A program made the translations under genes and the position numbers. The notes under the pieces were generated by a model, which saw nothing but the letters and a program-made list of their open reading frames with translations, had not been told where the DNA came from and made no database searches. This document shows, one piece after another, positions 1 through 64,000 of a stretch of DNA of 64,000 nucleotides. Origin of the DNA: Glaciihabitans sp. INWT7 (GTDB lineage Bacteria > Actinomycetota > Actinomycetes > Actinomycetales > Microbacteriaceae); contig NZ_CP043653.1 in the NCBI RefSeq assembly GCF_014217685.1, positions 1,430,419-1,494,418 on the forward strand, read 5' to 3'. Position 1 is the stretch's first letter; each line of letters opens with the position of its first letter.

Positions 1-219
1 CACAGCGGGCAACTTCGCCGGCTCGCCCAGCATGGCCCCGCACAGCATGGTCCCGCACAGCACGATCCCGCACAGCACGATCCCGCCTAGCGCGGCTGCG
101 CTGGCGCGGTAGAGGCGGCGACCGGGCGCCGTCGCGCGTCCGCTTCGGCGGCCGACGCGGCCCCGGCGCTGACGAGAAACTATTGCGCCCGTCGGCAGCT
201 CGTTGTAATCTACAACCAA
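1..219 (-). CDS. partial N-terminus of an exported or membrane protein, runs off left edge
   Basis: An open frame on the minus strand runs off the left edge. Its first ~40 codons are Arg-rich (RRGRVGRRSGR) and are followed by a strongly hydrophobic stretch built from a repeated IVLCG-type pentapeptide, then GEPAKLPAV. This is the layout of a signal peptide or signal anchor. Third codon positions are almost all G or C, as in the neighbouring genes. No ATG lies before the hydrophobic part. A TTG at 219-217 is the only in-frame candidate I see, and it would overlap the operator of the divergent regulator gene. The product is unidentified and the start is uncertain. Confidence 0.4.
   Translation of the reverse strand, partial: MVVDYNELPTGAIVSRQRRGRVGRRSGRATAPGRRLYRASAAALGGIVLCGIVLCGTMLCGAMLGEPAKLPAV
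28..87. repeat. four tandem 15-bp repeats
   Basis: Four consecutive 15-bp units of the form CAGCAYGRYCCCGCA lie head to tail. On the minus strand they encode repeated I/T/A-V/M-L-C-G pentapeptides in the hydrophobic core of the partial protein. The unit is a multiple of three, so copy-number change would lengthen or shorten the hydrophobic segment without shifting the frame. Confidence 0.8.
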
Positions 220-232
220 ATGGTTGTACAAC
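203..232. promoter_or_regulatory. overlapping palindromes at the ArsR-type gene start, probable operator
   Basis: Three nested dyads are visible: TTGTA-ATC-TACAA at 203-215, TACAACCA-AA-TGGTTGTA at 211-228 (perfect 8-2-8), and GTTGTACAAC at 223-232. The ATG of the regulator gene (220-222) lies inside them, and no Shine-Dalgarno sequence precedes it. Such a site is expected for an autorepressing ArsR-family protein and would also cover any divergent promoter. The binding role is inferred. Confidence 0.7.
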
Positions 233-561
233 AGGAACTCAGCGACGACGCAGTGAACCGCATCTTCCGGGCACTCGCCGATGCGACGCGGCGCGATATT
301 GTACGCCGCACCCTGATCGAGGAGGTCTCGGTCTCTCAGCTTGCTGACGCGTACGCCATGTCGTTCGCGGCCGTGCAGAAGCACGTCGCCGTACTGGAGG
401 AGGCGGAGCTCGTGACCAAAAAGCGACGCGGTCGGGAGCGGATGGTGCGCGGCGACCTCGCGCGGATCCGTCAGGCACAGCGCCTCCTCGACCAGTTCGA
501 GCAACTCTGGCGCTCGCGGATCGACCAGCTCGATGCCCTGCTCGATGAAGACACTCACTAG
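220..561 (+). CDS. ArsR-family winged-helix transcriptional regulator
   Basis: This 113-residue protein is a single winged-helix domain. The segment ALADATRRDIVRR followed by VSVSQLADAYAMSFAAVQKH is the ArsR helix-turn-helix, and the basic KKRRGRERM stretch that follows is the wing. No metal-binding Cys cluster is present, so it belongs to the SdpR-like type often paired with SRPBCC (AHSA1) genes rather than to the metal sensors. The next gene, 11 bp downstream on the same strand, is exactly such a protein, so the two form an operon. The ATG sits within a strong palindrome and lacks a ribosome-binding site, suggesting a leaderless, self-repressed transcript. The ligand is unknown. Confidence 0.9.
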   Translation: MVVQQELSDDAVNRIFRALADATRRDIVRRTLIEEVSVSQLADAYAMSFAAVQKHVAVLEEAELVTKKRRGRERMVRGDLARIRQAQRLLDQFEQLWRSRIDQLDALLDEDTH

Positions 562-572
562 AAAGGCGAATC

Positions 573-1556
573 ATGCCCGTCACCTCCGTCGAGAAGGATC
601 TCGACCAGCTCACCATCACCGTCATCGCTGACTTCGCGGCACCGGTCACCCGCCTCTGGGACGCGTACATGGATCCTCGCCAGCTCGAGCGATTCTGGGG
701 TCCGCCCAGCTATCCCGCGACCTTCTTCCGTCACGACGTGGCAGTCGGCGGTCGAAGTGTCTATCGCATGACCGGTCCCGCGGGTGACGAGCACTGGGGC
801 TGCTGGGAGTGGACGCACGTGGATGCCCCCCGGGCGTTCGAGGTCATCGACTGGTTCGCGGACGAATCTGGCGCTCCGAACACGGGCCTTCCGTCCGTGC
901 GCGCGAACTTCGCGTTCGAGCAGACGGCAACCGGATCGCGGCTCACTACCGTCTCCCGCCTCGACTCCCTCGTCCAGCTCGAGCAGCTCGTCTCGATGGG
1001 GGTGCTCGAAGGCACCCGCGAGGCGATGTCCCAGATCGACGCCGTGCTCGCCGACCTCGCGGAGTTCGCCGCCAGCCGTGCAGCGGAGGCACAGATCCTC
1101 AGCGACACCCAGGTGCGGGTTGCCCGCGTCGTCCGGGGCACCGTCGAGCAGGTCTGGCGGGCCCACAACGATGCCGAACTCATGAAGCGGTGGCTGCTCG
1201 GCCCCGACGGATGGACGATGCCGGTGTGCGAGATCGCGGCGGACGTCGGCGACAGCTACCGGTACGTGTGGGAGCCCGACGGTGGTGGCGAGGGTTTCGG
1301 CTTCACCGGGGAGCTTCTCGAGAGCGAGCCGCCACACCGCGCGGTCACCAGCGAGGCGATGATCGGAATGGACTTCCCGCCCACCCGCAACGAGCTCACC
1401 CTCACCCCCGTGCAGGGCGGAACACTGCTCTCGCTCGTCATCACCTACGCGAACGCCGAGATGCGGGATGCGGTGCTCGCCACCGGAATGACCGACGGCA
1501 TGGAGACCAGTTACGCGCGGCTCGAGGGCCTGTTCGAGGCCAACGTCAGCGTCTAG
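573..1556 (+). CDS. tandem SRPBCC (AHSA1-type) domain protein
   Basis: This 327-residue cytosolic protein contains two START-like SRPBCC folds. The first covers roughly residues 1-150 (LYDAYMDP-like TRLWDAYMDPRQLERFWGP, then WGCWEWTHVDAPRAFEV). The second covers roughly 160-325 (VEQVWRAHNDAELMKRWLLG). AHSA1 domains bind hydrophobic ligands or client proteins, and single-domain versions of about 150 residues are usual, so this is a duplicated form. GAAAGG lies 6 nt before the ATG. It follows the ArsR-type gene by 11 bp and is presumably its regulated target. The substrate is unknown. Its stop overlaps the convergent CopC-like gene by 4 nt. Confidence 0.85.
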   Translation: MPVTSVEKDLDQLTITVIADFAAPVTRLWDAYMDPRQLERFWGPPSYPATFFRHDVAVGGRSVYRMTGPAGDEHWGCWEWTHVDAPRAFEVIDWFADESGAPNTGLPSVRANFAFEQTATGSRLTTVSRLDSLVQLEQLVSMGVLEGTREAMSQIDAVLADLAEFAASRAAEAQILSDTQVRVARVVRGTVEQVWRAHNDAELMKRWLLGPDGWTMPVCEIAADVGDSYRYVWEPDGGGEGFGFTGELLESEPPHRAVTSEAMIGMDFPPTRNELTLTPVQGGTLLSLVITYANAEMRDAVLATGMTDGMETSYARLEGLFEANVSV

Positions 1557-2236
1557 AGGCCCTCTTTCGACGTGGCGCCGTTGTCCGGGCCGCGGGCTCG
1601 ACGGCGGACGACGAGAACGAGAGCGAGGGCGGCAGCCAGTACCGTACCTGCCGCCCCGAAGAGCACCGTGCGCCAGATCAATTCCTGCTCGGATTGGATT
1701 CTCTCCGATGGGATCTGCCCGGCGGGGATCCGGTCTGCGGAGATCTCCTCTGCCGGGACCTCCGCTGCCGGGACGTCCGCTGCTGGGACGTCCACCGCGG
1801 GGGGCCCCTGCCGTGTTGTGTCCTCCGCGGCGACGGCGATCGATTCGACATCGCTCACCGTGAACCGAAAACTGTCCCCGACGGGGTCACCGTCGGGGGA
1901 GACCACTCGCCAACGGATCTCGTACTCGGCCGCCGGCATCCCCGCTTCAACCGACACGGTCACCGTGTCTCTGGCGGGAACCACGGTGGCGCCGGCCGCC
2001 CAATCGTGACCGCTGCCGTCCACGATCGTGATCTCCGCACCCTCGGTCAGGATGTCTTCCGAGAACTGGATGACGACGTCGGTCGGGGCAGCGGCCACGC
2101 GTTCACCACGTGCTGGAGCGCTCGCGACGACCTGCAGATCACCGTGAGCAGAAACCGGGCCGGGAGCCAGGGCGATGAGCATCGCGGCGAGGAGCGCGGC
2201 AGCGGCCGCACGAACGGGAGGAAACGACGAGACCAT
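1553..2236 (-). CDS. CopC-domain copper-binding protein with C-terminal membrane anchor
   Basis: From the ATG at 2236 the protein has 227 residues: a signal peptide (AAAALLAAMLIALAP, cleavage after VSA), a CopC domain at about 31-130, a low-complexity linker, and one transmembrane helix (VLFGAAGTVLAAALALVLVV) before a basic tail. The mature protein would begin with His31, the N-terminal copper ligand of CopC proteins. The domain carries SDGDPVGDSF-like features (VSPDGDPVGDSFRF). It would sit outside the cytoplasmic membrane and bind copper. A GTG at 2245 is also in frame, but GAAAGG is spaced correctly (8 nt) only for the ATG. The linker contains degenerate xAxxVP pentapeptide repeats. Confidence 0.85.
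   Translation of the reverse strand: MVSSFPPVRAAAAALLAAMLIALAPGPVSAHGDLQVVASAPARGERVAAAPTDVVIQFSEDILTEGAEITIVDGSGHDWAAGATVVPARDTVTVSVEAGMPAAEYEIRWRVVSPDGDPVGDSFRFTVSDVESIAVAAEDTTRQGPPAVDVPAADVPAAEVPAEEISADRIPAGQIPSERIQSEQELIWRTVLFGAAGTVLAAALALVLVVRRRARGPDNGATSKEGL
1751..1795. repeat. three tandem 15-bp repeats in the CopC-like gene linker
   Basis: Three adjacent units TGCCGGGACCTCCGC, TGCCGGGACGTCCGC and TGCTGGGACGTCCAC encode the VPAAD/VPAAE pentapeptides between the copper domain and the membrane helix. More diverged copies extend toward 1690. In-frame expansion would change linker length only. Confidence 0.75.
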
Positions 2237-2863
2237 GGGGGACACCTTTCACCAGCAGTTCGCACCGCAACGGGCTAGACGTTTTCGCGACAGAGCTTTC
2301 AGATCGACGCAGCCCCGGATTGCTCGGGGGAGAGAGGATGTGCTCCAGCGGTGCGGGTGCCCACGGCCGGAAGCGGGGGAGATCATCGTGTCGAGGGCGG
2401 CCGCGGATGCCACGCTCGCGCTCCAGGGGACGCGAACGCCGCGAGGCTTCATTTCGCCACTATGGCGTGAACGTGCCAGGGGGTCAAGAGGCGCAAGGTC
2501 GCTGCCGTTGAGCGGCTCCACTCGGAGGACTTCAGCCGGGTTTCGTCGCAGATTGTGAAACGCGATCTCCCGTCCTGGGTCAGGCTCGTGCGCACTGGAT
2601 CGAACTGCCGTCTAGCCGGCGATGATTCCGCGGATGTCATCTGCAACAAGCCGCAGATCCCCTCCGAGCTGATGTCCACCCGATGTCGATCGAGTGATGG
2701 CCCGGGGGATCGCCGCGGCAGAGAGATCGCGGTGTGCGATCGGCGGGAAATGCGCGGGCCATGAACGATACTTGACATAATGTGCATTATCAGCGATTGT
2801 GTAGTGCAAACCCCCCGGGGCTTCCTGCCAGGACCACGCCGCCGGATCAGCGATACTTGAACC
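2237..2863. other. non-coding or degraded interval with no convincing gene
   Basis: About 620 bp between the CopC-like gene (reading left) and the small membrane gene (reading right). Open frames exist on both strands, but none combines a start site, ribosome-binding site and recognisable protein. A frame over about 2475-2763 (KRRKVAAVERLHSEDF) has no start codon after its upstream stop and could be a remnant. The right end holds a TTGACA hexamer and palindrome (2769-2790) that may belong to the promoter of the small gene. Confidence 0.5.
2769..2790. repeat. 12-bp repeat copy 1 with palindrome and TTGACA
   Basis: TACTTGACATAA at 2769-2780 recurs exactly at 3018-3029, on the other side of the small membrane gene. 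Its end is part of a perfect 6-2-6 palindrome, ATAATG-TG-CATTAT (2777-2790). TTGACA at 2772-2777 could be a -35 element for the small gene, although no strong -10 follows at 17 nt. This is probably a regulator site. Confidence 0.5.
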
Positions 2864-3004
2864 ATGTCATCGTTCTTCTCGCTGGTGCTCTATGTCGGTA
2901 TCGCCATCCTGACCGTGATGGCCGCCCTTGTGGCGGTCACGGCGATCATCGGCATCGTCGTGGCGTTCTCACCGACACTGATCCCGGGATTCCTGCAGTC
3001 CTAG
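2864..3004 (+). CDS. small single-pass membrane protein (46 residues)
   Basis: An ATG-initiated frame encodes 46 residues, nearly all of it one long hydrophobic helix (LVLYVGIAILTVMAALVAV and on through IIGIVVAF) followed by SPTLIPGFLQS. Almost every third codon position is G or C, which supports real coding. No Shine-Dalgarno sequence is seen. TACTTG lies a few bases before the ATG and may be a -10 element of a leaderless transcript. The gene stands alone between a non-coding stretch and a convergent gene, and is bracketed by two copies of a 12-bp repeat. Function unknown; it resembles neither TatA nor a typical toxin. Confidence 0.55.
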   Translation: MSSFFSLVLYVGIAILTVMAALVAVTAIIGIVVAFSPTLIPGFLQS

Positions 3005-3011
3005 CCGGCGG

Positions 3012-3034
3012 TTCCGTTACTTGACATAACGGAA
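3012..3034. repeat. 12-bp repeat copy 2 inside an 8-7-8 palindrome
   Basis: TTCCGTTA-CTTGACA-TAACGGAA is a perfect dyad with 8-bp arms (3012-3034) that contains the second TACTTGACATAA (3018-3029). It lies 8 bp past the stop of the small membrane gene and before the convergent HbpS-like gene. It has no T-run on either strand, so it is not a typical terminator. It may be a protein-binding site. Confidence 0.5.
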
Positions 3035-3044
3035 AAGTACGCCG

Positions 3045-3527
3045 TTACTGACCGCCGAGGTCGAGCAGCCGCTCGATCGCCTCCACCACGAGACGGTGAT
3101 CCGCCAACTGTGCGAGCCCCGACACTGTCACTGTGCCGATGAGCCCGGAGTCGCGGATGTTGATGGGAAACGAGCCCCCGTGTGCCGCATAGAGGAAGGT
3201 GTCGTTCCATTCCCGCGCTTCGAACGGCGTGCCGGTCGCGCGGTGTCGGAGCCCCACGAGGAACGAGCTGTTTCCGAATCGGCGCACCGTGCGCACCTTG
3301 CGCTCGACCCACTGGTCGTTGTCGGCGGCGGTGCCGGCCAGCGCGGCATGGAAGAGCTGCTGGTCGCCACGTCGGATGTCGATGGTGATCGGATGATCGC
3401 GCTCCGTGCCGAGTTCGACCAGGATGCATCCCAGCTCCCAGGTATCCGCGTTGCTGAAACGGGTGAAGACCAGTCGCTCTTCCTGTGCTTCGATCTCGGC
3501 GATGAGCCCGGCGGTGTCTTCGGTCAT
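3045..3527 (-). CDS. HbpS/GlcG-like (UPF0303) protein
   Basis: From the ATG at 3527 (GAAAGG 7 nt upstream) the product has 160 residues, the usual size for the UPF0303 branch of the haem-degrading HbpS/GlcG-like superfamily. Landmarks are DIRRGDQQLFHAALAGTAAD near the centre, RFGNSSFLVGL, and the C-terminal GGSFPINIRDSGLIGTVTVS, where a glycine-rich strand forms the ligand pocket. There is no signal peptide, so it is cytosolic. Members bind haem or small metabolites, but a biochemical role for this branch is not established. A Nudix gene ends 10 bp upstream and is probably co-transcribed. Confidence 0.75.
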   Translation of the reverse strand: MTEDTAGLIAEIEAQEERLVFTRFSNADTWELGCILVELGTERDHPITIDIRRGDQQLFHAALAGTAADNDQWVERKVRTVRRFGNSSFLVGLRHRATGTPFEAREWNDTFLYAAHGGSFPINIRDSGLIGTVTVSGLAQLADHRLVVEAIERLLDLGGQ

Positions 3528-3537
3528 GGAGAGCCTT

Positions 3538-3990
3538 TCAGTGGGGCGGCAGCTGGCTGCGGATGAGGTCGAGAAGTTCTGGCGGGCGAAACGGCTCTGT
3601 CGTCTCGGCGAGTTCGGCCAGTGTCCACCAGCGCGTCTCGAGCACGTCGAGCTGCTCCTCCGCCGTCCAATTCTCTCGCGACGGCTCGAATGCCGTGGTG
3701 CGCAGCACGTAATACTCGGCGTGGCCCGTGTCGTGGTCTCCCCCGACGTAATCCGGCACGAAGTCCTGCGCCCACACCGGCGCTCCGAGGTCGGGGATGT
3801 CGAGCCCCGTCTCTTCGAACAGCTCTCGGCGTGCCCCTTCGGCATGGCTCTCCCCCGGCTCCACTCCCCCGCCGGGCGTGATCCAACGGGTCTGCTCGGC
3901 CGGCACCGACCCCACGGTCAGGTAGAGCAGAATGCGATCGCGCTCATCGAAGACCAGGATACGAGAAGTGAGTCGATGTCGATTATGCAC
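3538..3990 (-). CDS. Nudix hydrolase
   Basis: This 150-residue protein carries a complete Nudix box, GGGVEPGESHAEGARRELFE then ETGLDI, fitting the GX5EX7REUXEEXGU pattern that binds the catalytic magnesium. It therefore cleaves a nucleoside diphosphate linked to another group. The rest of the sequence (ILVFDERDRILLYL, YYVLRTTAFEP) does not identify the substrate. It starts at ATG 3990, immediately next to the stop of the S9 peptidase gene, and ends 10 bp before the HbpS-like gene. The three genes form one minus-strand transcript. Confidence 0.88.
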   Translation of the reverse strand: MHNRHRLTSRILVFDERDRILLYLTVGSVPAEQTRWITPGGGVEPGESHAEGARRELFEETGLDIPDLGAPVWAQDFVPDYVGGDHDTGHAEYYVLRTTAFEPSRENWTAEEQLDVLETRWWTLAELAETTEPFRPPELLDLIRSQLPPH

Positions 3991-5997
3991 TCAGGTCCCC
4001 GGGTTCGCGACGGACGGCAGGTGGCGTGCCCACCATTCGAGCACCGCCTCGAAGCGCTGGAGCCGATGCCGCGGGCTCCCGCTCCGGCTCAGCTCGTGGT
4101 TCTCGCCCGGGAAGATCAGGAGCTCGGTATCGACCCCGTTGCGTTTGAGGGCCGCGTAATAGCGTTCCCCCTGGCCGAGGGGACAGCGCAGATCGTCTTC
4201 GGAGTGGATCACCAGGGTCGGAGTGGTCACCTGGCCGACGAGCGCCTGAGGGCTCTGGTCGCGCATCAGCTGCGGATCCGATCCCGTGTATTCGTCGCTG
4301 AAGAAAGAGCCGATATCGGAGGTGCCGACGAAGGCCTCCGGGTCGAGGTAGCCCCGCTCCACGATCGCTCCGGCGAAACGGTGGTCGTTGGCGATCGTCC
4401 ACGCCGTGAGGTAGCCCCCGTAGGAGCCGCCCATCACCCCGACCCGAGCACCGTCGAGCATCGGGTGACGCGCGAGGGCGCCCTCCAGAAAGTCGATCAC
4501 GTCGGTGAAATCCATCGTGCCCATGCGCTGGCGGATGGCTCGCCCGTGGGCCTCGCCGTAGCCGGCCGAACCTCGAGGATTGCACATGACGACGGCGTAA
4601 CCCGCCTCGACATAGACCTGCGCCTCGTCGAAGAACGAGACTCCCCACTGCGTGAAGGGACCGCCGTGGATCACCAGCAGCACGGGATGCGGCTCCTCCT
4701 GGTCGATCGGCGTCAGCACCCAGCCGTGAACCTCGCTTCCGTCCCGCGCCGTGACCGAGAGTTCCTCCAGGGGGGTCACCCCGGCGTTGCGGAGCGGCGC
4801 GGAGAAGTCGCTGAGCGCACGCAGTCCGCCCGGAGTGACGAGACCGAGCTCACCCATCGATGCGGGCGCCGTATAGCTGACCACGATCACGTCATCCACG
4901 GCGTCGGTGCCGTGCACCTCGAGGTCCCCGCTGACGATCGGTGACACCGTGCCGTCGGAGCTGATGCGAAGCAGGTGTACCCTGCCGCGGTCGAGGGCGT
5001 GCACGAGCGCTCCCTCCCCTGTGATCAGGAGCTCGCCGTCGAGGTCGGTGGTGGCGGGATCGGTGAGCAGCCGTGCCGACTCCCCCGGAGCATCCCGCAC
5101 CCACAACTGCTCGCCGCGGCCCACGAAGTCGACGCCGTTCTCGCCCAGGTCGCCCCCGGTGAACCACAGTTCGCCGCCGAGACCGTATTCGACGCTCGAG
5201 ATGCCGTAGCGGCGGCCATCGGTGGCCCGGGTGGCTGCAGGAACTTCATCCGCCGAGCCCGTGAGGTCGATCTCGTAGATGTCGTTGGCGAGGTCGAGGT
5301 CGCGCTCGGGATGACGAGCGGACACGACGGCGATCCTCGATCCGTCCGGCGAGAACGAGAGAGCTCCGTGGTCGAAGTCACCGTCGGTCAGGCGTCTCGG
5401 CGTGGGGATGCCAGCGGAGGGCTCGGGCTTCGGGTTCTGCGCCGACGGGGCGGTCGGGTAGCTCGGTTCGCCGTCAACGCGGGGCACCTCGACGAGGAAC
5501 ACGTGCCGACGCCGATCAGTCGTGTAGCCGAATCCATTCGAGCGGTACTTGAGGGTGGTGATGCGGCGTGGGGGTTCGGCGTTCGAGCCGAGGTTTGCGA
5601 CCGTGCCGTACCGACCATCTTCGGCGACAGCGGCGGTGAACGCGATGGCGCGGGAGTCCGGCGACCAGCGCCAGGTGCCGACACCGAGCTTCTGGTCGGT
5701 CAGCTGGAGGGGTTCGCCGCCCTCAGCCGCCATGATGTGCAGCTGACCGGGCCCCTCCCCCGGCGATCGCACGAACGCGAGCAGGCTCCCATCCGGCGAG
5801 AAGAGCGGGCTCGAATCACTGATACCGCGCGTGATGCGACGAGCGTCGGAGCCGTCGAGCCTCACGCTCCACAACTGGCCGACGGCGCGATCCGCATCGA
5901 GATCCGGCCGCGAGACGGCGGTGACGGCACGCGTGCCATCCGGATGGATCGTGGGGCGGGAGACACTGGACAACAGGGGAAGATCTGAAGGCTTCAT
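3991..5997 (-). CDS. S9-family serine peptidase (prolyl oligopeptidase type)
   Basis: A protein of 668-669 residues. The N-terminal ~400 residues show repeated beta-propeller blades (SSPLFSPDGSLLAFVRS, GALSFSPDGSRIAVV). The C-terminal third is an alpha/beta-hydrolase with nucleophile Ser in GGSYGGYLTAW (about 526), Asp in HSEDDLRCPLG (about 602) and His in PGENHELSRSG (about 635). It is cytosolic, with no signal peptide, and is expected to release amino acids or dipeptides from oligopeptides (acylaminoacyl- or dipeptidyl-peptidase-like). GTG 6000 and ATG 5997 are both possible starts; GGAGG lies just before them. It is the first gene of the S9-Nudix-HbpS operon. Confidence 0.9.
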   Translation of the reverse strand: MKPSDLPLLSSVSRPTIHPDGTRAVTAVSRPDLDADRAVGQLWSVRLDGSDARRITRGISDSSPLFSPDGSLLAFVRSPGEGPGQLHIMAAEGGEPLQLTDQKLGVGTWRWSPDSRAIAFTAAVAEDGRYGTVANLGSNAEPPRRITTLKYRSNGFGYTTDRRRHVFLVEVPRVDGEPSYPTAPSAQNPKPEPSAGIPTPRRLTDGDFDHGALSFSPDGSRIAVVSARHPERDLDLANDIYEIDLTGSADEVPAATRATDGRRYGISSVEYGLGGELWFTGGDLGENGVDFVGRGEQLWVRDAPGESARLLTDPATTDLDGELLITGEGALVHALDRGRVHLLRISSDGTVSPIVSGDLEVHGTDAVDDVIVVSYTAPASMGELGLVTPGGLRALSDFSAPLRNAGVTPLEELSVTARDGSEVHGWVLTPIDQEEPHPVLLVIHGGPFTQWGVSFFDEAQVYVEAGYAVVMCNPRGSAGYGEAHGRAIRQRMGTMDFTDVIDFLEGALARHPMLDGARVGVMGGSYGGYLTAWTIANDHRFAGAIVERGYLDPEAFVGTSDIGSFFSDEYTGSDPQLMRDQSPQALVGQVTTPTLVIHSEDDLRCPLGQGERYYAALKRNGVDTELLIFPGENHELSRSGSPRHRLQRFEAVLEWWARHLPSVANPGT

Positions 5998-6043
5998 CAC
6001 CTCCCATGCTAGCCACCGTTGCTTTCACGGCCCCGGCTGAGAT

Positions 6044-6808
6044 TCAGGCGGTGCCGAAGTCGCTCACGTCGCCGACGAGCCTGGTGTGGTCGGCGGGGAT
6101 CGGCTCGACCGCGGCGGCGGCGATCTCCGCGGCGAACTCGCTCACGTTGTACAGTCGGCCGGCGGAGTCCTTTCGCGAACTGATCGCGCCCGGATTCGCC
6201 CGCTCGAGAAGCGTCGCCGTGATGGTGCCCTCGATCATGTCGCCGGACACGACGACGAACCCGATGCCCGCCGCATCCAGGATCGGGATCATCTCAAGGA
6301 GCGCATCCTCACCCGCGCGCTTGCTGAGCGCCACCGGGAGGTATTCCGGCATCGTGGCTGTCGAGTGGATGAAATGTGCCTGATGACTCGTCACGAAGAC
6401 GACGCGGGAGCCCGGGGCCAGCAGCGGGATGGCCGCGTTCAGCAGGTACACCTGGGCGTCGCGATTGAGCTGAAGGGCGTAGTCCTCCGCCATGCCGGAC
6501 TCCATGCCCCCGGAGGCATTCATCACGAGGATGTCGAGTCCGCCCAGCTCGCTCTCGATTGTGTCGAACATGGCGGCGACCGAGGCGGGATCGGTGAGAT
6601 CCGCGCCGATGGCGACCGCGGATCCGCCGGCTGCGACGATCTTGTCGACGAGCTTGTTCGCGCGCGCCTCCTTGTTGCGGTAGTTGATCACGACGCTCGC
6701 GCCGGCTTCGGCGAAGAAGCTCACCGTGTCCGCGCCGATGCCGCGGGAGGAGCCGGTGACGAGGGCACGGAGCCCGTCGAGCGAACCGGGGGCGAGGGGG
6801 TTTGTCAT
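6044..6808 (-). CDS. SDR-family oxidoreductase with altered active site
   Basis: A short-chain dehydrogenase of 254 residues, starting at ATG 6808 behind AGGAGT. The Rossmann motif is VTGSSRGIG (residues 18-26), Asp70 lies in GADLTD, and NASGG at 98-102 replaces the classical NNAG. At the usual YxxxK position the sequence reads V159-A-L-S-K163, so the catalytic Tyr is missing although Lys163 is kept. A nearby Tyr156 (MPEYLPVALSK) might substitute, or the protein may be a non-classical or non-catalytic SDR. It is probably a single-gene transcript. The substrate cannot be predicted. Confidence 0.85.
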   Translation of the reverse strand: MTNPLAPGSLDGLRALVTGSSRGIGADTVSFFAEAGASVVINYRNKEARANKLVDKIVAAGGSAVAIGADLTDPASVAAMFDTIESELGGLDILVMNASGGMESGMAEDYALQLNRDAQVYLLNAAIPLLAPGSRVVFVTSHQAHFIHSTATMPEYLPVALSKRAGEDALLEMIPILDAAGIGFVVVSGDMIEGTITATLLERANPGAISSRKDSAGRLYNVSEFAAEIAAAAVEPIPADHTRLVGDVSDFGTA

Positions 6809-6936
6809 GAGGGGACTCCTGGGTTCCGAGGTCGGTCGCGGCGCGGAGCCACGGGTCACGACAATAGCAAGATCAGGCGGTTTCCCGGGTGCTGGTGCTA
6901 GTTTCGAAGCACACTAGTCGCAAGGGGTGCAACGGG

Positions 6937-7413
6937 ATGATCGTCGATTTTGTCACGATGTACGCCTGGATCTTCTGGGTCGGCCTGCTGCTGCTCTTTG
7001 TCATCGTCGAGGTGCTCACCGTCGATTTCACCTTTCTCATGCTCGCCGGCGGGTGCGTTGGCGGTCTGGTGGCCGATCTTCTCGGTGCGCCATTCTGGGC
7101 GCAGATCCTCATCGCCGGGATCCTGGCGCTCCTTCTGCTGTTCGTCGCCCGGCCCGCGCTGAAACGAACGCTCGGCCGCACCTCCGACCAGACTCCGACG
7201 AACGTGGCTGCGCTGCTCGGTACCGGCGGCATGGTCACCACTCCGTTCGTGGACGGACAGGGCCACGTGAAGCTCGCGAACGGCGAGACCTGGACGGCCC
7301 GGCTCTCGCAGGCCACCACCGATCGACCGGTTGATGCCGGTGAACGCATCGTCGTGACGGCGATCGAAGGGGCGACCGCGATAGTGGTCCCCGCAGAAGG
7401 GACAGCACTGTGA
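6937..7413 (+). CDS. NfeD-family membrane protein
   Basis: A protein of 158 residues with a short N-terminal helix and two or three tightly packed hydrophobic segments (IFWVGLLLLFVIVEVLTVDF, then ILIAGILALLLLFVARP). A C-terminal OB-fold domain follows (GTGGMVTTPFVDGQGHVKL, then GERIVVTAIEGATAIVV). This is the short NfeD type without the ClpP-like protease domain. AAGGGG lies 9 nt before the chosen ATG at 6937; an upstream frame extension lacks support. The stop overlaps the SPFH gene by 4 nt. NfeD and SPFH proteins are typical partners and form membrane microdomain assemblies. Confidence 0.85.
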   Translation: MIVDFVTMYAWIFWVGLLLLFVIVEVLTVDFTFLMLAGGCVGGLVADLLGAPFWAQILIAGILALLLLFVARPALKRTLGRTSDQTPTNVAALLGTGGMVTTPFVDGQGHVKLANGETWTARLSQATTDRPVDAGERIVVTAIEGATAIVVPAEGTAL

Positions 7414-8423
7414 CCTCCGACCTGTTCGGCCAGATCATCCTCGTGATTGTGATCATCATCGTCGCGATCTTCGTCTTGACCATCCTCTTCCGGGCGGTGA
7501 AGATCATCCCCCAGGCCCGCGCCGGGGTCGTCGAGCGCCTCGGCAAGTACCACAAGACGCTGATGCCCGGGCTCAACATCCTCGTGCCGTTCATCGACCG
7601 GGTGCGGCCGCTCATCGATATGCGCGAGCAGGTCGTCTCGTTCCCGCCGCAGCCCGTCATCACCGAGGACAACCTGGTGGTGTCGATCGACACCGTCGTC
7701 TACTTCCAGGTGACGGATGCGCGTGCCGCGACCTATGAGATCGCCAACTACCTCGGGGCCGTCGAGCAGCTGACCACCACCACCCTTCGTAACGTCGTCG
7801 GTAGCCTCAATCTTGAGGAAGCTCTCACCAGTCGCGACAACATCAACGGGCAGCTGCGCATCGTGCTCGACGAGGCCACCGGCAAGTGGGGGGTGCGCGT
7901 CGGCCGCGTCGAGCTCAAGGCGATCGACCCGCCGCTCTCCATCCAGGACTCGATGGAGAAGCAGATGCGTGCCGAGCGAGACCGCCGGGCGCAGATCCTG
8001 ACCGCAGAGGGCACGAAGCAGGCAGCCATCCTGCAGGCCGAGGGATCCCGACAGGCCGCGATCCTCGAAGCGGAGGGCTGGGCGAAGGCCCAGGTGCTGC
8101 GAGCCGAGGGTGAAGGGCAGGCCATCACCACGGTGTTCGGCGCCATTCACGCCGGTGATCCGGACTCCAAGCTGCTGGCCTACCAGTACCTGCAGATGCT
8201 TCCAAAGATCGCCGAGGGCGACTCCAACAAGCTCTGGATCATCCCCTCGGAGCTCACCGAGGCGATCAAGAGCATCACGGCCGGCTTCGGTTCGAGTCTT
8301 GCGGGCATGGCACCGGGCCAGCCGGCACCGGTACCTCCGGCAGCGCCGGTGGCCTCGGCGGTGCCGAGCACTCCGCCCGTTTCCCCTACAGCGCCTGCCG
8401 CCCCGGCATCGCCGGCGCCCTGA
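7410..8423 (+). CDS. SPFH/stomatin-like protein
   Basis: A protein of 337 residues: one N-terminal membrane helix (ILVIVIIIVAIFVLTILF), an SPFH domain starting at KIIPQARAGVVERLGKYHKT, a coiled-coil rich in Ala/Glu repeats (AILQAEGSRQAAILEAEGWA), and a Pro/Ala-rich tail over the last ~50 residues. It starts at GTG 7410, overlapping the NfeD stop, so the two are translationally coupled. The family forms oligomeric scaffolds in the membrane and often recruits proteases. The Pro/Ala tail (PAPVPPAAPVASAVPS) is longer than in typical bacterial stomatins and may be a flexible interaction arm. Confidence 0.9.
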   Translation: MTSDLFGQIILVIVIIIVAIFVLTILFRAVKIIPQARAGVVERLGKYHKTLMPGLNILVPFIDRVRPLIDMREQVVSFPPQPVITEDNLVVSIDTVVYFQVTDARAATYEIANYLGAVEQLTTTTLRNVVGSLNLEEALTSRDNINGQLRIVLDEATGKWGVRVGRVELKAIDPPLSIQDSMEKQMRAERDRRAQILTAEGTKQAAILQAEGSRQAAILEAEGWAKAQVLRAEGEGQAITTVFGAIHAGDPDSKLLAYQYLQMLPKIAEGDSNKLWIIPSELTEAIKSITAGFGSSLAGMAPGQPAPVPPAAPVASAVPSTPPVSPTAPAAPASPAP

Positions 8424-8442
8424 GTCACCCGGCCTCGAGCAG

Positions 8443-8487
8443 ACACCGCGAGGTGCACTCTTTTGCGGGTGATGCACACCGCGAGGT
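8443..8487. repeat. pair of 12-bp direct repeats between SPFH and GDPD genes
   Basis: ACACCGCGAGGT occurs at 8443-8454 and again at 8476-8487, with GTGCAC and TGCAC motifs between and beside the copies. The 124-bp gap holds no gene. It could be a small interspersed repeat or an operator for the downstream GDPD gene; the sequence does not decide between these. Confidence 0.4.
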
Positions 8488-8547
8488 CCCGAAAGACTGC
8501 AACTTGTGGAGGCGGAGACGCGCAACCGGTCGTGAGATGAGGGCGTC

Positions 8548-9336
8548 GTGGCCGATCTGAGGGCGATCGAGCCCGGCGAGGGTTTCTTCGCCGGGCCACT
8601 CCCCCGCATCCTCGCCCATCGCGGCCTTGCGACGGATGCCCCGGAAAATACCCTGCTCGCCTTCCTCTCCGCGCTCTCCAGCGGTGTCACCCACCTCGAG
8701 ACCGACGTTCACTCGTCGGCGGACGGCATCGCGGTGATCAGCCACGACGCGGATCTCGCTCGCACGGCGGGAATCACGGGGCGCGTCGACGAACTCGACT
8801 TCGCCGAGCTGCAGAAGGTGGACCTGGGGCGTGGCCAGACCTACCCGAGCCTGGAAGAGACGCTTCTGGCCTTTCCCGAGGCGCGATTCAACATCGACCT
8901 CAAGTCCGATGCGGTCGTCGGCCCGGCGGTGGCAGCGATTCTTTCGGCCGCCGCCACGGACCGGGTGCTCGTGACGTCATTCGACAATGCGCGGCGGTTG
9001 CGCGCGGTTCGGGCATTGCCAGGGGTCGCGACCTCGGCATCGGCGGCGCCCTTCGCCGGTGCACTGTTCGCGGTCAAGCTCGGCCTCGTGCCGCTGGCCC
9101 GCCGGCTGCTTCGCGACGTGCAGGCCGTGCAGGTGCCCGAGCGTCTCCGTGGCGTCCAGGTGATCACCGCCCGCACCGTACGCCTCCTGAAGCGCGCGGG
9201 CGTCGAGGTGCAGGTGTGGACGGTGAACGAGCCAGCGGACATGCGTCGACTGCTCGATCTCGGCGTGGACGGCCTGATCACCGACCGGGCGGATCTCGCG
9301 CTTCTCCTTCGAAACGAACGCTCCGGTCCCGCCTGA
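8548..9336 (+). CDS. glycerophosphodiester phosphodiesterase
   Basis: A GDPD TIM-barrel protein of 262 residues, starting at GTG 8548 behind GAGGG. Family residues are present in order: HRG (LAHRGLATDAPENTLLAF), ETDVH (HLETDVHSSADG) and HDADLART for the metal and catalytic site, then NIDLKSD and the C-terminal VQVWTVNEPADMRRLLDLG and VDGLITDRAD. No signal peptide is present, so the enzyme is cytosolic. It would hydrolyse glycerophosphodiesters from phospholipid turnover to glycerol-3-phosphate and an alcohol. It appears to be transcribed alone, followed after 120 bp by the promoter region of rbpA. Confidence 0.9.
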   Translation: MADLRAIEPGEGFFAGPLPRILAHRGLATDAPENTLLAFLSALSSGVTHLETDVHSSADGIAVISHDADLARTAGITGRVDELDFAELQKVDLGRGQTYPSLEETLLAFPEARFNIDLKSDAVVGPAVAAILSAAATDRVLVTSFDNARRLRAVRALPGVATSASAAPFAGALFAVKLGLVPLARRLLRDVQAVQVPERLRGVQVITARTVRLLKRAGVEVQVWTVNEPADMRRLLDLGVDGLITDRADLALLLRNERSGPA

Positions 9337-9385
9337 AGACACGACCGGCCGGCAGGGAGTACGCTGTGAGTTTGCTGGAATCGCC

Positions 9386-9425
9386 GCGTAACGGAAAGGT
9401 TACGCCCAGCTTGTGGGTTTATAAC
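9386..9425 (+). promoter_or_regulatory. rbpA promoter region with SigR/SigH-like elements and inverted repeat
   Basis: GGAA (9393-9396) and GTT (9417-9419) are separated by 20 nt (A plus 19), close to the GGAAT-N18/19-GTT pattern of actinobacterial SigR/SigH promoters. GGAA sits in the loop of a perfect 7-6-7 dyad, GCGTAAC-GGAAAG-GTTACGC (9386-9405). TATAAC at 9420-9425 is also a good housekeeping -10. In Streptomyces rbpA is a SigR target, so a stress promoter here is plausible. The start codon of rbpA is 32-38 nt downstream. Confidence 0.5.
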
Positions 9426-9456
9426 TGGTGATTGCATCGCGAGAGAGGACCACACA

Positions 9457-9822
9457 ATGGCGGATCGCAGTTTGCGCGGAATGAGACTCGGATCCCAGAG
9501 TCTCCAGAGTGAAGAAGGCGTGACCTTCTCCCCGCGGAAGAAGAGTACGTACCAAGCCGCCGACGGCTCCACCTTCGAGGTGACCTTCTCGTCTGACGCG
9601 GAGATCCCCACGGTGTGGGAGTCCCCGAAGAGCGGCCAGGAAGGTCGACTTCTCGGCGAGGACGGCGTTCAGGTGGAACCCGAACCGTCCGACGCCAAGA
9701 TCCCCCGCACCCACTGGGACATGCTTCTCGAGCGCCGCACGCGTGCGGAACTCGAAGAACTGCTCCAGGAGCGTCTCGACTTCCTTCGGGCTCGTAAGGG
9801 GCAGCACAAGATCGGCGCCTAG
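9457..9822 (+). CDS. rbpA: RNA polymerase-binding protein RbpA
   Basis: A protein of 121 residues, close to the 110-125 usual for the family. The N-terminal basic segment (SLRGMRLGSQSLQ) is followed by the core domain (CEHCGHHF-type region replaced here by RKKSTYQAADGSTFEVTFSS). The C-terminal sigma-interaction domain is clear in THWDMLLERRTRAELEELLQ. RbpA binds the RNA polymerase holoenzyme, stabilises sigma-A promoter complexes and modulates rifampicin sensitivity; it is restricted to Actinobacteria. The ATG is preceded by GAGAGAGGA. It is monocistronic, with its own promoter region and a hairpin terminator. Confidence 0.95.
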   Translation: MADRSLRGMRLGSQSLQSEEGVTFSPRKKSTYQAADGSTFEVTFSSDAEIPTVWESPKSGQEGRLLGEDGVQVEPEPSDAKIPRTHWDMLLERRTRAELEELLQERLDFLRARKGQHKIGA

Positions 9823-9840
9823 CGTTCGATCCGAGAGACC

Positions 9841-9877
9841 TAGCCGGTCGCCGTTCACGCGGTGGTCGGCTATTTTT
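9841..9877 (+). terminator. rho-independent terminator of rbpA
   Basis: TAGCCG (9841-9846) and CGGCTA (9867-9872) form the outer stem, with CCG/CGG pairing inside, followed directly by TTTTT (9873-9877). It lies 19 bp after the rbpA stop. The stop codon of the convergent ppm gene is within the right arm. Confidence 0.75.
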
Positions 9878-10613
9878 CTGCCTGCCGCTGCTCAGGCTGT
9901 GGCGAACCGGGCCCGAAGACGCCCCAGAGCGTGACCCGCAGCAGTGCTTCGACGACGATACCGAAGTGCATCTTGGATCGGCCGGCCGCCCGTTCGATGA
10001 AGACGATGGGATGCTCGACCACGCGCCGCCCCTCCCGCTCCAGTCGCCAGGCCAGCTCCACCTGGAAGCAATACCCCTGCGACGACACCGAAGACAGCTC
10101 GAGGGACCGAAGGGCATCGGCGCGATAGACGCGGAAGCCCGCGGTGATGTCGTGGACGCCCGAGCGGAGCACCGCGCGCGAGTACGCGTTGCCCGCGCGC
10201 GAGATGACCTGGCGGATCCAGGGCCAGTTGCGCACAGAACCCCCGTGCACCCAGCGGGACCCGATCACCAGATCCGCGCCTCCGGCCGCCAGGTCGATCA
10301 TGGCCGGAAGCGCGGAGGGATCGTGGGATCCGTCCGCATCCATCTCCACGACGAACCGGTAGCCGTGCTCGAGGGCACGCGCGAAGCCGGCGAGGTAGGC
10401 CTGGCCGAGGCCCTGCTTCGCAGCGCGATGCAGCACAGAGATCCCGGGGTCGACGGCCGCGAGTCGGTCGGCCAGCCGTCCCGTGCCATCCGGACTCGAG
10501 TCGTCCACGACCAGCACGTCGGCCTGGGGCACCGCCTGGCGGATGCGCCCGAGCACGGTCTCCAGGCTCTCGATCTCGTTGTAGGTCGGCAGGATGATCA
10601 GAGTCTCAGCCAC
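9870..10613 (-). CDS. ppm: polyprenol monophosphomannose synthase
   Basis: A family 2 glycosyltransferase of 247 residues from GTG 10613 (GGGGG 4 nt upstream); GTG 10637 is an alternative. The nucleotide-sugar site is seen in VVDDSSPDGTG and EMDADGSHDP, and WVHGGSVRNWPWIRQVISR is typical of the DPM1 type. It transfers mannose from GDP-mannose to a polyprenyl phosphate, giving the donor for periplasmic mannosylation of lipoglycans and proteins. The C-terminal membrane domain of some homologues is absent. It overlaps the end of lnt by 8 nt; in mycobacteria the equivalents are fused (Ppm1), so the adjacency supports both calls. Confidence 0.92.
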   Translation of the reverse strand: MAETLIILPTYNEIESLETVLGRIRQAVPQADVLVVDDSSPDGTGRLADRLAAVDPGISVLHRAAKQGLGQAYLAGFARALEHGYRFVVEMDADGSHDPSALPAMIDLAAGGADLVIGSRWVHGGSVRNWPWIRQVISRAGNAYSRAVLRSGVHDITAGFRVYRADALRSLELSSVSSQGYCFQVELAWRLEREGRRVVEHPIVFIERAAGRSKMHFGIVVEALLRVTLWGVFGPGSPQPEQRQAEK

Positions 10614-12189
10614 GCCGCCCCCTTGGGCTCTGAGCACGTGGTCGCCGGGGTGCGAGTAGCAGTCCGACTAGGAGGCTGGCGAGTCCGAACCCGGCGACGA
10701 TCCACTCGATCTGGCGCCCGGCGAACATGGCCGGGGTGACCGTCGTGCTGAGCGGTACGGTCTGCACCAGGGCCCCGCGCGTGAAGGTCGGTAGGGTCGC
10801 GATCTCGCGACCATCGGGCGCGAACATCGCGCTCACTCCCACCGTGGAGTCGTTGACGACGCTGCGTCCGGTCTCGATGGCACGCAACCGGGCGATCGCC
10901 ACCTGTTGCACGCTCTCGTCCGAGTGTCCGAAGTCGGCGTTGTTGGTCGGGGCGATGATGAACTCCGCTCCCCCGTCCACCATCCGATGGATGAGGCCGT
11001 CGTCCACGATGTCGAAACAGATGGCCAGCCCCGCCATCGCCCCGTTGATGTCGAAGACATTCGACCTGGTGCCGAAGGTGTAATCCCGCGGCACAAGGTC
11101 GAAGAGGCTCGGGGCTAGCGGGTACCAGAACGAGCGGTTCGGCAGGTATTCGGCGAAGGGCACGGGATGGATCTTGTCGTACTGGGCGACCGAACCCTTG
11201 CCGTTCTCCCAGAGCAGCAGACTGTTGAAGGTCTGACCCTTCGAGTTCTCCGTGACGGTGCCGGTCACGAGCGGAGCGTTCATCTCTTTCGAGACGAAGT
11301 CGAGGGTCTGCGCCGCCTGCTCGTTCCTGAGGGGGTCGATGTCTGAGGCGTTCTCCGGCCAGACGATCACATCCACCTTCTTGCCGAGGATGGGCACTGT
11401 GGCCTGCAGGTGATCGTCCAGGCTGTCACCCGGTTGGATCTGCGCAAAGAGGCCGGAGTTGGAGTTGCCCTGGACTGCGGCGACGCGGATGCTGCCCGAA
11501 GAGAGCACGGGCCACGCCGGGAACAGTGCAGCGACGAGGAAGGCGGTGGCCGCGATCATCCCCCTGGTGCTCCAGCGCACCTGACCTGTCCGCACGGCCT
11601 GGAGCAGCACCGCGGAGAGGAAGGCGATGACGAAGCTCACGCCCGAGATCCCGAGCCACGCCACGAGCGGGGCGAAAGTGCTGTCGGACTGGGAGAACGC
11701 GAGCCGGCCCCAGGAGAAGCCGCCGTAGGGCCAGACGCTGGTGATCGCCTCCCTCAGCACCCAGAGGCCGGCCAGTACCGCGGGGAGGCCGATCAGCCGC
11801 GCGCCGGGCCCGGACCACACCCGGGGCACGTATCGCCAGGCCAGGGCCATGAGCACGCACCCGAGGGCGAAGAAGACCGCCTCGAGTCCGGCGAGGGCGA
11901 GCCACGGCACCGGTCCCAGATAGACGGTGAGCCAGATGATGTGATTGCCGAAGAATGCGAACCCGCCCACGAACCCCACCAACAGCGCCGAGCGCACCCG
12001 GCGACCGACGAGCGACCAGAACATCAGGGCTGTGCCGATGAAGATGAGCGGCCACCAGCCGAGCGCGGGGAAGGCCGCCGCGTTGATGAAGCCGGACAGC
12101 GCCGCGACCAGGAGCGCGGCGGTGAGGGGAAGGGGGCGCGAGAGCCATCCGGGAACAGTCCCGCGGCGGGGTGGGAGGCTCGAACGCAC
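10606..12189 (-). CDS. lnt: apolipoprotein N-acyltransferase
   Basis: A protein of 527 residues: about six or seven N-terminal membrane helices (PLTAALLVAALSGFINAAAF onward), an extracytoplasmic nitrilase domain from about residue 225, and a final helix near the C-terminus (IVAGFGLASLLVGLLL). The Glu-Lys-Cys triad is visible in VWPENASDID, DKIHPVPFAEYLP and LAICFDIVDD. It acylates the N-terminal cysteine of lipoproteins, of which the FKBP protein in this window is a candidate. The start is GTG 12189, with TAGGCT exactly 6 nt upstream, suggesting a leaderless transcript. It is followed by the overlapping ppm gene. Confidence 0.93.
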   Translation of the reverse strand: MRSSLPPRRGTVPGWLSRPLPLTAALLVAALSGFINAAAFPALGWWPLIFIGTALMFWSLVGRRVRSALLVGFVGGFAFFGNHIIWLTVYLGPVPWLALAGLEAVFFALGCVLMALAWRYVPRVWSGPGARLIGLPAVLAGLWVLREAITSVWPYGGFSWGRLAFSQSDSTFAPLVAWLGISGVSFVIAFLSAVLLQAVRTGQVRWSTRGMIAATAFLVAALFPAWPVLSSGSIRVAAVQGNSNSGLFAQIQPGDSLDDHLQATVPILGKKVDVIVWPENASDIDPLRNEQAAQTLDFVSKEMNAPLVTGTVTENSKGQTFNSLLLWENGKGSVAQYDKIHPVPFAEYLPNRSFWYPLAPSLFDLVPRDYTFGTRSNVFDINGAMAGLAICFDIVDDGLIHRMVDGGAEFIIAPTNNADFGHSDESVQQVAIARLRAIETGRSVVNDSTVGVSAMFAPDGREIATLPTFTRGALVQTVPLSTTVTPAMFAGRQIEWIVAGFGLASLLVGLLLAPRRPRAQSPRGRRG

Positions 12190-12247
12190 CCGTCAAGCCT
12201 AAGTGGCTGTTGCTGTGCCCGCGGCCAGCAGCGCTGCCGGCAGAGGC

Positions 12248-14701
12248 TCAGGCGACCGAGGAGTAGGCCACGATCCCGCGCCGGATCGATTCGAGGGCCT
12301 GGCGTGCCGTGCGTCCGACAGCCCCGTCGGCCACCACAGAGAGCTGGTCGAGGAGGTCGATCGTCTGCTTTGTCATGCGCACGAAGTCGCCGGCCGCGAG
12401 CTCCGACTCGAGGAGGACGGAATCGAGGGAGACTCCCTGCGCCCAGCGGTTCATCGCGAGCGACAGGCCGGTGGACAGGGGGTTGCTGCCGGGGAGCTTG
12501 TGGTCACGCTCGATGTCGTCGAGTTTCGACCACAGGTCTGTGGTCTTCTCGAAGGCGGGGCGGAATGCGCCCCTGGGAAGGTAGCGATCGGAGGTCTGGC
12601 CCTCGTCGCGCCTGGGTTCGTAGACCAGCGCGGCGGCCATGGCGGCGAGCCCCGCCGGATCCAGATCGTTCCAGACGCCACGGCGCAGGCACTCCGCCAC
12701 CAAGAGGTCGCGCTCTCCGTAGATTCTGCGCAGGGTGCGCCCATGAACCGATGCGGTCACCTCGCCGTTCTCGGCGCGCAGCAGGTACCCGAGCTCCAGG
12801 AGCACATCGGTCACCCGGTCGAAGATGCGTGCGACGGCACCCGTGCGGGTGCGGATCTGGCGGCTCAGTTCGTCCGTCTGCTTCTTCAGCTTCCACCAGC
12901 GCTCGGCCCAGCGGGCGTGCACCTCCCGGTCGTTGCAGGTGTGGCAGGGGTGCTGCTTGAGCCGTTTGCGCAGGGCGGCGAGCTGGTTCTGCCGCTTGTC
13001 GCGCTCGCCGCGACTCTGCAGGTCGGCGCGGATCGAGCCCTTGCGTTCGAGATCGGTGAGCTCGCGACGAATGCCCGAATACTCCCGGAAGTCTCCGAGG
13101 TGGCACTTCATGGCCTCCTCGTACCCGCGCAGCGATTCTTCCTGCGATCGCACCTTTCTGGCCAGGTCCACCACGGCGCGGTCTGCCTGGAACTGCGCGA
13201 AGGACGACTCGAGGATGTCTCTCGCGCGTTCGCGGCTGAACTGCTCGATGAGGTTCACTGCCATGTTGTAGGTGGGCGAGAAGCTGGAATTCAGCGGGTA
13301 GGTGCGGCGCGAGGCGAGCGAAGCGACGGCCTGCGGATCGAGGCCCTCCTGCCACTGGATCACCGAATGTCCCTCGACGTCGATGCCGCGCCGACCGGCG
13401 CGCCCGGTGAGCTGTGTGTACTCGCCCGGGGTGATCGGCACGCGGGCCTCGCCGTTGAATTTCTCGAGCTTCTCAAGCACGACAGTTCGAGCGGGCATGT
13501 TGATGCCGAGGGCAAGGGTCTCTGTGGCGAAGACGGCCTTTACGAGCTTCTTCTGGAACAGCTCCTCGACGACCTCTTTGAACGCGGGCAGCATACCGGC
13601 GTGGTGGGCGGCGACTCCGCGCTGAAGACCATCGAGCCACTCGTAGTAGCCCAGCACGGCGAGGTCCTCATCGAGAATGGTGCGGCAGCGCTCCTCGACG
13701 ATGTCCGCGATCTCCTCCCGTTCGAGCTGGGTGGTGAGCCGCACTCCCGCCCGCAGCACTTGCTTGACCGCCTGGTCGCATCCGACCCGGCTGAAGATGA
13801 AGAAGATGGCCGGAAGGAGGTTGCGTTCCCCGAGCATCTTCACGACGCCGGCGCGATCCATCTTCAGTTCGTCGGGACGCCCTCCGCGGGAGTGCCGCCG
13901 TCCGACATCCTGCATCTGGCGCGAACTGATGGTGCGCCCCCCGTAACGGGCCATCTGCACGAGCTCGGGATTCACCCGGTGCGTCGGAGTTCCGGGCGGA
14001 TCCCCCGGGCCGGCCTTGGTCGTCGCAAACAGGTCGATGAGCTTCGTGCGCATGATCACGTGCTGGTCGAGAGGCACCGGCCGCTCCTCGGAGACGATCA
14101 CGGCAGTCTCGCCGCGCACCGCCTGAAGCCAGTCCCCGAACTCCTCGGCATTCGACACCGTGGCGCTGAGGGAGACCAGGCGCACGGTCTGCGGGAGGTG
14201 GATGATGACCTCCTCCCAGACGGCGCCGCGGAACCGGTCGGCGAGGTAGTGCACCTCGTCCATCACCACGAAAGCCAGGTCCCTGAGCAGATCGGAGTCC
14301 GCATAGAGCATGTTGCGCAGCACCTCGGTGGTCATCACCACGATGCGAGCGCCGGAATTGATGTTCGTGTCTCCGGTGAGGAGACCCACCTGGTCGGCCC
14401 CGTATTCGGCGACGAACTCCTGGAACTTCTGATTCGAGAGTGCCTTCATCGGCGCCGTGTAGAACACCTTCGCCCGAGGCTCCTGCATCGCAAGGAACAC
14501 CGCGAATTCGGCCACGATGGTCTTGCCGGCCCCGGTGGGAGCGGCGACGAGCACGCTGTCCCCGCGTTCCAGCGCCACGCAGGAGGCGAGCTGGAATGGG
14601 TCGAGATCGAAAGACTGGTTGCCGCGGAACGTCTCGACCCGCGGGTTGCCGCGACGTTCGCGAGACGCGGCGAAGCGTTCCGCCGGGCTCAGTTCGGTCA
14701 T
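12248..14701 (-). CDS. helY: HelY-type superfamily 2 RNA helicase
   Basis: From ATG 14701 the protein has 817 residues. Motifs in order are Walker A APTGAGKT (54-61), TAPMKALSNQ, the DEVH box (148-151), SAT (VSLSATVSN), and in the second RecA domain VFATETLALGINMPARTVV and QLTGRAGRRGID. The C-terminal half carries the coiled-coil insertion with HTCNDREVHARWAERWW and the DSHCT-like end. This matches Ski2/Mtr4-like actinobacterial HelY. The start overlaps the tatC stop (ATGA), as in the conserved pafBC-tatA-tatC-helY cluster. A longer upstream open frame is antisense-type noise over tatC. The precise RNA substrate is not known. Confidence 0.93.
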   Translation of the reverse strand: MTELSPAERFAASRERRGNPRVETFRGNQSFDLDPFQLASCVALERGDSVLVAAPTGAGKTIVAEFAVFLAMQEPRAKVFYTAPMKALSNQKFQEFVAEYGADQVGLLTGDTNINSGARIVVMTTEVLRNMLYADSDLLRDLAFVVMDEVHYLADRFRGAVWEEVIIHLPQTVRLVSLSATVSNAEEFGDWLQAVRGETAVIVSEERPVPLDQHVIMRTKLIDLFATTKAGPGDPPGTPTHRVNPELVQMARYGGRTISSRQMQDVGRRHSRGGRPDELKMDRAGVVKMLGERNLLPAIFFIFSRVGCDQAVKQVLRAGVRLTTQLEREEIADIVEERCRTILDEDLAVLGYYEWLDGLQRGVAAHHAGMLPAFKEVVEELFQKKLVKAVFATETLALGINMPARTVVLEKLEKFNGEARVPITPGEYTQLTGRAGRRGIDVEGHSVIQWQEGLDPQAVASLASRRTYPLNSSFSPTYNMAVNLIEQFSRERARDILESSFAQFQADRAVVDLARKVRSQEESLRGYEEAMKCHLGDFREYSGIRRELTDLERKGSIRADLQSRGERDKRQNQLAALRKRLKQHPCHTCNDREVHARWAERWWKLKKQTDELSRQIRTRTGAVARIFDRVTDVLLELGYLLRAENGEVTASVHGRTLRRIYGERDLLVAECLRRGVWNDLDPAGLAAMAAALVYEPRRDEGQTSDRYLPRGAFRPAFEKTTDLWSKLDDIERDHKLPGSNPLSTGLSLAMNRWAQGVSLDSVLLESELAAGDFVRMTKQTIDLLDQLSVVADGAVGRTARQALESIRRGIVAYSSVA

Positions 14702-15501
14702 GCGGCGGCCGTGCCGCCGAGGTCTCCGGCCAGGCTGTCCGCGCGTTTGGCGATGACCCGGTCGCGCCACCACGCGATCGTCCCGGCGATCAGGTACAGC
14801 ACGATCATCGGCACGGACAGCAGGAACATGGATGCCACGTCCGCCGACGGGGTCGCGAGAGCGCAGAAGACGAAGATGGCGAGAATCGCCCAGCGCCAGC
14901 TGCGGAAGATGCTCACGCCGGAGATGATGCCGAGGAAGTTGAGCAGCACCAGGAACACCGGAAGCACGAACGCGATCCCCACCGCGAGGATGAGTTTGGT
15001 CACGAAACCGAGGTAGTCCTTCGCTTCGGTGATGGCCGCATCCTGGCTGGGGACGAAGGAATTGAGTACGTCCACGATGTGGGGGAAGACCCACCAGCCG
15101 GCGGCGCAGCCGGCGAAGAACAGGGGAACCGCGGAGAAGAAGAAGCCGAAGGTGTAGCGCTTCTCTTTCGTGGTGAGGCCGGGCACGATGAAGGCGAACA
15201 CCTGGTACAGCCACACGGGGCTCGAGGCGATGACTCCGACCGTGATAGCGATCTGGATGTGCACATCGAAGGCCGCACCGATGGTCGAGTAGTTCAGCGT
15301 CGTGTTGCCGTGGGTCTTGGCGATCAGCTCGATGGGAGAGCGGATGGCTTTGAGCACCCAGTCGGCGACAGCGAACCCGCCGATCGAGAACACGACGATC
15401 GCGATCGCCGAGATGAAGAGTCGCTTGCGGAGCTCGACGAGGTGCTGGCCGAGAGACATCCGGCCTTCACTGCCTGCGCCCCGCTTCTTGCGGGAAGGCA
15501 T
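14698..15501 (-). CDS. tatC: twin-arginine translocase subunit TatC
   Basis: A protein of 267 residues with six membrane helices. The family signature is present at the N-terminus (MSLGQHLVELRKRLFIS) and in the second periplasmic region (YQVFAFIVPGLTTKEKRY). TatC is the receptor for twin-arginine signal peptides and works with TatA, encoded 21 bp upstream, to export folded proteins. A charged extension (MPSRKKRGAGSEG) precedes the core. The stop overlaps the helY start by 4 nt. No tatB is seen nearby, which is common in actinobacterial tatA-tatC clusters. Confidence 0.95.
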   Translation of the reverse strand: MPSRKKRGAGSEGRMSLGQHLVELRKRLFISAIAIVVFSIGGFAVADWVLKAIRSPIELIAKTHGNTTLNYSTIGAAFDVHIQIAITVGVIASSPVWLYQVFAFIVPGLTTKEKRYTFGFFFSAVPLFFAGCAAGWWVFPHIVDVLNSFVPSQDAAITEAKDYLGFVTKLILAVGIAFVLPVFLVLLNFLGIISGVSIFRSWRWAILAIFVFCALATPSADVASMFLLSVPMIVLYLIAGTIAWWRDRVIAKRADSLAGDLGGTAAA

Positions 15502-15522
15502 GGTGGCGGTAATGAGCTCTCG

Positions 15523-15762
15523 CTAGGGCTTGGCGGAGGGGTTGGTCGAGTCGGTTTGCGCGCGGACCTCGCTCGAGGTCTCGTTGAGGTGCGCAGAGTC
15601 GGCCGGCGGTGCGGGCTTCTCCTCGGACTTGACCTCGTTTTTGAAGATCTTCATCGACTGTCCGACGCTCTTGGCGAGGCCCGGGAGCTTGGTCGCACCG
15701 AACAGAAGCACCACGATGACCAGTAGTACCAGGGCGTGCCAACCGGTGAATCCACTTAACAT
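15523..15762 (-). CDS. tatA: Sec-independent translocase subunit TatA
   Basis: A protein of 79 residues with a single N-terminal helix (WHALVLLVIVVLLFGATKLP), the FGxxKLP hinge, an amphipathic helix (GLAKSVGQSMKIFKNEVKSE) and an acidic, hydrophilic tail. This is the complete TatA layout. The protein polymerises to form the translocation pore with TatC, which follows after 21 bp on the same strand. The conserved neighbourhood pafB-pafC-(small membrane gene)-tatA-tatC-helY is intact here. Confidence 0.95.
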   Translation of the reverse strand: MLSGFTGWHALVLLVIVVLLFGATKLPGLAKSVGQSMKIFKNEVKSEEKPAPPADSAHLNETSSEVRAQTDSTNPSAKP

Positions 15763-15831
15763 GTGCGCGATCCTTAAGAGTCGAGAAAATCGAGTTGAGT
15801 AAGTTTACCGCCTATCCGAACTCTACGGCTG

Positions 15832-16179
15832 TCATTCGGCTTGGAACCACCGACGGGAATTCGCATCGATACGGGTGAGGGCGCGACCGCGGTCGAGGCG
15901 GCCGGAGCGTCGGGCCTCTTTTCTGGCCAGCGATGCGTCACGTACCTTCCGCCGTTGCTCCTGCACGTCGGAGTATTTCTGCAGGAGGGCGAACTGCTCC
16001 TGCTTCGTATCGAACTCCGTGATCGCGGCATCCAGCAGCTCGAGTTTTGCGCCGAGCGCTCCGAGTTCGTCGAAGACCGCGACGGCCTTGCGGAAGAGGC
16101 GCCAGCCGGAGAAGACGAGCATCGCGAGGAGGGCGAGCACGAGACAGGCCCAGATGACGATCCACGACCACCAGGGCAT
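15832..16179 (-). CDS. small membrane-anchored coiled-coil protein of the pafBC-tat cluster
   Basis: From ATG 16179 the product has 115 residues: one N-terminal helix (WIVIWACLVLALLAMLVFSG), a predicted coiled-coil (LGAKLELLDAAITEFDTKQE and on), and a very basic tail (ARKEARRSGRLDRGRALTRI). The start overlaps the pafC stop in TGATG, so it is translationally coupled. Similar small anchored proteins sit at this position in related actinobacteria, but no function is known. A longer frame reading through pafC sequence is not the real gene. Involvement in Tat export or in the PafBC response is only suggested by position. Confidence 0.75.
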   Translation of the reverse strand: MPWWSWIVIWACLVLALLAMLVFSGWRLFRKAVAVFDELGALGAKLELLDAAITEFDTKQEQFALLQKYSDVQEQRRKVRDASLARKEARRSGRLDRGRALTRIDANSRRWFQAE

Positions 16180-17174
16180 CAGTCGGCTCCCGCGATCTGC
16201 TCGTCGTAGCGCGCTGCCCCGGCCGCGGCCCAGTCGGCGACGGCCCGCCGGGCATCCGCCGGCTCGACCACGGTGACCATGCCCGGGAGTCCCCCGACCA
16301 GTCTTTTGAGCCCGTGATAGTGCGACACCCGGAGGGCCGTGCGGTCGCGGCCGTCGACGAGGGTGCTTCCGGTGCCGTCGGTGAGGTAGTCGGCGAGCAG
16401 GGGCGCCGCCGAGGGGGCGACGTCGATGGTCACCACGAGGTCGTCCGCCGAGCCCTCGAAAAGCGTGTCGGGCAGGTGCACGTCGGAGGCGTGGGTGGTG
16501 ATCGGCTCGGAGGTCACCGTGGGGTTTCCGATGCGGTCGATCCGGAAAGTGCGCACCGCTTCGCGCAGATGGCACCATCCCCGCAGGTACCAGTCAGCGT
16601 CCATCGATTCGATGCGGAGCGGGTCTACCCGCCGACGCTCGTGCTCACCGCGCGAGTTGATGTAGTCGAACTCCACCTGCACGCCGGAGGCCACCGAGTC
16701 GCGAATGAGGGCGAGTGTGTCGTCGGACTCCGATCCCTCGACTGCGAACTGGCTCGGAAGGGCGGATGCCCCGCGCGCGAGCTTGGCCATGAGCGTGGCG
16801 ATCGCGCTGCGATCGGCATTCTCCGGCAGCGCCGACAGGTACTGCAGCCCGGCGATGAGCGCTGCGGCCTCCCGGCCGGAAAAGCGGGGTGCGTCGTCGA
16901 TGGCCACGAGGTTCGTGAGCACGATCTGGTCGTTCTCCTCGAAGTCGTCCCAGGCGAGGTCGAACAGGTCTCCGTGCTGGTACTGCCCGGTCTCGCCGGG
17001 GATGCCCGAGACGGCGATGAGTTCGACCGCCTCCCGCACCTGCTGTGGCTTCACGCCGAAATGATCAGCGGCATCCTGCACGCTGATGCGCTCATGCTCC
17101 ATGAGGAACGGCACGAGGGAGAGCAGGAAGGCGAGCTTGTCCTGTGCCTGCAGCGGGGCGGTTCGATCAGCCAC
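16179..17174 (-). CDS. pafC: PafC-type WYL-domain transcriptional regulator
   Basis: A protein of 331 residues from GTG 17174, overlapping the pafB stop by 8 nt. An N-terminal winged helix (ERISVQDAADHFGVKPQQVR) is followed by a WYL domain near residues 145-225 (GVQVEFDYINSRGEHERRRV, DADWYLRGWCHLREAVRTFR) and a C-terminal extension domain. With PafB it forms the heterodimeric PafBC activator of the mycobacterial DNA-damage response, in which the WYL domain is thought to sense single-stranded nucleic acid. The name derives from the proteasome accessory locus, but no proteasome genes are present in this window. Confidence 0.92.
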   Translation of the reverse strand: MADRTAPLQAQDKLAFLLSLVPFLMEHERISVQDAADHFGVKPQQVREAVELIAVSGIPGETGQYQHGDLFDLAWDDFEENDQIVLTNLVAIDDAPRFSGREAAALIAGLQYLSALPENADRSAIATLMAKLARGASALPSQFAVEGSESDDTLALIRDSVASGVQVEFDYINSRGEHERRRVDPLRIESMDADWYLRGWCHLREAVRTFRIDRIGNPTVTSEPITTHASDVHLPDTLFEGSADDLVVTIDVAPSAAPLLADYLTDGTGSTLVDGRDRTALRVSHYHGLKRLVGGLPGMVTVVEPADARRAVADWAAAGAARYDEQIAGAD

Positions 17175-18195
17175 TGATCTTCCCTTCTGAGCCGCCCTCA
17201 CGGGACGAGTGCTCCTCGACGGTCTGCAGGAGGCGGCTGCGAACCGCCTCGCGGAGCTCGGGTGGGGAGAGCACGAGAGCTTCCGGGCCGTACCCGGCCA
17301 GTTCGTCGGCGAAGATATTGGCGTCGGAGTAGTGCAGTCGCAAGACGCCGGAGGGCAGCCGAACGGTGCCGCGGCGTTTGAGCAGACGTGTGGCGGCATC
17401 CGAATCGGCGAGCACCTCGACATCGGCCGTGTGGGACTGCCACACCTCTTCGAGCTCGTCGAGGGCCCGAGCGGTCTGGTCGCCACTGGGGGCGGGGAAG
17501 AACGCCCCGGTGGTGGTGACCTGGCTCACGATCCGCCGCAGCAGGAAGGTCTTGGTGATCTCCGTGCCCGGCTCGAGCGCATGAAGATGCCACCGACCCT
17601 GGTGCTGCACGAGGGCGAGCGGGGCGAGCTCCCGCACTCGGGCCTCCGCTTCGCCGGGCTTCAGGTATGCGAAGCGCACTATCGCGTTGCGCTCGAGAGC
17701 GGCGCGGAGCGGCTCGAACGCGGCATCCCGCACACGGAGGCGCGGTGCATAGCCCAGAACGGGCTCATCGGACACGAGTCCGAGGCCCTTGAGCTTGATC
17801 ACGGCTCGCCGCGACTCTCCGGAGAGGGATCCCTCGCGCCACACCATTGCGGCGAGATTGAGCAGTGTCGTCTCCTCCGCCGAGAAGGTGATGTCGCTCG
17901 GCAGCTCATAGCTGCCCCGCGGGATGCGATAACGCAGGTTCTGGTTGTTGCCCGCCTGGCCGGGAGAATCCACGGTCTCGAGAGGAACCCCGAGGTCGCG
18001 GATGTCGTCTTTGTCGCGTTCGAACTGGCGCTCGAGGTTCGCGTTGTCGCCACCGGCGCGATACCGCTGCCGGTAGCCCTGCACGGTCGACAGCACCTCG
18101 TTCTTGGTGAGACCGGTCTCGGTGGCGAGGAGCGCGAGCACAAGACTGAACAGCCGCTCCTCGACGGGGATTCTGGAGACGCTTGCAGCTGGCAC
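17167..18195 (-). CDS. pafB: PafB-type WYL-domain transcriptional regulator
   Basis: A protein of 342 residues from GTG 18195; the open frame continues further upstream but without a credible start. It has an N-terminal winged helix (PVEERLFSLVLALLATETGL, TKNEVLSTV), a WYL domain with RNAIVRFAYLKPGEAEARVR and VQHQGRWHLHALEPG, and a C-terminal domain ending in ELREAVRSRLLQTVEE. It is the partner of PafC and coupled to it by an 8-nt overlap. In mycobacteria PafBC controls most RecA/LexA-independent damage genes. The start of transcription probably lies in the 79-bp gap to the FKBP gene. Confidence 0.92.
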   Translation of the reverse strand: MPAASVSRIPVEERLFSLVLALLATETGLTKNEVLSTVQGYRQRYRAGGDNANLERQFERDKDDIRDLGVPLETVDSPGQAGNNQNLRYRIPRGSYELPSDITFSAEETTLLNLAAMVWREGSLSGESRRAVIKLKGLGLVSDEPVLGYAPRLRVRDAAFEPLRAALERNAIVRFAYLKPGEAEARVRELAPLALVQHQGRWHLHALEPGTEITKTFLLRRIVSQVTTTGAFFPAPSGDQTARALDELEEVWQSHTADVEVLADSDAATRLLKRRGTVRLPSGVLRLHYSDANIFADELAGYGPEALVLSPPELREAVRSRLLQTVEEHSSREGGSEGKISG

Positions 18196-18274
18196 GGGGA
18201 CCCTGGTTTCGAATGAATTCGGAAGACACTCGGCCTGTGTCCGGATGAGACCGGCGCACCGGTCGGGAGGTAAC

Positions 18275-19228
18275 TTACCCGGCGATGCCGAGGATGTCCA
18301 CGACGTAGACGGATGCGTCGTCCGCGGGAGCTTTGCCGGAGCCGTCCGATACTGCCGCGGCCTTCGGTGGAAGCACGGCGAGCACCTGCGAACCGACACG
18401 CTTACCGATCAGGGCATTGCTCAGACCTGAGGAGACCGCTGCCGAACCGACCTGGATCACCGACGCCTGGTGCGCCGTCCAGGTGGAATCGAAAACCGTC
18501 TTGGTGGCCCAGCCGATGCCCGTGTACTGCACGACGATGAACTGGTCTTTCTTCACCTTCGCGCCAGAGCCCGCCTTCAGCACGTTCACCGTCGCGGACT
18601 TCGGTGCCGAGCGGTCGGGAACGCTGATGCCCGGGGTGCCGTCCGCGGTGAGCACCACCGCCGGCATCCCGTTGGTGGGGATCTGGTCGGAGCCGTTCGC
18701 CTTCGGCAGGAAAGCGCCCTTCACGTCGACGACGTAAATGAAGGAGTCGTCCTTGCCGATGCCGTTCGCGGCATCCGCGACGCCGTTGTGGCTGTCTTTT
18801 GGCGAGCCGATGATGGCGAGCCGGGATCCCACCTGAGCGCATTCCAGGCCCTCGCTGACCGCCGGGAAGGTGGACTTCCCCGCGGTGATCAGGCTGCCGC
18901 CGGTGCTGTTGTAGCTGGTCTTCTGCAGTTCCGTGCCATCCGCGGCGTTGACGATCGTCACATCGAGGATCACCGGTTGGCCGGCGACGATCGGGGCGCC
19001 CTTGCCGGCGATGAGCGTGGATGCCTGGGTGGTCTTCGTGTACAGCGGTGTGGGGAACCTCACCTTCGGAGCGGTGCCGAACTTGCCCGGTGCCGTGATG
19101 ACGGAGGATGCCGCACCCGCGGTCACGACCGGATCGCACCCCGCGATGCTGGAGCCGGTGCCGCTTGCGCACGCCGTCAGCGAGCCGAGCAGGGCGATGG
19201 CAGCAATCAGCGCTGTGGTCTTACGCAC
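18275..19228 (-). CDS. FKBP-type peptidyl-prolyl isomerase lipoprotein
   Basis: A protein of 317 residues with a lipoprotein signal (LIAAIALLGSLTAC, lipobox Cys20). A degenerate FKBP-like half lies at about 40-170, and a C-terminal FKBP domain starts near GSGAKVKKDQFIVVQYTGIG, with VFDSTW and VLAVLPPKAA. It would be anchored to the outer face of the membrane after lipidation and would assist folding of exported proteins. The start is GTG 19228 behind GAGG. In proteasome-bearing actinobacteria one or two FKBP genes lie between pafA and pafB; here the FKBP gene remains while pafA is absent. Confidence 0.9.
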   Translation of the reverse strand: MRKTTALIAAIALLGSLTACASGTGSSIAGCDPVVTAGAASSVITAPGKFGTAPKVRFPTPLYTKTTQASTLIAGKGAPIVAGQPVILDVTIVNAADGTELQKTSYNSTGGSLITAGKSTFPAVSEGLECAQVGSRLAIIGSPKDSHNGVADAANGIGKDDSFIYVVDVKGAFLPKANGSDQIPTNGMPAVVLTADGTPGISVPDRSAPKSATVNVLKAGSGAKVKKDQFIVVQYTGIGWATKTVFDSTWTAHQASVIQVGSAAVSSGLSNALIGKRVGSQVLAVLPPKAAAVSDGSGKAPADDASVYVVDILGIAG

Positions 19229-19267
19229 GAATCCTCGTTTCGATCACGATCGTGGAACCTGACAATT

Positions 19268-20314
19268 CTAGAGTGACTCTGCGGGCGACTCGTCCGCGGG
19301 CGGGGTGCTCGCGGGCGGGGTGCTCGCGGTATCGGCCGCGGCAATCGCGTGACCGGCGGTGGTCTGGGCCGCTCGAGCAGTCTTGCGCAGGCGCTTATCG
19401 GTGACCGATCGCTCCCCCAGAGCCCCGGGGGTCCACGCTTCGACATCCTCATCGGTGTAGTCCGACTTGGAGAGCCGACGCTTGAGCTGCGGAAGCACGG
19501 TGTCGGGCGCGAGCCGGCGGGCGGTGAGCAGGAAGCCGGTGTGGGCCACCATGCGGTGGTCGGGGCGCACGGCGAGGCCTTCCACGTGCCATCCGCGCAC
19601 CATCGTCTCGGACGAGTCGGGATCGGTGAAGAGTCCCGTTCCGCGCACGGCCTCGGCGACCCGGGAGAGCTGGGTGACGGTGGCGATGTAGCAGAGGAGC
19701 ACGCCGCCGGGTGCGAGGGCGTCAGCGACGACCCCGAGGCACTCCCAGGGCGCGAGCATGTCGAGCACCACCCGGTCGACCGAGCCGTTCTCCACCGCGG
19801 TGGGCAACGATTCGACGAGGTCGCCGACCGTCACCGTCCAGTTCTGCGGCTCCGCCCCGAGGAAGGAGACCACGTTGCCGCGGGCGACGTCCGCGAACTC
19901 CTCGCGGCGCTCGAATGAGGTGAGGGAGCCGGTCGGTCCGATGCCGCGAAGCAGCCAGAGGCTCAAGGCGCCAGATCCGACGCCGGCCTCGACGACCTTC
20001 GCGCCGGGAAAGATGTCGCCGAGGCTCAGGATCTGCGCGGCATCCTTCGGGTAGATGATCGCGGCGCCGCGCGGCATCGACATGACGAAGTCGTTGAGCA
20101 AGGGCCGGAGGGCGAGGTACTCGTCGCCGTTGGTCGCGGTGACGACCGAGGCATCCGCCAGGCCGATCAGGGCATCGTGGTCGACCATGCCGCGGTGGGT
20201 GTGGAAGACCTTGCCGGCCTCGAGGGTGATGGTGTTGAGGCGGCCCTTCGGCCCGGTGAGCTGTACTCGGTCTCCCGCGCGGAAGGGACCGCTCTGGCGG
20301 CGAACGGCGGTCAT
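19268..20314 (-). CDS. trmI: tRNA (adenine-58-N1)-methyltransferase
   Basis: A protein of 348 residues from ATG 20314, overlapping the HAD gene stop (ATGA). An N-terminal beta domain (GPFRAGDRVQLTGPKGRLNT) precedes a Rossmann methyltransferase with SAM motif VVEAGVGSGALSLWLL and VVLDMLAPWE. The MSMPRGAAIIYPKDAAQI segment is diagnostic of TrmI. It methylates A58 in the T loop of tRNA. The C-terminal ~65 residues are a low-complexity extension ending in repeated TPPAS motifs, not part of the fold. In proteasome-bearing relatives the ARC/Mpa ATPase gene follows trmI; here the FKBP gene follows directly. Confidence 0.93.
   Translation of the reverse strand: MTAVRRQSGPFRAGDRVQLTGPKGRLNTITLEAGKVFHTHRGMVDHDALIGLADASVVTATNGDEYLALRPLLNDFVMSMPRGAAIIYPKDAAQILSLGDIFPGAKVVEAGVGSGALSLWLLRGIGPTGSLTSFERREEFADVARGNVVSFLGAEPQNWTVTVGDLVESLPTAVENGSVDRVVLDMLAPWECLGVVADALAPGGVLLCYIATVTQLSRVAEAVRGTGLFTDPDSSETMVRGWHVEGLAVRPDHRMVAHTGFLLTARRLAPDTVLPQLKRRLSKSDYTDEDVEAWTPGALGERSVTDKRLRKTARAAQTTAGHAIAAADTASTPPASTPPADESPAESL
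19296..19325. repeat. two tandem 15-bp repeats in the trmI 3' end
   Basis: GCGGGCGGGGTGCTC occurs twice in perfect tandem. On the minus strand it encodes the repeated STPPA pentapeptide of the disordered TrmI tail. The unit length matches the repeats at 28-87 and 1751-1795, although the sequence differs. Confidence 0.7.
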
Positions 20315-20985
20315 GCGGCATCCGTTCTTGTCGAGTGGAGAAGTTCCGAGAGGTCGGTGACGCCCCGGCCGGTCAGGGTGGGCCAGATCGTGTAGCCGCG
20401 GCCGTGCTCGAGCGGGGAATGCAACGGCACGCCGATCGCCACGGCCCCGGCGGCGACCGCGGAGGCCAATCCGGTGGTCGAGTCCTCGATGGCGATGCAC
20501 CTGACCGTATCGACTCCGAGAAGCTCGGCACCGCGCAGGTACGGCTCGGGATGCGGCTTGCTGTGGGTGACCGAATCCCCGGACACGATGTGGTCGAAGG
20601 CCGTGAACGGCAGGAACGACGAGACGTGCTCGGCCATGCGCCGGATGGACATCGTCACGAGCGCGGTAGGGATCCGGGCTTCCCGGAGCTCGGCGAGAAG
20701 CTCGAGTGCCCCCGGCCGCCAAGGAACCTCCGACTCGATCTGCTCCATCACCCGGTCGGTGAGGCGATCGACGATCTGGTCTTCGGTGAGCTCGACGCCG
20801 CGGTGTTGCAACACGGCCGCAGTGTGCCAGAGGCCGGAGCCGACGAGCGTGAGACCGTCTTCCTTGGTCCAGGTGCCGCCGAAAGATGCGACGAGCTCCG
20901 CCTCGGCGGCGAGCCAGTATGGCTCGGTGTCTACGAGGGTGCCATCCATGTCCCAGAGGACGGCGGCGGGGAGGAGATCGGTCAC
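20311..20985 (-). CDS. HAD-family hydrolase (beta-phosphoglucomutase-like)
   Basis: A protein of 224 residues from GTG 20985; TTG 20994 is an alternative start. TAAACT lies 8 nt before the GTG and could be the -10 of a leaderless transcript. HAD motif I is VLWDMDGTLVDTE, motif II VTMS, motif III K in HSKPHPEPYL, and motif IV CIAIEDSTTGLASA. The DxDGTLxD plus cap architecture is that of sugar-phosphate phosphatases or mutases. It is translationally coupled to trmI and divergent from the PAC2 gene. The substrate is not predictable from sequence. Confidence 0.88.
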   Translation of the reverse strand: MTDLLPAAVLWDMDGTLVDTEPYWLAAEAELVASFGGTWTKEDGLTLVGSGLWHTAAVLQHRGVELTEDQIVDRLTDRVMEQIESEVPWRPGALELLAELREARIPTALVTMSIRRMAEHVSSFLPFTAFDHIVSGDSVTHSKPHPEPYLRGAELLGVDTVRCIAIEDSTTGLASAVAAGAVAIGVPLHSPLEHGRGYTIWPTLTGRGVTDLSELLHSTRTDAA

Positions 20986-21086
20986 GGGACTCAAGTTTAG
21001 AGGGAAGGGGGTTCTATCCTTGACGGAGGGAAGTCACGTAGGCCACAGCCGGCCGTCCGCCGAAACATGACTCCAGAAGGTAGCGA

Positions 21087-22040
21087 GTGCCAAACGTGGG
21101 AATGTTGAGTGGGCGACTGCTGGTCGTCGCCTTCGAGGGCTGGAACGATGCGGGGGAAGCCGCGAGCGGCGCGGTCTCGATGCTCAAGGACCTTCTCGAC
21201 CTGTATCCGATCGCCGAGATCGACGCAGAACGCTACTTCGACTACCAGTTCAATCGCCCGACGGTCGCTCAGGATGACGACGGCAATCGCCTTCTCGTCT
21301 GGCCCTCCGTGGTCACCTACGGTCCAACGGGGGTTCTCGCGCAGCGCTCGCCGCAGTCGCAGGAGACCTGCGGGGCGATCGGCGAGAACGCGTCGAACAT
21401 CTACCTGCTCCTCGGCACCGAGCCCTCGCGCAACTGGAAGAGCTTCACCGCGGAGATCATGGCGACCATCGCGGAGAACCAGATCACCGGTGTCGTCTTT
21501 CTCGGAGCGATGCTCGCCGACGTGCCGCACACCCGACCGATCTCGGTCTTCGTGAGCAGTGAGAACGCGCAACTGCGCACAGAGCTCGCCGTGGAGAAGA
21601 GTTCGTACGAGGGCCCGGTGGGTATTCTCTCGGTGCTCGGTGAGGCCGCCGAGAAGGTGGGAATCCCCACGGTGTCGATCTGGGCATCCGTGCCGCACTA
21701 CGTGCACAATGCGCCCTCGCCCAAAGCGACTCTCGCGATCATCGACAAGCTCGAGGAGATGATCGACGTGGTGATTCCCCGTGGTGAGCTAGTGGACGAA
21801 TCCGCGGCCTGGGAGAGCGGGATCGACGTGCTCGCGAGCGAGGACGACGAGATGGCGACCTACATCGCTCAGCTCGAACAGGCAAGGGACACAGTCGACT
21901 CCCCCGAAGCCAGCGGAGAGGCGATCGCGCAGGAGTTCGAGAAGTACCTGCGGCGGCGCGACGGCAAGGCGGATGGGCGCGGTCCCGGCGGTGCGGCGGG
22001 ACCTCCGCTTCCGCCAGAAGACCGCGGTCCGCGCGAGTAG
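21087..22040 (+). CDS. PAC2-family protein (proteasome-assembly-chaperone-like)
   Basis: A protein of 317 residues from GTG 21087 behind AGAAGG. The PAC2 signature is clear: LLVVAFEGWNDAGEAASGAV at the N-terminus, then ITGVVFLGAMLADVPHTRPI and GIPTVSIWASVPHYVHNAP. The acidic C-terminal region (EASGEAIAQEFEKYLRRRD) is the usual extension. In eukaryotes and archaea related proteins assist proteasome assembly. The actinobacterial version is retained here although the window lacks proteasome genes, so its role must differ or its partner lies elsewhere. It is convergent with mshC. Confidence 0.88.
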   Translation: MPNVGMLSGRLLVVAFEGWNDAGEAASGAVSMLKDLLDLYPIAEIDAERYFDYQFNRPTVAQDDDGNRLLVWPSVVTYGPTGVLAQRSPQSQETCGAIGENASNIYLLLGTEPSRNWKSFTAEIMATIAENQITGVVFLGAMLADVPHTRPISVFVSSENAQLRTELAVEKSSYEGPVGILSVLGEAAEKVGIPTVSIWASVPHYVHNAPSPKATLAIIDKLEEMIDVVIPRGELVDESAAWESGIDVLASEDDEMATYIAQLEQARDTVDSPEASGEAIAQEFEKYLRRRDGKADGRGPGGAAGPPLPPEDRGPRE

Positions 22041-22070
22041 GTCCCACGCCGTGTGGCGGGAGTTCTGTCG

Positions 22071-23333
22071 TCAGCGGGTAGCCGCGGCTGGGGCCAGGCG
22101 GATGCCGAGCAGCGCGTCGATCGCGCTGACCGCCGTCGTCGAGGCCGCAGCCCCTCCGCAGATGCGGGCATCGATCGCCGCGATCGCCCCGGCGGTATCG
22201 AGATCGTCGGCGAGTCGCGCGCGAAGCTCCGCGAGGAACTCGTCATCGGGGCCCTCGGTCGGTGACGCGGCCCAGGCTGTCCACGACGCGAGCCGGTCGT
22301 CGGCGATGCGCAGATGGGCATCCGTCCACTCCCAGTCGCTGCGATAGCGCTCGGAGAGGAGCGCGAGCCGGATCGACCGCGGGTCGGCGCCTCCGGCGAC
22401 GAGACGGGAGACGAGCACGAGGTTGCCGAGGGACTTGCTCATCTTCTCGCCCTGGTAGCCGACCATCCCGGCGTGGGCGTAGATGCCGGCGAGCGGATGT
22501 CCGGTGAGCGCGGCGGCATGACCCGCGCTGAATTCGTGATGGGGGAAGACGAGGTCCCGGCCTCCCCCGTTGACGGTGAGGGGGGTGGGAAGGTGCTCGA
22601 GCGCGATCACCGAACACTCGATGTGCCAGCCGGGGCGCCCGCGCCCGAGGGACGAGTCCCAGGCCGGTTCGCCAGACCGTTCCGACCGCCAGAGCAGCGG
22701 ATCGAGCGGGTCGCGTTTACCGGGACGCAGCGGATCTCCCCCGCGCTCCGCACTGAGCTCGAGCATCGTCGGCCGGTCGAGTGTGCTCTCCTGACCGAGG
22801 TGCCAGGCCGGCGCGGCGAAACTGCTGTCGAAGTAGAGGTCGTCGGCGGCATCTGGGCTCGGCACGCTGTAGGCGGAGCCGTTCTGCACGAGGATCTTCA
22901 CGGCATCCGCCACATCCGCGATCACCTCGGTGACCGCGACGTACTCGTCGGGCGGGATGATGCCGAGCTTTTCCATGTCGCCGCGGAACAGGTCGATCTG
23001 CGAGGCCGCGAGGTCGCGCCAGTCCACGCCGTCTCGTGCCGCCCGCTCGAGCAGAGGATCATCGATGTCCGTGCTGTTCTGTACGTAGCGCACCTCGAAA
23101 CCGGCATCCATCCACACCCGGATGAGCGTGTCGAAGGCGAGGTAGGTGGCGGCGTGGCCCAGGTGGGTGGCATCGTACGGCGTGATTCCGCAGACATAGA
23201 TGCTCGCGAGTGTGGGCGACGAGGGGTGCGGACGCGCCTCGACGAGCGCCTGCGACGCCGCGTCGAAGATGCGGGGCACGAGCCCCGCTCCGGGCAGGGC
23301 GGGCACGGTCGGGCGGGTCCAGGATTGCACCAT
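22071..23333 (-). CDS. mshC: cysteine:GlcN-Ins ligase MshC of mycothiol synthesis
   Basis: A protein of 420 residues resembling cysteinyl-tRNA synthetase without its anticodon domain. It has the zinc-ligand Cys48 in YVCGITPYDATHLGHA, the HIGH-like HLGH at 57-60, GWHIECSVIALEHL, FPHHEFSAGHAAALTG and the KMSKS loop EKMSKSLGN. It joins cysteine to GlcN-inositol using ATP, the penultimate step of mycothiol synthesis, and so places the organism in the Actinobacteria. In many relatives it neighbours the MSMEG_4193, DUF3090 and SCO1664 genes, which here lie about 18 kb away. It ends against the convergent PAC2 gene. Confidence 0.95.
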   Translation of the reverse strand: MVQSWTRPTVPALPGAGLVPRIFDAASQALVEARPHPSSPTLASIYVCGITPYDATHLGHAATYLAFDTLIRVWMDAGFEVRYVQNSTDIDDPLLERAARDGVDWRDLAASQIDLFRGDMEKLGIIPPDEYVAVTEVIADVADAVKILVQNGSAYSVPSPDAADDLYFDSSFAAPAWHLGQESTLDRPTMLELSAERGGDPLRPGKRDPLDPLLWRSERSGEPAWDSSLGRGRPGWHIECSVIALEHLPTPLTVNGGGRDLVFPHHEFSAGHAAALTGHPLAGIYAHAGMVGYQGEKMSKSLGNLVLVSRLVAGGADPRSIRLALLSERYRSDWEWTDAHLRIADDRLASWTAWAASPTEGPDDEFLAELRARLADDLDTAGAIAAIDARICGGAAASTTAVSAIDALLGIRLAPAAATR

Positions 23334-23375
23334 TCCAGCCTAAGCGAGCCGGTCAACGGCATTTACCGGGGACGT

Positions 23376-23588
23376 CTAGCTGAACCCTCCGGACGTCGTC
23401 CACTCCTCGTAGTCCAGCAGGTCTTCCGCGGTGAATGCTCGAGCGCGCGACGTGGGGATCGCACCGCCGCGCGACCCCGTGTTTCCGCCGGAGTCCCCTG
23501 ACGCGTGCGCGATCACCGGCTCGGCCGCGGTGACGTCAGCGACGGCCGCCGGAGTGGATCCGGCGCTCTCCTCGAAATGCCCAAGCAC
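23376..23588 (-). CDS. hypothetical small protein (70 residues)
   Basis: A short gene with a strong Shine-Dalgarno sequence (GGAGG, 6 nt before GTG 23588). The product is hydrophilic and mostly disordered (AAVADVTAAEPVIAHASGDS), and ends in a motif that looks structured, ARAFTAEDLLDYEEWTTSGG. It lies between the GAF-ANTAR gene and mshC on the same strand. I do not recognise the family. The C-terminal helix may be an interaction motif. Coding is supported by the ribosome-binding site and the lack of a competing frame. Confidence 0.6.
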   Translation of the reverse strand: MLGHFEESAGSTPAAVADVTAAEPVIAHASGDSGGNTGSRGGAIPTSRARAFTAEDLLDYEEWTTSGGFS

Positions 23589-23731
23589 GCTCTACCTCCG
23601 ATGGCGAGCCGAGCCTGCGCGATTGCGCAGCAAGACCCACCGATATCAGGTCACCAGGCTGGGGTCTGGGGTCCGGAGCGACGATTGCCACGGTAGACCG
23701 GTCTCTTGCAGATTGCTAGGCCTGCCCAGGA

Positions 23732-24445
23732 TCAGAGTGAGAGCGTCTTGCCGACCACGCCGGCGGCGACGTCACGCAGGCTGAGATTGTTGTCGCGAGC
23801 GTACTGGCGAAGGGTCGCGAAAGCCGTGTCCATGTCGACGCCGTGCAACTGCGCGATCACCCCTTTTGCCTGCTCGATCACGACGCGGCTGTTCAAGGCA
23901 GACTGCAGCTGGCGCTGAGTGAGCTCGCTTTCGCGGGCGGCTCGTTCTTGCAGGATTCCGATCGTCGCGACATCCGCCAGCCCCTGGGCTACGGAGGCAT
24001 CATGGGCGGTCAGCGAGCCGGAGCGGTCCAGGAAGAGGTTGAGAGTTCCGAGCATTTCTCCACGAAGGCGAAGGGGCACCGCGTGCACGGCACGAAAGCC
24101 TTGGGCGACCGCCTCGTGGTAGAACTCCGGCCAGGCGCCCTTCACCGACTCGATGTCCGGGAGTGCGTAGACGAGTCCGGTGGAAAAGCATTCGACGCAC
24201 GGCCCGTTTCCGGCGCTGAGTTGCATCAGCTCGACGAGACGGCTTTTCTCGCTGGTTGAAGCGACGAGCGAGAGTTGCCCGGTGGCATCCGCAAGCATGA
24301 TGCCGGCCGCTGAGGCCGAGAACAGGGTGGCGCAGGCATCCACGAGGGTATGAAGCAGGTCGACGACGTCGTAGCCGGCGACTAGCGTGTCGGCCAGAGT
24401 GACGAAAGTGTCGACGAGTCGGCCTTCTCGGGTGTCGGCCATCAT
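23732..24445 (-). CDS. GAF and ANTAR domain protein
   Basis: A protein of 237 residues. A GAF domain occupies roughly 20-165 (VDACATLFSASAAGIMLADA, GPCVECFSTGLVYALPDIES, FRAVHAVPLRLRGEMLGTLN). An ANTAR RNA-binding domain occupies about 175-232 (LNSRVVIEQAKGVIAQLHGV, DMDTAFATLRQYARDNNLSL). ANTAR proteins prevent transcription termination by binding paired hairpins in leader RNA. Cys residues in the GAF domain (GPCVEC) could sense redox state. ATG 24445 or ATG 24442 could be the start. The RNA targets are not evident in this window. Confidence 0.9.
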   Translation of the reverse strand: MMADTREGRLVDTFVTLADTLVAGYDVVDLLHTLVDACATLFSASAAGIMLADATGQLSLVASTSEKSRLVELMQLSAGNGPCVECFSTGLVYALPDIESVKGAWPEFYHEAVAQGFRAVHAVPLRLRGEMLGTLNLFLDRSGSLTAHDASVAQGLADVATIGILQERAARESELTQRQLQSALNSRVVIEQAKGVIAQLHGVDMDTAFATLRQYARDNNLSLRDVAAGVVGKTLSL

Positions 24446-24484
24446 GCGATCACTGTACTCCGCCGGAGTGGCCCAGGATCCGAA

Positions 24485-25312
24485 TCACACCGGCTTCAGA
24501 ACGCCGGTGGAGAGAAGCACCACTAGCGTGCCGCCGAGCAGTAGGCGGTAGATCACGAAGGGTAGGAACGAGCGCTTCGAGATGTAGCTCATGAAGAACG
24601 CGATCACGACCAGACCGACCACGAAGGCGACAACGGTCGCAGCGGCAGTCTCCCCCGCCGTGAACACCTCGGAGCCCGGCGACTTGATCGTCTTGTAGAG
24701 CTCGAACAGGCCGCTTCCGAAGACGGCGGGGATGGCGAGAAGGAACGAATACCGGGCGGCAGCCGCACGCTCGTACCCGAGGAACAGGCCGGCGGTGATC
24801 GTGCCGCCCGAGCGGGAGACTCCGGGGATGAGCGCGAGCGACTGAGCTCCCCCGTAGATCACCGCGTGCGGCACCGTGAGATTCCGCAACCGTCGCTTCT
24901 TGGCCCCGACATAGTCCGCGATGCCCAGCAGGATGCCGAACACGATCAGGGTGACGGCGATGATCCACAGTGAGCGGAGAGTGGTCTCGATGGTCTTCTG
25001 GAAGATCAGGCCGAGCACCACGATCGGCACCGACCCGAGGATGATGAACCAGCCCATCTTGGCGTCCGGGTCATTGCGTGGGATGCGACCGAACAGTGCG
25101 AGGAACCAGCGAGAGATGATGCGCCAGAGATCCGCCGCGAAATAGACGACGACCGCGAGCTCTGTACCGAGTTGGATGATCGCGGTGAAGGCCGCTCCCG
25201 GGTCGGTTCCCGTGCCGAGAAGCAGGCCGACCAGCCGCAGGTGGGCGTTCGAGGAGATCGGCAGGAACTCGGTGAGGCCCTGGACGATGCCGAGGATGAT
25301 GGCGTTGAGCAT
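24485..25312 (-). CDS. uppP: undecaprenyl-diphosphatase
   Basis: An integral membrane protein of 275 residues from ATG 25312; TTG 25330, directly after the upstream stop, is an alternative. The BacA/UppP motifs are present: [20 protein letters not shown] near the N-terminus, with the catalytic Glu, and [20 protein letters not shown] in the middle. About eight membrane helices follow. It dephosphorylates undecaprenyl diphosphate to recycle the lipid carrier for peptidoglycan, and overexpression confers bacitracin resistance. It is co-transcribed with the M20 peptidase gene, whose stop lies 18 bp upstream of the ATG. Confidence 0.93.
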
Positions 25313-25330
25313 GCCCACGGGCGGGTCCAA

Positions 25331-26644
25331 TCAGTAGTCGAGCAGCAGGTCCCCGAGGACGCGCCTGCCAAACACTAACGCGTCGAGCGGCACACGCTCG
25401 TCAACGCCGTGGAACATGGCCGGAAAGTCGAGCTCGGGCGGGAGCTTGAGCGGCGCGAAGCCGTAGCCTTTGATGCCGAGCAGAGAGAGGGCCTTGTTGT
25501 CTGTGCCACCGGAGAGCATGTACGGCAGCACGGGAGCGCCGGGATCGTGGGTGCCGAGAGCCGATGTCATCGCTTCGACGAGCGGGCCGGAGAAGGCGGT
25601 CTCGAGGCCGATGTCACGGTGCAGCACCACGATCTCGATGTCGGGGCCGACCAGCTCGGCGAGCTCGGCGAGCACGTCGTCCTCCTCGCCCGGAAGTGTG
25701 CGGATGTCGATGAGCGCCTCGGCGGTGTCCGGGATCACGTTGTGCTTGTAGCCGGCAGTGAGGGCGGTGGGGTTGGTCGTGGTGCGAAGCGAGGCCTGGA
25801 TGAATCGGCTCGTCGTGCCGGTGGCCAGGGCGATCTCATCCGGCCCCACCTTCTGCGGGTCGACCTCGAGGATGCGGGCGAGCTCGGCGAGCAGCTCGGT
25901 GGTCGTCTCGGTGAGCCGCACCGGCCAGTCGCGGCGACCGACAGCGGCGACGGCCTCGGCGAGCTTCGTGACGGCGTTGTCGCGCATCACATGAGATCCG
26001 TGCGCGGCGGTGCCGCGCGCGATGAGTTTGACCCAGACCAGGGCCTTCTCCCCGGTCTGCAACAGGTAGGCGCGGGTGCCGTTGAGGGTCACTGAGTAGC
26101 CGCCGACCTCGCTGATCGCCTCGGTGGCCCCCGCGAAGAGTTCCGGATGGTTCTTCACCAGGTAGCCAGAACCGAGCACTCCCCCGGCCTCCTCGTCGGC
26201 GAAGAAGGCGATCACGAGGTCGCGGGAGGGCTGCTTGCCGGCGCCGAGGATGTCCTGGAGGGCGGTGAGCATCATCGCGTCCATGTTCTTCATGTCGACG
26301 GCGCCGCGGCCCCAGAGCATGCCGTCTTTGATGACGCCACCGAACGGATCAACCGACCAGTTGTCTGGCTGGGCGGGCACGACATCCGTGTGGCCGTGAA
26401 CCACCAGGGCCGGTTTCGAGCTGTCTGATCCTTCGACGCGAGCGACCACGCTCACCCGCCCGGGCTCGGACTCGAACATCTCGGGGCTGAGTCCGAGACC
26501 CGACAGGTAGGCGGAAACGTACTCCGCGGCATCCGTTTCGCCGTTGGATCTGCCGCCGCCGTAGTTGGTCGTATCGAAGCGGATCAGGTCGCGGGCGATG
26601 CGGGCGGTTGCGTCGAGCTGGTCGTCGGAAGTCTCAGTCAGCAT
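25331..26644 (-). CDS. M20-family metallopeptidase (ArgE/DapE-like)
   Basis: A protein of 437 residues with the co-catalytic dizinc site of M20 enzymes: VVHGHTDVVPA (His, with catalytic Asp two residues on), WGRGAVDMKNMDAMML (bridging Asp), AFFADEEAGGVLGSGYLVK (catalytic Glu and ligand), and a C-terminal His in LPPELDFPAMFHGVDERVPL. A dimerisation lid lies between. It hydrolyses an N-acyl amino acid or dipeptide; the sequence is too general to choose ArgE, DapE or a dipeptidase. It has no signal peptide. It is followed by uppP and preceded by the tRNA-Leu gene on the other strand. Confidence 0.9.
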   Translation of the reverse strand: MLTETSDDQLDATARIARDLIRFDTTNYGGGRSNGETDAAEYVSAYLSGLGLSPEMFESEPGRVSVVARVEGSDSSKPALVVHGHTDVVPAQPDNWSVDPFGGVIKDGMLWGRGAVDMKNMDAMMLTALQDILGAGKQPSRDLVIAFFADEEAGGVLGSGYLVKNHPELFAGATEAISEVGGYSVTLNGTRAYLLQTGEKALVWVKLIARGTAAHGSHVMRDNAVTKLAEAVAAVGRRDWPVRLTETTTELLAELARILEVDPQKVGPDEIALATGTTSRFIQASLRTTTNPTALTAGYKHNVIPDTAEALIDIRTLPGEEDDVLAELAELVGPDIEIVVLHRDIGLETAFSGPLVEAMTSALGTHDPGAPVLPYMLSGGTDNKALSLLGIKGYGFAPLKLPPELDFPAMFHGVDERVPLDALVFGRRVLGDLLLDY

Positions 26645-26747
26645 GCCTCAACGGTATCGTCTCGCGACCCCACGCCGGTGTTCGAACCGTGCCCCGCGCA
26701 CATGCTAGTGTCGTACCTCGGTGCTTCTGAAAAGAGGAATCGAAAGC

Positions 26748-26831
26748 GCGCGGATGGCGGAAATGGTAGACGCGCCAGCTTGAGGTGCTGGTGCCCGTTA
26801 GGGCGTGGGGGTTCAAGTCCCCCTTCGCGCA
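26748..26831 (+). tRNA. tRNA-Leu (anticodon GAG)
   Basis: An 84-nt class II tRNA. The acceptor stem GCGCGGA (26748-26754) pairs with TTCGCGC (26824-26830), with one G-T pair, and discriminator A is at 26831. The anticodon stem-loop CCAGC-TTGAGGT-GCTGG places GAG at 26782-26784. There is a long variable arm (TGCCCGTTAGGGCGT) and a T arm with GTTCAAG. CCA is not encoded. It reads CUC/CUU leucine codons. A transposase zone begins about 150 bp downstream. Confidence 0.97.
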
Positions 26832-26870
26832 CAGTGGGGAAGTTCGGGCAATTGCCCGGTACTTGTTCGG

Positions 26871-26915
26871 AAAATGGGTCGCGACAACTGGTCAACGGTT
26901 GTCCGGCCCATTTTT
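26871..26915 (+). terminator. terminator downstream of tRNA-Leu
   Basis: AAAATGGG (26871-26878) and CCCATTTT (26907-26914) form the base of a long hairpin with an inner GACAAC/GTTGTC stem, followed by further T. It lies 40 bp past the tRNA. A separate 14-bp palindrome, CGGGCAATTGCCCG (26845-26858), sits between the two. Confidence 0.8.
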
Positions 26916-26978
26916 CATGCCCGGATGAGGTCTTTTGGTTGATCAGGCGCCTCGACTGATGGCCCATTAACGAAGAAA

Positions 26979-27008
26979 CGGCATGCCTGAAGGATTTCAG
27001 GCATGCCG
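26979..27008 (-). terminator. perfect 13-bp hairpin downstream of the transposase gene
   Basis: CGGCATGCCTGAA-GGAT-TTCAGGCATGCCG is a perfect 13-bp stem with a 4-nt loop. On the minus strand it is followed by TTTCTTC, fitting a terminator for the transposase-like gene that ends at 27056. It could also mark the end of that mobile element. Confidence 0.65.
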
Positions 27009-27055
27009 GATTGTTAGGGTCTTGCAGGTGTAGGGAATCGGTTGGTTAGCGGGTG

Positions 27056-28909
27056 CTAGCCGGGTGGGCCTGAAGCATCGTTGGCTTCGGTGGCCGGTGT
27101 CGTCGATTGCCAGTAGCTTTCCGGCAGGCGGTTGATTTTCGGGCTGAGGGTTTTGAGTTTGAGTTGCCCTTTGTAGAAGCTCACGATTTTGCGCATGTTC
27201 TCGACGACGGTCGCGAGGGCGATGACGAGGTAGCTGAAGGTGTTTCCGCGGATGGCGCGCTTTTCGGCGTCGGCGATGTCCTCGTACTGGCTTCGCTTCA
27301 GGTTCCGGTTGACGGATTCGACCCCGTTGCGCATGCCGTTCGCGGCGCGCCATTCGTCGCTGCCCCAGGGGTAATACTGCTCGTGCTTGAGGCCTCCGGC
27401 GTTGGGTTTGTCACCCTCTTTGCCTTCGGGGCGCTTCATCGACACGGTGCTGCCTTGATGGGTGCCGGGTTTCGCGTTCCACTTGGCGTAGTCGGGAGAT
27501 TCGGTGGGAATCAGGTATCTGCGGGTCCAGTCAGAGTCCATGTGTCCCTTGGGCTTGAGTTGGGACTTCGCTCGCTGGGCACTCTGCTGACGGTAACGGT
27601 CCTCCGCCAGATCACGTTGCTTTCTGGCGATGTCGAGAGCTTTCTTCTTTTCGGCGGCCGTGGAGGTGATGTCCTTTTTTACGCGCTTCTTGATCGCGTC
27701 GTAGGTGTTGCGTTCGGCGAGGATGACTTTGTCAGCGTCGCGGAGAACCTTCGGCAGGGTGTCGAGGTACCAGGCGCCGGAGATCTGGACGAAGCCGCGA
27801 GGGTCGAATGCTTGTTCGCCGAGATCGTTTTCTCGGTAGTTGAAGACATGTTTGAACCCGCGCAGGCGGAGTGGGACGGCGTATTCGTTGTAGAGCCCGT
27901 TGGAGTAGGCGCGGTCGACGATGAAGAGGTTGGCTTTGTGGCCCCGCTGAAGCAGCGAGTCGGCGATTCGGACGCCTTCGCCGATGATCGCTCCGGGGAT
28001 GTGGAAGGAGATGCCGACGGTGAGGAGAGGGAACCGTTCTTTCCCTTCCCGGTAGTTCGCGGTCATGCGGGCAATTTCGATCTCAATCCCCCAGTTCCGC
28101 TTCCCCTCGGGGGTTCCCTTGTATTTGTTGCTCGGGTCGGCTTTGTTGAATATCGCGGCGTCAAGGTGGGTGACAGCGCCATGGCTGCCCTCTCGTTGGT
28201 ACCAGCCGCCATCGGGGTTCGCTGTTCGACGATCGCCTTTGAGGTTCTTCGCTGAACGGTTCCCTGTCTTTCCATACAGGCCGACGAATGTCGCGTCTAG
28301 GCAGACGTTGCCGTCTGAGCGGTCTCGGAGTTCCTGAGGCAGACACAGTCGGGAGCCCTCGATAAGGGAGGCCCCGAGTGTGAACATTCGCTCGCGTCGC
28401 ATCGCGCAGTCGGCTGCGTCGCGGGCGTTGACCATCTCGACGAACTCGGCTTCGGTCAGAACCTTGTCTCGCCGTCCGGGAAACTCGTCGACCAACGCGA
28501 TCAGACGTTTGATGGCTTCCCAGATCCGGTCGTAAATGCGATCGTCGTGCCCGTCGTGGGTCAGACCGAGAAGGGTGCGTTGCGTCGTGCTGAGATGCCG
28601 GAAGGTCGCTCCCATCTCGGTGATCAGGGTTACGCGTCTGAGCCTGAGCTGGAGAAATATCAGGGTCAGAGCGGCGGCTGGGCTGAGGATTGCGTGCCGT
28701 CCGGCTCTCGACTTCATGTCTTCCGCGCGCCACTGGACGAGAAGCTTCCGAGCTCCTGACTTCTTCAGAACCTTGTCTACTTCAACAACGCAGACGCTGA
28801 TGGGGTCTTGGTCCTCGGCGTTGAGGTAGTCCTGCATTCCCTGCCCGAAGGTCTCCAACATCCAACGTTCGGCTTCGGCATACTTGCTGAGGTCTGTGGG
28901 GCGGCTCAC
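27056..28909 (-). CDS. DDE transposase-like protein (617 residues)
   Basis: A large protein with an RNase H-like DDE core. Candidate catalytic residues are Asp in VCLDATFVGLYGK, Asp in LFIVDRAYSNGLY and Glu in RNGVESVNRNLKRSQYED. Between the second and third is a long charged insertion with a coiled-coil (ITSTAAEKKKALDIARKQRD). The end (NTFSYLVIALATVVENMRKI) resembles the C-terminal helix of IS4/IS1182-type transposases, but I cannot assign an IS family. The base composition is visibly less GC-rich than the flanks. The start GTG 28909 overlaps the stop of an upstream partner (GTGA), now truncated. It lies just past tRNA-Leu. Confidence 0.75.
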   Translation of the reverse strand: MSRPTDLSKYAEAERWMLETFGQGMQDYLNAEDQDPISVCVVEVDKVLKKSGARKLLVQWRAEDMKSRAGRHAILSPAAALTLIFLQLRLRRVTLITEMGATFRHLSTTQRTLLGLTHDGHDDRIYDRIWEAIKRLIALVDEFPGRRDKVLTEAEFVEMVNARDAADCAMRRERMFTLGASLIEGSRLCLPQELRDRSDGNVCLDATFVGLYGKTGNRSAKNLKGDRRTANPDGGWYQREGSHGAVTHLDAAIFNKADPSNKYKGTPEGKRNWGIEIEIARMTANYREGKERFPLLTVGISFHIPGAIIGEGVRIADSLLQRGHKANLFIVDRAYSNGLYNEYAVPLRLRGFKHVFNYRENDLGEQAFDPRGFVQISGAWYLDTLPKVLRDADKVILAERNTYDAIKKRVKKDITSTAAEKKKALDIARKQRDLAEDRYRQQSAQRAKSQLKPKGHMDSDWTRRYLIPTESPDYAKWNAKPGTHQGSTVSMKRPEGKEGDKPNAGGLKHEQYYPWGSDEWRAANGMRNGVESVNRNLKRSQYEDIADAEKRAIRGNTFSYLVIALATVVENMRKIVSFYKGQLKLKTLSPKINRLPESYWQSTTPATEANDASGPPG

Positions 28910-29060
28910 AGGGTGCCTCGCAGCTGTGCGTCGCGCTGGTCGGCGGTCGGTCGTGGCACGAACTGGGCAAGTCGCGAGATTGATTCCAGGGACTGCAGAC
29001 CGGCGGCTTCCATCAGGGTGAGGACGTCAACCCGGTTGACCATCTGGGTCACCAGCCAGG
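28906..29060 (-). pseudogene. 3' stub of the gene upstream of the DDE transposase, cut by the IS3 element
   Basis: An open frame enters from the IS boundary and reads WLVTQMVNRVDVLTLMEAAG, LQSLESISRLAQFVPRP and ends RDAQLRGTL at a TGA that overlaps the transposase start. The tight overlap shows the two were an operon, probably one two-gene mobile element. The 5' part is missing, because DNA beyond the far IS end (30315 on) does not continue the frame. The product is unidentified; the helical stub could belong to an accessory or DNA-binding protein. Confidence 0.65.
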
Positions 29061-29102
29061 TGGGACTGCCCCGAGTTCAGTTGACTCGGTGGGTTAGTGG
29101 TT

Positions 29103-29966
29103 TCACGCGGCGTTGAGTGCCATGTTTATTGTCTCAAACTCGATCGGGGTGAGTTTGCCGAGGCGGCGTTGCCGACGCTTGCGATGGTAGGTTCGCTCGA
29201 TCCAGACCACGATCGCGAGGCGTAGCTCTTCCCTCGTGGCCCATCGTTGCCGGTCGAGGACGTTCTTTTGCAGGAGCGCGAAGAAGGACTCCATCGCGGC
29301 GTTGTCGCCGCACGCGCCGACGCGGCCCATCGACCCGGTGATGGCGTTGTTCTTCAACACCCGCACGAAGGCGTTGGAGCGGAATTGAGAGCCGCGGTCG
29401 GAGTGCAGAATCGTGCCGGCGATGTCGCGTTGCCCGATCGCGTTGCGGGCCGCAGCGACCGCCAGGGATGCTTTCATTCGGGAGTCGATCGAGTAGCCGA
29501 CGATCTTGTTCGACCACACGTCCTTGATCGCGCAGAGGTAGATTTTGCCCTCATCGGTGCGATGCTCGGTGATGTCCGTCAACCACAGCTGGTTCGGGCG
29601 TGTCGCGGTGAAGTTCCGCTGGACATGGTCGTCGTGGACGGGCGGGCCGGCTTTGCCCCTCAGGCCGCGTTTCTTCGCGAACACGGACCAGAGCCGCTGC
29701 TGGGAGCAGAGCCGCCAAACCCGGTTCTCGCCCGCCTTCAGGCCAGCCTGGTTGAGTTCGTCGCTGATGAACCGGTAGCCGAACGCGGGGTCGTCCCGGT
29801 GGGCGTCCCACGCCGCGTTGGTCAGGTGAGCGTCGTCCCAATCACGTTGCGAGACGGGGTTTCGGAGCCACTGATAGAAGGCTTGTTTGGAGAAGCGCAA
29901 TACCCGGCAGGTCACCGTGACGGGGACTCCGTCGACGGCCAGTTCGCGGACCAGCGGGTACATCAT
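29103..29966 (-). CDS. IS3-family transposase OrfB (DDE integrase domain)
   Basis: A protein of 287 residues. An N-terminal HTH_21-type region (MYPLVRELAVDGVPVTVTCR, PAFGYRFISDELNQAGL) precedes the rve integrase core. The catalytic triad is Asp in LWLTDITEHRTDEG, Asp in ILHSDRGSQFRSNAF and Glu in AAMESFFALLQKNVLD. The end is the usual HRKRRQRRLGKLTPIEFE. The start ATG overlaps the orfA stop by 4 nt. IS3 elements normally make an OrfAB fusion by -1 frameshifting near such an overlap; a run of four A (CCCAAAATGATG) is present there. Confidence 0.95.
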   Translation of the reverse strand: MMYPLVRELAVDGVPVTVTCRVLRFSKQAFYQWLRNPVSQRDWDDAHLTNAAWDAHRDDPAFGYRFISDELNQAGLKAGENRVWRLCSQQRLWSVFAKKRGLRGKAGPPVHDDHVQRNFTATRPNQLWLTDITEHRTDEGKIYLCAIKDVWSNKIVGYSIDSRMKASLAVAAARNAIGQRDIAGTILHSDRGSQFRSNAFVRVLKNNAITGSMGRVGACGDNAAMESFFALLQKNVLDRQRWATREELRLAIVVWIERTYHRKRRQRRLGKLTPIEFETINMALNAA

Positions 29967-30247
29967 TTTGGGTTGACATCCCGGGAGAGGTAGGCGACGG
30001 CGCGGCGCATTACCTCGGCTTCCTGCTCCAGCAGCCGGATCCGTTTCCGCGCCTCCCGCAGCTCAGCAGATTCTTTCTCGGTTACGCCAGGCTTGACGCC
30101 GTCTTCGACATCGGCTTTCTTCAGCCAGTACGCCAGACACGACTCCGAAATTCCGAAGTCCTTCGCGATCTGGCCCAACGGGGCTTCGTGCTTGCGAGCG
30201 ACCGCGACAACGTCACGGCGGAACTCGGGCGGGTAGGGCTTGGGCAT
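29963..30247 (-). CDS. IS3-family transposase OrfA (HTH protein)
   Basis: From ATG 30247 (GGAAGG 8 nt upstream) the protein has 94 residues: a helix-turn-helix of the HTH_8/transposase_8 type (YPPEFRRDVVAVARKHEAPL, QIAKDFGISESCLAYWLKKA) followed by a leucine-zipper helix (EARKRIRLLEQEAEVMRRAV). OrfA binds the terminal repeats and dimerises. The frame is intact and is followed by overlapping orfB. A longer reading frame upstream would run into the inverted repeat. Confidence 0.93.
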   Translation of the reverse strand: MPKPYPPEFRRDVVAVARKHEAPLGQIAKDFGISESCLAYWLKKADVEDGVKPGVTEKESAELREARKRIRLLEQEAEVMRRAVAYLSRDVNPK

Positions 30248-30314
30248 GCTGACATCCTTCCAGCGAAGACGAATCTCCACAGGTCAAGAGTCAACCAAAC
30301 CGGGGGCAGTCCCA

Positions 30315-30387
30315 ACTGAAGTCCATGAACACCCCGGCCGAGCCCATCGACGAGGCGGTGATCCTCCCCGAACTGACTGCCGCCTAA
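30315..30387 (+). pseudogene. 3' stub of an unrelated gene abutting the IS3 right end
   Basis: Right of the IS the plus strand reads LKSMNTPAEPIDEAVILPEL then TAA, with strong coding character, in a frame that starts inside the IS border. It looks like the last ~24 codons of a protein truncated by the IS. It is on the strand opposite to the left stub, so the two are not halves of one gene. The bases after it (CTCCACCACTCCACGGGACG) resemble the 3' ends of IS256-type elements, so it may be an old transposase remnant; this is a weak guess. Confidence 0.45.
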
Positions 30388-30926
30388 ACTGAAATAACTG
30401 ACCCGCACGGTGTTCGAGAAACTCCACCACTCCACGGGACGTGACCTTCGGGGACAGCATTCCGCATTGAGTCCGACTGATTGTGCGGATCGCGTCGGAC
30501 TCCTGCACTCCCCCGGAATTGCTGGGAAGTATGGTGCTTCGTGGAATTTCGGGAGTTATCCCGTGGAATGGCTTTCGGAGCTATCAAAAGTGGCCAATGA
30601 TGGCGGGGCAAAATCAATTGTCCGAATCACCCACAACAGGATGAATGAAGGCATGCTCGAGAGAGATGTCCGGTCGTCACCGGAGGTAAAGAAGAGCCCG
30701 GCCCCTGGTCGGGCTCTTCTTTTGTTCGGCTCGGTGGATGCTGCACACGTTGTCGAGCTATTCTCTGGCGAATCCGGGCTGTGAGCCGACGCAAAGCGCT
30801 TCGAGGCATCCGTTAGCCAGCCATTTTTGACGGCTCCCGACACAGTCGTGGGCGGCCCGGCGCGGTGAGCTGGCGTAGAACGCTTGGTCAGGGACTGTCG
30901 CCGGCGGTTTGTGACGGGTGGTGCGG
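30388..30926. other. non-coding interval between the IS zone and mdh
   Basis: About 540 bp with lower GC at its left side. It holds a perfect 9-bp inverted repeat with 16-nt spacing, GAGTCCGAC (30469-30477) and GTCGGACTC (30494-30502), and a strong terminator hairpin (30688-30722). Open frames crossing it run through the terminator and resemble nothing, so I call no gene. It is probably the scar of earlier insertions plus the 3' region of mdh. Confidence 0.5.
30688..30722. terminator. perfect 13-bp bidirectional terminator hairpin
   Basis: AAAGAAGAGCCCG (30688-30700) pairs perfectly with CGGGCTCTTCTTT (30710-30722) around a 9-nt loop, with T/A runs on both sides. It can end mdh transcripts on the minus strand (about 200 bp past the stop) and any plus-strand transcript leaving the insertion zone. 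Confidence 0.8.
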
Positions 30927-32206
<1,280 letters not shown>

Positions 32207-32758
32207 ATGACACTTCTCGACTCAGCCACAGCACCCACCTCCAGCGCGGCGGACCGCGCCGAACGACTCGCCGCCGCCGGGGCCTCCTGGGGCTCGCGGA
32301 TCGCCACCGACCCTGCTCAGGCTCACCTCACCTACCGCGTGAAGGGCCGGGGTGAAGGTTCGGTCGCCACCGCCATCACCGCGGGCAAGCACCGCTTCTT
32401 CGTGGACGAACCTGCCGCCCTCGCCGGGGACGACGTCGCCGCCAGTCCGGTGGAGGCCGCGCTCGGCGCCCTCATCTCCTGCCAGGTCGTGGTCTACCGC
32501 CTCTATGCGCAGGCGCTCGGCATCCGGGTCGACGACATCTCGGTCGTTGCCGAAGGCGACCTCGATGCCAGCAAGCTGTTCGGTATCAACGAGGGCGTGC
32601 GCGCCGGTTTCAGCCACATCCGTCTCGACATCACCCTCACCGGTCCGGAGTCCGACGAGCGGTACCAGGAACTGCGCGAGGTCGTCGACAAGCACTGCCC
32701 CGTGCTCGACCTCTTCGCCAACCCCACCCCGGTGAGCGTCGCGGTGACCAAGGGCTGA
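32207..32758 (+). CDS. OsmC-family protein (thiol peroxidase-like)
   Basis: A protein of 183 residues from ATG 32207, chosen because TACGGT ends 6 nt before it; ATG 32201 is also in frame. The OsmC fold is shown by HRFFVDEPAALAGDDVAASP and by the paired cysteines: ALGALISCQVVVYRLYA on the central helix and VDKHCPVLDLFANPTPV near the end. Family members reduce organic hydroperoxides with these cysteines. The N-terminal ~45 residues are an extension beyond the core. It is monocistronic, ending at a 21-bp terminator shared with the convergent aldehyde dehydrogenase gene. Confidence 0.88.
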   Translation: MTLLDSATAPTSSAADRAERLAAAGASWGSRIATDPAQAHLTYRVKGRGEGSVATAITAGKHRFFVDEPAALAGDDVAASPVEAALGALISCQVVVYRLYAQALGIRVDDISVVAEGDLDASKLFGINEGVRAGFSHIRLDITLTGPESDERYQELREVVDKHCPVLDLFANPTPVSVAVTKG

Positions 32759-32794
32759 GTAGCGAGAGGCCCCCGCACAGTCGTGTGCGGACAC

Positions 32795-32838
32795 CGAATG
32801 ACGGCCCGCCGGCGACATCGCCGGCGGGCCGTCATTCG
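32795..32838. terminator. 21-bp perfect bidirectional terminator stem
   Basis: CGAATGACGGCCCGCCGGCG-A (32795-32815) pairs perfectly with 32818-32838 around a 2-nt loop, giving one of the longest perfect stems in the window. It lies between the convergent osmC and aldehyde dehydrogenase genes and would stop transcription in both directions. T-runs are short, so folding energy rather than a U-tract dominates. Confidence 0.75.
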
Positions 32839-32861
32839 ATCAGAAGGCAGGGTGGCTCAGA

Positions 32862-34253
32862 TCAGAACGCAGCGTCGATGTCGACGATGTCGATGACCTT
32901 CTTGTTGATGAATTCCTGGATGCCGAGGTTCGTCAACTCGTGGCCGTAACCGGAGTGCTTCACCCCGCCGAAAGGGATATCGGCCTTGACCATTGTCGGG
33001 TGGTTCACGTAGACCATCCCGGTCTCGATCTTGCGGGCCACCTTCTCCCCGTTGACCGTGTCCCTGGTGAATACGGATCCGCCGAGGCCGAACGGCGAGT
33101 CGTTTGCGACGGCGATCGCCTCGGCCTCGTCCTGCACGCGGATGATGATAGAGACCGGGCCGAAGAACTCCTCGTAGTAGGAGGGGTTCGCGCTGGTCAT
33201 CCCGGTGAGGATCGTCGGCTGGTAGAACGCGCCAGTCGCGGGCACCTTCTCGCCGAGAGTCTCCGCCCTGGCGCCTCCGGTTATGGCCTTCTCCACCTGC
33301 ACTGCCAGCTTGTCGGCGGCTCCCTGAGACGAAAGCGGGGCGAGAGTCGTTGCCGGATCCATCGGATCCCCCATCTTCAGCGCGGTGACCCCGGCGCGGT
33401 ACTTCTCCAGGAACTCGTCGAAGACCTCGTCGACCACGATCAAGCGCTTCGCGGACACGCAGACCTGCCCGGCATTCCAGTGGCGCCCGAAGACGGCCCA
33501 CTGCACCGTCTTGTCGATATCGGCGTCGCCGAGCACCACGAAGGCATCCGAGCCACCGAGCTCGAGGGTGCTCTTCTTCACGGCTTTGGCAGCATAGGCG
33601 GCGATGATCGCGCCCGCCTCTTCGCTGCCCGTGAGGGCCACCCCACGCACGCGGGGGTCGTCGATGACGTGCTCGGTGAGGTTGTGCGGCAGATAGAGGT
33701 TCTTGAACGCCCCGGCAGGCAGCCCCGCGCGCTCGAAGAGATCGTCGAACATCGCGGCAGCCTGTGGCACGTTGCTGGCGTGCTTGAGCAGGATCGTGTT
33801 GCCGGCGAGCAACTGCGGGCCGGCCACGCGCACGACCTGGTAGTACGGGAAATTCCAGGGCTCGACGCTGAGAAGCACACCGAGCGGCTGGCTCACGATC
33901 TCGACCTCACCCTCCGCGGCAAAAGCCACCGGCACAGTGATTGTCTCGAGTAGCGACTCGCCATGTTCGGCGTAGTACTGCAGGATGTCCGCCGACAGGT
34001 CGACCTCTGCCTCCGCCTCTCCGATCACTTTGCCCATCTCGAGGGTGACCAGCTCCGCATAGCGACGTCTCTCGGCACGTAACAGCTCGGCCGCCTTGGC
34101 GAGAACGGCGGTCCTGGTCGAGAAGGGGGTCTCCCTCCAGGCGAGGAATGCACTGTGTGCGGCAGCAATCGCTGCGTCGACCTCGGCGATCGTCGCATCG
34201 GGGAAGGTCGCGACCGTTTCATTGGTGTACGGATTGATCGTCTGGTACGTCAT
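32862..34253 (-). CDS. NAD(P)-dependent aldehyde dehydrogenase (succinate-semialdehyde type)
   Basis: A protein of 463 residues with the ALDH active site: Asn in VEPWNFPYYQVVRVAG, Glu in STLELGGSDAFVV and nucleophile Cys in WNAGQVCVSAKRLIV. The coenzyme region includes VALTGSEEAGA and the end FGGVKHSGYGHELTNLGIQE. The sequence is closest to the short succinate-semialdehyde dehydrogenase type, but the natural aldehyde is not certain. The promoter region carries a GGGA(N6)CCC dyad 67 bp upstream. It is followed in genome order, across that promoter, by an alcohol dehydrogenase on the same strand, suggesting alcohol-aldehyde-acid conversion. Confidence 0.92.
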   Translation of the reverse strand: MTYQTINPYTNETVATFPDATIAEVDAAIAAAHSAFLAWRETPFSTRTAVLAKAAELLRAERRRYAELVTLEMGKVIGEAEAEVDLSADILQYYAEHGESLLETITVPVAFAAEGEVEIVSQPLGVLLSVEPWNFPYYQVVRVAGPQLLAGNTILLKHASNVPQAAAMFDDLFERAGLPAGAFKNLYLPHNLTEHVIDDPRVRGVALTGSEEAGAIIAAYAAKAVKKSTLELGGSDAFVVLGDADIDKTVQWAVFGRHWNAGQVCVSAKRLIVVDEVFDEFLEKYRAGVTALKMGDPMDPATTLAPLSSQGAADKLAVQVEKAITGGARAETLGEKVPATGAFYQPTILTGMTSANPSYYEEFFGPVSIIIRVQDEAEAIAVANDSPFGLGGSVFTRDTVNGEKVARKIETGMVYVNHPTMVKADIPFGGVKHSGYGHELTNLGIQEFINKKVIDIVDIDAAF

Positions 34254-34319
34254 GTCGAAAGACCATTTTCTGCGGCGGCGCCGCGTCGTCTTCGAGCCTC
34301 ACATCGCTGCCGCCCGCGC

Positions 34320-34340
34320 CTAGGGATTTTGGACCCCTAG
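34320..34340. promoter_or_regulatory. DevR/DosR-like dyad upstream of the aldehyde dehydrogenase gene
   Basis: CTAGGG-ATTTTGGAC-CCCTAG has perfect 6-bp arms. Its core GGGATTTTGGACCC (34323-34336) resembles the DosR box core GGGACTTTNGNCCC with one main mismatch. It lies 67-87 nt before the ATG at 34253, a typical activator distance. Confidence 0.55.
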
Positions 34341-34373
34341 TACCTCGCTTGGGCGCAGATCATCGGCATGCTG

Positions 34374-35372
34374 TCAGGTGAACGAGATCACCAGCGAGCC
34401 TGATGCTCGACCGGCCCGGAGGTCGTCCACTGCGACATCGACCTGGTCGAACGGATAGACGGTGACTTCTGGCGCGAGCGCGAGATGGTGGGCGATCCGC
34501 AGGAAGGCCTCCCCATCCGCCCGGGTGTTTGCCGTCACGGTCCGCAGGTCGCGCTCGTAGAAAAGGTCCCTCTCATAGTTCATTGCGGGAATGTCAGAGA
34601 GGTGGATGCCGGCGATGACGACGGTGCCGCCGCGCTTGGTGGCTGCGAGGGCCTGGGGAACGATCTCTCCGACGGGCGCGAAGAGGATCGAGGCATCCAA
34701 CGGCTCGTCGGGGATCGCATCCTCCGCTCCGACGAAGTCGACGCCGAGCGATCGGGCGAGTTCCTGGTTTTTCGCACCCCGGGTGATCGCAGAGATGCGC
34801 GCGCCCGCGGCCTTCGCGATCTGCGCCGTGAGGTGGGCGCTCGATCCGAATCCGTAGAGACCCAGATTGCCGCCCGGTGGCAGTTGCGCGCGTTGAAGGG
34901 CCCGGTAGCCGATGATCCCGGCACAGAGCAGAGGTGCGGTGGTGATGGGGTCGGTACCCGCGGGGAGCAGGTATGCGAAGGCTGCGGGAATCGTGAGGTA
35001 CTCCGCGAAGCCGCCGTCGAAGTCCCAGCCGGTGTAAGCGGAGTAAGGGCAGAGGTTCTCCCGACCGGATCTGCACCACTCGCAGGCACCGCAAGCGCTG
35101 CGAAGCCACGCCCCACCGACAAGATCGCCGGGGGTGAGGGTGTGTACACCCGAACCGACCGCGGTCACCTGTCCCACCACCTGGTGTCCAGGGATGACCC
35201 GCTCGCGGTGCACCGGCAGCTCGCCATCGATCACATGCAGGTCCGTGCGGCAGACGCCACACGCGAACACCTTCACGAGCACCTCCGCTACTTCGGGATC
35301 CGGCCTTCCCACCCGCCCCAATTCGATCGAGTGGTCTCCCCGATTGGAACGCCACGCTTTCATGTCGGTCAT
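34374..35372 (-). CDS. zinc-dependent alcohol dehydrogenase
   Basis: From ATG 35372 (GGAGA upstream) the protein has 332 residues. Catalytic zinc ligands are Cys in [12 protein letters not shown] and His-Glu-type GHQ in [18 protein letters not shown]. The structural zinc site is [17 protein letters not shown]. The cofactor motif is [11 protein letters not shown], a variant of GxGxxG. It oxidises alcohols or reduces aldehydes with NAD(P). The frame continues far upstream without a credible start. A perfect GGGAC dyad lies 49 bp upstream, and the aldehyde dehydrogenase gene follows on the same strand after its own promoter. Confidence 0.92.
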
Positions 35373-35420
35373 CGACTCTCCTTTTCGACCCATTAGAGGG
35401 TGAGATTGTGCCCGATGCTC

Positions 35421-35434
35421 GGGACCTAGGTCCC
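35421..35434. promoter_or_regulatory. perfect DevR/DosR-like palindrome between adh and pntAA
   Basis: GGGACCTAGGTCCC is a perfect 14-bp palindrome flanked by TC and TCGA, the best match in the window to the DosR box core. It lies 49-62 nt before the adh ATG (minus strand) and 113-126 nt before the pntAA ATG (plus strand), so it could serve both divergent operons. Confidence 0.65.
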
Positions 35435-35546
35435 TCGACGTGGGTGGTGCCCGGCTGTTGGACTGTAAGCCGTTCTCCGCTGAGACAACGGGCTGTGCAT
35501 CGCTCGGGTCGCCGGTGAAGCGCATCGCCACCCAACAAGGGATCCC

Positions 35547-36824
35547 ATGGAAACATCGATCACCGCCACCCCACCCACCGCTCCCGGTGGCACGGCGGAA
35601 CCCACTTCGAACACCGCGGTCCACTCGGGCAGCGACACCCCGGCCCTGACCATCGGGGTGCTGAAGGAATCCTCTGCGGGTGAGCGCAGAGTCGCCCTCG
35701 ATCCCTCCGCCGTGAAACGACTCACCGCCGACGGTCGAGTCGTCTGGGTAGAGTCGGGTGCCGGGGCGAGTGCAAGATTTTCGGATTCTGCCTACACCGA
35801 TGCCGGCGCGAGCGTGGTTTCGCGTCAGCAGATCATTGCGAAGTGCACGGTCATCCCCGTCCTCCGATTTCCCGACGACGCACTCGCCGCGGCGTTGCGA
35901 TCCGGGCAGACGCTGGTCGGACTCATCGATCCGCTCAATCACCTCCCCGGCATCGCGGACCTCGCGCACCGGGGCGTCACCGCTGTCGCCCTCGAACTGC
36001 TTCCGCGTACTCTCAGCCGTGCCCAGTCGATGGATGCACTCAGTTCGCAGTCGAGTGCGGCCGGTTACCGCGCCGGGATCGTCGCGGCGGCGGCCTACGG
36101 TCGCTACCTGCCGATGATGATCACGGCATCCGGCACCGCGACCCCGGCGAAGGCCATGGTCATCGGTACCGGGGTCGCCGGACTGCAGGCCATCGCGACG
36201 CTGAAACGCCTCGGAGCGGTGGTGACCGGCTACGACGTGCGGGCGGCGTCGCGCGGTGAGGTCGAATCGCTCGGCGCCAAGTTCCTCACCTCGTCCGTCG
36301 CCCAGGGTGCCGGAAAGGGCGGCTATGCCCGTGCGATGACCGATGCGGAGCAGACTGCGCAGCAGGCAGAGCTCGCCAAGGCGCTCCTCGACTTCGACAT
36401 CATCATCACGACGGCGAAGGTGCCTGGGCGCACTCCCCCGGAGTTGGTCTCAGAAGCCACCACGAAGAACCTGCGTTCCGGCACGGTGTGCGTCGACCTC
36501 GGAGCGAGCGACAAGGGCGGAAATGTCGCCGGTTCGATCGACGGCAAGACGACGGTCACGGCCGGAGGCGTCACGATCATCGGAGCGGGCGAACTCGCCT
36601 CCGACCTGCCGGCCTCCGCCTCCCAGATGTACGGGCGAAACGTCATCGCCGTCATCGCCTCCCTCGCGCCGGCGAACCTTGTCGTGATCGACACGACGGA
36701 CGAGGTGCACAGGAACATCGTCGTGAGTCATGACGGCACAGTCACCAATGCGGCTGTCCGCACGGCTCTGAAGCTCGACGCCCTCCCGGCCGACCCTGAA
36801 CCATCGAAAGCGAAGGCATCATGA
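35547..36824 (+). CDS. pntAA: NAD(P) transhydrogenase subunit alpha part 1
   Basis: A protein of 425 residues, about 35 residues longer at the N-terminus than the core, which starts at [20 protein letters not shown]. The domain I signature is [20 protein letters not shown]. The NAD site is [20 protein letters not shown] followed by [10 protein letters not shown], with [18 protein letters not shown]. It binds NAD(H) and exchanges hydride with NADP(H) on PntB, driven by proton entry. AAGGGA lies 6 nt before the ATG. The stop overlaps the next gene. The split alpha arrangement (AA plus AB) is the usual actinobacterial one. Confidence 0.93.
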
Positions 36825-37144
36825 TCGACACCCTGTTCGGCAACCTTGCCATCTTCATCCTGAGCCTCCTGGTGGGGGTAGAGGTGATCAGCAAGATCCC
36901 GTCCACCCTGCACACCCCGATGATGTCGGCCGCCAACGCCATCCACGGCGTGGTCATCGCGGGCGCGATCGTGATCGCGTCCGTGGCGAACAGCCCGGCC
37001 GCCTACGTGCTGACGTTCATCGCCGCGGTGCTCGCGGCCGCGAACGTGTTCGGCGGCTATGTCGTGACCGATCGGATGCTGCAGATGTTCACCCGCCCGC
37101 ATCCCGCCCCCGCTCCCGCCACCGACGCGAAGGTCGCATCATGA
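36821..37144 (+). CDS. pntAB: NAD(P) transhydrogenase subunit alpha part 2 (membrane)
   Basis: A protein of 107 residues with three or four membrane helices (LFGNLAIFILSLLVGVEVIS, GVVIAGAIVIASV, LTFIAAVLAAANVFGGYVVT) and the conserved PSTLHTPMMSAANAIHG motif. It supplies part of the proton channel. It overlaps pntAA and pntB by 4 nt each, so the three are translationally coupled. The Pro/Ala-rich C-terminus is an unremarkable extension. Confidence 0.93.
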   Translation: MIDTLFGNLAIFILSLLVGVEVISKIPSTLHTPMMSAANAIHGVVIAGAIVIASVANSPAAYVLTFIAAVLAAANVFGGYVVTDRMLQMFTRPHPAPAPATDAKVAS

Positions 37145-38562
37145 GCATGTTCGAATTCCTCGTCGGAATCTTCTACCTCGGCGCGGCGACACTCTTCGTC
37201 GTCGGGCTGCACAAGATGCGCGCTCCCTCCACGGCCCGGCAGGGCAACCTGATCTCGGCCGGGGGCATGGCCATCGCCGTGCTGACCACCATCGTGTTCG
37301 CCCTCGTCGACTTCGGCGGCAACTGGATCGGCTGGGGTGCGCTCGTGGTCGGTGCCGCGGTCGGCGCCAGCTACGGGGTCATCCGGGCGCGAACGGTGAA
37401 GATGACCGCCATCCCGCAACTGGTGAGCGTCTTCAACGCCGTCGGCGGAGGGGCCGCAGCGGCCGTGGCATTCGCGGACTTCGTCGCCAACCTCAGCCGG
37501 GCATCCCTCGACCTCACGATCTCGATTCCGGTCGTGCTCGATGTGCTCATCGGCTCGATCACCTTCTCCGGCTCGCTCATCGCGGCGGGCAAGCTCCAGG
37601 GCATCATCTCCGGCAAGCCGCTCACCTTCCCGGGTGCACGAGTGCTCAACGTGATAGTCGCCCTGATCGCGGTCGGCTCGGGAGTGCTGCTGCTCATCGT
37701 GCCGCCGAACCTTCTCATCCTGCTGGTGATCATGATCGCCTCCCTCGTCTTCGGCGTGCTGATGGTGCTCCCGATCGGCGGAGCGGATGCCCCGGTCATC
37801 GTCTCCCTCCTGAACGCGTTCACCGGGCTGGCCGTCGCCATGGCCGGTTTCGCCATCGACAACCAGGCGCTCATCATCGCCGGTGCCCTCGTCGGCGCAG
37901 CCGGCACCATCCTCACCCTGCAGATGGCGAAGGCGATGAACCGATCGGTCGGGGCGATCATCCTCGGTGGATTCGGCACTGGCGACACGGCGACCGCCGG
38001 CGGATCCGAAGCGGTCGATCTCACGAACGTGCGAGAGCTCACCGCCGATGATGTGGCCATCCAGCTCGCCTACGCCCAACACGTGATCATCGCGCCCGGG
38101 TATGGGCTCGCTGCCGCGCAGGCGCAGCATGAGGTCGCAGAGCTCGCCAAGTTGCTCACCGATCACGGGATCGACGTCAAGTACGCGATCCACCCCGTCG
38201 CCGGGCGCATGCCGGGTCACATGAACGTTCTGCTCGCCGAGGCGAATGTGCCCTATGAGCAGATGCTGCAGCTCGACGAGGCAAACGCCGCCTTCGATAA
38301 CTGCGACGTCGCTCTCGTCGTGGGTGCCAACGACGTCTGCAACCCCGACGCGAGAAAGCCGGGCAACGCCGTGTCCGGCATGCCGATCCTCGATGTCGAC
38401 CACGCGAAGTCGGTGGTGGTACTCAAGCGATCGATGCGTCCGGGCTATGCGGGCATCACCAATCCGCTGTTCACCGATCCGAAGACCGGCATGTTCTTCG
38501 CCGACGCGAAGAAAGGCCTCGCCGACATCACGACGGCGGTCAAGGAGTACGTCACCGCCTGA
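37141..38562 (+). CDS. pntB: NAD(P) transhydrogenase subunit beta
   Basis: A protein of 473 residues. About eight membrane helices occupy residues 1-260 and a soluble NADP-binding domain the rest. The latter shows VIIAPGYGLAAAQAQHEVAE, YAIHPVAGRMPGHMNVLLAE, VALVVGANDVCNPDARK and VVVLKRSMRPGYAGITNPLF, the dIII signature with inverted nucleotide binding. With PntAA/AB it makes NADPH from NADH using the proton gradient, or the reverse under reducing conditions. It is followed after 49 bp by the butanediol dehydrogenase gene. Confidence 0.95.
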   Translation: MSMFEFLVGIFYLGAATLFVVGLHKMRAPSTARQGNLISAGGMAIAVLTTIVFALVDFGGNWIGWGALVVGAAVGASYGVIRARTVKMTAIPQLVSVFNAVGGGAAAAVAFADFVANLSRASLDLTISIPVVLDVLIGSITFSGSLIAAGKLQGIISGKPLTFPGARVLNVIVALIAVGSGVLLLIVPPNLLILLVIMIASLVFGVLMVLPIGGADAPVIVSLLNAFTGLAVAMAGFAIDNQALIIAGALVGAAGTILTLQMAKAMNRSVGAIILGGFGTGDTATAGGSEAVDLTNVRELTADDVAIQLAYAQHVIIAPGYGLAAAQAQHEVAELAKLLTDHGIDVKYAIHPVAGRMPGHMNVLLAEANVPYEQMLQLDEANAAFDNCDVALVVGANDVCNPDARKPGNAVSGMPILDVDHAKSVVVLKRSMRPGYAGITNPLFTDPKTGMFFADAKKGLADITTAVKEYVTA

Positions 38563-38611
38563 TCTCCCCTTCCGTTCACGACGACACCACCCCAAGAGAG
38601 AGCTGATTTTC

Positions 38612-39685
38612 ATGAAAGCCGCACGTTTCCACGGACAGACAGACATCCGCATCGACGACATTCCGGAACCAGAGCTGAGAGCGGGAGCGGTCGCCATCGA
38701 CGTCGCCTGGTGCGGCATCTGCGGCACCGACCTTCACGAGTACCTCGAGGGGCCCCTCTTCATTCCGGCCTCCGGTCACCCCCATCCGCTGACGCACGAG
38801 CAGGAGCCCGTGACGATGGGCCACGAGTTCTCCGGAACGATCTCCGCCCTCGGAGACGGGGTCACGGACCTCAGCGTGGGCGAGAACGTCGTCGTCGAAC
38901 CGTATTTCGTCTGCGGTGAGTGTGCTCCGTGCAGAGCGGGCAACTACAACCTCTGCACGAAGATGGGCTTCATCGGTCTCGCCGGAGGCGGAGGCGGACT
39001 CAGCGAGAAGGTCGTCGTGGATCGCCGGTGGGTGCATCCGATCGGCGACATCCCCCTCGACCAGGCCGCCCTGATCGAGCCGCTGTCGGTGGGGCATCAT
39101 GCCTTCATGCGCAGCGGCGCGAAGGCCGGCGACGTCGCCTTCGTCGGGGGTGCCGGACCGATCGGGCTCCTCCTTGCCGCCGTGCTGAAGGCCGAGGGGA
39201 TTACGGTGATCATGTCCGAGCCCAGTGCCGCGCGCAAGGCGAAGGCCGTGTCAACCGGTGTCGCGCATCACGTGATCGACCCGACGACGGAGGATGTGGT
39301 CGCCCGGGTGATGGAGCTGACCGACGGCGTCGGAGCGGATGTCGCGTTCGAGTGCACCAGCGTCAACGCGGTGCTCGACCAGCTCTTCGACCTGGTGAAG
39401 CCCGCCGGGGTGATCGTCAACGTCTCCATCTGGAGCAAACCGGCCACCATCGACATGCAGAAGCTCGTGCTCAAGGAGATCGACCTGCGCGGCACCATCG
39501 CCTACGTGAACGATCACCCCGCGACCATCGCCCTCGTGCAGGCGGGCAAGGTGGATCTCGCGCCGTTCATCACCGGCCGCATCACTCTCGACCGGCTCAT
39601 CGACGAAGGATTCGACACCCTCATCAACCACAAGGAGACCGCGGTAAAGATCATCGTCAGCCCCGAGGTATCCGATGTCCCATGA
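38612..39685 (+). CDS. (R,R)-butanediol dehydrogenase-like zinc alcohol dehydrogenase
   Basis: A protein of 357 residues from ATG 38612. The start MKAARFHGQTDIRIDDIPEP and the loop GICGTDLHEYLEGPLFIPA are characteristic of the 2,3-butanediol/acetoin reductase group. Zinc ligands are Cys in WCGICGTD, His-Glu in MGHEFSG and the ECAPCRAGNYNLC lobe. The cofactor site is FVGGAGPIGLLLAAVLKAEG. It interconverts acetoin and 2,3-butanediol with NAD(H), a redox sink at low oxygen. A longer upstream frame over pntB is spurious. It overlaps the flavin-type gene that follows by 11 nt and is probably in the pnt transcript. Confidence 0.87.
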   Translation: MKAARFHGQTDIRIDDIPEPELRAGAVAIDVAWCGICGTDLHEYLEGPLFIPASGHPHPLTHEQEPVTMGHEFSGTISALGDGVTDLSVGENVVVEPYFVCGECAPCRAGNYNLCTKMGFIGLAGGGGGLSEKVVVDRRWVHPIGDIPLDQAALIEPLSVGHHAFMRSGAKAGDVAFVGGAGPIGLLLAAVLKAEGITVIMSEPSAARKAKAVSTGVAHHVIDPTTEDVVARVMELTDGVGADVAFECTSVNAVLDQLFDLVKPAGVIVNVSIWSKPATIDMQKLVLKEIDLRGTIAYVNDHPATIALVQAGKVDLAPFITGRITLDRLIDEGFDTLINHKETAVKIIVSPEVSDVP

Positions 39686-40121
39686 CACGACGGAAGACGG
39701 CTGGTCACCACAGGGCACGGTCGAGGAACTGTCCGATGCGGCGAGTTGGGATCTGCTGCGGGGCCGCAACTTCGGGCACCTGGGACTGAGCGAGGGCGAC
39801 CGTCCGGACATCTATCCGGTCAACTACCTCTGCGACGGGGAGACGATCCTCTTCCGCACCGCCGAGGGGTCGAAACTCCGCGAACTCACGCACAATCGGC
39901 ACGTCGTCTTCGAGGTGGATGCCGAGACAGATGGCGGTGTCTGGAGTGTCGTGCTGAAGGGCCACGCGGTCCATCTGGATCTCGATCCCACCCTGACCGA
40001 CCAGGAACTCGATTCTCTGCCGCCGTGGGTGCCGATTCAGACCTTCGTCTACGTTCGGATCACCCCTGATTCACTGCGCGGGCGACTGTTCGAGCATCGC
40101 CTGCCGATCGGACGGTTCTAG
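39675..40121 (+). CDS. pyridoxamine 5'-phosphate oxidase-family (flavin-binding split barrel) protein
   Basis: A protein of 148 residues with the split-barrel fold: an N-terminal helix (ELSDAASWDLLRGRNFGHLG), then DIYPVNYLCDGETILFRTAE, GSKLRELTHNRHVVFEVDAE and WSVVLKGHAVHLDLD. This is the single-domain type common in actinobacteria, binding FMN or F420. The start ATG lies inside the 3' end of the butanediol dehydrogenase gene. In mycobacteria such proteins are frequent in the DosR regulon, which suits its place at the end of a transcript preceded by a DevR-like box. The substrate is unknown. Confidence 0.85.
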   Translation: MSHDTTEDGWSPQGTVEELSDAASWDLLRGRNFGHLGLSEGDRPDIYPVNYLCDGETILFRTAEGSKLRELTHNRHVVFEVDAETDGGVWSVVLKGHAVHLDLDPTLTDQELDSLPPWVPIQTFVYVRITPDSLRGRLFEHRLPIGRF

Positions 40122-40220
40122 ACCAGCGAGGTGGTGAGAGCCCAGGCACGCCCTGCTCGGGGATCCTGTGCGACTGGACGGATTCGAGCCTGTCGTTCGG
40201 GTCCCGCCTCACTCTCCACA

Positions 40221-40874
40221 TCATCGAGCGAAGAAGAGAACTTCGCTCAGAGCGGTGTCGCTGTAGCGGATTGTTCCCGTCGGGGGCCGCACAACCTCAA
40301 TGGTCATCGCTACTGTGGATGTGGGTCCCGTTGTTATCCGCAGTTTCTGGTAGGCATCGAAGTCGGATTCTGGTTTGTCCTTGAGAGTCGATTCAACAGC
40401 CGGGCCGCGAGTGTGAACCGACCACACGCGAGCCCTCGCGTTCTCAGTAAAGGTCTTCGCTGATTTCGCATAACCGTTCACCACACAGATCATCTGCAGG
40501 TCGGCCTCTGTGGCGAAAGTAAAAGTAATTGTGGTTCCCTCACCATACTTCTGTTGGCCGTCCTCCACCCAGGCGGTGCTGGGATCCCGGTCGATCGCGA
40601 GCGCAGGAAGGTGTACCTCGCCGTTGTTTGGTTCGGTGAGGTAGTTGTCGGCGGCGGCCGAGATCGACCGGACAAGGTGCAGCGAAGCGGGGTCATCGCA
40701 GGAGGGAGCGGAAGTCGTCGTCGCGCCCTGCCGGGTGACCAAGATCACAACCACGGGGGCGACTACCGCGACGAAAAAGACGGAGACCACCCCAGACGCT
40801 CGCTTTATCAGCTTGCGCTTTTTCTTTGCCGCAGCGTCTGCAGTGCTCACACGTGCCTCGGGTTCGATGCTCAT
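40221..40874 (-). CDS. membrane-anchored discoidin-like (NADase-type glycan-binding) protein
   Basis: A protein of 217 residues: a basic cytosolic start (AAAKKKRKLIKRASG), one membrane helix (VVSVFFVAVVAPVVVILVT), and an extracytoplasmic beta-sandwich with LALIDRDPSTAW-like sequence (ALAIDRDPSTAWVEDGQQKY, TFTFATEADLQMICVVNGYA, LSEVLFF at the end). This is the NADase-type discoidin/glycan-binding domain that often decorates surface proteins. No catalytic domain is attached. The gene is less GC-rich than its neighbours and stands alone between two plus-strand transcripts, hinting at acquisition. Function is not established. Confidence 0.75.
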   Translation of the reverse strand: MSIEPEARVSTADAAAKKKRKLIKRASGVVSVFFVAVVAPVVVILVTRQGATTTSAPSCDDPASLHLVRSISAAADNYLTEPNNGEVHLPALAIDRDPSTAWVEDGQQKYGEGTTITFTFATEADLQMICVVNGYAKSAKTFTENARARVWSVHTRGPAVESTLKDKPESDFDAYQKLRITTGPTSTVAMTIEVVRPPTGTIRYSDTALSEVLFFAR

Positions 40875-41111
40875 TGGCGACTGCGACGGTAAGTCACCAT
40901 AGGTGAGCTCATTATGCCGCAGCTGAAGTTCTATCGAAACGGAAGATCAGCGCGCGATTCTTCATTCCGACTGTCTATCTCCGCAGCCCAGCGATCGACC
41001 CGGAAGAGGATGCGACTCCCCACCGGTGGAACCCACAACGACTCCCGCCTCGAGGCGGTATCGGGCGTCGCGGGGTCAGCCCGACCCGGGACGATGTCTA
41101 GGCTTGAGCCC

Positions 41112-41822
41112 ATGGCCACAGTCATCCTCGTGCGGCACGGTCGCACCACCGCGAATGTCGCCGGCGTGCTCGCGGGCCGAGCCGCCGGGGTGCGGCTTGA
41201 CGAACTCGGGATTGAACAGGCGGCGCGGGTCGGTACGCGGATCGCGGCAGTTCCCCTCGTCGGAGTCGTCTCGAGCCCCCTCGAGCGCTGCCGACAGACA
41301 GCGCAGGCGATCCTCGCCCACCAGGCCGACCTCGCGGGGATCGTGCTGGACAAGGGGATCACCGAGTGCGACTACGGCGAATGGCAGGGGAAAGCCCTCA
41401 AAGACCTCGCCTCTGAGCCGCTCTGGTCCGTGGTGCAGTCCCATCCTTCCGCCGCGATATTCCCCGGCGGCGAGTCGATGGCGACGATGCAGGCCCGGTC
41501 CGTCGCCGCGATTCGGCATCACGACGCGGCGTTCGAATCGCAGCACGGGCCTGGCGCCGTCTGGGTGGCGGTGAGTCACGGCGACATCATCAAATCGATC
41601 CTGGCGGACGCCCTCGGGATGCACCTCGACCTGTTCCAGCGGATCAGCGTCGGCCCGGCATCCGTTTCGATCGTGCGGTACGGGACGCGCCGACCGGAGG
41701 TCATCGGCACGAACACCGATTCCGGCGACCTCTCCTGGCTGCGTGCCGCCGCCCCGGTCGGGGACGCACCGGTCGGTGGCGGCGCAGGCAATGCTGAGGA
41801 AGCACCCGCATCCCCCTCGTAG
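41112..41822 (+). CDS. histidine phosphatase family protein, MSMEG_4193 type
   Basis: A protein of 236 residues from ATG 41112. The phosphohistidine motif is ILVRHGRTTANV, with VVSSPLERCRQTAQAIL, ITECDYGEWQGKALKDL and the second His in VWVAVSHGDIIKSILADALG. TAGGCT lies 7 nt before the ATG, with no ribosome-binding site. The frame extends upstream without support. Together with the next two genes it forms the conserved MSMEG_4193/DUF3090/SCO1664 set usually found near mshC in actinobacteria, with a suspected but unproven link to mycothiol or inositol phosphate chemistry. Confidence 0.88.
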   Translation: MATVILVRHGRTTANVAGVLAGRAAGVRLDELGIEQAARVGTRIAAVPLVGVVSSPLERCRQTAQAILAHQADLAGIVLDKGITECDYGEWQGKALKDLASEPLWSVVQSHPSAAIFPGGESMATMQARSVAAIRHHDAAFESQHGPGAVWVAVSHGDIIKSILADALGMHLDLFQRISVGPASVSIVRYGTRRPEVIGTNTDSGDLSWLRAAAPVGDAPVGGGAGNAEEAPASPS

Positions 41823-41831
41823 GATGGGGGC

Positions 41832-42395
41832 ATGCCAACCATCGTTCACGGTTTCGACTGGCCCGATCGGGTCGTCGTGGGCACCGTCGGTGAACCCGGT
41901 GCGCGCACCTTCTACCTTCAGGCCCGCGCCGGACGGCGTGTGGTCAGCGTCGGCATCGAGAAGGAGCAGTCCGCACTCCTCGCCGAGAAGATCGAAGAGA
42001 TCCTCGACGAGCTGATGAACGCCGAGGGCAACCCGGTGAGCGTGCCCGCTGAGACCCCGATCGAGCTCGTCGACAATGATCCGCTCGAACAGCCCGTGGA
42101 TGCCGAATTCCGCACCGGGGTGATGAGCCTGGGTTGGGACCCTTCGACGGCCCAGATCGTGATCGAGGCCTACCCTCTCGTCGTGACCGAGGACGACGAT
42201 TCGAGCCCCTTCGACCCGGACCCCGTAGAGGTCGAGCCCGCCGAGATGCTGATGGTGCGGATCCCGGTCGGCACCGCCAGGGCCTTTGCGAAGCGCACCC
42301 TCGAGGTGGTCGGCGCCGGTCGCCCGATCTGTCCCGTCTGCGGCTCACCGATCGACCCGGAAGGGCACGTCCACACGCTTCCCGGCGACCTCTGA
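41832..42395 (+). CDS. DUF3090 family protein
   Basis: A protein of 187 residues, typical of DUF3090. The N-terminal strand region (DWPDRVVVGTVGEPGARTFY, LQARAGRRVVSVGIEKEQSA) is followed by an acidic linker and FRTGVMSLGWDPSTAQIVIE. The C-terminal zinc ribbon-like motif is CPVCGSPIDPEGHVH. The biochemical role is unknown. It starts 9 bp after the histidine phosphatase gene and ends 2 bp before the SCO1664-type gene, the conserved order of the trio. Confidence 0.88.
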   Translation: MPTIVHGFDWPDRVVVGTVGEPGARTFYLQARAGRRVVSVGIEKEQSALLAEKIEEILDELMNAEGNPVSVPAETPIELVDNDPLEQPVDAEFRTGVMSLGWDPSTAQIVIEAYPLVVTEDDDSSPFDPDPVEVEPAEMLMVRIPVGTARAFAKRTLEVVGAGRPICPVCGSPIDPEGHVHTLPGDL

Positions 42396-42397
42396 CG

Positions 42398-43165
42398 ATG
42401 CCCGCTGCCGACCTCCAGAATGGTGAGCTCGAACTCACGGGTCGCATCAGGACGGCATCGAACGCGACCTTCCTCGCGCAGCTGGACGGCATCCCCGTGG
42501 TCTACAAGCCCATCGGTGGTGAGCGCCCGCTGTGGGACTTCCCTGACGGGGATCTCGCGAGCCGAGAGGTGGCGGCCTACCTGGTCTCCGAGTCCTTCGG
42601 TTGGAATGTCGTGCCGCGCACCTGGCTGCGTGACGGTCCGCTCGGCACCGGGATGGTGCAGCTCTGGCAGGACGTCGATCCCAGGCAGGAGGCCGTGGAC
42701 CTGATGGCCACTGAATCCGTGCCCGACCACGGCTGGCGTCGGGTCTTCGACGGCACGGATCACGCGGATCGCCCGGTGACGCTCGTGCACGAGGACTCCC
42801 CGGCGCTGCGTCGGATGGCCGTCTTCGACATCGTCGTGAACAACGCCGATCGAAAGGGCGCTCACGTGCTCGCGATGGCGGACGGACATCGCCACGGAGT
42901 GGATCACGGGCTCACTTTCCATGAGCAGCACAAGCTGCGGACGGTGCTGTGGGGATGGCTCGGCGAAGAGCTTGTTCCCGAGGAGCTCGCCGGCATCGAT
43001 CGCGTGCGATCGGCTCTCGCCGGGGATCTCGGGGCGGCCCTTGCCCCGTTGATCACCGCGGAGGAACTGGCTGCCTTCGCCGAAAGGTGCACCCGGCTTC
43101 TCGCGAAGGGGCGCTTTCCGGCGCCGCACGGCGAGATGCCAGCGATGCCCTGGCCGCTTTTCTAG
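42398..43165 (+). CDS. SCO1664 family protein (PI3/4-kinase-like fold)
   Basis: A protein of 255 residues. The family resembles phosphatidylinositol kinases: ATP-site Lys in IPVVYKPIGGERPLWDFPDG, then ASREVAAYLVSESFGWNVVP, catalytic-loop MAVFDIVVNNADRKGAHVLA (the DxxxxN-like segment) and metal-site HRHGVDHGLTFHEQHKLRT (VDHG in place of DFG). It probably phosphorylates a small molecule or lipid. It is coupled to DUF3090 by a 2-nt gap. The Streptomyces namesake SCO1664 lies beside mshC. A kinase-like and a phosphatase-like gene in one operon suggests a phosphorylation cycle on one substrate. Confidence 0.87.
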   Translation: MPAADLQNGELELTGRIRTASNATFLAQLDGIPVVYKPIGGERPLWDFPDGDLASREVAAYLVSESFGWNVVPRTWLRDGPLGTGMVQLWQDVDPRQEAVDLMATESVPDHGWRRVFDGTDHADRPVTLVHEDSPALRRMAVFDIVVNNADRKGAHVLAMADGHRHGVDHGLTFHEQHKLRTVLWGWLGEELVPEELAGIDRVRSALAGDLGAALAPLITAEELAAFAERCTRLLAKGRFPAPHGEMPAMPWPLF

Positions 43166-43179
43166 CCGGCGCGTGCGGG

Positions 43180-45228
43180 TCAGCCCCAGCGGCCCCATCC
43201 GCGACCGAACATCCCGTCGAAGTCTTCGCCTGCTCCACCCGATCCGCCGGACCGTCGTGAGCTGAGATAGGAGCTCACGACCGCGGCACCGAGATCGTCG
43301 AGTTCGGGAGCCACCACCGTGCCGCCGACGCGCTTTGCCATCGAATCGATGAACCGGGCGAGACCGGGGTCTTCGCCGAGCCGGAAGAAGGTGGTCTGCG
43401 CCCCGAGTCTCATCGAATTGTCGAGTTCCCGCACCGCCACAGCGACCGTCACCGGGTGCGGCGGGTAGCTGAAGAAGACGTCTCCGCTCGCCTCGAGGTG
43501 AGAGGTCGGCTCCCCGTCGGTGACGACGAGCAAGACCGGTTGGGCATTCGGATGTTTACGGAAGTGCCGGTTCGCCAGCAGGAGGGCATGATGGAGGTTG
43601 GTGCCCTTGTCGTACTGTGCGTCGAGGCCGGTGAGCTGCTCGATGTCCATCACCTCGGCATGGCGGCCGAAGGCGATGAGCTGCAGGTCGTCGCCGCGGA
43701 ATCGGCTGGTGATGAGCGAATGAAGCGCGAGCGCGGTGCGCTTCATCGGCACCCATCGCCCGTCCATGGCCATCGAGAAGGACGTGTCGACGAGCAGCGC
43801 GACGCAGGCCTGGGTGCGAGCCTCCGTCTCCTGCACTTCGACGTCCCCGATCTCGATGCGGATGCCGGCTGTGGTGTCGCCACCCTCGCCCGCGGTGCGG
43901 GTCAGCGCGTTGGTGATCGTGCGGGTCACATCCCATGCCTCGGTATCGCCGAAGGCCCATTCACGGGTCGCGCCAGAGCGCTCCCCCGCGGCCCCGGCCT
44001 GGCGGAGGTCGCGGTTGCCCTGACGGCCGGACATCCGGGAGGCAACATCCCGCAGCAGTGCCTTGCCGAGCTGGCGCATCGCCTTGGGCGTGAGCTTGAG
44101 CTGGCCGTCGGAGCCCCGCTTGAGAGTTCCGGAGTCGCGGAGCGCCTTCTCGAGTTGCTGAAGGGTGCGCGCATCGACGGCGGCCTCGTCCCCGAGCTGG
44201 CGTGACAGGGCATCCAGGTCGAGATCGTCCATGCGTGAGCCCTCGTAGGACTGGGACAGCTGGTCGGAGAGGGCATCGAGTTCAGCGATGTCCTGGAATA
44301 CCCCCGTGCCGTCACCGAGGCCGAGACCCTGCTCCCCATCCATCTGTTCAGATCCGCCCCAGTTCTCACCGGGACGCAACGCGCGCAGTGTGCCGTCGAG
44401 TTGCGAGAGCGATTGCATCAGTTCAGGGGAACCGAAGGCCTGCTGGGCGAGGGCATCGAGCTCGTCCCGCTGCTCCTGGCTCATCGAATTTCGCATGCGC
44501 TGCGCCGCGGCGGCGCGCCGGGCGAGCGAGTCGAGAAGTTCATCGATGGTGGTGGGGTTGTCGGGAAAGTAGTCGCCGTGCTTGCGCATGAATTCATCGA
44601 ACTGCTCGGGGGTGTCTTCGCCTCGAGTGTGGGCATCGAGCAGCGCGTTGAGGTCGGTCATCATCTCTGTGATAGCGGCGCGGTCCTCGTCGGTGGCATT
44701 CTCGAGGGCATCCTTCATGCCTGCGAAACGCTGGTCGAGCATCTCGCGACCCAGCAAGTCTTTGATCTTCTCGAAATCGGCGCGGGCCTCACTGCTCTTC
44801 CAGTCGTAGGCGCCAAGCTCGCTCACCGCTGCGGCCGGGGAGGCGGGCAATGCGTCGAGCTGCATCTCGGCCAGCATCCGATCGCCGTCATCCATCTCGG
44901 TGTCGCGGGCGAGCTGTTTGCGTTCGGCCAGCACCGCCTTCTCGAGAAGCTCCTTCACCTGCTGCAGCGTGCCGTCGAGGTTGTGCTTGCGGGTGAGATC
45001 GCGACGCCGCTCGGCTACCCGGCGCGCGAGGTCGTCAAGACCGGCCCGGTCGCTGCCGCCACGGCGCAGGAACTCCCGCATCGCCCGTTCGGGCGATGAG
45101 CCTGCCATCACGTCCTCCCCGATGGCATCGAGAGCCTCGGTCAGGTCGACGGGCGCGGCGAGCGGATCCGGCCCGCCCTCGTACCTGCCGTACCGGGCAC
45201 GGAGCAGTCGACGATTGGCCCTAACCAC
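43180..45228 (-). CDS. large VWA-domain protein, partner of MoxR-type ATPase
   Basis: A protein of 682 residues. The first ~430 are helical and acidic, rich in coiled-coil (LARRVAERRRDLTRKHNLDG, TEMMTDLNALLDAHTRGEDT). The C-terminal VWA domain carries the metal-ion adhesion site DTSFSMAMDG with later Thr and Asp (KGTNLHHALLLA, LLVVTDGEPTSH). The tail is Gly-rich. It resembles magnesium chelatase D-like/CoxE proteins. The ATPase gene lies 23 bp upstream on the same strand; such AAA-VWA pairs act as metal-insertion or remodelling chaperones. GTG 45228 lacks a clear ribosome-binding site. No chelatase H subunit or tetrapyrrole gene is nearby. Confidence 0.88.
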   Translation of the reverse strand: MVRANRRLLRARYGRYEGGPDPLAAPVDLTEALDAIGEDVMAGSSPERAMREFLRRGGSDRAGLDDLARRVAERRRDLTRKHNLDGTLQQVKELLEKAVLAERKQLARDTEMDDGDRMLAEMQLDALPASPAAAVSELGAYDWKSSEARADFEKIKDLLGREMLDQRFAGMKDALENATDEDRAAITEMMTDLNALLDAHTRGEDTPEQFDEFMRKHGDYFPDNPTTIDELLDSLARRAAAAQRMRNSMSQEQRDELDALAQQAFGSPELMQSLSQLDGTLRALRPGENWGGSEQMDGEQGLGLGDGTGVFQDIAELDALSDQLSQSYEGSRMDDLDLDALSRQLGDEAAVDARTLQQLEKALRDSGTLKRGSDGQLKLTPKAMRQLGKALLRDVASRMSGRQGNRDLRQAGAAGERSGATREWAFGDTEAWDVTRTITNALTRTAGEGGDTTAGIRIEIGDVEVQETEARTQACVALLVDTSFSMAMDGRWVPMKRTALALHSLITSRFRGDDLQLIAFGRHAEVMDIEQLTGLDAQYDKGTNLHHALLLANRHFRKHPNAQPVLLVVTDGEPTSHLEASGDVFFSYPPHPVTVAVAVRELDNSMRLGAQTTFFRLGEDPGLARFIDSMAKRVGGTVVAPELDDLGAAVVSSYLSSRRSGGSGGAGEDFDGMFGRGWGRWG

Positions 45229-45251
45229 GGTGGTCGCTGACGATGCTCGGG

Positions 45252-46637
45252 CTAACCATAGATGACCTCGCCGCCACCGCTCTCCTTGCTGATGCGGCGC
45301 ATCAGGTAGAGGCCCTCGAGGGCGAGTTCGATCGCACCGGCACGCTGGCCGTCGTTGGTCGCGCCGAGACGATCGCAGATCTCGTCGTAGAGTTCCGATT
45401 CGCCCAGGGCGGGGAGCCCGGAGAGGAAGTCGCGGGCGGTGACCTGCTCCCCCGTGGTGACCATGGCTCCGCTTTCGATGGCTTCGACGAGCACGGCGAA
45501 GTCGAGACCCCGAAAATGTGTGCGCACCGTCTCCGCGGTCGCGGTGCGGAGCAGGTGGTCGAGCACCTCGTCTTCGCGCCCCTCCTCCCCCGATTCGAAC
45601 TCGATCTTGCCGCCGAGCACGTCGACGGCGGTCTCCAGGTCCACCGGGCGGGCCACGGCATCCGCCTCGCCCTGGCGGGTGGCGCGATGGATCGCCGCCG
45701 CGGCGATCGTCTCGGCGCCCGCGATGGCGAATCGAGCACTCACGCCGCTGCGCTGATCGACTGCGCTCGACTCGCGAAGCGCGCGGGTGAAGCGTGCGAG
45801 GATCTCGACCAGGTAGTCGGGCACGTCGGCGACCAGGTCGGACTCCTGACGGATGATCGCGATCTCATCGGCCATCTCCGTCGGGTAATGCGTGCGGATC
45901 TCCGCGCCGAAACGGTCTTTCAGCGGGGTGATGATGCGACCGCGGTTCGTGTAGTCCTCCGGGTTCGCGCTCGCCACGACCAGAACGTCGAGCGGGAGCC
46001 GCAGCACATAGCCTCGGATTTGGATGTCCCGCTCCTCCATCACGTTGAGCATCGCCACCTGGATGCGCTCGGCGATGTCGGGCAGTTCGTTGATGGCCAC
46101 GATGCCCCGGTGGCTGCGCGGGATGAGGCCGAAGTGGATGGTCTCCGGGTCACCGAGGCTGCGTCCCTCGGCTACCTTCATGGGGTCGACGTCTCCGATG
46201 AGGTCGGCGACAGAGGTGTCTGGGGTGGCGAGCTTCTCGGCGTAACGCTCATCCCGCCCGCGCCAGGTCACCGGCAGCGCGTCGCCGAGTTCGGACGCAC
46301 GCCGGCGGCTCTCCGTCGTGATGGGCTCGAAGGGATGCTCACCCAGCTCGGAGCCCTCGATCACCGGTGTCCACTCGTCCAGGAGCCCGACCATCGTGCG
46401 CAGCAGGCGGGTCTTGCCCTGCCCGCGCTCGCCGAGGAGCACGATGTCGTGCCCGGCGATGAGGGCCCGCTCGAGCTGCGGGATCACCGTCGACTCGAAG
46501 CCGTGCAGCCCAGGCCAGGGGTCTCGTCCCTCGCGGAGCGCCGCCAGCAGGTTCTCGCGTATCTCCACGCGAAGGGTCTTCTGCACGTGGCCGGAGGACC
46601 GGAGCTCGCCGACAGTGGTCTGGGTTGGACGTATCAC
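45252..46637 (-). CDS. magnesium chelatase ChlI/MoxR-like AAA+ ATPase
   Basis: A protein of 461 residues. Walker A is GERGQGKT (in LLGERGQGKTRLLRTM), Walker B GIVAINELPDIAER, sensor 1 VVASANPEDYTNRGRIITPL, and the arginine finger region LKDRFGAEIRTHYP. The C-terminal ~150 residues form a helical lid. The start GTG 46637 is preceded by TAAAAT, a near-ideal -10, at 7 nt, implying a leaderless mRNA. It is the first gene of an ATPase-VWA operon. The target complex is unknown; in methylotrophs such pairs insert metals or mature dehydrogenases. Confidence 0.9.
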   Translation of the reverse strand: MIRPTQTTVGELRSSGHVQKTLRVEIRENLLAALREGRDPWPGLHGFESTVIPQLERALIAGHDIVLLGERGQGKTRLLRTMVGLLDEWTPVIEGSELGEHPFEPITTESRRRASELGDALPVTWRGRDERYAEKLATPDTSVADLIGDVDPMKVAEGRSLGDPETIHFGLIPRSHRGIVAINELPDIAERIQVAMLNVMEERDIQIRGYVLRLPLDVLVVASANPEDYTNRGRIITPLKDRFGAEIRTHYPTEMADEIAIIRQESDLVADVPDYLVEILARFTRALRESSAVDQRSGVSARFAIAGAETIAAAAIHRATRQGEADAVARPVDLETAVDVLGGKIEFESGEEGREDEVLDHLLRTATAETVRTHFRGLDFAVLVEAIESGAMVTTGEQVTARDFLSGLPALGESELYDEICDRLGATNDGQRAGAIELALEGLYLMRRISKESGGGEVIYG

Positions 46638-46682
46638 ACTGAGAATTTTACGCCCGCCCCCGACCGCACTTGCTGAGCCTTG

Positions 46683-47612
46683 CTAGGGAAGCACGTGACC
46701 GGCAGCCGTGAAGAGTCGGTACCACTCGGGGCGCGTGAGAGGCAGGTCGGAGCCGAGAGCCGAGTCGCGCATCCGCTGGATGTTCGTCGTTCCCAACACC
46801 ACCTGCATGTTGGCCGGATGACGCGTGATCCAGGCCACCGCGATGGCGGCAGCCGGCACGTCGTAGGAGCTCGCGAGGTCGTCGATCGCGTCATTCAGCT
46901 CGGGATAGTTCTCCCGATCGCCCAGGAACACCCCGTCGAAGAATCCCTTCTGGAACGGCGACCAGGCCTGGAGGGTGATGCCCTTGAGGCGGCAGTAGTC
47001 GAGGATGCCGTTGTCGCGATCGATCGACTGGTCGAGGCCGGCCATGTTGGCGGAGACTCCCGCAGCGATCAACGGGGCGTGGGTGATGCTGAGCTGCACC
47101 TGGTTCACCACGAGAGGCTGATTCAGCGACGCGGCGAGCAGTTCGATCTGCCCGGGAGTGTGATTCGACACCCCGAACTGGCGCACCTTTCCTGCGCTGT
47201 GCAGCGCGTCGAAGGCGGCAGCGACCTCGTCCGGCTCGACCAGGGCATCCGGACGGTGCAACAGCAGCAGGTCGAGATAGTCGGTCTTCAGGGCGGCGAG
47301 GGACTCGTCGACGGACCGGAGGATGTGCTCTTTCGAGTAGTCCCAGAAGCCCGAGCGGATGCCGACCTTGGATTGGATCGTGACGGCGGCCCGATCGGTC
47401 GGCGACAGCGTGACCGAGTCGCCGAAGCGTCGTTCGCATCCATGGGTGCTGTTGCCGTAGACGTCGGCGTGGTCGAAGAAGGTGACGCCGCTGTCGATGG
47501 CAGCACCCACCAGGGCGCGGATCTCCTCGTCGGCGAGCGCTTCGATGCGCATCAGCCCGAGAATGATGTTGGGGACTTCGACGGATGAATTCAGCAGGGT
47601 CTGTTTTTTCAT
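46683..47612 (-). CDS. aldo/keto reductase
   Basis: From ATG 47612 (TTGGGGG upstream) the protein has 309 residues. The tetrad is Asp and Tyr in TFFDHADVYGNSTHGCERR, Lys in VTIQSKVGIRSG and His in LDLLLLHRPDALV. The barrel end QVVLGTTNIQRMRDSALGSD is the NADPH-binding part. It resembles the YdhF-type branch. It reduces small aldehydes or ketones; the substrate is unspecified. It lies next to the DevR-like regulator gene on the same strand, 67 bp away and with no box of its own. Confidence 0.9.
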   Translation of the reverse strand: MKKQTLLNSSVEVPNIILGLMRIEALADEEIRALVGAAIDSGVTFFDHADVYGNSTHGCERRFGDSVTLSPTDRAAVTIQSKVGIRSGFWDYSKEHILRSVDESLAALKTDYLDLLLLHRPDALVEPDEVAAAFDALHSAGKVRQFGVSNHTPGQIELLAASLNQPLVVNQVQLSITHAPLIAAGVSANMAGLDQSIDRDNGILDYCRLKGITLQAWSPFQKGFFDGVFLGDRENYPELNDAIDDLASSYDVPAAAIAVAWITRHPANMQVVLGTTNIQRMRDSALGSDLPLTRPEWYRLFTAAGHVLP

Positions 47613-47679
47613 CCCCCAAGTCTGCGCCATCGTCGGCGGCCCGCTCCGCACGGCCGAACGACCCCGGCAGACGCCACGG

Positions 47680-48321
47680 TCACTCCTCTGGCGCGGGATG
47701 GGATCCCAGGTGCAGGATCGCCGCCTGGGTGCGTCGCTGCAGGCCGAGCTTCGCCAGAAGGCCGGAAACGTAATTCTTGACGGTCTTCTCCGCGAGCGAG
47801 AGCTCGAGGCCGATCTGACGATTCGTGAGTCCCCCGGCGATCAGCGAGAGGATCTGCGTCTCCCGGGCGGTGAGCGACCCGAGGCGCGGATCGGTGTCGG
47901 TGCGGGTGTGGATGCGCTCGATCACTTTGCGAGTGAGCATCGGATCGAGCAGGGAGCGTCCGGCCGCGACCTTGCGCAGCGAGTCGACGAGGCCGCTGCC
48001 GCGGACGTCCTTGAGCACGTAGCCGGATGCCCCAGCGATGACGGCCGCGGACAGCGCCTCATCGTCGTCGTAAGCGGTGAGGATGAGGCATTTGACCTGC
48101 GGATTCTGCGAGCGCACATCGCGACAGACGTCGATGCCGCTGCCGTCGGGCAGGCGAACATCGAGCAGCGCGACGTCGGGCAGTGTCGCGGCGATACGGG
48201 ATCGGGCCTGCGCCGCTGTGCCAGCCTCGCCGACCACCTCGATGTCGTGCTCCGCCCCGAGCAGCTCGGCGATGCCTCGCCGCACGATCTCGTGGTCGTC
48301 CACCAAAAATACCCTGATCAT
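47680..48321 (-). CDS. DevR/DosR-like NarL-family response regulator
   Basis: A protein of 213 residues. The receiver has acid pocket Asp8-Asp9, phospho-acceptor Asp54 (ALLDVRLPDG), Thr82 and Lys104 (YVLKDVRG), the same numbering as mycobacterial DosR. The LuxR-type DNA-binding domain reads LTARETQILSLIAGGLTNRQ then LAEKTVKNYVSGLLAKLGLQ and RRTQAA, a recognition helix almost identical to that of DosR. It should bind GGGAC-type dyads, four of which I find in this window. The start overlaps the sensor kinase stop by 4 nt (ATGA), so the two are coupled. Confidence 0.9.
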   Translation of the reverse strand: MIRVFLVDDHEIVRRGIAELLGAEHDIEVVGEAGTAAQARSRIAATLPDVALLDVRLPDGSGIDVCRDVRSQNPQVKCLILTAYDDDEALSAAVIAGASGYVLKDVRGSGLVDSLRKVAAGRSLLDPMLTRKVIERIHTRTDTDPRLGSLTARETQILSLIAGGLTNRQIGLELSLAEKTVKNYVSGLLAKLGLQRRTQAAILHLGSHPAPEE

Positions 48322-50036
48322 GCCGCATCCGTTCCGTCGTCTGAGGTCTCGATCGGCACGCTCCAGTCGATCGAGGTGCCGTCCGGCCCGGTGTTCACGA
48401 CGAAGGATCCGCCTCGCGCGATCGCCCGCTCTTCGAGGTTGGCCAGGCCACTGCGCCGCGAGGTGTCGAGGATACCTCCCCCGTTGTCGGAGATCACCAG
48501 TCGGACGGTTCCCTCCACGATGTCGAGGGTCACCCCGGTCTGGCCGGCGTTGGCGTGCTTGGCCGCGTTGGTCAGGGCCTCGCGGGCCACCGCGACCACG
48601 TCGTCCGCGAGTGCACCGGTGACCACGAGGTCCACCGGACCGGTGAACGAGACCGTCGGGCTCTTCTTCAGGCCGGAGGCGAGGTCGTTGGCCAGATCGA
48701 GGATGCGATGGCGCACAGAGTCACGCCTGTCCTGGCGCGGGGACAGCGCGAAGATCACCGTGCGGATCTGGGTGACGGCGGCGTCGAGGTTGGTGACCGA
48801 CTGCAGGATGCGCTCCCGTTCGATGGGCGATTCGATCGATCCGGCGACGCTCTGCAACTCGAGCCCGGTGCCGAACAGCTGCTGGATCACATGGTCGTGG
48901 AGGTCGCGGGCGATGCGTCCGCGATCCTCGAGCAGCAGCATCCGCTCTTCGGATGCCCGGGCGCGCGCCAGCTGAACCGCGAGGCTCGCCTGACCGGCGA
49001 AGTCCGCTGCCATCTCGAGGTCGGCGGGGGTGAAGCGCAATCCCCCGGCCACACGGGCGACCAGGAGCACGCCCTCGGCTCGTCCGGCGGAGATCAAGGG
49101 AACCGCCATCATCGGGCCGAGCGCATTATCGATGGCGAAGACCTGGGCATCCGCACCACCATCGCCCACCAGTCGGGGCTGCTTGCCCTCGAGCACGCTC
49201 GCCGCGAGGGAGCCTGCGGCGGGAAAGCTGCGCCCGGTGAGCTCGGTCTCCCCCTGCCCGCGAGCGATCTCGACGACGAGGGTTCCCTCGGTCGAACCCG
49301 GCAGGATCATGCAGACGAGATCGCTCTCCGCGAGCACCAGCACCCGGCTCACGATCGTGGACAGGGAATCGGACTGATTGATGGAGAGCATCGCCGCGGT
49401 GATCTCGGCGGAGGCCGCCGACCACGCCTGCCGGCGGCGGGTCTCTGCGAAGAGCCGGGCGTTGTCGATGGCGAAACCGGCGGAAGCGGCGAGGGACTCG
49501 ACGAGCTGCTCGTCTTCGCGACTGAACGCACCGGAGGACTGGTTGCTGAGGTACAGGTTGCCGTAGACCTCATCGCGCACCCGGATCGGTACCCCGAGGA
49601 AGCTCTCCATGGCCGGGTGGCCAGCGGGGAATCCGCTGGACCGGGAGTCTTCGTGCAGATGCTCGAGCCGGATCGGTCGGGGATCATCGATGAGCGCGCC
49701 GAGCAGGCCGTGTCCTTCGGGAAGGTGCCCGATGATCCGGGCCTGCTCGGGAGGGATGCCCACGTGGATGAACTGCTCGAGCCCGCCGCCCGGAGCGATC
49801 ACCCCGAGGGCGCCGTACTCGGAACCAACAAGTTCGACCGCAGCCTCGATGATCCGCTCGAGCACCACCGGCAATTCGAGGTGTTCCACTACGGCGAGGT
49901 TCGCCCGGAGCAGCGCACGGAGGCGCCCCTGGGTCGCGAGCACGTCCTGCGCGCGATCCACCAGGTCGCTGAGGGCTCGATCGAGTTCGGCCCGCGGCTC
50001 GTCGGGAAAGGTGAGCCGCTCATCGTGCGATGCCAC
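48318..50036 (-). CDS. DevS/DosS-like GAF-domain histidine kinase
   Basis: From GTG 50036 (GGAGGAG upstream) the protein has 572 residues: GAF-A (about 50-200), GAF-B (about 215-365), DHp with phospho-acceptor His380 (RIARDLHDHVIQQLF) and a HATPase_c domain (REALTNAAKHANAGQTG, ISDNGGGILDTSRRSGLANL). In GAF-A, His140 in GFPAGHPAMESFLGVP aligns by motif with the haem-ligand region of mycobacterial DosS, so it may sense oxygen, NO or redox state through haem. There are no membrane helices. A frame running further upstream to 50537 lacks family similarity. It is co-transcribed with the regulator gene and divergent from usp-cydABCD. Confidence 0.9.
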   Translation of the reverse strand: MASHDERLTFPDEPRAELDRALSDLVDRAQDVLATQGRLRALLRANLAVVEHLELPVVLERIIEAAVELVGSEYGALGVIAPGGGLEQFIHVGIPPEQARIIGHLPEGHGLLGALIDDPRPIRLEHLHEDSRSSGFPAGHPAMESFLGVPIRVRDEVYGNLYLSNQSSGAFSREDEQLVESLAASAGFAIDNARLFAETRRRQAWSAASAEITAAMLSINQSDSLSTIVSRVLVLAESDLVCMILPGSTEGTLVVEIARGQGETELTGRSFPAAGSLAASVLEGKQPRLVGDGGADAQVFAIDNALGPMMAVPLISAGRAEGVLLVARVAGGLRFTPADLEMAADFAGQASLAVQLARARASEERMLLLEDRGRIARDLHDHVIQQLFGTGLELQSVAGSIESPIERERILQSVTNLDAAVTQIRTVIFALSPRQDRRDSVRHRILDLANDLASGLKKSPTVSFTGPVDLVVTGALADDVVAVAREALTNAAKHANAGQTGVTLDIVEGTVRLVISDNGGGILDTSRRSGLANLEERAIARGGSFVVNTGPDGTSIDWSVPIETSDDGTDAA

Positions 50037-50146
50037 GTGACTCCTCCGCCGGCGGTGTTCCGGCTGCCCGATGGGGAAGCCGAGATTCCTCGCGTGCCGA
50101 CACATCGAGCGTAGTGCGTCGTGGACCGAGCCGATCTGAGGGCGAC

Positions 50147-50160
50147 GGGACTTTAGGCCC
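50147..50160. promoter_or_regulatory. DevR/DosR-like box between devS-like and usp-cyd operons
   Basis: GGGACTTTAGGCCC matches the DosR box core GGGACTTTNGNCCC. It lies 58-71 nt before the usp start on the plus strand and 111-124 nt before the kinase start on the minus strand, so it can serve usp-cydABCD activation and possibly autoregulation of the two-component genes. Confidence 0.75.
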
Positions 50161-50217
50161 GGTCGAAGCCTGAGCATCCGTACAGGCTGGGAGCAATAGA
50201 AGAAGCGGGGCGGTGTG

Positions 50218-51114
50218 ATGAACGGATTGATCCTTGTCGGCGCGGACGGGACCTCGGCGGGTCGTGCGGCGATCAGCTGGGCGGTGCGGCGTGCGGCATC
50301 CGTCGGATCCCGGGTGATGCTCGTCCACGTCGTCGATGACGAATGGGGCATGATCGGCGAGCAGTCGATCTCCGAACTCCATCCCTCGGCCTTCGAACTC
50401 GTGGAGAAGGATGCGGTCTTCGCCCGCTCCATCAATTCTTCCGTCACCGTCACGACACGGGTGCTGCTCGGCGACCCGATGGTCGAACTCGGAGTCGCCT
50501 CTCGGGAGGTCGACCTCGTGGTGATCGGCACCCACAAGACAGGGTTCCTGCACGGCCGGGCCTTCGGATCACGCAGCCTTCAGCTCGCCGCGACGGCCTG
50601 GTGCCCGGTTGCGGTGATTCCCGAGGGCTCGTCGATCGAACGCCACGGAATCGTCGCGGGCCTCGACGATTCGGATGCGGGTCGAGCCGCCGTGCGCTTT
50701 GCGGCGATCGAAGCTCACCGGGCACACGAGGAACTCGTGCTGCTGCGCGCGTGGAGCGCGGGAAGCGGCACATCCGGCACGGATGCCGACCGCACCGACA
50801 CCCGCGTTCGGGACGCCGTGGAGACCCTTTGCTCCGAATCCGTCGCCCTCGCCCGCAGCGCCGGAGACGATTTGCTCGTGCGCACCCGCACGCTGCGGCG
50901 ACCCCCGGCGGAGGCCCTCGTCGATGCCGGGATATCGGCCGAGCTGCTGGTGATCGGCAGCTCCCGGCGCCACGGGTCGCAGATGTCCGCCCTCGGCCCG
51001 GTGAGCCACGACGTGCTGCTCAACATCGCCGGCCCCACCCTCGTAGTCCACGGCGACACCGTCGCCGACGCCACAGTCACAGCCCTCGACCAACCGATCC
51101 GGAGAAATCAGTGA
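50218..51114 (+). CDS. tandem universal stress protein
   Basis: A protein of 298 residues made of two USP domains (about 1-145 and 150-298). The first begins LILVGADGTSAGRAAISWAV and has the nucleotide motif VIGTHKTGFLHGRAFGSRS. The second begins IVAGLDDSDAGRAAVRFAAI and has VIGSSRRHGSQMSALG with PTLVVHG. Such tandem USPs bind ATP and are hallmarks of the mycobacterial DosR regulon. ATG 50218 is preferred over GTG 50215. A DevR-type box lies 58 bp upstream. The stop overlaps cydA (GTGA), so the stress protein is made with cytochrome bd. Confidence 0.9.
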   Translation: MNGLILVGADGTSAGRAAISWAVRRAASVGSRVMLVHVVDDEWGMIGEQSISELHPSAFELVEKDAVFARSINSSVTVTTRVLLGDPMVELGVASREVDLVVIGTHKTGFLHGRAFGSRSLQLAATAWCPVAVIPEGSSIERHGIVAGLDDSDAGRAAVRFAAIEAHRAHEELVLLRAWSAGSGTSGTDADRTDTRVRDAVETLCSESVALARSAGDDLLVRTRTLRRPPAEALVDAGISAELLVIGSSRRHGSQMSALGPVSHDVLLNIAGPTLVVHGDTVADATVTALDQPIRRNQ

Positions 51115-52520
51115 ACGACATCCTCAGTCCCCTCGTACTGTCGCAGTGGCAGTTCGGGCTCACCACCATCTATCACTTCCTCTTCATCCCGATCACCATC
51201 GGTATGGCAACCACCACGGCGGTCTTCCAGACGGCGTGGTACCGCACGGCGAAGGTCAAGTACCTCCATCTCACGCAGTTCTTCGGCAAGATCTTCCTGA
51301 TCAACTTCGCCATGGGGGTGGTGACCGGCATCGTGCAGGAGTTCCAGTTCGGCATGAACTGGTCCACGTACTCGCGATTCGTCGGAGACGTGTTCGGCGC
51401 TCCGCTCGCCATGGAGGGGCTCCTCGCCTTCTTCCTCGAGGCCACCTTCATCGGACTGTGGATCTTCGGCTGGGACAAGCTGCCGAAGGGCATCCACCTC
51501 GCCACGATCTGGCTCACCGCGGCTGGCACGATCCTCTCGGCCTACTTCATCCTCGCGGCGAACGCCTTCATGCAGCATCCGGTGGGCTTCCGCATCAACG
51601 AGGCTCGCGGCCGGGCTGAACTGACGGACATCTGGGCGGTACTCACCAACAAGGTGTCGCTCGCCTCGTTCCCCCACACGATCGCCGCCTCGTTCATGGT
51701 CTCGTCAGCGCTCGTGATCTGCATCGCCGCCTGGCACCTCGCCCGCAAGCAGAATCTCGACACGATGCGACCGGCCATGGTCTTCGCCCTCTGGACCATG
51801 ATCGGCGCCGGCATCCTCACCGTGCTCACCGGCGACCAGCTCGGGCTCGTGATGGTGCAGACGCAACCCATGAAGATGGCTGCCGCCGAAGCCGCCTACA
51901 ACACCGTGAGCGGAGCGGATGCCTCGTTTTCGATCTTCACCCTCGGCACGCCGGACGGGGTGAGCGAGCTGTTCTCGATCCGCATCCCCTACCTCTTGTC
52001 GTTCCTGTCGACGCACACCCTCACCGGCACCGTCGAAGGCATCAACGACCTGCAGGCGCAGTACCGCACGCTCTACGGCCCCGGCAACTATGCCCCGGTC
52101 ATCTGGGTCACCTACTGGGCGTTCCGTTGGATGATCGGACTCGGCATGCTCTCGGTGCTGTTCTCCGCGGTCGGGCTCTGGCTCATGCGTAAGGGACGCC
52201 TGCCGCAGAACAAGTGGGTGTGGCGCATCGCCGTCTGGGCGTTCCCCCTCCCGCTCGCGGCCATGATCGTCGGTTGGATCTTCACCGAGATGGGCCGCCA
52301 ACCCTGGATCGTCTTCAGCCTGCTGAAGACCAAGGACGGCGTCTCGCCCAACCTCACCGGTCTCGACGTGCTGATCTCGATCATCTCGTTCACCCTCATT
52401 TACGGCATCCTCGCGGTGGTCGAATTCCGACTGCTCAAGCGCGCCGCCCAGAAGGGACCGGAGGGAGCGCCGGTCACCGACGCCTCCGAGGCCCCGACCG
52501 CCACCGTGACTGTGTACTAG
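51111..52520 (+). CDS. cydA: cytochrome bd oxidase subunit I
   Basis: From GTG 51111 (GGAGA 6 nt upstream) the protein has 469 residues with about nine membrane helices. Haem ligands are likely His22 in LTTIYHFLFIPITIG, His in SLASFPHTIAASF and Met in the GLVMVQTQPMKM region. The conserved GRQPWIVFSLLKT follows. The length and short connection between helices 6 and 7 indicate the short Q-loop type found in Gram-positives. It oxidises quinol and reduces oxygen at high affinity. It is followed 8 bp later by cydB. A longer frame in usp is spurious. Confidence 0.96.
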   Translation: MNDILSPLVLSQWQFGLTTIYHFLFIPITIGMATTTAVFQTAWYRTAKVKYLHLTQFFGKIFLINFAMGVVTGIVQEFQFGMNWSTYSRFVGDVFGAPLAMEGLLAFFLEATFIGLWIFGWDKLPKGIHLATIWLTAAGTILSAYFILAANAFMQHPVGFRINEARGRAELTDIWAVLTNKVSLASFPHTIAASFMVSSALVICIAAWHLARKQNLDTMRPAMVFALWTMIGAGILTVLTGDQLGLVMVQTQPMKMAAAEAAYNTVSGADASFSIFTLGTPDGVSELFSIRIPYLLSFLSTHTLTGTVEGINDLQAQYRTLYGPGNYAPVIWVTYWAFRWMIGLGMLSVLFSAVGLWLMRKGRLPQNKWVWRIAVWAFPLPLAAMIVGWIFTEMGRQPWIVFSLLKTKDGVSPNLTGLDVLISIISFTLIYGILAVVEFRLLKRAAQKGPEGAPVTDASEAPTATVTVY

Positions 52521-52528
52521 GAGCAATG

Positions 52529-53569
52529 ATGGATCTCAATATTCTGTGGTTCTGGATCGTCGGATTCTTCTTCATCGGCTACTTCGTGCTCGAGGGCTTC
52601 GACTTCGGGGTGGGGATGGCACTGCCGTTCCTCGGCCGGGACGAGATCGATCGCCGTGTGATGATCAACACGATCGGTCCGGTCTGGGACATGAACGAGA
52701 CCTGGCTGATCGTGGCCGGCGCCTCCCTCTTCGCGGCATTTCCGGAGTGGTACGCCACCCTGTTCAGCGGGTTCTATCTCGCGCTCCTGCTCATCCTGCT
52801 CGCGCTGATCGTGCGCGGTGTCTCCTTCGAATACCGCCACCACCGGCCAGAGTCGCGCTGGAAGAAGTGGTTCGACGGAATGATCGTGGTCGGATCAGCC
52901 GTGCCGGCCCTGCTGTGGGGTGTCGCCTTCGCGAACATCGTGCAGGGCGTCGCGCTCGATTCCGGGCACAACTACACGGGCACCCTGTTCGACCTGCTGA
53001 ACCCGTATGCGCTGCTCGGCGGTCTCACCACGCTCCTGCTCTTCTTCACCCACGGCGTGGTGTTCGTGTCGCTGAAGACCGACGGCGACCTGCGGCTGCG
53101 TGCCCAGAGGCTCGCGGTGCGGTCCGGGGCGATCACTGTCGTCGTCGCCGCGGTGTTCCTGCTCTGGACCAACCTCGCCCACGGGCAGGTCGCCTCCTGG
53201 CTGCTAGCGTTGCTCGCCGCTGTGCTGTTGATCGGCTCGTTCTTCGCCAATCTGCGTGGCCGCGAACGGTACGCTTTCGGACTCATGGCCGGCACCATCG
53301 CCATCGCGGTCGCGAGTCTCTTCGCTGCTCTCTTCCCGAACGTGATGCCCGCGAGCAACGATGTGGCCAACAGCCTCACCATCGCTAATGCCTCGAGCAC
53401 GCCGTACACGCTCTCGGTGATGAGCTGGGTCGCCATCGCGGTGTTGCCCTTCGTGCTGGCCTACCAGGCCTACACGTATTGGGTCTTCCGCAAGCGCATC
53501 ACCCGTGACTCCATCCCGGTCGAGGCAGAGCCTCTGGACTCGACCTCGGCATCCGTGCTCGGCGGCTGA
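52529..53569 (+). CDS. cydB: cytochrome bd oxidase subunit II
   Basis: A protein of 346 residues with eight or nine membrane helices. The start MDLNILWFWIVGFFFIGYFV, then LEGFDFGVGMALPFLGRDE and TIGPVWDMNETWLIVAGASL, is the CydB signature. AGGAGC lies 5 nt before ATG 52529, and ATG 52526 is too close. It forms the heterodimer with CydA. The C-terminal TYWVFRKRITRDSIPVEAEP is cytosolic. Four bases separate it from cydD, so cydABDC form one unit. Confidence 0.95.
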   Translation: MDLNILWFWIVGFFFIGYFVLEGFDFGVGMALPFLGRDEIDRRVMINTIGPVWDMNETWLIVAGASLFAAFPEWYATLFSGFYLALLLILLALIVRGVSFEYRHHRPESRWKKWFDGMIVVGSAVPALLWGVAFANIVQGVALDSGHNYTGTLFDLLNPYALLGGLTTLLLFFTHGVVFVSLKTDGDLRLRAQRLAVRSGAITVVVAAVFLLWTNLAHGQVASWLLALLAAVLLIGSFFANLRGRERYAFGLMAGTIAIAVASLFAALFPNVMPASNDVANSLTIANASSTPYTLSVMSWVAIAVLPFVLAYQAYTYWVFRKRITRDSIPVEAEPLDSTSASVLGG

Positions 53570-53573
53570 ACCG

Positions 53574-55208
53574 ATGCGTCCGCTCGATCCCCGGCTGCTG
53601 CGCTATGCGGCTGCGGCCCGCACCTTTCTCGGTGTCGGAGTCGCACTGGGGATCGTGCGCACCGCGGCGACCCTGGCGTTCTGCTGGCTGCTGGCGCAGG
53701 CGATCGTCGGGGCGATCGCGGGGCGGTCTCTCGGGGAGTTGCTGCCCGGCATCCTCTCTCTCGCAGTCGTCGGCGTCCTTCGGGCCGGCACGATGTGGGC
53801 GATGGATGCGGCGGCGGCTCGCGGTGCCGCCACGGTGAAGAGCCAGTTGCGTCGTCGCCTCGTGGCGGGGATCACCCGGCTCGGTCCCGGCTGGCTCGGC
53901 ACCCGCAACCGGGTCGATGTCGTGACCACCGCAGGACCGGCCCTCGATGCCCTTGACGGCTATTTCTCGCTCTTCCTCCCGCAGATCGTGCTCACCGCGA
54001 TCGCGACACCGCTCGTGATCGTGGCGATCTTCCTGCAGGACGTGCTGAGCGGCATCCTCGTGGTCGTCGCTCTGCCGCTGATCCCGGTTTTCATGGTCCT
54101 GATCGGCCTCGCCACCCAGGCGGTGCAACGCCGCCAGTGGCTCGTGCTCGCTCGGCTGTCGAGCCGGTTCCTCGATGTGGTCGGAGGGCTCGCCACCCTC
54201 AAGATCTTCGGGCGCCAACATCGGCAGGCCGCCCGGATCGCCACCCTGACCGAGGACTATCGGGTCGAGACGATGAAGGTGCTGCGGCTGTCATTCCTCA
54301 GCGGATTCGCGCTCGAGCTGATCGGCAGCCTCTCCGTCGCCCTCGTCGCGGTGTCGGTGGGGTTGCGGCTCGTCGACGGCAGTCTTGCCCTGTCGGTCGG
54401 TCTCTTCGTGTTGCTGCTGGCGCCGGAGGCCTTCCTCCCCCTGCGCCAGGTCGGCGCGAACTATCACGCCGCAGCGGACGGGGTCGCCGCCGCGGAGGAC
54501 GTCTTCGACATCCTCGATGCCGCGGCGGCGATGACCGCCGAGGCTCCCGCCATCCACAGCGGTACTGTTTCGCTCGTGAGACGCGACCTGCGTTTCGCGG
54601 AAGTGAGCGTGCGCTATGAGGGCCGGACCGCCATCGATCGGTTCTCCGCAGTGATCCGCCCCGGCCGGATGACGGTGCTCGCCGGGCCGAGCGGCTCTGG
54701 CAAGTCCACCTTGCTTGCGGCCCTCCTGGGCTTCGTGCCCTTCGACGGCGAGATCGAGATCGGTGATGCGACTCTCGCAACCGATCGGCGGTCGCTCACC
54801 GCCTGGGCCGGCCAGGGTGCGCCTCTCCTCGAGGGGACGATCAGCAGCAATGTGTCCCTCGGAGATTCGGCGCCGGATCTGCGGCTCGTGCGCCGCGCCC
54901 TGACGCTCGCCGCCCTTTCCGAGCTCGATCCCGGCACGGTGGTGACCGTCACCGGCGGCGGACTCTCCGGTGGGCAGGGCGAACGGGTCGTCGCCGCGCG
55001 GGCGATGTATCGGGCGCTGGCCCGCCACTGCCCCGTTGTGGCATTCGACGAGCCCAGCGCCGCCCTCGATCCGCGGGCCGAAGCCGCGCTGCTCGAGGGC
55101 CTTCGGCAGCTTGCCGATGAGGGGTACACCGTTCTCGTGGTGAGTCATCGCCCCGCTGTGATCGCCGCGGCGGATGATCTGATCGAACTGGGGGTCGTGC
55201 ATGTCTGA
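53574..55208 (+). CDS. cydD: ABC exporter CydD for cytochrome bd assembly
   Basis: From ATG 53574 the protein has 544 residues: a six-helix exporter domain (ATLAFCWLLAQAIVGAIAGR onward) and a nucleotide-binding domain with Walker A GPSGSGKST, a modified signature GGGLSGGQGERVVAARAMYR and Walker B CPVVAFDEPSAALDPRAEA. CydDC exports low-molecular-weight thiols and haem-related compounds needed for cytochrome bd maturation; in this mycothiol-using organism cysteine is the likely cargo. It overlaps cydC by 8 nt. Confidence 0.93.
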   Translation: MRPLDPRLLRYAAAARTFLGVGVALGIVRTAATLAFCWLLAQAIVGAIAGRSLGELLPGILSLAVVGVLRAGTMWAMDAAAARGAATVKSQLRRRLVAGITRLGPGWLGTRNRVDVVTTAGPALDALDGYFSLFLPQIVLTAIATPLVIVAIFLQDVLSGILVVVALPLIPVFMVLIGLATQAVQRRQWLVLARLSSRFLDVVGGLATLKIFGRQHRQAARIATLTEDYRVETMKVLRLSFLSGFALELIGSLSVALVAVSVGLRLVDGSLALSVGLFVLLLAPEAFLPLRQVGANYHAAADGVAAAEDVFDILDAAAAMTAEAPAIHSGTVSLVRRDLRFAEVSVRYEGRTAIDRFSAVIRPGRMTVLAGPSGSGKSTLLAALLGFVPFDGEIEIGDATLATDRRSLTAWAGQGAPLLEGTISSNVSLGDSAPDLRLVRRALTLAALSELDPGTVVTVTGGGLSGGQGERVVAARAMYRALARHCPVVAFDEPSAALDPRAEAALLEGLRQLADEGYTVLVVSHRPAVIAAADDLIELGVVHV

Positions 55209-56910
55209 GCTGCGCGCCCGCGCCGATTCTCCGACGGCGGCCGTTCTCCGTCTCGCGCAGCCCCCGCTTCGCCGCTTCGCCCCGGGCGTCTTCTTCGGCC
55301 TCGTCTCGGCGCTCAGCTCGGTGGGGCTGCTCGCGACCTCGGCCTGGCTGATCACGAGGGCCGCCGAACAGCCCCCCATCCTCTTCCTCGGCGCAGCGAT
55401 CGTCGGCGTTCGTGCTTTCGCACTGTCGCGCGCAGCCTTCCGCTACGTGGAGCGCCTCACCAGCCACGATGCGGCGTTCCGGCAGCTCTCCGCCCTGAGG
55501 ATCGGCATCTACCGGCGGCTGGTGCCGCTCGCCCCTGACGGGCTGAGGGGTGATGCGGGAGGTCCCGGTCGGGGCGACCTTGTCACCCGGCTGGTGAGTG
55601 ACGTCGACGAGTTGCAGAATCTGCCCCTGCGAGTCGTGCAGCCCCTCGTGGTTACCTTACTGACCGCGGTGCTGAGCGTGATCGGCGTGAGCATCGTGCT
55701 CCCGACCGCCGGCGTCACCCTCGCCGTCACCCTCGTGCTCGCCTTCGCCACGGCGGCACTCGTCCAATCGGCTATCGCCGGTCGGGCGGAACGCTCGATC
55801 GCGCCGCTTCGTGGTGAGCTCTCCGACCGGCTTCTCGACTACGTCTCGAACCTCGACGTGCTGGTCGCCTACGACGCGGTGTCGGAGCGGATCACGCGGG
55901 TCGAGGCCGCCGACACCGGCCTGCGCATCGCGACCCTCGCGCGGGCCGGAGGCGCCGGTGCGACATCCGCCATTCTCTCCGCGCTGGCGACATTGGCCTC
56001 CGTCGCGGCGCTGCTCGTGGGCATTCCGGCGCTCGGACACGGACTCCAAGGTCCCGCTCTCACGGTGATCGCCCTGGTACCGCTCGCCGTCTTCGAGGTG
56101 GTCGCGAGCGCGCCGCTGGCTCTCGGTGCCTTCCGGCAGGTGCGCGCGAGTGCCGCGAGAGTGGCGGATGCGACGCCCAGCGCCCTCCCCGTCGAGATCC
56201 CCGACGAGTTGACCGGGCCGGGCGCCGACCGCCTGCCGTCGTCGTCGACGATGGAACTCTTCGGACTCGGCGCCCGCTGGCCGGGCGAGGCAACGGCGGC
56301 GTTCGATGGCGTGGACCTCCGGGTGGATCGCGGGGATCGCATCGTGATCGAGGGCGCGTCGGGCTCCGGCAAGACGATGCTTGCGCACGTGCTCGTTCGA
56401 TTCCTCGGCTACAGCGGCAGCTACCGCATCGGTGGGGTCGAAGCGCGGGAGCTCTCCGCCGATGTCGTTCGCGGCATCGTGGGACTCTGCGAACAATCGC
56501 CATACCTCTTCGACGAGGACATCCGGCAGAACCTCCTCTTCGCTCACGACACGGCGACCGACGACGAACTCCTCGCCGTGATCGCCCGGGTGGGCGTTGC
56601 CGAGTGGACGCGAGAGCGCGGCGGCCTCTCTGCCCGGGTCGGCGACGATGGAGTGCTGGTATCGGGAGGCCAGGCCCAGCGCCTCGCTCTCGCCCGCGCG
56701 CTGCTCGCGGACTTCCCGGTGATCGTGTTCGACGAGCCGACCGCCAACGTGGATCCCGGGCGCGCGTCCGAGCTGATGCGCGACATCCTCTCCGCCGCCT
56801 CCGACCCGCACGGGGAGGACTCACGCGCGGTCATCCTGATCTCCCACACACCGGTGCCCGATGACCTCGTCACGCGGCGGGTGCGGCTCGGCGCACCGGC
56901 GCTGCCGTGA
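55201..56910 (+). CDS. cydC: ABC exporter CydC for cytochrome bd assembly
   Basis: A protein of 569 residues with six membrane helices (VFFGLVSALSSVGLLATSAW, LITRAAEQPPILFLGAAIVG typical of CydC) and an ATPase domain: Walker A IEGASGSGKTMLAHV, signature VSGGQAQRLALARALLA and Walker B FPVIVFDEPTANVDPG. It forms the heterodimer with CydD. It ends the usp-cydABDC transcript. About 65 bp past its stop begins an array of repeated dyads, which may end or modulate this transcript. Confidence 0.93.
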   Translation: MSELRARADSPTAAVLRLAQPPLRRFAPGVFFGLVSALSSVGLLATSAWLITRAAEQPPILFLGAAIVGVRAFALSRAAFRYVERLTSHDAAFRQLSALRIGIYRRLVPLAPDGLRGDAGGPGRGDLVTRLVSDVDELQNLPLRVVQPLVVTLLTAVLSVIGVSIVLPTAGVTLAVTLVLAFATAALVQSAIAGRAERSIAPLRGELSDRLLDYVSNLDVLVAYDAVSERITRVEAADTGLRIATLARAGGAGATSAILSALATLASVAALLVGIPALGHGLQGPALTVIALVPLAVFEVVASAPLALGAFRQVRASAARVADATPSALPVEIPDELTGPGADRLPSSSTMELFGLGARWPGEATAAFDGVDLRVDRGDRIVIEGASGSGKTMLAHVLVRFLGYSGSYRIGGVEARELSADVVRGIVGLCEQSPYLFDEDIRQNLLFAHDTATDDELLAVIARVGVAEWTRERGGLSARVGDDGVLVSGGQAQRLALARALLADFPVIVFDEPTANVDPGRASELMRDILSAASDPHGEDSRAVILISHTPVPDDLVTRRVRLGAPALP

Positions 56911-56975
56911 GTGACACGCGCCGTCGTATTCGGGCGCAGGGGTCAGTTCTTTTCACGGAGTGACGCCGGCAGTTA

Positions 56976-57600
56976 GTGACGGTTGAGCCGGGGAGGTCGC
57001 TCGGCGTAGTTCGTGGTGCGCACGCCGGGAGCGCCTGGGCCGCCCAGCCGTCATTAAGTGCTCCCTCGTGAGGCGGAGCCTGCACATAGTGACGGTTCGG
57101 CGGCCCGGGTAGCGCGACGGGGGGCCTCGCGACGGGAGCGCCCGGGCCGACCGTTGGGAGCCCTCGCCGTGCGACTCGAGCGCGCGGGCCGCCCAGCCGT
57201 CACCAAGAGCTCCCCCGGGGCGCAAAGATGGCCGTTTGTGACGGCTGGGCGGCCGAAGACCCCGACGGGAGCCCCAACCGCTCGACGGGAGGGTCTGGGC
57301 CGCCCATCCGGAACCACCACCTCGTGACTAGAGCGCCTCGGCCGCTCATCCGTCACGAAGTGCTCCTCAACGGCGCAAAGACAGCGGTTTGTGACGGCTG
57401 AGCGGCCCGGGGACCCCGACGTGAGCCCCAACCACGCGACACCCCGCCGCCCGACGGGAACGCGTGGGCCGTCCAGCCGTCACCAATTGCTCCCCGGGAG
57501 CGCAAAGACAGCGGTTTGTGACGGCTGAGTGGACCGAGGATCCCGACGGGATCCCCGGGAGCGACCCAAGCACCAGACGGGAACACCTGAGGGGACCCCG
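56976..57600. repeat. array of five diverged dyad-repeat units
   Basis: The 716-bp gap between convergent cydC and the P-type ATPase gene is filled by repeated DNA. GTGACGG-led half-sites (best GTGACGGCTGAGCGGCCC) occur at 56976, 57089, 57238, 57391 and 57518, at intervals of 113, 149, 153 and 127 bp. Three carry a shared leader CGCAAAGA...GTTTGTGACGG (57221, 57374, 57501). Between them lie the complementary half-sites, such as GGGCCGCCCAGCCGTCAC, so each unit can fold into a large imperfect hairpin. Open frames here are artefacts of the repeat. No CRISPR-like spacing or nearby cas gene exists. Confidence 0.8.
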
Positions 57601-57626
57601 CCGGCACCCCTGCCGCGAGAAACCCC

Positions 57627-60107
57627 CTACCGAGCAGCCCCGCGATCGAAGCCCGACCACGGCGCCCTCTTTACCAGTTCGAGGCTGCCGAGGTAGACCG
57701 CCGCGAGGGCGAAGAGCAGCGCGACCATCCCGAACGGCGGGGCGGTGAAGCCGATCGCGGCCGCCAACGGGAGGAACGGGATGACGAGGGTGAGCAGCGC
57801 GATCGCGAGCACCGCCGCGCCGAAGAGGGTATCCGGCCGGCTGCGGAAGAAGGCCCGCCGGGTTCGCAGGGTGACGAGCACGATCATCTGGGTGAGCGCG
57901 GACTCGATGAACCAACCGCTCTGGAACAGCGACTCGGAGGCGTGGAAGACCGTGATCAGCAGCGCGAATGTGGCCAGGTCGAACAGGGTACTGAGCGCGC
58001 CGAAGACGATCATGAAGCGGCGCACGGATCGAAGGTTCCAGCTCCCCGGTCGCTCGAGCCGCTCCGGATCCACCCGGTCGCGGGAGAGCAACATGCTCGG
58101 CAGATCGGCGAGGAAGTTGAGCAACAGGATCTGCCCCGGCAGCATCGGCAGGAAGGGAAGCACGGCGGATGCGATCACCATGCTGAGCACGTTGCCGAAG
58201 TTCGAGCTCGAGGCGAAGCGCACGTATTTGAGCGTGTTCGCGAAGGTGCGACGCCCGAGTCGCACTCCGTCGGCGACGACGGCGAGGCTCTTCTCGGTGA
58301 GCACGATCGCGGCGGCCTCACGCGCGACATCGGTGGCTTCGTCGACGGAGATGCCGACATCCGCGGCGTGAAGCGCCGAGCTGTCGTTGATGCCGTCCCC
58401 GAGGAATCCGACCGTGCGCCGGCCGGCCTTCAGCGCCGCGACGATCTCCTCCTTGTGCCGGGGTTCGACTTCCGCGAAGACGTCGCACTCGGTGACAGCC
58501 CTTCGCAGGCGAGCGGGACTCATGCGGTCGATCTCCGCCCCGGTGACGACGAGCTCGGAGCGCAGCCCGATCCGAGACGCCACCGACCGGGAGACGAAAC
58601 GGTTGTCGCCGCTCACCATGACCACCCGTACCCCGAGCCCCGAGAGATCCGCTATCTCGAGGTTCACGTCGTCTTTCACGTCGTCGCGGAACGTGAGGAT
58701 GCCCGCGAAGTCGAGCGCAGCCTCCGAGGCGACGCCGATCCGCTCCCCCGCGTCGAGTGGGCGTGTCGCGATGCCGATTGCACGGAATCCGTCGGCCCCC
58801 AGGGCGCGATAGCGGTCGCGGACGAGCTCGAAGGCGGTGGGCGAGCGGTCACCCCGAATGCTGGTGCAGGCCGCCAACACCGACTCGAGCGAGCCCTTCG
58901 TCACCAGAGTGGGCGTCCCGTCGATCTGCACGCCGATCGAGAGCCGCTTGCGCGCGAAATCGTAGGGCACCTCGCCGAGCGACTCCCCCGGCGCGGGCTG
59001 GTGCACCCGCAGGATGGCGTCATCGAGGGGGTTGCGGTAGCCCTTCTGCAGCAGGGAGTTGAGTGCCCCGAGTTCGAGGAGCCGGGCATCCGCCGTGCCA
59101 TCCGGGGCGAGAGCCTGCGAGAACTCCACGGTCCCGCCCGTGAGGGTGCCCGTCTTGTCGGTGCAGAGAACGGTGAGCGAGCCGAGATCCTCGATCACGT
59201 CGAGCCGTTTGACGATGACGTGGTGTCTGGAGAGGGCGCGTGCCCCGGCCGAGAGGCTGACCGACACTATGGCGGGCAGCATCTGGGGCGTCACCCCCAC
59301 GGCGAGGGCGAGTGAGAACAGCAGCGCATCCAGGATCGGTCGGCCGAGCACCAGATTGATCACGAAGACGGCGATCGTGAGCGCGATGGTCACCTGGAGC
59401 AGCAGGATGCCGAACCGGCTGAGGCCGTGCTCGAACGCCGTGGGGGCCGGGTGCTTCATCAGTCGGGCGGCGACCGCCCCGAATTCGGTGTCGCGACCGG
59501 TGTAGACCACGAGGGCGACACCCGTGCCGCTCACCACGTGAGTGCCGCGGAACAGGCAGTTGGTGCGGGCGGCGAGGGGCGTGTCCGCGGTGAGCGGTGT
59601 GTCGGCGGACTTGTCCACCGGAACGGACTCACCGGTGAGCGCGGATTCATCCACGACGAGGCTCTGCGCGGAGACGAGCCGGCAGTCGCCGGGCACGATG
59701 TCGCCGGCCGAGAGCTGAAGTTCGTCCCCCGTCCGCACGTCCGCGAGCACCAGGGTGAGCATCTCACCGCCGCGGTCGACATCCACCGTGGTTGAGACGC
59801 TGGCGAGGAGCATCCGCACGTCCCGAGAGGCGCGGAATTCTTGGGCGAAGCCGAGCCCGGCGCTCGCGAGCACGATGACGCCGATGATGATGCCGTCCGT
59901 GGCATCCCCCACCGCAGTGGCGACCGCGGCCGCCATCACGAGGATGAGCGTGACCGGGGAGAGGAATTGCCTCAGCGCGAGTGCCGGCCAGGACAGGCTT
60001 CGCGGCGGAGGAGGCTCTGTGCGGGGAGCGGCCGCGATGGCTCGCACGCGGTCGATCGGTGCGCTCCACAGCTCGGCGTGAGCTGACACCCCGGCCGCTC
60101 CGGTCAT
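57627..60107 (-). CDS. magnesium-translocating P-type ATPase, MgtA-like
   Basis: From ATG 60107 (GGAG upstream; TTG 60137 is an alternative) the protein has 826 residues. P-type motifs are VVDESALTGESVPVDK, phosphorylation site VLCTDKTGTLTGG, nucleotide site VTKGSLESVLAAC and hinge GFLGDGINDSSALHAADVG. Helix 4 with SLALAVGVTPQMLPAIVSVS is typical of P3B magnesium importers. The N-terminal domain is short. It is encoded 16 bp after a universal stress protein and shares its promoter, with a DevR-like box. Mycobacterium tuberculosis has a comparable USP-P-type ATPase pair (Rv1996-ctpF) in the DosR regulon. The transported ion is inferred. Confidence 0.88.
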   Translation of the reverse strand: MTGAAGVSAHAELWSAPIDRVRAIAAAPRTEPPPPRSLSWPALALRQFLSPVTLILVMAAAVATAVGDATDGIIIGVIVLASAGLGFAQEFRASRDVRMLLASVSTTVDVDRGGEMLTLVLADVRTGDELQLSAGDIVPGDCRLVSAQSLVVDESALTGESVPVDKSADTPLTADTPLAARTNCLFRGTHVVSGTGVALVVYTGRDTEFGAVAARLMKHPAPTAFEHGLSRFGILLLQVTIALTIAVFVINLVLGRPILDALLFSLALAVGVTPQMLPAIVSVSLSAGARALSRHHVIVKRLDVIEDLGSLTVLCTDKTGTLTGGTVEFSQALAPDGTADARLLELGALNSLLQKGYRNPLDDAILRVHQPAPGESLGEVPYDFARKRLSIGVQIDGTPTLVTKGSLESVLAACTSIRGDRSPTAFELVRDRYRALGADGFRAIGIATRPLDAGERIGVASEAALDFAGILTFRDDVKDDVNLEIADLSGLGVRVVMVSGDNRFVSRSVASRIGLRSELVVTGAEIDRMSPARLRRAVTECDVFAEVEPRHKEEIVAALKAGRRTVGFLGDGINDSSALHAADVGISVDEATDVAREAAAIVLTEKSLAVVADGVRLGRRTFANTLKYVRFASSSNFGNVLSMVIASAVLPFLPMLPGQILLLNFLADLPSMLLSRDRVDPERLERPGSWNLRSVRRFMIVFGALSTLFDLATFALLITVFHASESLFQSGWFIESALTQMIVLVTLRTRRAFFRSRPDTLFGAAVLAIALLTLVIPFLPLAAAIGFTAPPFGMVALLFALAAVYLGSLELVKRAPWSGFDRGAAR

Positions 60108-60123
60108 CCCACTCCGCGTGCGC

Positions 60124-60657
60124 TCAGTGGACGACAAGGACGGCGCAGTGCGCCTTCTCCGCGCAGGCCGAACTCACCGAACCGAGGAGAAGTCCCACCA
60201 CTCCCCCATGCCCGCGGCTGCCGACCACCAGCATGTCAGCGCCCTGACTCGCGTCGATGAGGCGCTGAGCCGGGCTTCCTTCCGCGGAGCTTGTGGTCAC
60301 CCACTCGGGCAGGGCGTCTCCGAATTGGCTGCGGCACGCCTCCCCCAAGATCTCGGTGGCGTCTTTCTCTGGCGACCAGTCGGTCACCCCGATGTCGTTG
60401 TATTCGGTGAAGAACCTCCAGGTGGTCACGACCTGGAGTCCCGTGTTCAACGCCTCCGCGAGGTCTGCGGCCTTTGCCAGGGCGCGGATGGATGCTTCGG
60501 AGCCGTCGACCCCCACGACGATGCGTCCCGTGCGTGCGGCCAGGTGCACGGCCGAGGCGGAGTGCGCCGCCCGGCTGTCGGACTCGTAGCGCGCCCCATC
60601 CGGGTCGGCCACGAAATGGGAAGGCTGGGTCGGTGCGGTGCCGCTCATCGGTTGCAT
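60124..60657 (-). CDS. universal stress protein, single domain
   Basis: A protein of 177 residues with a ~35-residue N-terminal extension and one USP domain: IVVGVDGSEASIRALAKAAD at the start and the ATP-binding motif MLVVGSRGHGGVVGLLLGSV, then CAEKAHCAVLVVH at the end. GGTGA lies before ATG 60657. It heads a two-gene transcript with the MgtA-like ATPase and has a GGGACCTAAGACCC box 36 bp upstream. By analogy with DosR-regulon USPs it would bind ATP and act in hypoxic or stationary adaptation. Confidence 0.9.
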   Translation of the reverse strand: MQPMSGTAPTQPSHFVADPDGARYESDSRAAHSASAVHLAARTGRIVVGVDGSEASIRALAKAADLAEALNTGLQVVTTWRFFTEYNDIGVTDWSPEKDATEILGEACRSQFGDALPEWVTTSSAEGSPAQRLIDASQGADMLVVGSRGHGGVVGLLLGSVSSACAEKAHCAVLVVH

Positions 60658-60692
60658 GTCACCATTTCACGCCCGCGGGCGACGCGAGCCTA

Positions 60693-60706
60693 GGGACCTA
60701 AGACCC
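60693..60706. promoter_or_regulatory. DevR/DosR-like box upstream of usp-mgtA
   Basis: GGGACCTAAGACCC shares GGGAC, CTA and the terminal CCC with the other boxes of the window. It lies 36-49 nt before the usp ATG on the minus strand, close enough to overlap or abut the -35 region, as expected for a DevR-activated promoter. Confidence 0.65.
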
Positions 60707-60757
60707 GATTCCGCTGAGGCCCGATTCGGCTGAGGCCCGCTCTCGCCGAGAAGCGCT

Positions 60758-61540
60758 TCAGCGGGGCGCGCGGCTCACCGACGGGGCACGACGCCCCCCG
60801 AGCGGGCGTTCGTCGAGAGGCAGCACCTCCGGCGCACCGAACACTCCCGTGAACGACGCGGCGGTCAGCGCTCCGGCCGCGAGGATCGCGGCGAGCACGA
60901 CGATCTGAAACTGCGCGGCCTGAATCGGGGATGCCCCCGCGAATACGGCGCCGACGAATGCGCCGGGCAGGGTGACGATGCCGGTGGTGCGCGTCTGGTC
61001 GGTGGAGGGGATGAGCGCGGTCGAGGCCGCGGAGCGCACGGCCCGAAGCGCCGATCGCCGCGGTGTCGCACCGATCGAGAGCCAGGCTTCCATCTCGTCG
61101 CGCTGGGAGAGGTAGAGCCCGCCGAGCGAGCGCCCCATCAGCGTGCAGACCGTCATCGTGTTCCCGATCACGATTCCGCCGAGGGCGAGCAGGTAACGCG
61201 GGCTGAAGTCGACGGCTCCGGTCGCGAACACCACCACGAGGGGCACCGCGGATGCCGCGATCACGGTGCCGGCGATGGGCAGCAGGAACCGGGCATCCAC
61301 CTTCAGCCTTCGGTACACCACCCAGGTGGCCGCGATCACCATCACGGCGAGGAATGCCGCAACCAACCACCGGCTGCTGATCACTCCACCGAGGATCACG
61401 CTGAGGATGCCGAGTTGCACGACCGCGCGCAGCACCGCCCAGGGCTGCAGCCACGGGTGCTCGAGCCGCAGTGCCAGAACCACCGCGAGCGAGATGACGG
61501 CGAGCACCGCGACGGCGACGATCGTGACGAAGGGGGTCAC
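60758..61540 (-). CDS. FetB-like ABC transporter permease (UPF0014)
   Basis: A membrane protein of 260 residues with about seven helices. The UPF0014 signature is present: EAWLSIGATPRRSALRAVRS followed by STDQTRTTGIVTLPGAFVGA and VFAGASPIQAAQFQIVV. In E. coli the FetA-FetB pair is an iron exporter that helps oxidative stress resistance. No fetA-type ATPase is adjacent here, so the partner must be elsewhere. It is divergent from the amino-acid permease gene. A VIT-type iron/manganese transporter gene lies 1.4 kb away, hinting at a metal-homeostasis neighbourhood. Confidence 0.85.
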   Translation of the reverse strand: MTPFVTIVAVAVLAVISLAVVLALRLEHPWLQPWAVLRAVVQLGILSVILGGVISSRWLVAAFLAVMVIAATWVVYRRLKVDARFLLPIAGTVIAASAVPLVVVFATGAVDFSPRYLLALGGIVIGNTMTVCTLMGRSLGGLYLSQRDEMEAWLSIGATPRRSALRAVRSAASTALIPSTDQTRTTGIVTLPGAFVGAVFAGASPIQAAQFQIVVLAAILAAGALTAASFTGVFGAPEVLPLDERPLGGRRAPSVSRAPR

Positions 61541-61637
61541 CGCGGCTCCGATCCGGTCGTCCCAGGGGTGAGTGGGCTCGTCGATTACACCACAGCCGCC
61601 CTCCCGGCCGTTTACGCGGATGCCGTACAGTTCGCGC

Positions 61638-62912
61638 GTGACATCTCCCGTGAACTCCCCCGCGCTGTCCCGCCGCCTGGGGCTCGCCGACGCGGTCTAC
61701 ATCGGGCTGGGATCGATGATCGGGGCGGGGATCTTCGCCGCCTTCACCCCGGCTGCGAAGGCCGCGGGGGCCGGATTGCTCGTGGGCCTGGTCATCGCCG
61801 CGGTCGTGGCGTTCTGCAACGCGACCTCCTCAGCACAGCTCGCCGCGACCTATCCCACCTCTGGCGGCACCTACGTCTACGGCCGGGAACAGCTCGGGCC
61901 CTGGTGGGGCTTCGTCGCGGGCTGGAGCTTCGTGATCGGCAAGACCGCCAGTTGTGCGGCCATGGCTCTTACCTTCGCCGCCTACGCGGTTCCCTCGGCC
62001 TGGGGCAAACCGGTCGCCATCGCCGCGGTGGTCGCACTTGTGGCCGTCAACTACCGGGGTGTCACGCGCACGGCGACGCTCATCCGCATCCTCGTGGTGA
62101 TCGTGCTCGCGGTGCTCGTCATCGTCGTCGCCGCGGGAGCGGTCGCTCCCCGCGCAGCCTTCGACCCGATGGCGGATCTCTCCGCGCACGGCTGGTACGG
62201 CGTGTTGCAGTCCGCCGGGTTGCTCTTCTTCGCCTTCGCCGGCTATGCGCGCATCGCGACGATGGGGGAAGAGGTGCGCGATCCGGCCCGCACGATCCCG
62301 CGAGCGATCGTGATCGCGCTCTCCATCACGGTGGTGGTGTACGCGACGGTGGCTGTCGTGCTGCTGGGAACCCTCGGCAGCGCGGCGCTCTCCGATGCCG
62401 CAGCGCCCCTCGGAGCCGTCGTGCGGGCGAGCGGATGGGGCTGGGCCGGTCCTGTCGTCGTGGCCGGGGCGGCCGCGGCATCCCTCGGCGCCCTGCTCGG
62501 GCTCATCGCCGGCATCGGCCGCACGGCCCTCGCGATGGCCCGTGAGGGCGATCTGCCCCGCGGCCTGGCGGCGGTGCATCCGCGATTCGGGGTGCCGCAT
62601 CGGGCTGAGGTCGCGCTGGCGATCGTGGTGTGCCTGATCATCCTCGTCGTGGATGTGCGCGGCGCCATCGCATTCTCCTCCTTCGGGGTGCTGCTGTACT
62701 ACCTGGTCGCCAACGTGGCGGCCTTCACCCAGGGGAGGCAGCAACGACGCTATCCCCGCGCCGTGCAGGTTCTGGGCGCGGTGGGATGCGCCGTGCTGGT
62801 GCTGACGCTTCCCCTCCTCGGCACGCTCGTCGGTGTCGCAGTTCTCGGGGTGGGTGTGCTCTACCGGGCCGCGCGTCTCCGGATGGATGCCCGGCGCGAG
62901 CGCGCGGGGTAG
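61638..62912 (+). CDS. APC-family amino acid permease
   Basis: From GTG 61638 the protein has 424 residues with about twelve membrane helices. The first carries the substrate-binding GSMIGAGIF motif (YIGLGSMIGAGIFAAFTPAA). The segments TYPTSGGTYVYGREQLGPWW and FFAFAGYARIATMGEEVRDP are typical of cationic or general amino acid transporters. TACAGT lies exactly 6 nt before the GTG, with no ribosome-binding site, indicating a leaderless mRNA and excluding the upstream frame extension. The substrate is not predictable. It is divergent from the FetB-like gene. Confidence 0.9.
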   Translation: MTSPVNSPALSRRLGLADAVYIGLGSMIGAGIFAAFTPAAKAAGAGLLVGLVIAAVVAFCNATSSAQLAATYPTSGGTYVYGREQLGPWWGFVAGWSFVIGKTASCAAMALTFAAYAVPSAWGKPVAIAAVVALVAVNYRGVTRTATLIRILVVIVLAVLVIVVAAGAVAPRAAFDPMADLSAHGWYGVLQSAGLLFFAFAGYARIATMGEEVRDPARTIPRAIVIALSITVVVYATVAVVLLGTLGSAALSDAAAPLGAVVRASGWGWAGPVVVAGAAAASLGALLGLIAGIGRTALAMAREGDLPRGLAAVHPRFGVPHRAEVALAIVVCLIILVVDVRGAIAFSSFGVLLYYLVANVAAFTQGRQQRRYPRAVQVLGAVGCAVLVLTLPLLGTLVGVAVLGVGVLYRAARLRMDARRERAG

Positions 62913-62963
62913 GCGAGCCTGTCCTACGTGGAAATCCGTCGCGAAAACGGGTTCCATTAGCCT

Positions 62964-63692
62964 ATGAGCTCCGAGACCGCACCCGACCAACAGATCGACG
63001 AACCGCACATGGGCGGCGTCGCGCAGAGACTGAACTGGCTGCGCGCCGGAGTGCTCGGCGCCAACGACGGGATCGTGTCGGTCGCGGCCATCGGCGTCGG
63101 TGTCGCCGGAGCCACCACCGCGACCGCGCCGATCCTCACCGCCGGCCTCGCCGCTCTCGTCGGTGGCGCCATCTCGATGGCCCTCGGCGAATACGTGTCG
63201 GTGAGTGGGCAGCGCGACAGCGAGCACGCGCTCATCGAGAAGGAGCGTCGGGAGCTCCTGGAGACCCCCGACGAGGAGCTCGCCGAGCTCGCCGGCCTGT
63301 ACCAGGCCAAGGGGCTCAGCCGGGAGACCGCGCTCACGGTCGCCACCGAGCTGACCGCCCACGATGCGCTCGCCGCACACCTCTCGATCGAGCTGAACAT
63401 CGACCAGAACGACGTGGTCAGTCCCTGGCACGCCACCTTCGCTTCGGCGGCGGCATTCCTCATCGGCGGCATCATCCCGCTGCTGGCGATCCTGCTCCCG
63501 CCCCAGCAGTTGCGGGTGCCCGTCACGTTCACCGTCGTGTTGATCGCCCTTGCTGCAACCGGGCTGGTCAGCGCCAACCTCGGCGGGGCCGGTCGGGTGC
63601 GCGCGGCGGCTCGTGTGGTCATCGGTGGCGCTCTCGCCCTCATCGCGACCTTCACGATCGGTGCGCTGCTCGGTACCACCGGCGTTGTCTAA
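62964..63692 (+). CDS. VIT1/CCC1-family iron/manganese transporter
   Basis: A protein of 242 residues. The VIT signature is NWLRAGVLGANDGIVSVAAI and VGGAISMALGEYVSVSGQRD, followed by a metal-binding helical hairpin (HALIEKERRELLETPDEELA, AGLYQAKGLSRETALTVATE) and three further helices (AFLIGGIIPLLAILL, FTVVLIALAATGLVSANLGG). Family members move ferrous iron or manganese out of the cytosol. It lies 51 bp after the permease gene, probably with its own start signals. Its stop overlaps the beginning of the response-regulator gene. Confidence 0.9.
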   Translation: MSSETAPDQQIDEPHMGGVAQRLNWLRAGVLGANDGIVSVAAIGVGVAGATTATAPILTAGLAALVGGAISMALGEYVSVSGQRDSEHALIEKERRELLETPDEELAELAGLYQAKGLSRETALTVATELTAHDALAAHLSIELNIDQNDVVSPWHATFASAAAFLIGGIIPLLAILLPPQQLRVPVTFTVVLIALAATGLVSANLGGAGRVRAAARVVIGGALALIATFTIGALLGTTGVV

Positions 63693-64000
63693 CCCCGCGC
63701 TACCCGGCCTCACCGGCACGGGCCCGACCCGCATCCTCGTCGTGGAGGATGACGAGGCCATGGGCGCTCTCATCGTGAGGGGTCTCACCGGCGAGGGCTA
63801 CGACATCACCCTCGTGACCAACGGCATGGAGGCGCTCATCGCCGCCGCCGGATCGGAATTCGCCGCGGCAGCGATCGACGTGATGATGCCGGAGATGACC
63901 GGATTCGAGGTGTGCCGGCATCTCCGCCAGCACGGAAGCACGCTTCCGGTGTTGCTCATCACGGCTCGGGACGCGGTCGAAGACCGGGTATTCGGCCTCG
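63685..64000 (+). CDS. OmpR-type response regulator, partial (runs off right edge)
   Basis: The first ~105 codons of a receiver domain: RILVVEDDEAMGALIVRGLT (acid pocket), phospho-acceptor Asp in AAIDVMMPEMTGFEVCRHLR, Thr in VLLITARDAVEDRVFGL. The spacing and the LITAR-D-x-x-DR-motif are typical of the PhoB/OmpR subfamily, whose winged-helix output domain would lie beyond the window. The only in-frame start is TTG 63685, overlapping the VIT gene by 8 nt. A sensor kinase gene probably follows. The stimulus is unknown. Confidence 0.85.
   Translation, partial: MSNPALPGLTGTGPTRILVVEDDEAMGALIVRGLTGEGYDITLVTNGMEALIAAAGSEFAAAAIDVMMPEMTGFEVCRHLRQHGSTLPVLLITARDAVEDRVFGL

Follow-up and report, generated by a model that had tools for sequence, protein, structure and literature searches.

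We predict with high confidence a DevSR regulon of the Microbacteriaceae in which a haem-sensor kinase and a DevR-type regulator would act through 14-bp boxes, and whose members would include cytochrome bd. The prediction starts from a 64-kb stretch of the genome of Glaciihabitans sp. INWT7 (Microbacteriaceae), here called the window, for which the computation covered homology of the proteins, their key residues, the positions and conservation of the boxes, and co-occurrence. An earlier note had proposed a DevR/DosR-type regulon around its own regulator on this DNA, a proposal well supported by the homology of both proteins, by the promoter bias and conservation of the boxes and by their co-occurrence with the kinase. 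The features are listed in Table 1.

Table 1. Genes and predicted boxes of the candidate regulon (positions in the window)
Feature	Position	Strand	Remarks
Aldehyde dehydrogenase (succinate-semialdehyde dehydrogenase-like), doubtful member	32862..34253	-	NF006915 482 bits, below cut-off 730
Weak dyad GGGATTTTGGACCC, doubtful member	34323..34336	+	Upstream of aldehyde dehydrogenase; score 10.9
adh, zinc alcohol dehydrogenase	34374..35282	-	PF08240, PF00107; called start, true start may be slightly upstream
DevR box GGGACCTAGGTCCC (predicted)	35421..35434	+	Between adh and pntAA; perfect palindrome; score 21.4
pntAA-pntAB-pntB transhydrogenase	35547..38562	+	PNTB_4TM; best NCBIfam matches are transhydrogenase alpha/beta models, below cut-offs
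devR, NarL/FixJ-type response regulator, DevR/DosR-like	47680..48321	-	213 aa; Response_reg and GerE
devS, GAF-GAF-HisKA_3-HATPase sensor kinase, DosT/DevS-like	48318..50036	-	572 aa; 4-bp overlap with devR
DevR box GGGACTTTAGGCCC (predicted)	50147..50160	+	Divergent gap devS / usp-cydABDC; score 16.6
usp1, tandem universal stress protein	50215..51114	+	299 aa; PF00582 5.2e-34; opens cyd operon
cydA	51111..52520	+	4-bp overlap with usp1 stop; PF01654 Cyt_bd_oxida_I 524.7 bits, cut-off 26.2
cydB	52526..53569	+	PF02322 362.3 bits; TIGR00203 cydB 319.9 bits, cut-off 117.3 (longer ORF)
cydD	53574..55208	+	Start 4 bp after cydB; TIGR02857 521.9 bits, cut-off 435 (ORF from 53505)
cydC	55201..56910	+	TIGR02868 478.2 bits, cut-off 329.05
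mgtA-type P-type ATPase	57627..60137	-	Downstream of usp2; TIGR01524 649.9 bits, cut-off 610.75
usp2	60124..60657	-	PF00582 4.6e-26
DevR box GGGACCTAAGACCC (predicted)	60693..60706	+	35 bp upstream of usp2 start; score 19.9

Regulator and kinase

For the devR product the best PDB match with phmmer was DevR (3c3w, 8.4e-68), followed by VraR (2.4e-42), and in this full-length comparison within the PDB set no other NarL/FixJ regulator is as close to the protein as DevR. The regulator had been described as having Asp54, Thr82, Lys104 and a DosR-like recognition helix, and we found all of these, the helix with Lys179, Lys182 and Asn183. We take the last three to be DNA-contact residues, with the roles assumed for a DevR-like protein; in the sequence comparison they are identical to those of DosR. 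The six residues are unchanged across 71 relatives, except for 3 gaps at Asp54.

The DevS-like kinase was likewise borne out. The domain search was run on an over-extended ORF (739 aa, starting with TTG), which overruns the likely GTG start at 50036, and returned two GAF domains, HisKA_3 and HATPase. The best PDB match was the GAF domain of DosT (2vzw, 3.1e-43); GAF domains of DevS (1.8e-37 to 2.2e-36) and the ATPase domains of DosT and DevS matched as well. His140 and Tyr162 in the first GAF domain align with the 2vzw GAF domain and are presumably the proximal haem histidine and the distal tyrosine. Among the kinases of relatives (n=74) we observed the haem histidine in 71, the distal tyrosine in 73 and the phospho-accepting histidine in 73, the remainder being gaps. 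None of the 10 NCBIfam models listed for devS reached its cut-off, nor did any of the best 25 of the 87 models matched by devR.

Boxes in the window

The earlier note had reported four GGGA(N6)CCC dyads at positions 34323, 35421, 50147 and 60693. The positions are exact and the spacing is wrong: the candidate sites are 14-mers of the form GGGA(N7)CCC, and the literal GGGA(N6)CCC occurs 11 times in the window compared to 19.5 expected matches, which is below chance, and at none of the four dyads. The range heading that note, 47680-60706, holds two of them (50147 and 60693), the other two lying outside. That each dyad lies in a promoter agrees with the gene calls, by which all four are non-coding and upstream of the named genes, and the dyad at 35421 is indeed a perfect palindrome.

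The four dyads exceed chance. When the window was scanned with a matrix built from the sites of other species, ranks 1 to 4 were occupied by exactly these dyads (scores in Table 1), the fifth-ranked position lay inside a gene with a score of 8.2, and the best score of the reversed-matrix control was also 8.2. The dyads are unequal in strength, the one at 34323 being clearly the weakest. A scan of 49950-60900 for sigma-70-type promoters found none, and terminator-like matches in the same range numbered 3 compared to 3.1 in shuffled sequences.

Operons downstream of the boxes

Both in the own genome and in relatives, the regulator operon and usp genes are preceded by boxes, and many relatives have one in the gap between devS and usp. 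The order devS-box-usp1-cydA is present in four related loci (L159, L160, L161 and L162). We detected cydA matches (1e-60) in 114 of 150 genomes of the family and examined 90 of the 120 matches, namely 50 of type I, 38 of type II and 2 intermediate ones; the 30 left out were 28 lower-ranked type I matches, a second copy in G026 and a copy in G054 with 32% identity. A box with a score of at least 11 precedes 13 of 46 cyd copies in genomes with the DosT-like kinase (devS+) and 1 of 42 copies in genomes lacking it (devS-), counts from which the two intermediate rows, both devS+ and lacking a box, were excluded. Two of the 33 devS+ promoters lacking such a box belong to type I copies that sit behind a devS/usp gap box (G000 and G076) and were scored as misses because this box precedes usp1 and falls beyond the 350 bp that were searched. 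In other genera, separate cyd operons, comprising two cydA types, have a box of their own 59-133 bp before the match start, and boxes of at least 11.9 at these operons occur in devS+ genomes only. Predicted control of usp-cydABDC by a DevR-type box, as originally suggested, is well supported.

The 33 promoters also fit another explanation, in which DevR controls a core of devSR and usp, while cyd and pnt depend mainly on a different system such as Crp and their boxes are passengers of shared gaps. The same direction is indicated by M. smegmatis, whose cydAB genes are Crp-dependent and reported to be equally induced in a devR mutant (PMC7739888). The boxes that separate cyd operons own in devS+ genomes, in two cydA types, argue against such a restricted core, which we regard as unlikely.

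For the adh/pnt intergenic region the site itself is strong, and the proposal that a transhydrogenase would be under such a box receives moderate support. Twelve of 150 genomes have the PntAA type (at least 55% identity), and 11 of these are devS+; some pnt promoters of other genomes also have boxes; 30 of the 50 pntAA matches were scored, one of which (G124) starts at a contig end and has no upstream sequence. The aldehyde dehydrogenase is a doubtful member. The dyad claimed upstream of it is present, with the lowest score of the four and one arm that lacks the C at position 5. This C appears in 172 of 172 arm readings of 86 sites from relatives, which had been selected with a matrix favouring it. 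None of 11 other aldehyde dehydrogenase promoters has a box of at least 11 (two score 9.5), a comparison that says little because 10 of the 11 are in devS- genomes, G103 (50% identity) being the sole devS+ case.

Control of usp2-mgtA by DevR is reasonably supported, as judged from the sequences. A box immediately before usp2 is also found in L159, L161 and L162, and among the four related loci mgtA lies beside usp2 in L160 only. The pair had been likened to Rv1996-ctpF of M. tuberculosis. The parallel holds for a usp gene plus a P-type ATPase and fails for the ATPase type, as the ATPase in the window passes a magnesium-transporter model (TIGR01524) and CtpF is a calcium-type pump.

Co-occurrence of boxes and kinase

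Across 80 other devS loci we detected 106 sites with scores of at least 12 compared to 14 with the reversed matrix, and 85 of the 106 were upstream of starts compared to 3 of the 14. Strict boxes were present in 30 of 53 devS+ and 12 of 97 devS- genomes of the family (n=150; raw counts, uncorrected for shared ancestry). Pattern rows compared to the reversed control, likewise as raw counts, were 99 to 67 in devS+ and 40 to 125 in devS- genomes. The sequence GGGACTAAAGACCC was rejected as a box and removed from the association test in all genomes because, of four checked loci that hold it, three (L032, L067 and L072; not L015) have it within 23S rRNA, and because it recurs in many devS- genomes. 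Its removal also drops the site at 1500535 in the own genome (L015), which is not rRNA.

The 12 devS- genomes with a strict box would be accounted for if the dyads were real and one or more other NarL/FixJ regulators bound some of them, devSR being a mere neighbour. Similar dyads may serve other LuxR-type regulators. However, the boxes track the DosT-like kinase and in many relatives occupy the gap between devS and usp, the presumed DNA-contact residues equal those of DosR, and the boxes resemble the OsdR element (PMC5069765) as well as the DevR consensus of M. tuberculosis. We consider control by other regulators improbable and DevR the best candidate for the protein binding these boxes.

Boxes in the whole genome

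Applied to the whole genome, the pattern GGGACNNNNGNCCC with no rule for the centre is not enriched (42 rows compared to 49 for the control). With an A/T centre it is commoner than the control (12 matches compared to 3), a modest enrichment when counted in rows (12 compared to 7). Of the 41 places found, 11 have a WW centre, and 10 of these are no more than 250 bp upstream of a called start. The corresponding counts are 7 of the 30 with other centres and 2 of 6 for the reversed WW control; the single WW-centred place elsewhere is in 23S rRNA. The pattern matches of the whole genome do not fall at random positions lacking promoter bias, the finding that would have spoken against the earlier note. 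At a low matrix cut-off (at least 8) there was no excess (77 matches compared to 76 in the control). With the relaxed pattern GGGHCNWWNGDCCC we obtained 14 places compared to 8+8 control rows; its four additional places, three of them inside called genes, were rejected. Outside the window, boxes were found at a usp-DUF2269 pair and at several single sites. The two C2 sites, beside or in an RHS gene, and the site at 2331704 were not counted as members. The view that the four dyads arose by chance, the genome being G+C-rich, as the lack of enrichment of the literal GGGA(N6)CCC and of GGGACNNNNGNCCC could suggest, is already contradicted by the A/T-centred form, which is above control, promoter-biased and conserved, and by the matrix from relatives, which recovers all four; its probability is very small indeed.

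Proposed mechanism

From these data we infer oxygen sensing, phosphotransfer, DNA binding and activation as the direction of control. The kinase would be turned on when its GAF haem loses O2 or takes up NO or CO, and the active kinase would phosphorylate Asp54 of DevR. Bound to the 14-bp palindrome GGGWCNWWNGWCCC upstream of them, DevR dimers would then activate the target promoters. The devSR operon, as auto-regulation, and the five-gene usp-cydABDC operon could share the one box between devS and usp1. The remaining boxes would serve usp2-mgtA and adh/pnt and, beyond the window, the usp-DUF2269 pair and several single sites. The cell would gain a high-affinity quinol oxidase, a transhydrogenase, redox dehydrogenases and stress proteins in a single response.

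On balance we lean towards a DevS haem sensor that directly switches the respiratory chain in the Microbacteriaceae. In this reading cyd operons, with two cydA types, and a distinct transhydrogenase type almost confined to devS+ genomes would have come under DevR boxes more than once, so that DevR would run respiration itself and not dormancy proteins alone. Box and kinase co-occurrence may serve as a practical predictor of regulon members in other genera, and the family offers an independent lineage for asking what the DevR regulon is for.

Comparison with known systems

In M. tuberculosis, low-oxygen sensing through this type of kinase and regulator governs dormancy, and the DevR regulon, with the consensus GGGAC...GTCCC, contains usp genes and a usp gene beside a P-type ATPase. 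The palindrome and these gene types are common to both systems, as are the architecture of regulator and kinase (DevR/DosR-DevS/DosT), the histidine and tyrosine of the haem pocket and the DNA-contact residues. Unlike in M. tuberculosis, boxes here also precede usp-cydABDC and a transhydrogenase, and the P-type pump is a magnesium-type ATPase.

OsdR/OsdK of Streptomyces coelicolor likewise has a regulon clustered near its regulator and a palindromic element, AGGGCCGATCGGCCCT, which differs from the boxes described here (PMC5069765). The kinds of targets are the same, with a usp gene, an alcohol dehydrogenase and a pyridoxamine-phosphate-oxidase (SCO0200, SCO0199 and SCO0214) among those predicted for OsdR (PMC5069765), and the main text of that study contains neither "cyd" nor "transhydrogenase". 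In the literature searched, no paper joined the Microbacteriaceae to DosR, the one paper on DevR together with the cyd genes concerned Crp, and the titles and opening abstract lines retrieved named neither cyd nor pnt as a DevR target. A Rhodococcus genome paper mentions DosR (PMC2947987).

For M. smegmatis, the Crp study reports that cydAB is induced at low oxygen under the control of Crp, with Crp1 responsible, that induction of cydA is normal in a devR mutant (data not shown there), and that the 49-gene DevR regulon does not include cydAB (PMC7739888). Low-oxygen induction is also expected here, whereas the box suggests DevR in place of Crp1. The dormancy switch that senses oxygen and the high-affinity oxidase are thus reported there to answer to different regulators (PMC7739888); if one haem sensor runs both in the Microbacteriaceae, the connection of respiration to oxygen sensing would have been rewired within the Actinomycetota.

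Regulator and kinase

The earlier note had read a DevR-like regulator and a DevS-like kinase from the window, and both assignments held. The best solved match of the regulator was M. tuberculosis DevR (3c3w, 8.4e-68), with VraR second (2.4e-42). The first GAF domain of the kinase was nearest to DosT (2vzw, 3.1e-43), followed by DevS, and its ATPase domain was also nearest to DosT. Among the kinases of relatives we observed the haem-ligand His in 71/74, the distal Tyr in 73/74 and the phospho-His in 73/74, the remainder being gaps. Thr82, Lys104, Lys179, Lys182 and Asn183 were invariant in 71 regulators of relatives and Asp54 was present in 68, with gaps in 3. The haem-contact and DNA-contact roles of these positions follow published work on DosS/DosT and DosR. 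The start of devS is likely GTG 50036 (572 aa); a 739-aa ORF was discarded as an over-extension. Judged by DevS, the closest named relative is Frigoribacterium sp. CG_9.8 (86%, locus L159). A block at 41940-46586 of the window encodes an AAA/MoxR-like ATPase, a VWA protein, a weak PI3/PI4-kinase-like protein and others; it also adjoins devSR in the Frigoribacterium loci L159-L161.

Dyads and promoter bias in the own genome

Four GGGA(N6)CCC promoter dyads had been proposed as marks of a DevR regulon. All four are present at the positions claimed (34323, 35421, 50147 and 60693) of the window, which spans 1430419-1494418 of contig C1, but each is a 14-mer in which GGGA and CCC are separated by seven bases. 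As spelt, the motif gave 11 matches in the window versus 19.5 expected and matched 0/4 of the sites. The 60693 box lies 35 bp upstream of usp2, which is read in the same direction as the mgtA-type ATPase gene. The 50147 box is 54 bp from the start of usp1 and 110 bp from that of devS and can therefore serve genes on both sides.

Across the own genome (3.48 Mb, two contigs) the outer pattern GGGACNNNNGNCCC was not enriched (25+17 rows versus 25+24 in the control), thus the outer arms say little by themselves. With a strict A/T centre, a rule picked with the sites already seen, GGGAYYWWDGDCCC gave 12 matches at 11 places versus 3 in the control; GGGACNWWNGNCCC gave 12 rows versus 7. The promoter bias on which the earlier proposal depended was visible genome-wide: 10/11 WW-centre places lie at most 250 bp upstream of a start called by a simple codon-composition caller (not curated annotation), and the one without a downstream gene start is within the 23S rRNA. 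Among the 41 outer-pattern places all 11 with a WW centre were non-coding in the gene calls, versus 12 of the 30 with other centres, 7 of which were upstream of starts (Fisher p 1.5e-4). For the WW-centre places of the reversed control (n=6) we counted 3 non-coding and 2 upstream. Five of the 11 strict places are within 25 kb of devR; the binomial p of 2.6e-7 is optimistic because the window was chosen for four of them.

GGGACTAAAGACCC sits in bacterial 23S rRNA (locus L032, 1501-1514) and the same 14-mer occurs in many genomes of the family set, so that genome-wide tallies of DevR-like boxes come out too high. A pair of GGGATCAAAGACCC sites, 784 bp from each other (L101, a locus on a 149-kb contig, 9326 and 10110), lie beside and inside an RHS-repeat gene and are probably a repeat, not regulatory.

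Boxes in relatives and the link with the kinase

We ran the matrix of the four window sites on 20 devS loci of relatives (400 kb) and on 80 named loci (1.53 Mb), two sets that share genomes. In the 20 loci we obtained 31 hits versus 3 with the reversed matrix at scores of at least 12, 50 versus 21 at 10 and no excess at 8 (77 versus 76). The 80 loci gave 36 versus 0 at 16, 106 versus 14 at 12 and 205 versus 63 at 10; at 12, 85/106 hits and 3/14 reversed hits were at most 250 bp upstream of a called start. A matrix built from 86 relatives' sites (at least 13, from the 80 loci), not fully independent because these were selected with the window matrix, placed the window boxes as its top four: 35421 (21.4), 60693 (19.9), 50147 (16.6) and 34323 (10.9). 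The fifth position was intragenic and its score of 8.2 equalled the best of the control.

DevS (E<=1e-80) was found in 53/150 family genomes. With the rRNA 14-mer removed, strict boxes GGGACYWWRGDCCC occurred in 30/53 genomes with the kinase (devS+) versus 12/97 without it (devS-), at 62 versus 16 places. With nothing removed, pattern rows versus reversed control were 99 versus 67 in devS+ and 40 versus 125 in devS- genomes; boxes exceed the control only in kinase-bearing genomes, in counts uncorrected for shared ancestry. Overall we judge the predicted regulon to be real and conserved.

Cytochrome bd

In the window usp1 and cydA share 4 bp, the gap from cydA to cydB is 5 bp, cydD (ATG 53574) starts 4 bp past cydB, and cydC overlaps cydD. 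CydA (524.7 bits) and CydB (362.3 bits) match their Pfam families; CydD and CydC pass NCBIfam cut-offs. The order devS-box-usp1-cydA, then cydB, cydD and cydC, recurs in L159, L160 and L161 (Frigoribacterium) and L162 (a Lacisediminihabitans MAG). The usp1 of L159 (73% identical) is absent from the gene calls and was recovered by tblastn. In G139, a genome of the same genus, the devS/usp1 gap holds one site and another lies directly before cydA. L162 carries, besides its devS-gap box, a second box inside the operon in the usp1/cydA interval (7728-7741).

The 150 genomes gave 120 cydA matches, and we scanned 350 bp upstream of 90 of them, separating type I (full-length match) from type II (52-60% identity over about residues 5-219). 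Boxes of at least 11 preceded 3/22 devS+ versus 1/28 devS- genes of type I and 10/24 versus 0/14 of type II, together 13/46 versus 1/42 (p 9e-4); the reversed matrix gave 1/88. The sole devS- match scores 11.1 and is found where the reading frame begins. Counts were 13 versus 0 at 11.9 or above (p 1e-4) and 9 versus 0 at exactly 12 or above. The 13 boxed genes carry 11 genus labels, with the box 59-133 bp ahead of the match start. Two cydA types, their separate lineages judged by identity and not by tree, stand under a predicted DevR box nearly only where the kinase is present, which is our strongest new point.

In a Propionibacteriales MAG locus (L230) a devR homologue (60%) is directly preceded by cydA, cydB and a long cydD-like gene; this matrix gave no box of at least 9.5 there.

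Transhydrogenase, usp2 and aldehyde dehydrogenase

Window-type PntAA (at least 55% identity) occurs in 12/150 genomes, 11 of them devS+, compared with 8/38 devS+ among the other genomes with a PntAA match. Boxes of at least 11 precede 4/12 window-type genes (own genome included; G124 has no upstream sequence) and the reversed matrix gave 0; the other pntAA genes scored gave 1/18, with 1 reversed match. In two Glaciihabitans MAG loci (L169 and L173, taken as G114 and G039, two of the four boxed) pnt adjoins devSR, with boxes. We regard pnt as a predicted member with moderate support. A box just upstream of usp2 was also found in L159, L161 and L162.

None of 11 other ALDH promoters has a box of at least 11, among them that of an 86%-identical gene in G082; 10/11 come from devS- genomes, where none is expected. 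The 34323 ALDH site has a weak score and is a doubtful candidate member. G082, which lacks DevS at 1e-80, also has a 68%-identical pntAA (loci L336, L362), both genes being without a box; regulator loss or unlinked transfer are possible explanations. An IS3-type integrase gene (29103-29966) lies near a lower-G+C stretch (24-32 kb), on the island's pnt/ALDH side.

Predicted boxes outside the window, each a single site of the own genome
Position	Context of the predicted box
1500535	before usp and DUF2269
1330858	before zinc alcohol dehydrogenase
2752856	between thymidylate synthase and pyridoxamine-phosphate-oxidase-like gene
2503277	before SulP permease
1986414	between P-type ATPase and GAF-bearing Ser/Thr kinase (same context noted for the box at locus L105, about 6415)
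3012629	between two genes of no assigned function
3021133	before short ORF

Comparison with known systems

Among the papers searched, none covers both Microbacteriaceae and DosR. Urem et al. 2016 (PMC5069765) show binding of S. coelicolor OsdR to DevR promoters from M. tuberculosis; the OsdR and DevR regulons share only the core adjoining the regulator. Among the OsdR targets predicted there are usp, alcohol dehydrogenase and SCO0214 (pyridoxamine 5'-phosphate oxidase), and neither 'cyd' nor 'transhydrogenase' occurs in the main text. For M. smegmatis, PMC7739888 describes cydAB as Crp1-induced, outside the 49-gene DevR regulon and normally induced when devR is mutated (data not shown there). 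Judged by features that can be checked in sequence, the window system has what defines the DevR/DosR kind, ALDH being a doubtful member, and is predicted to work like it; what is new is the regulon content.
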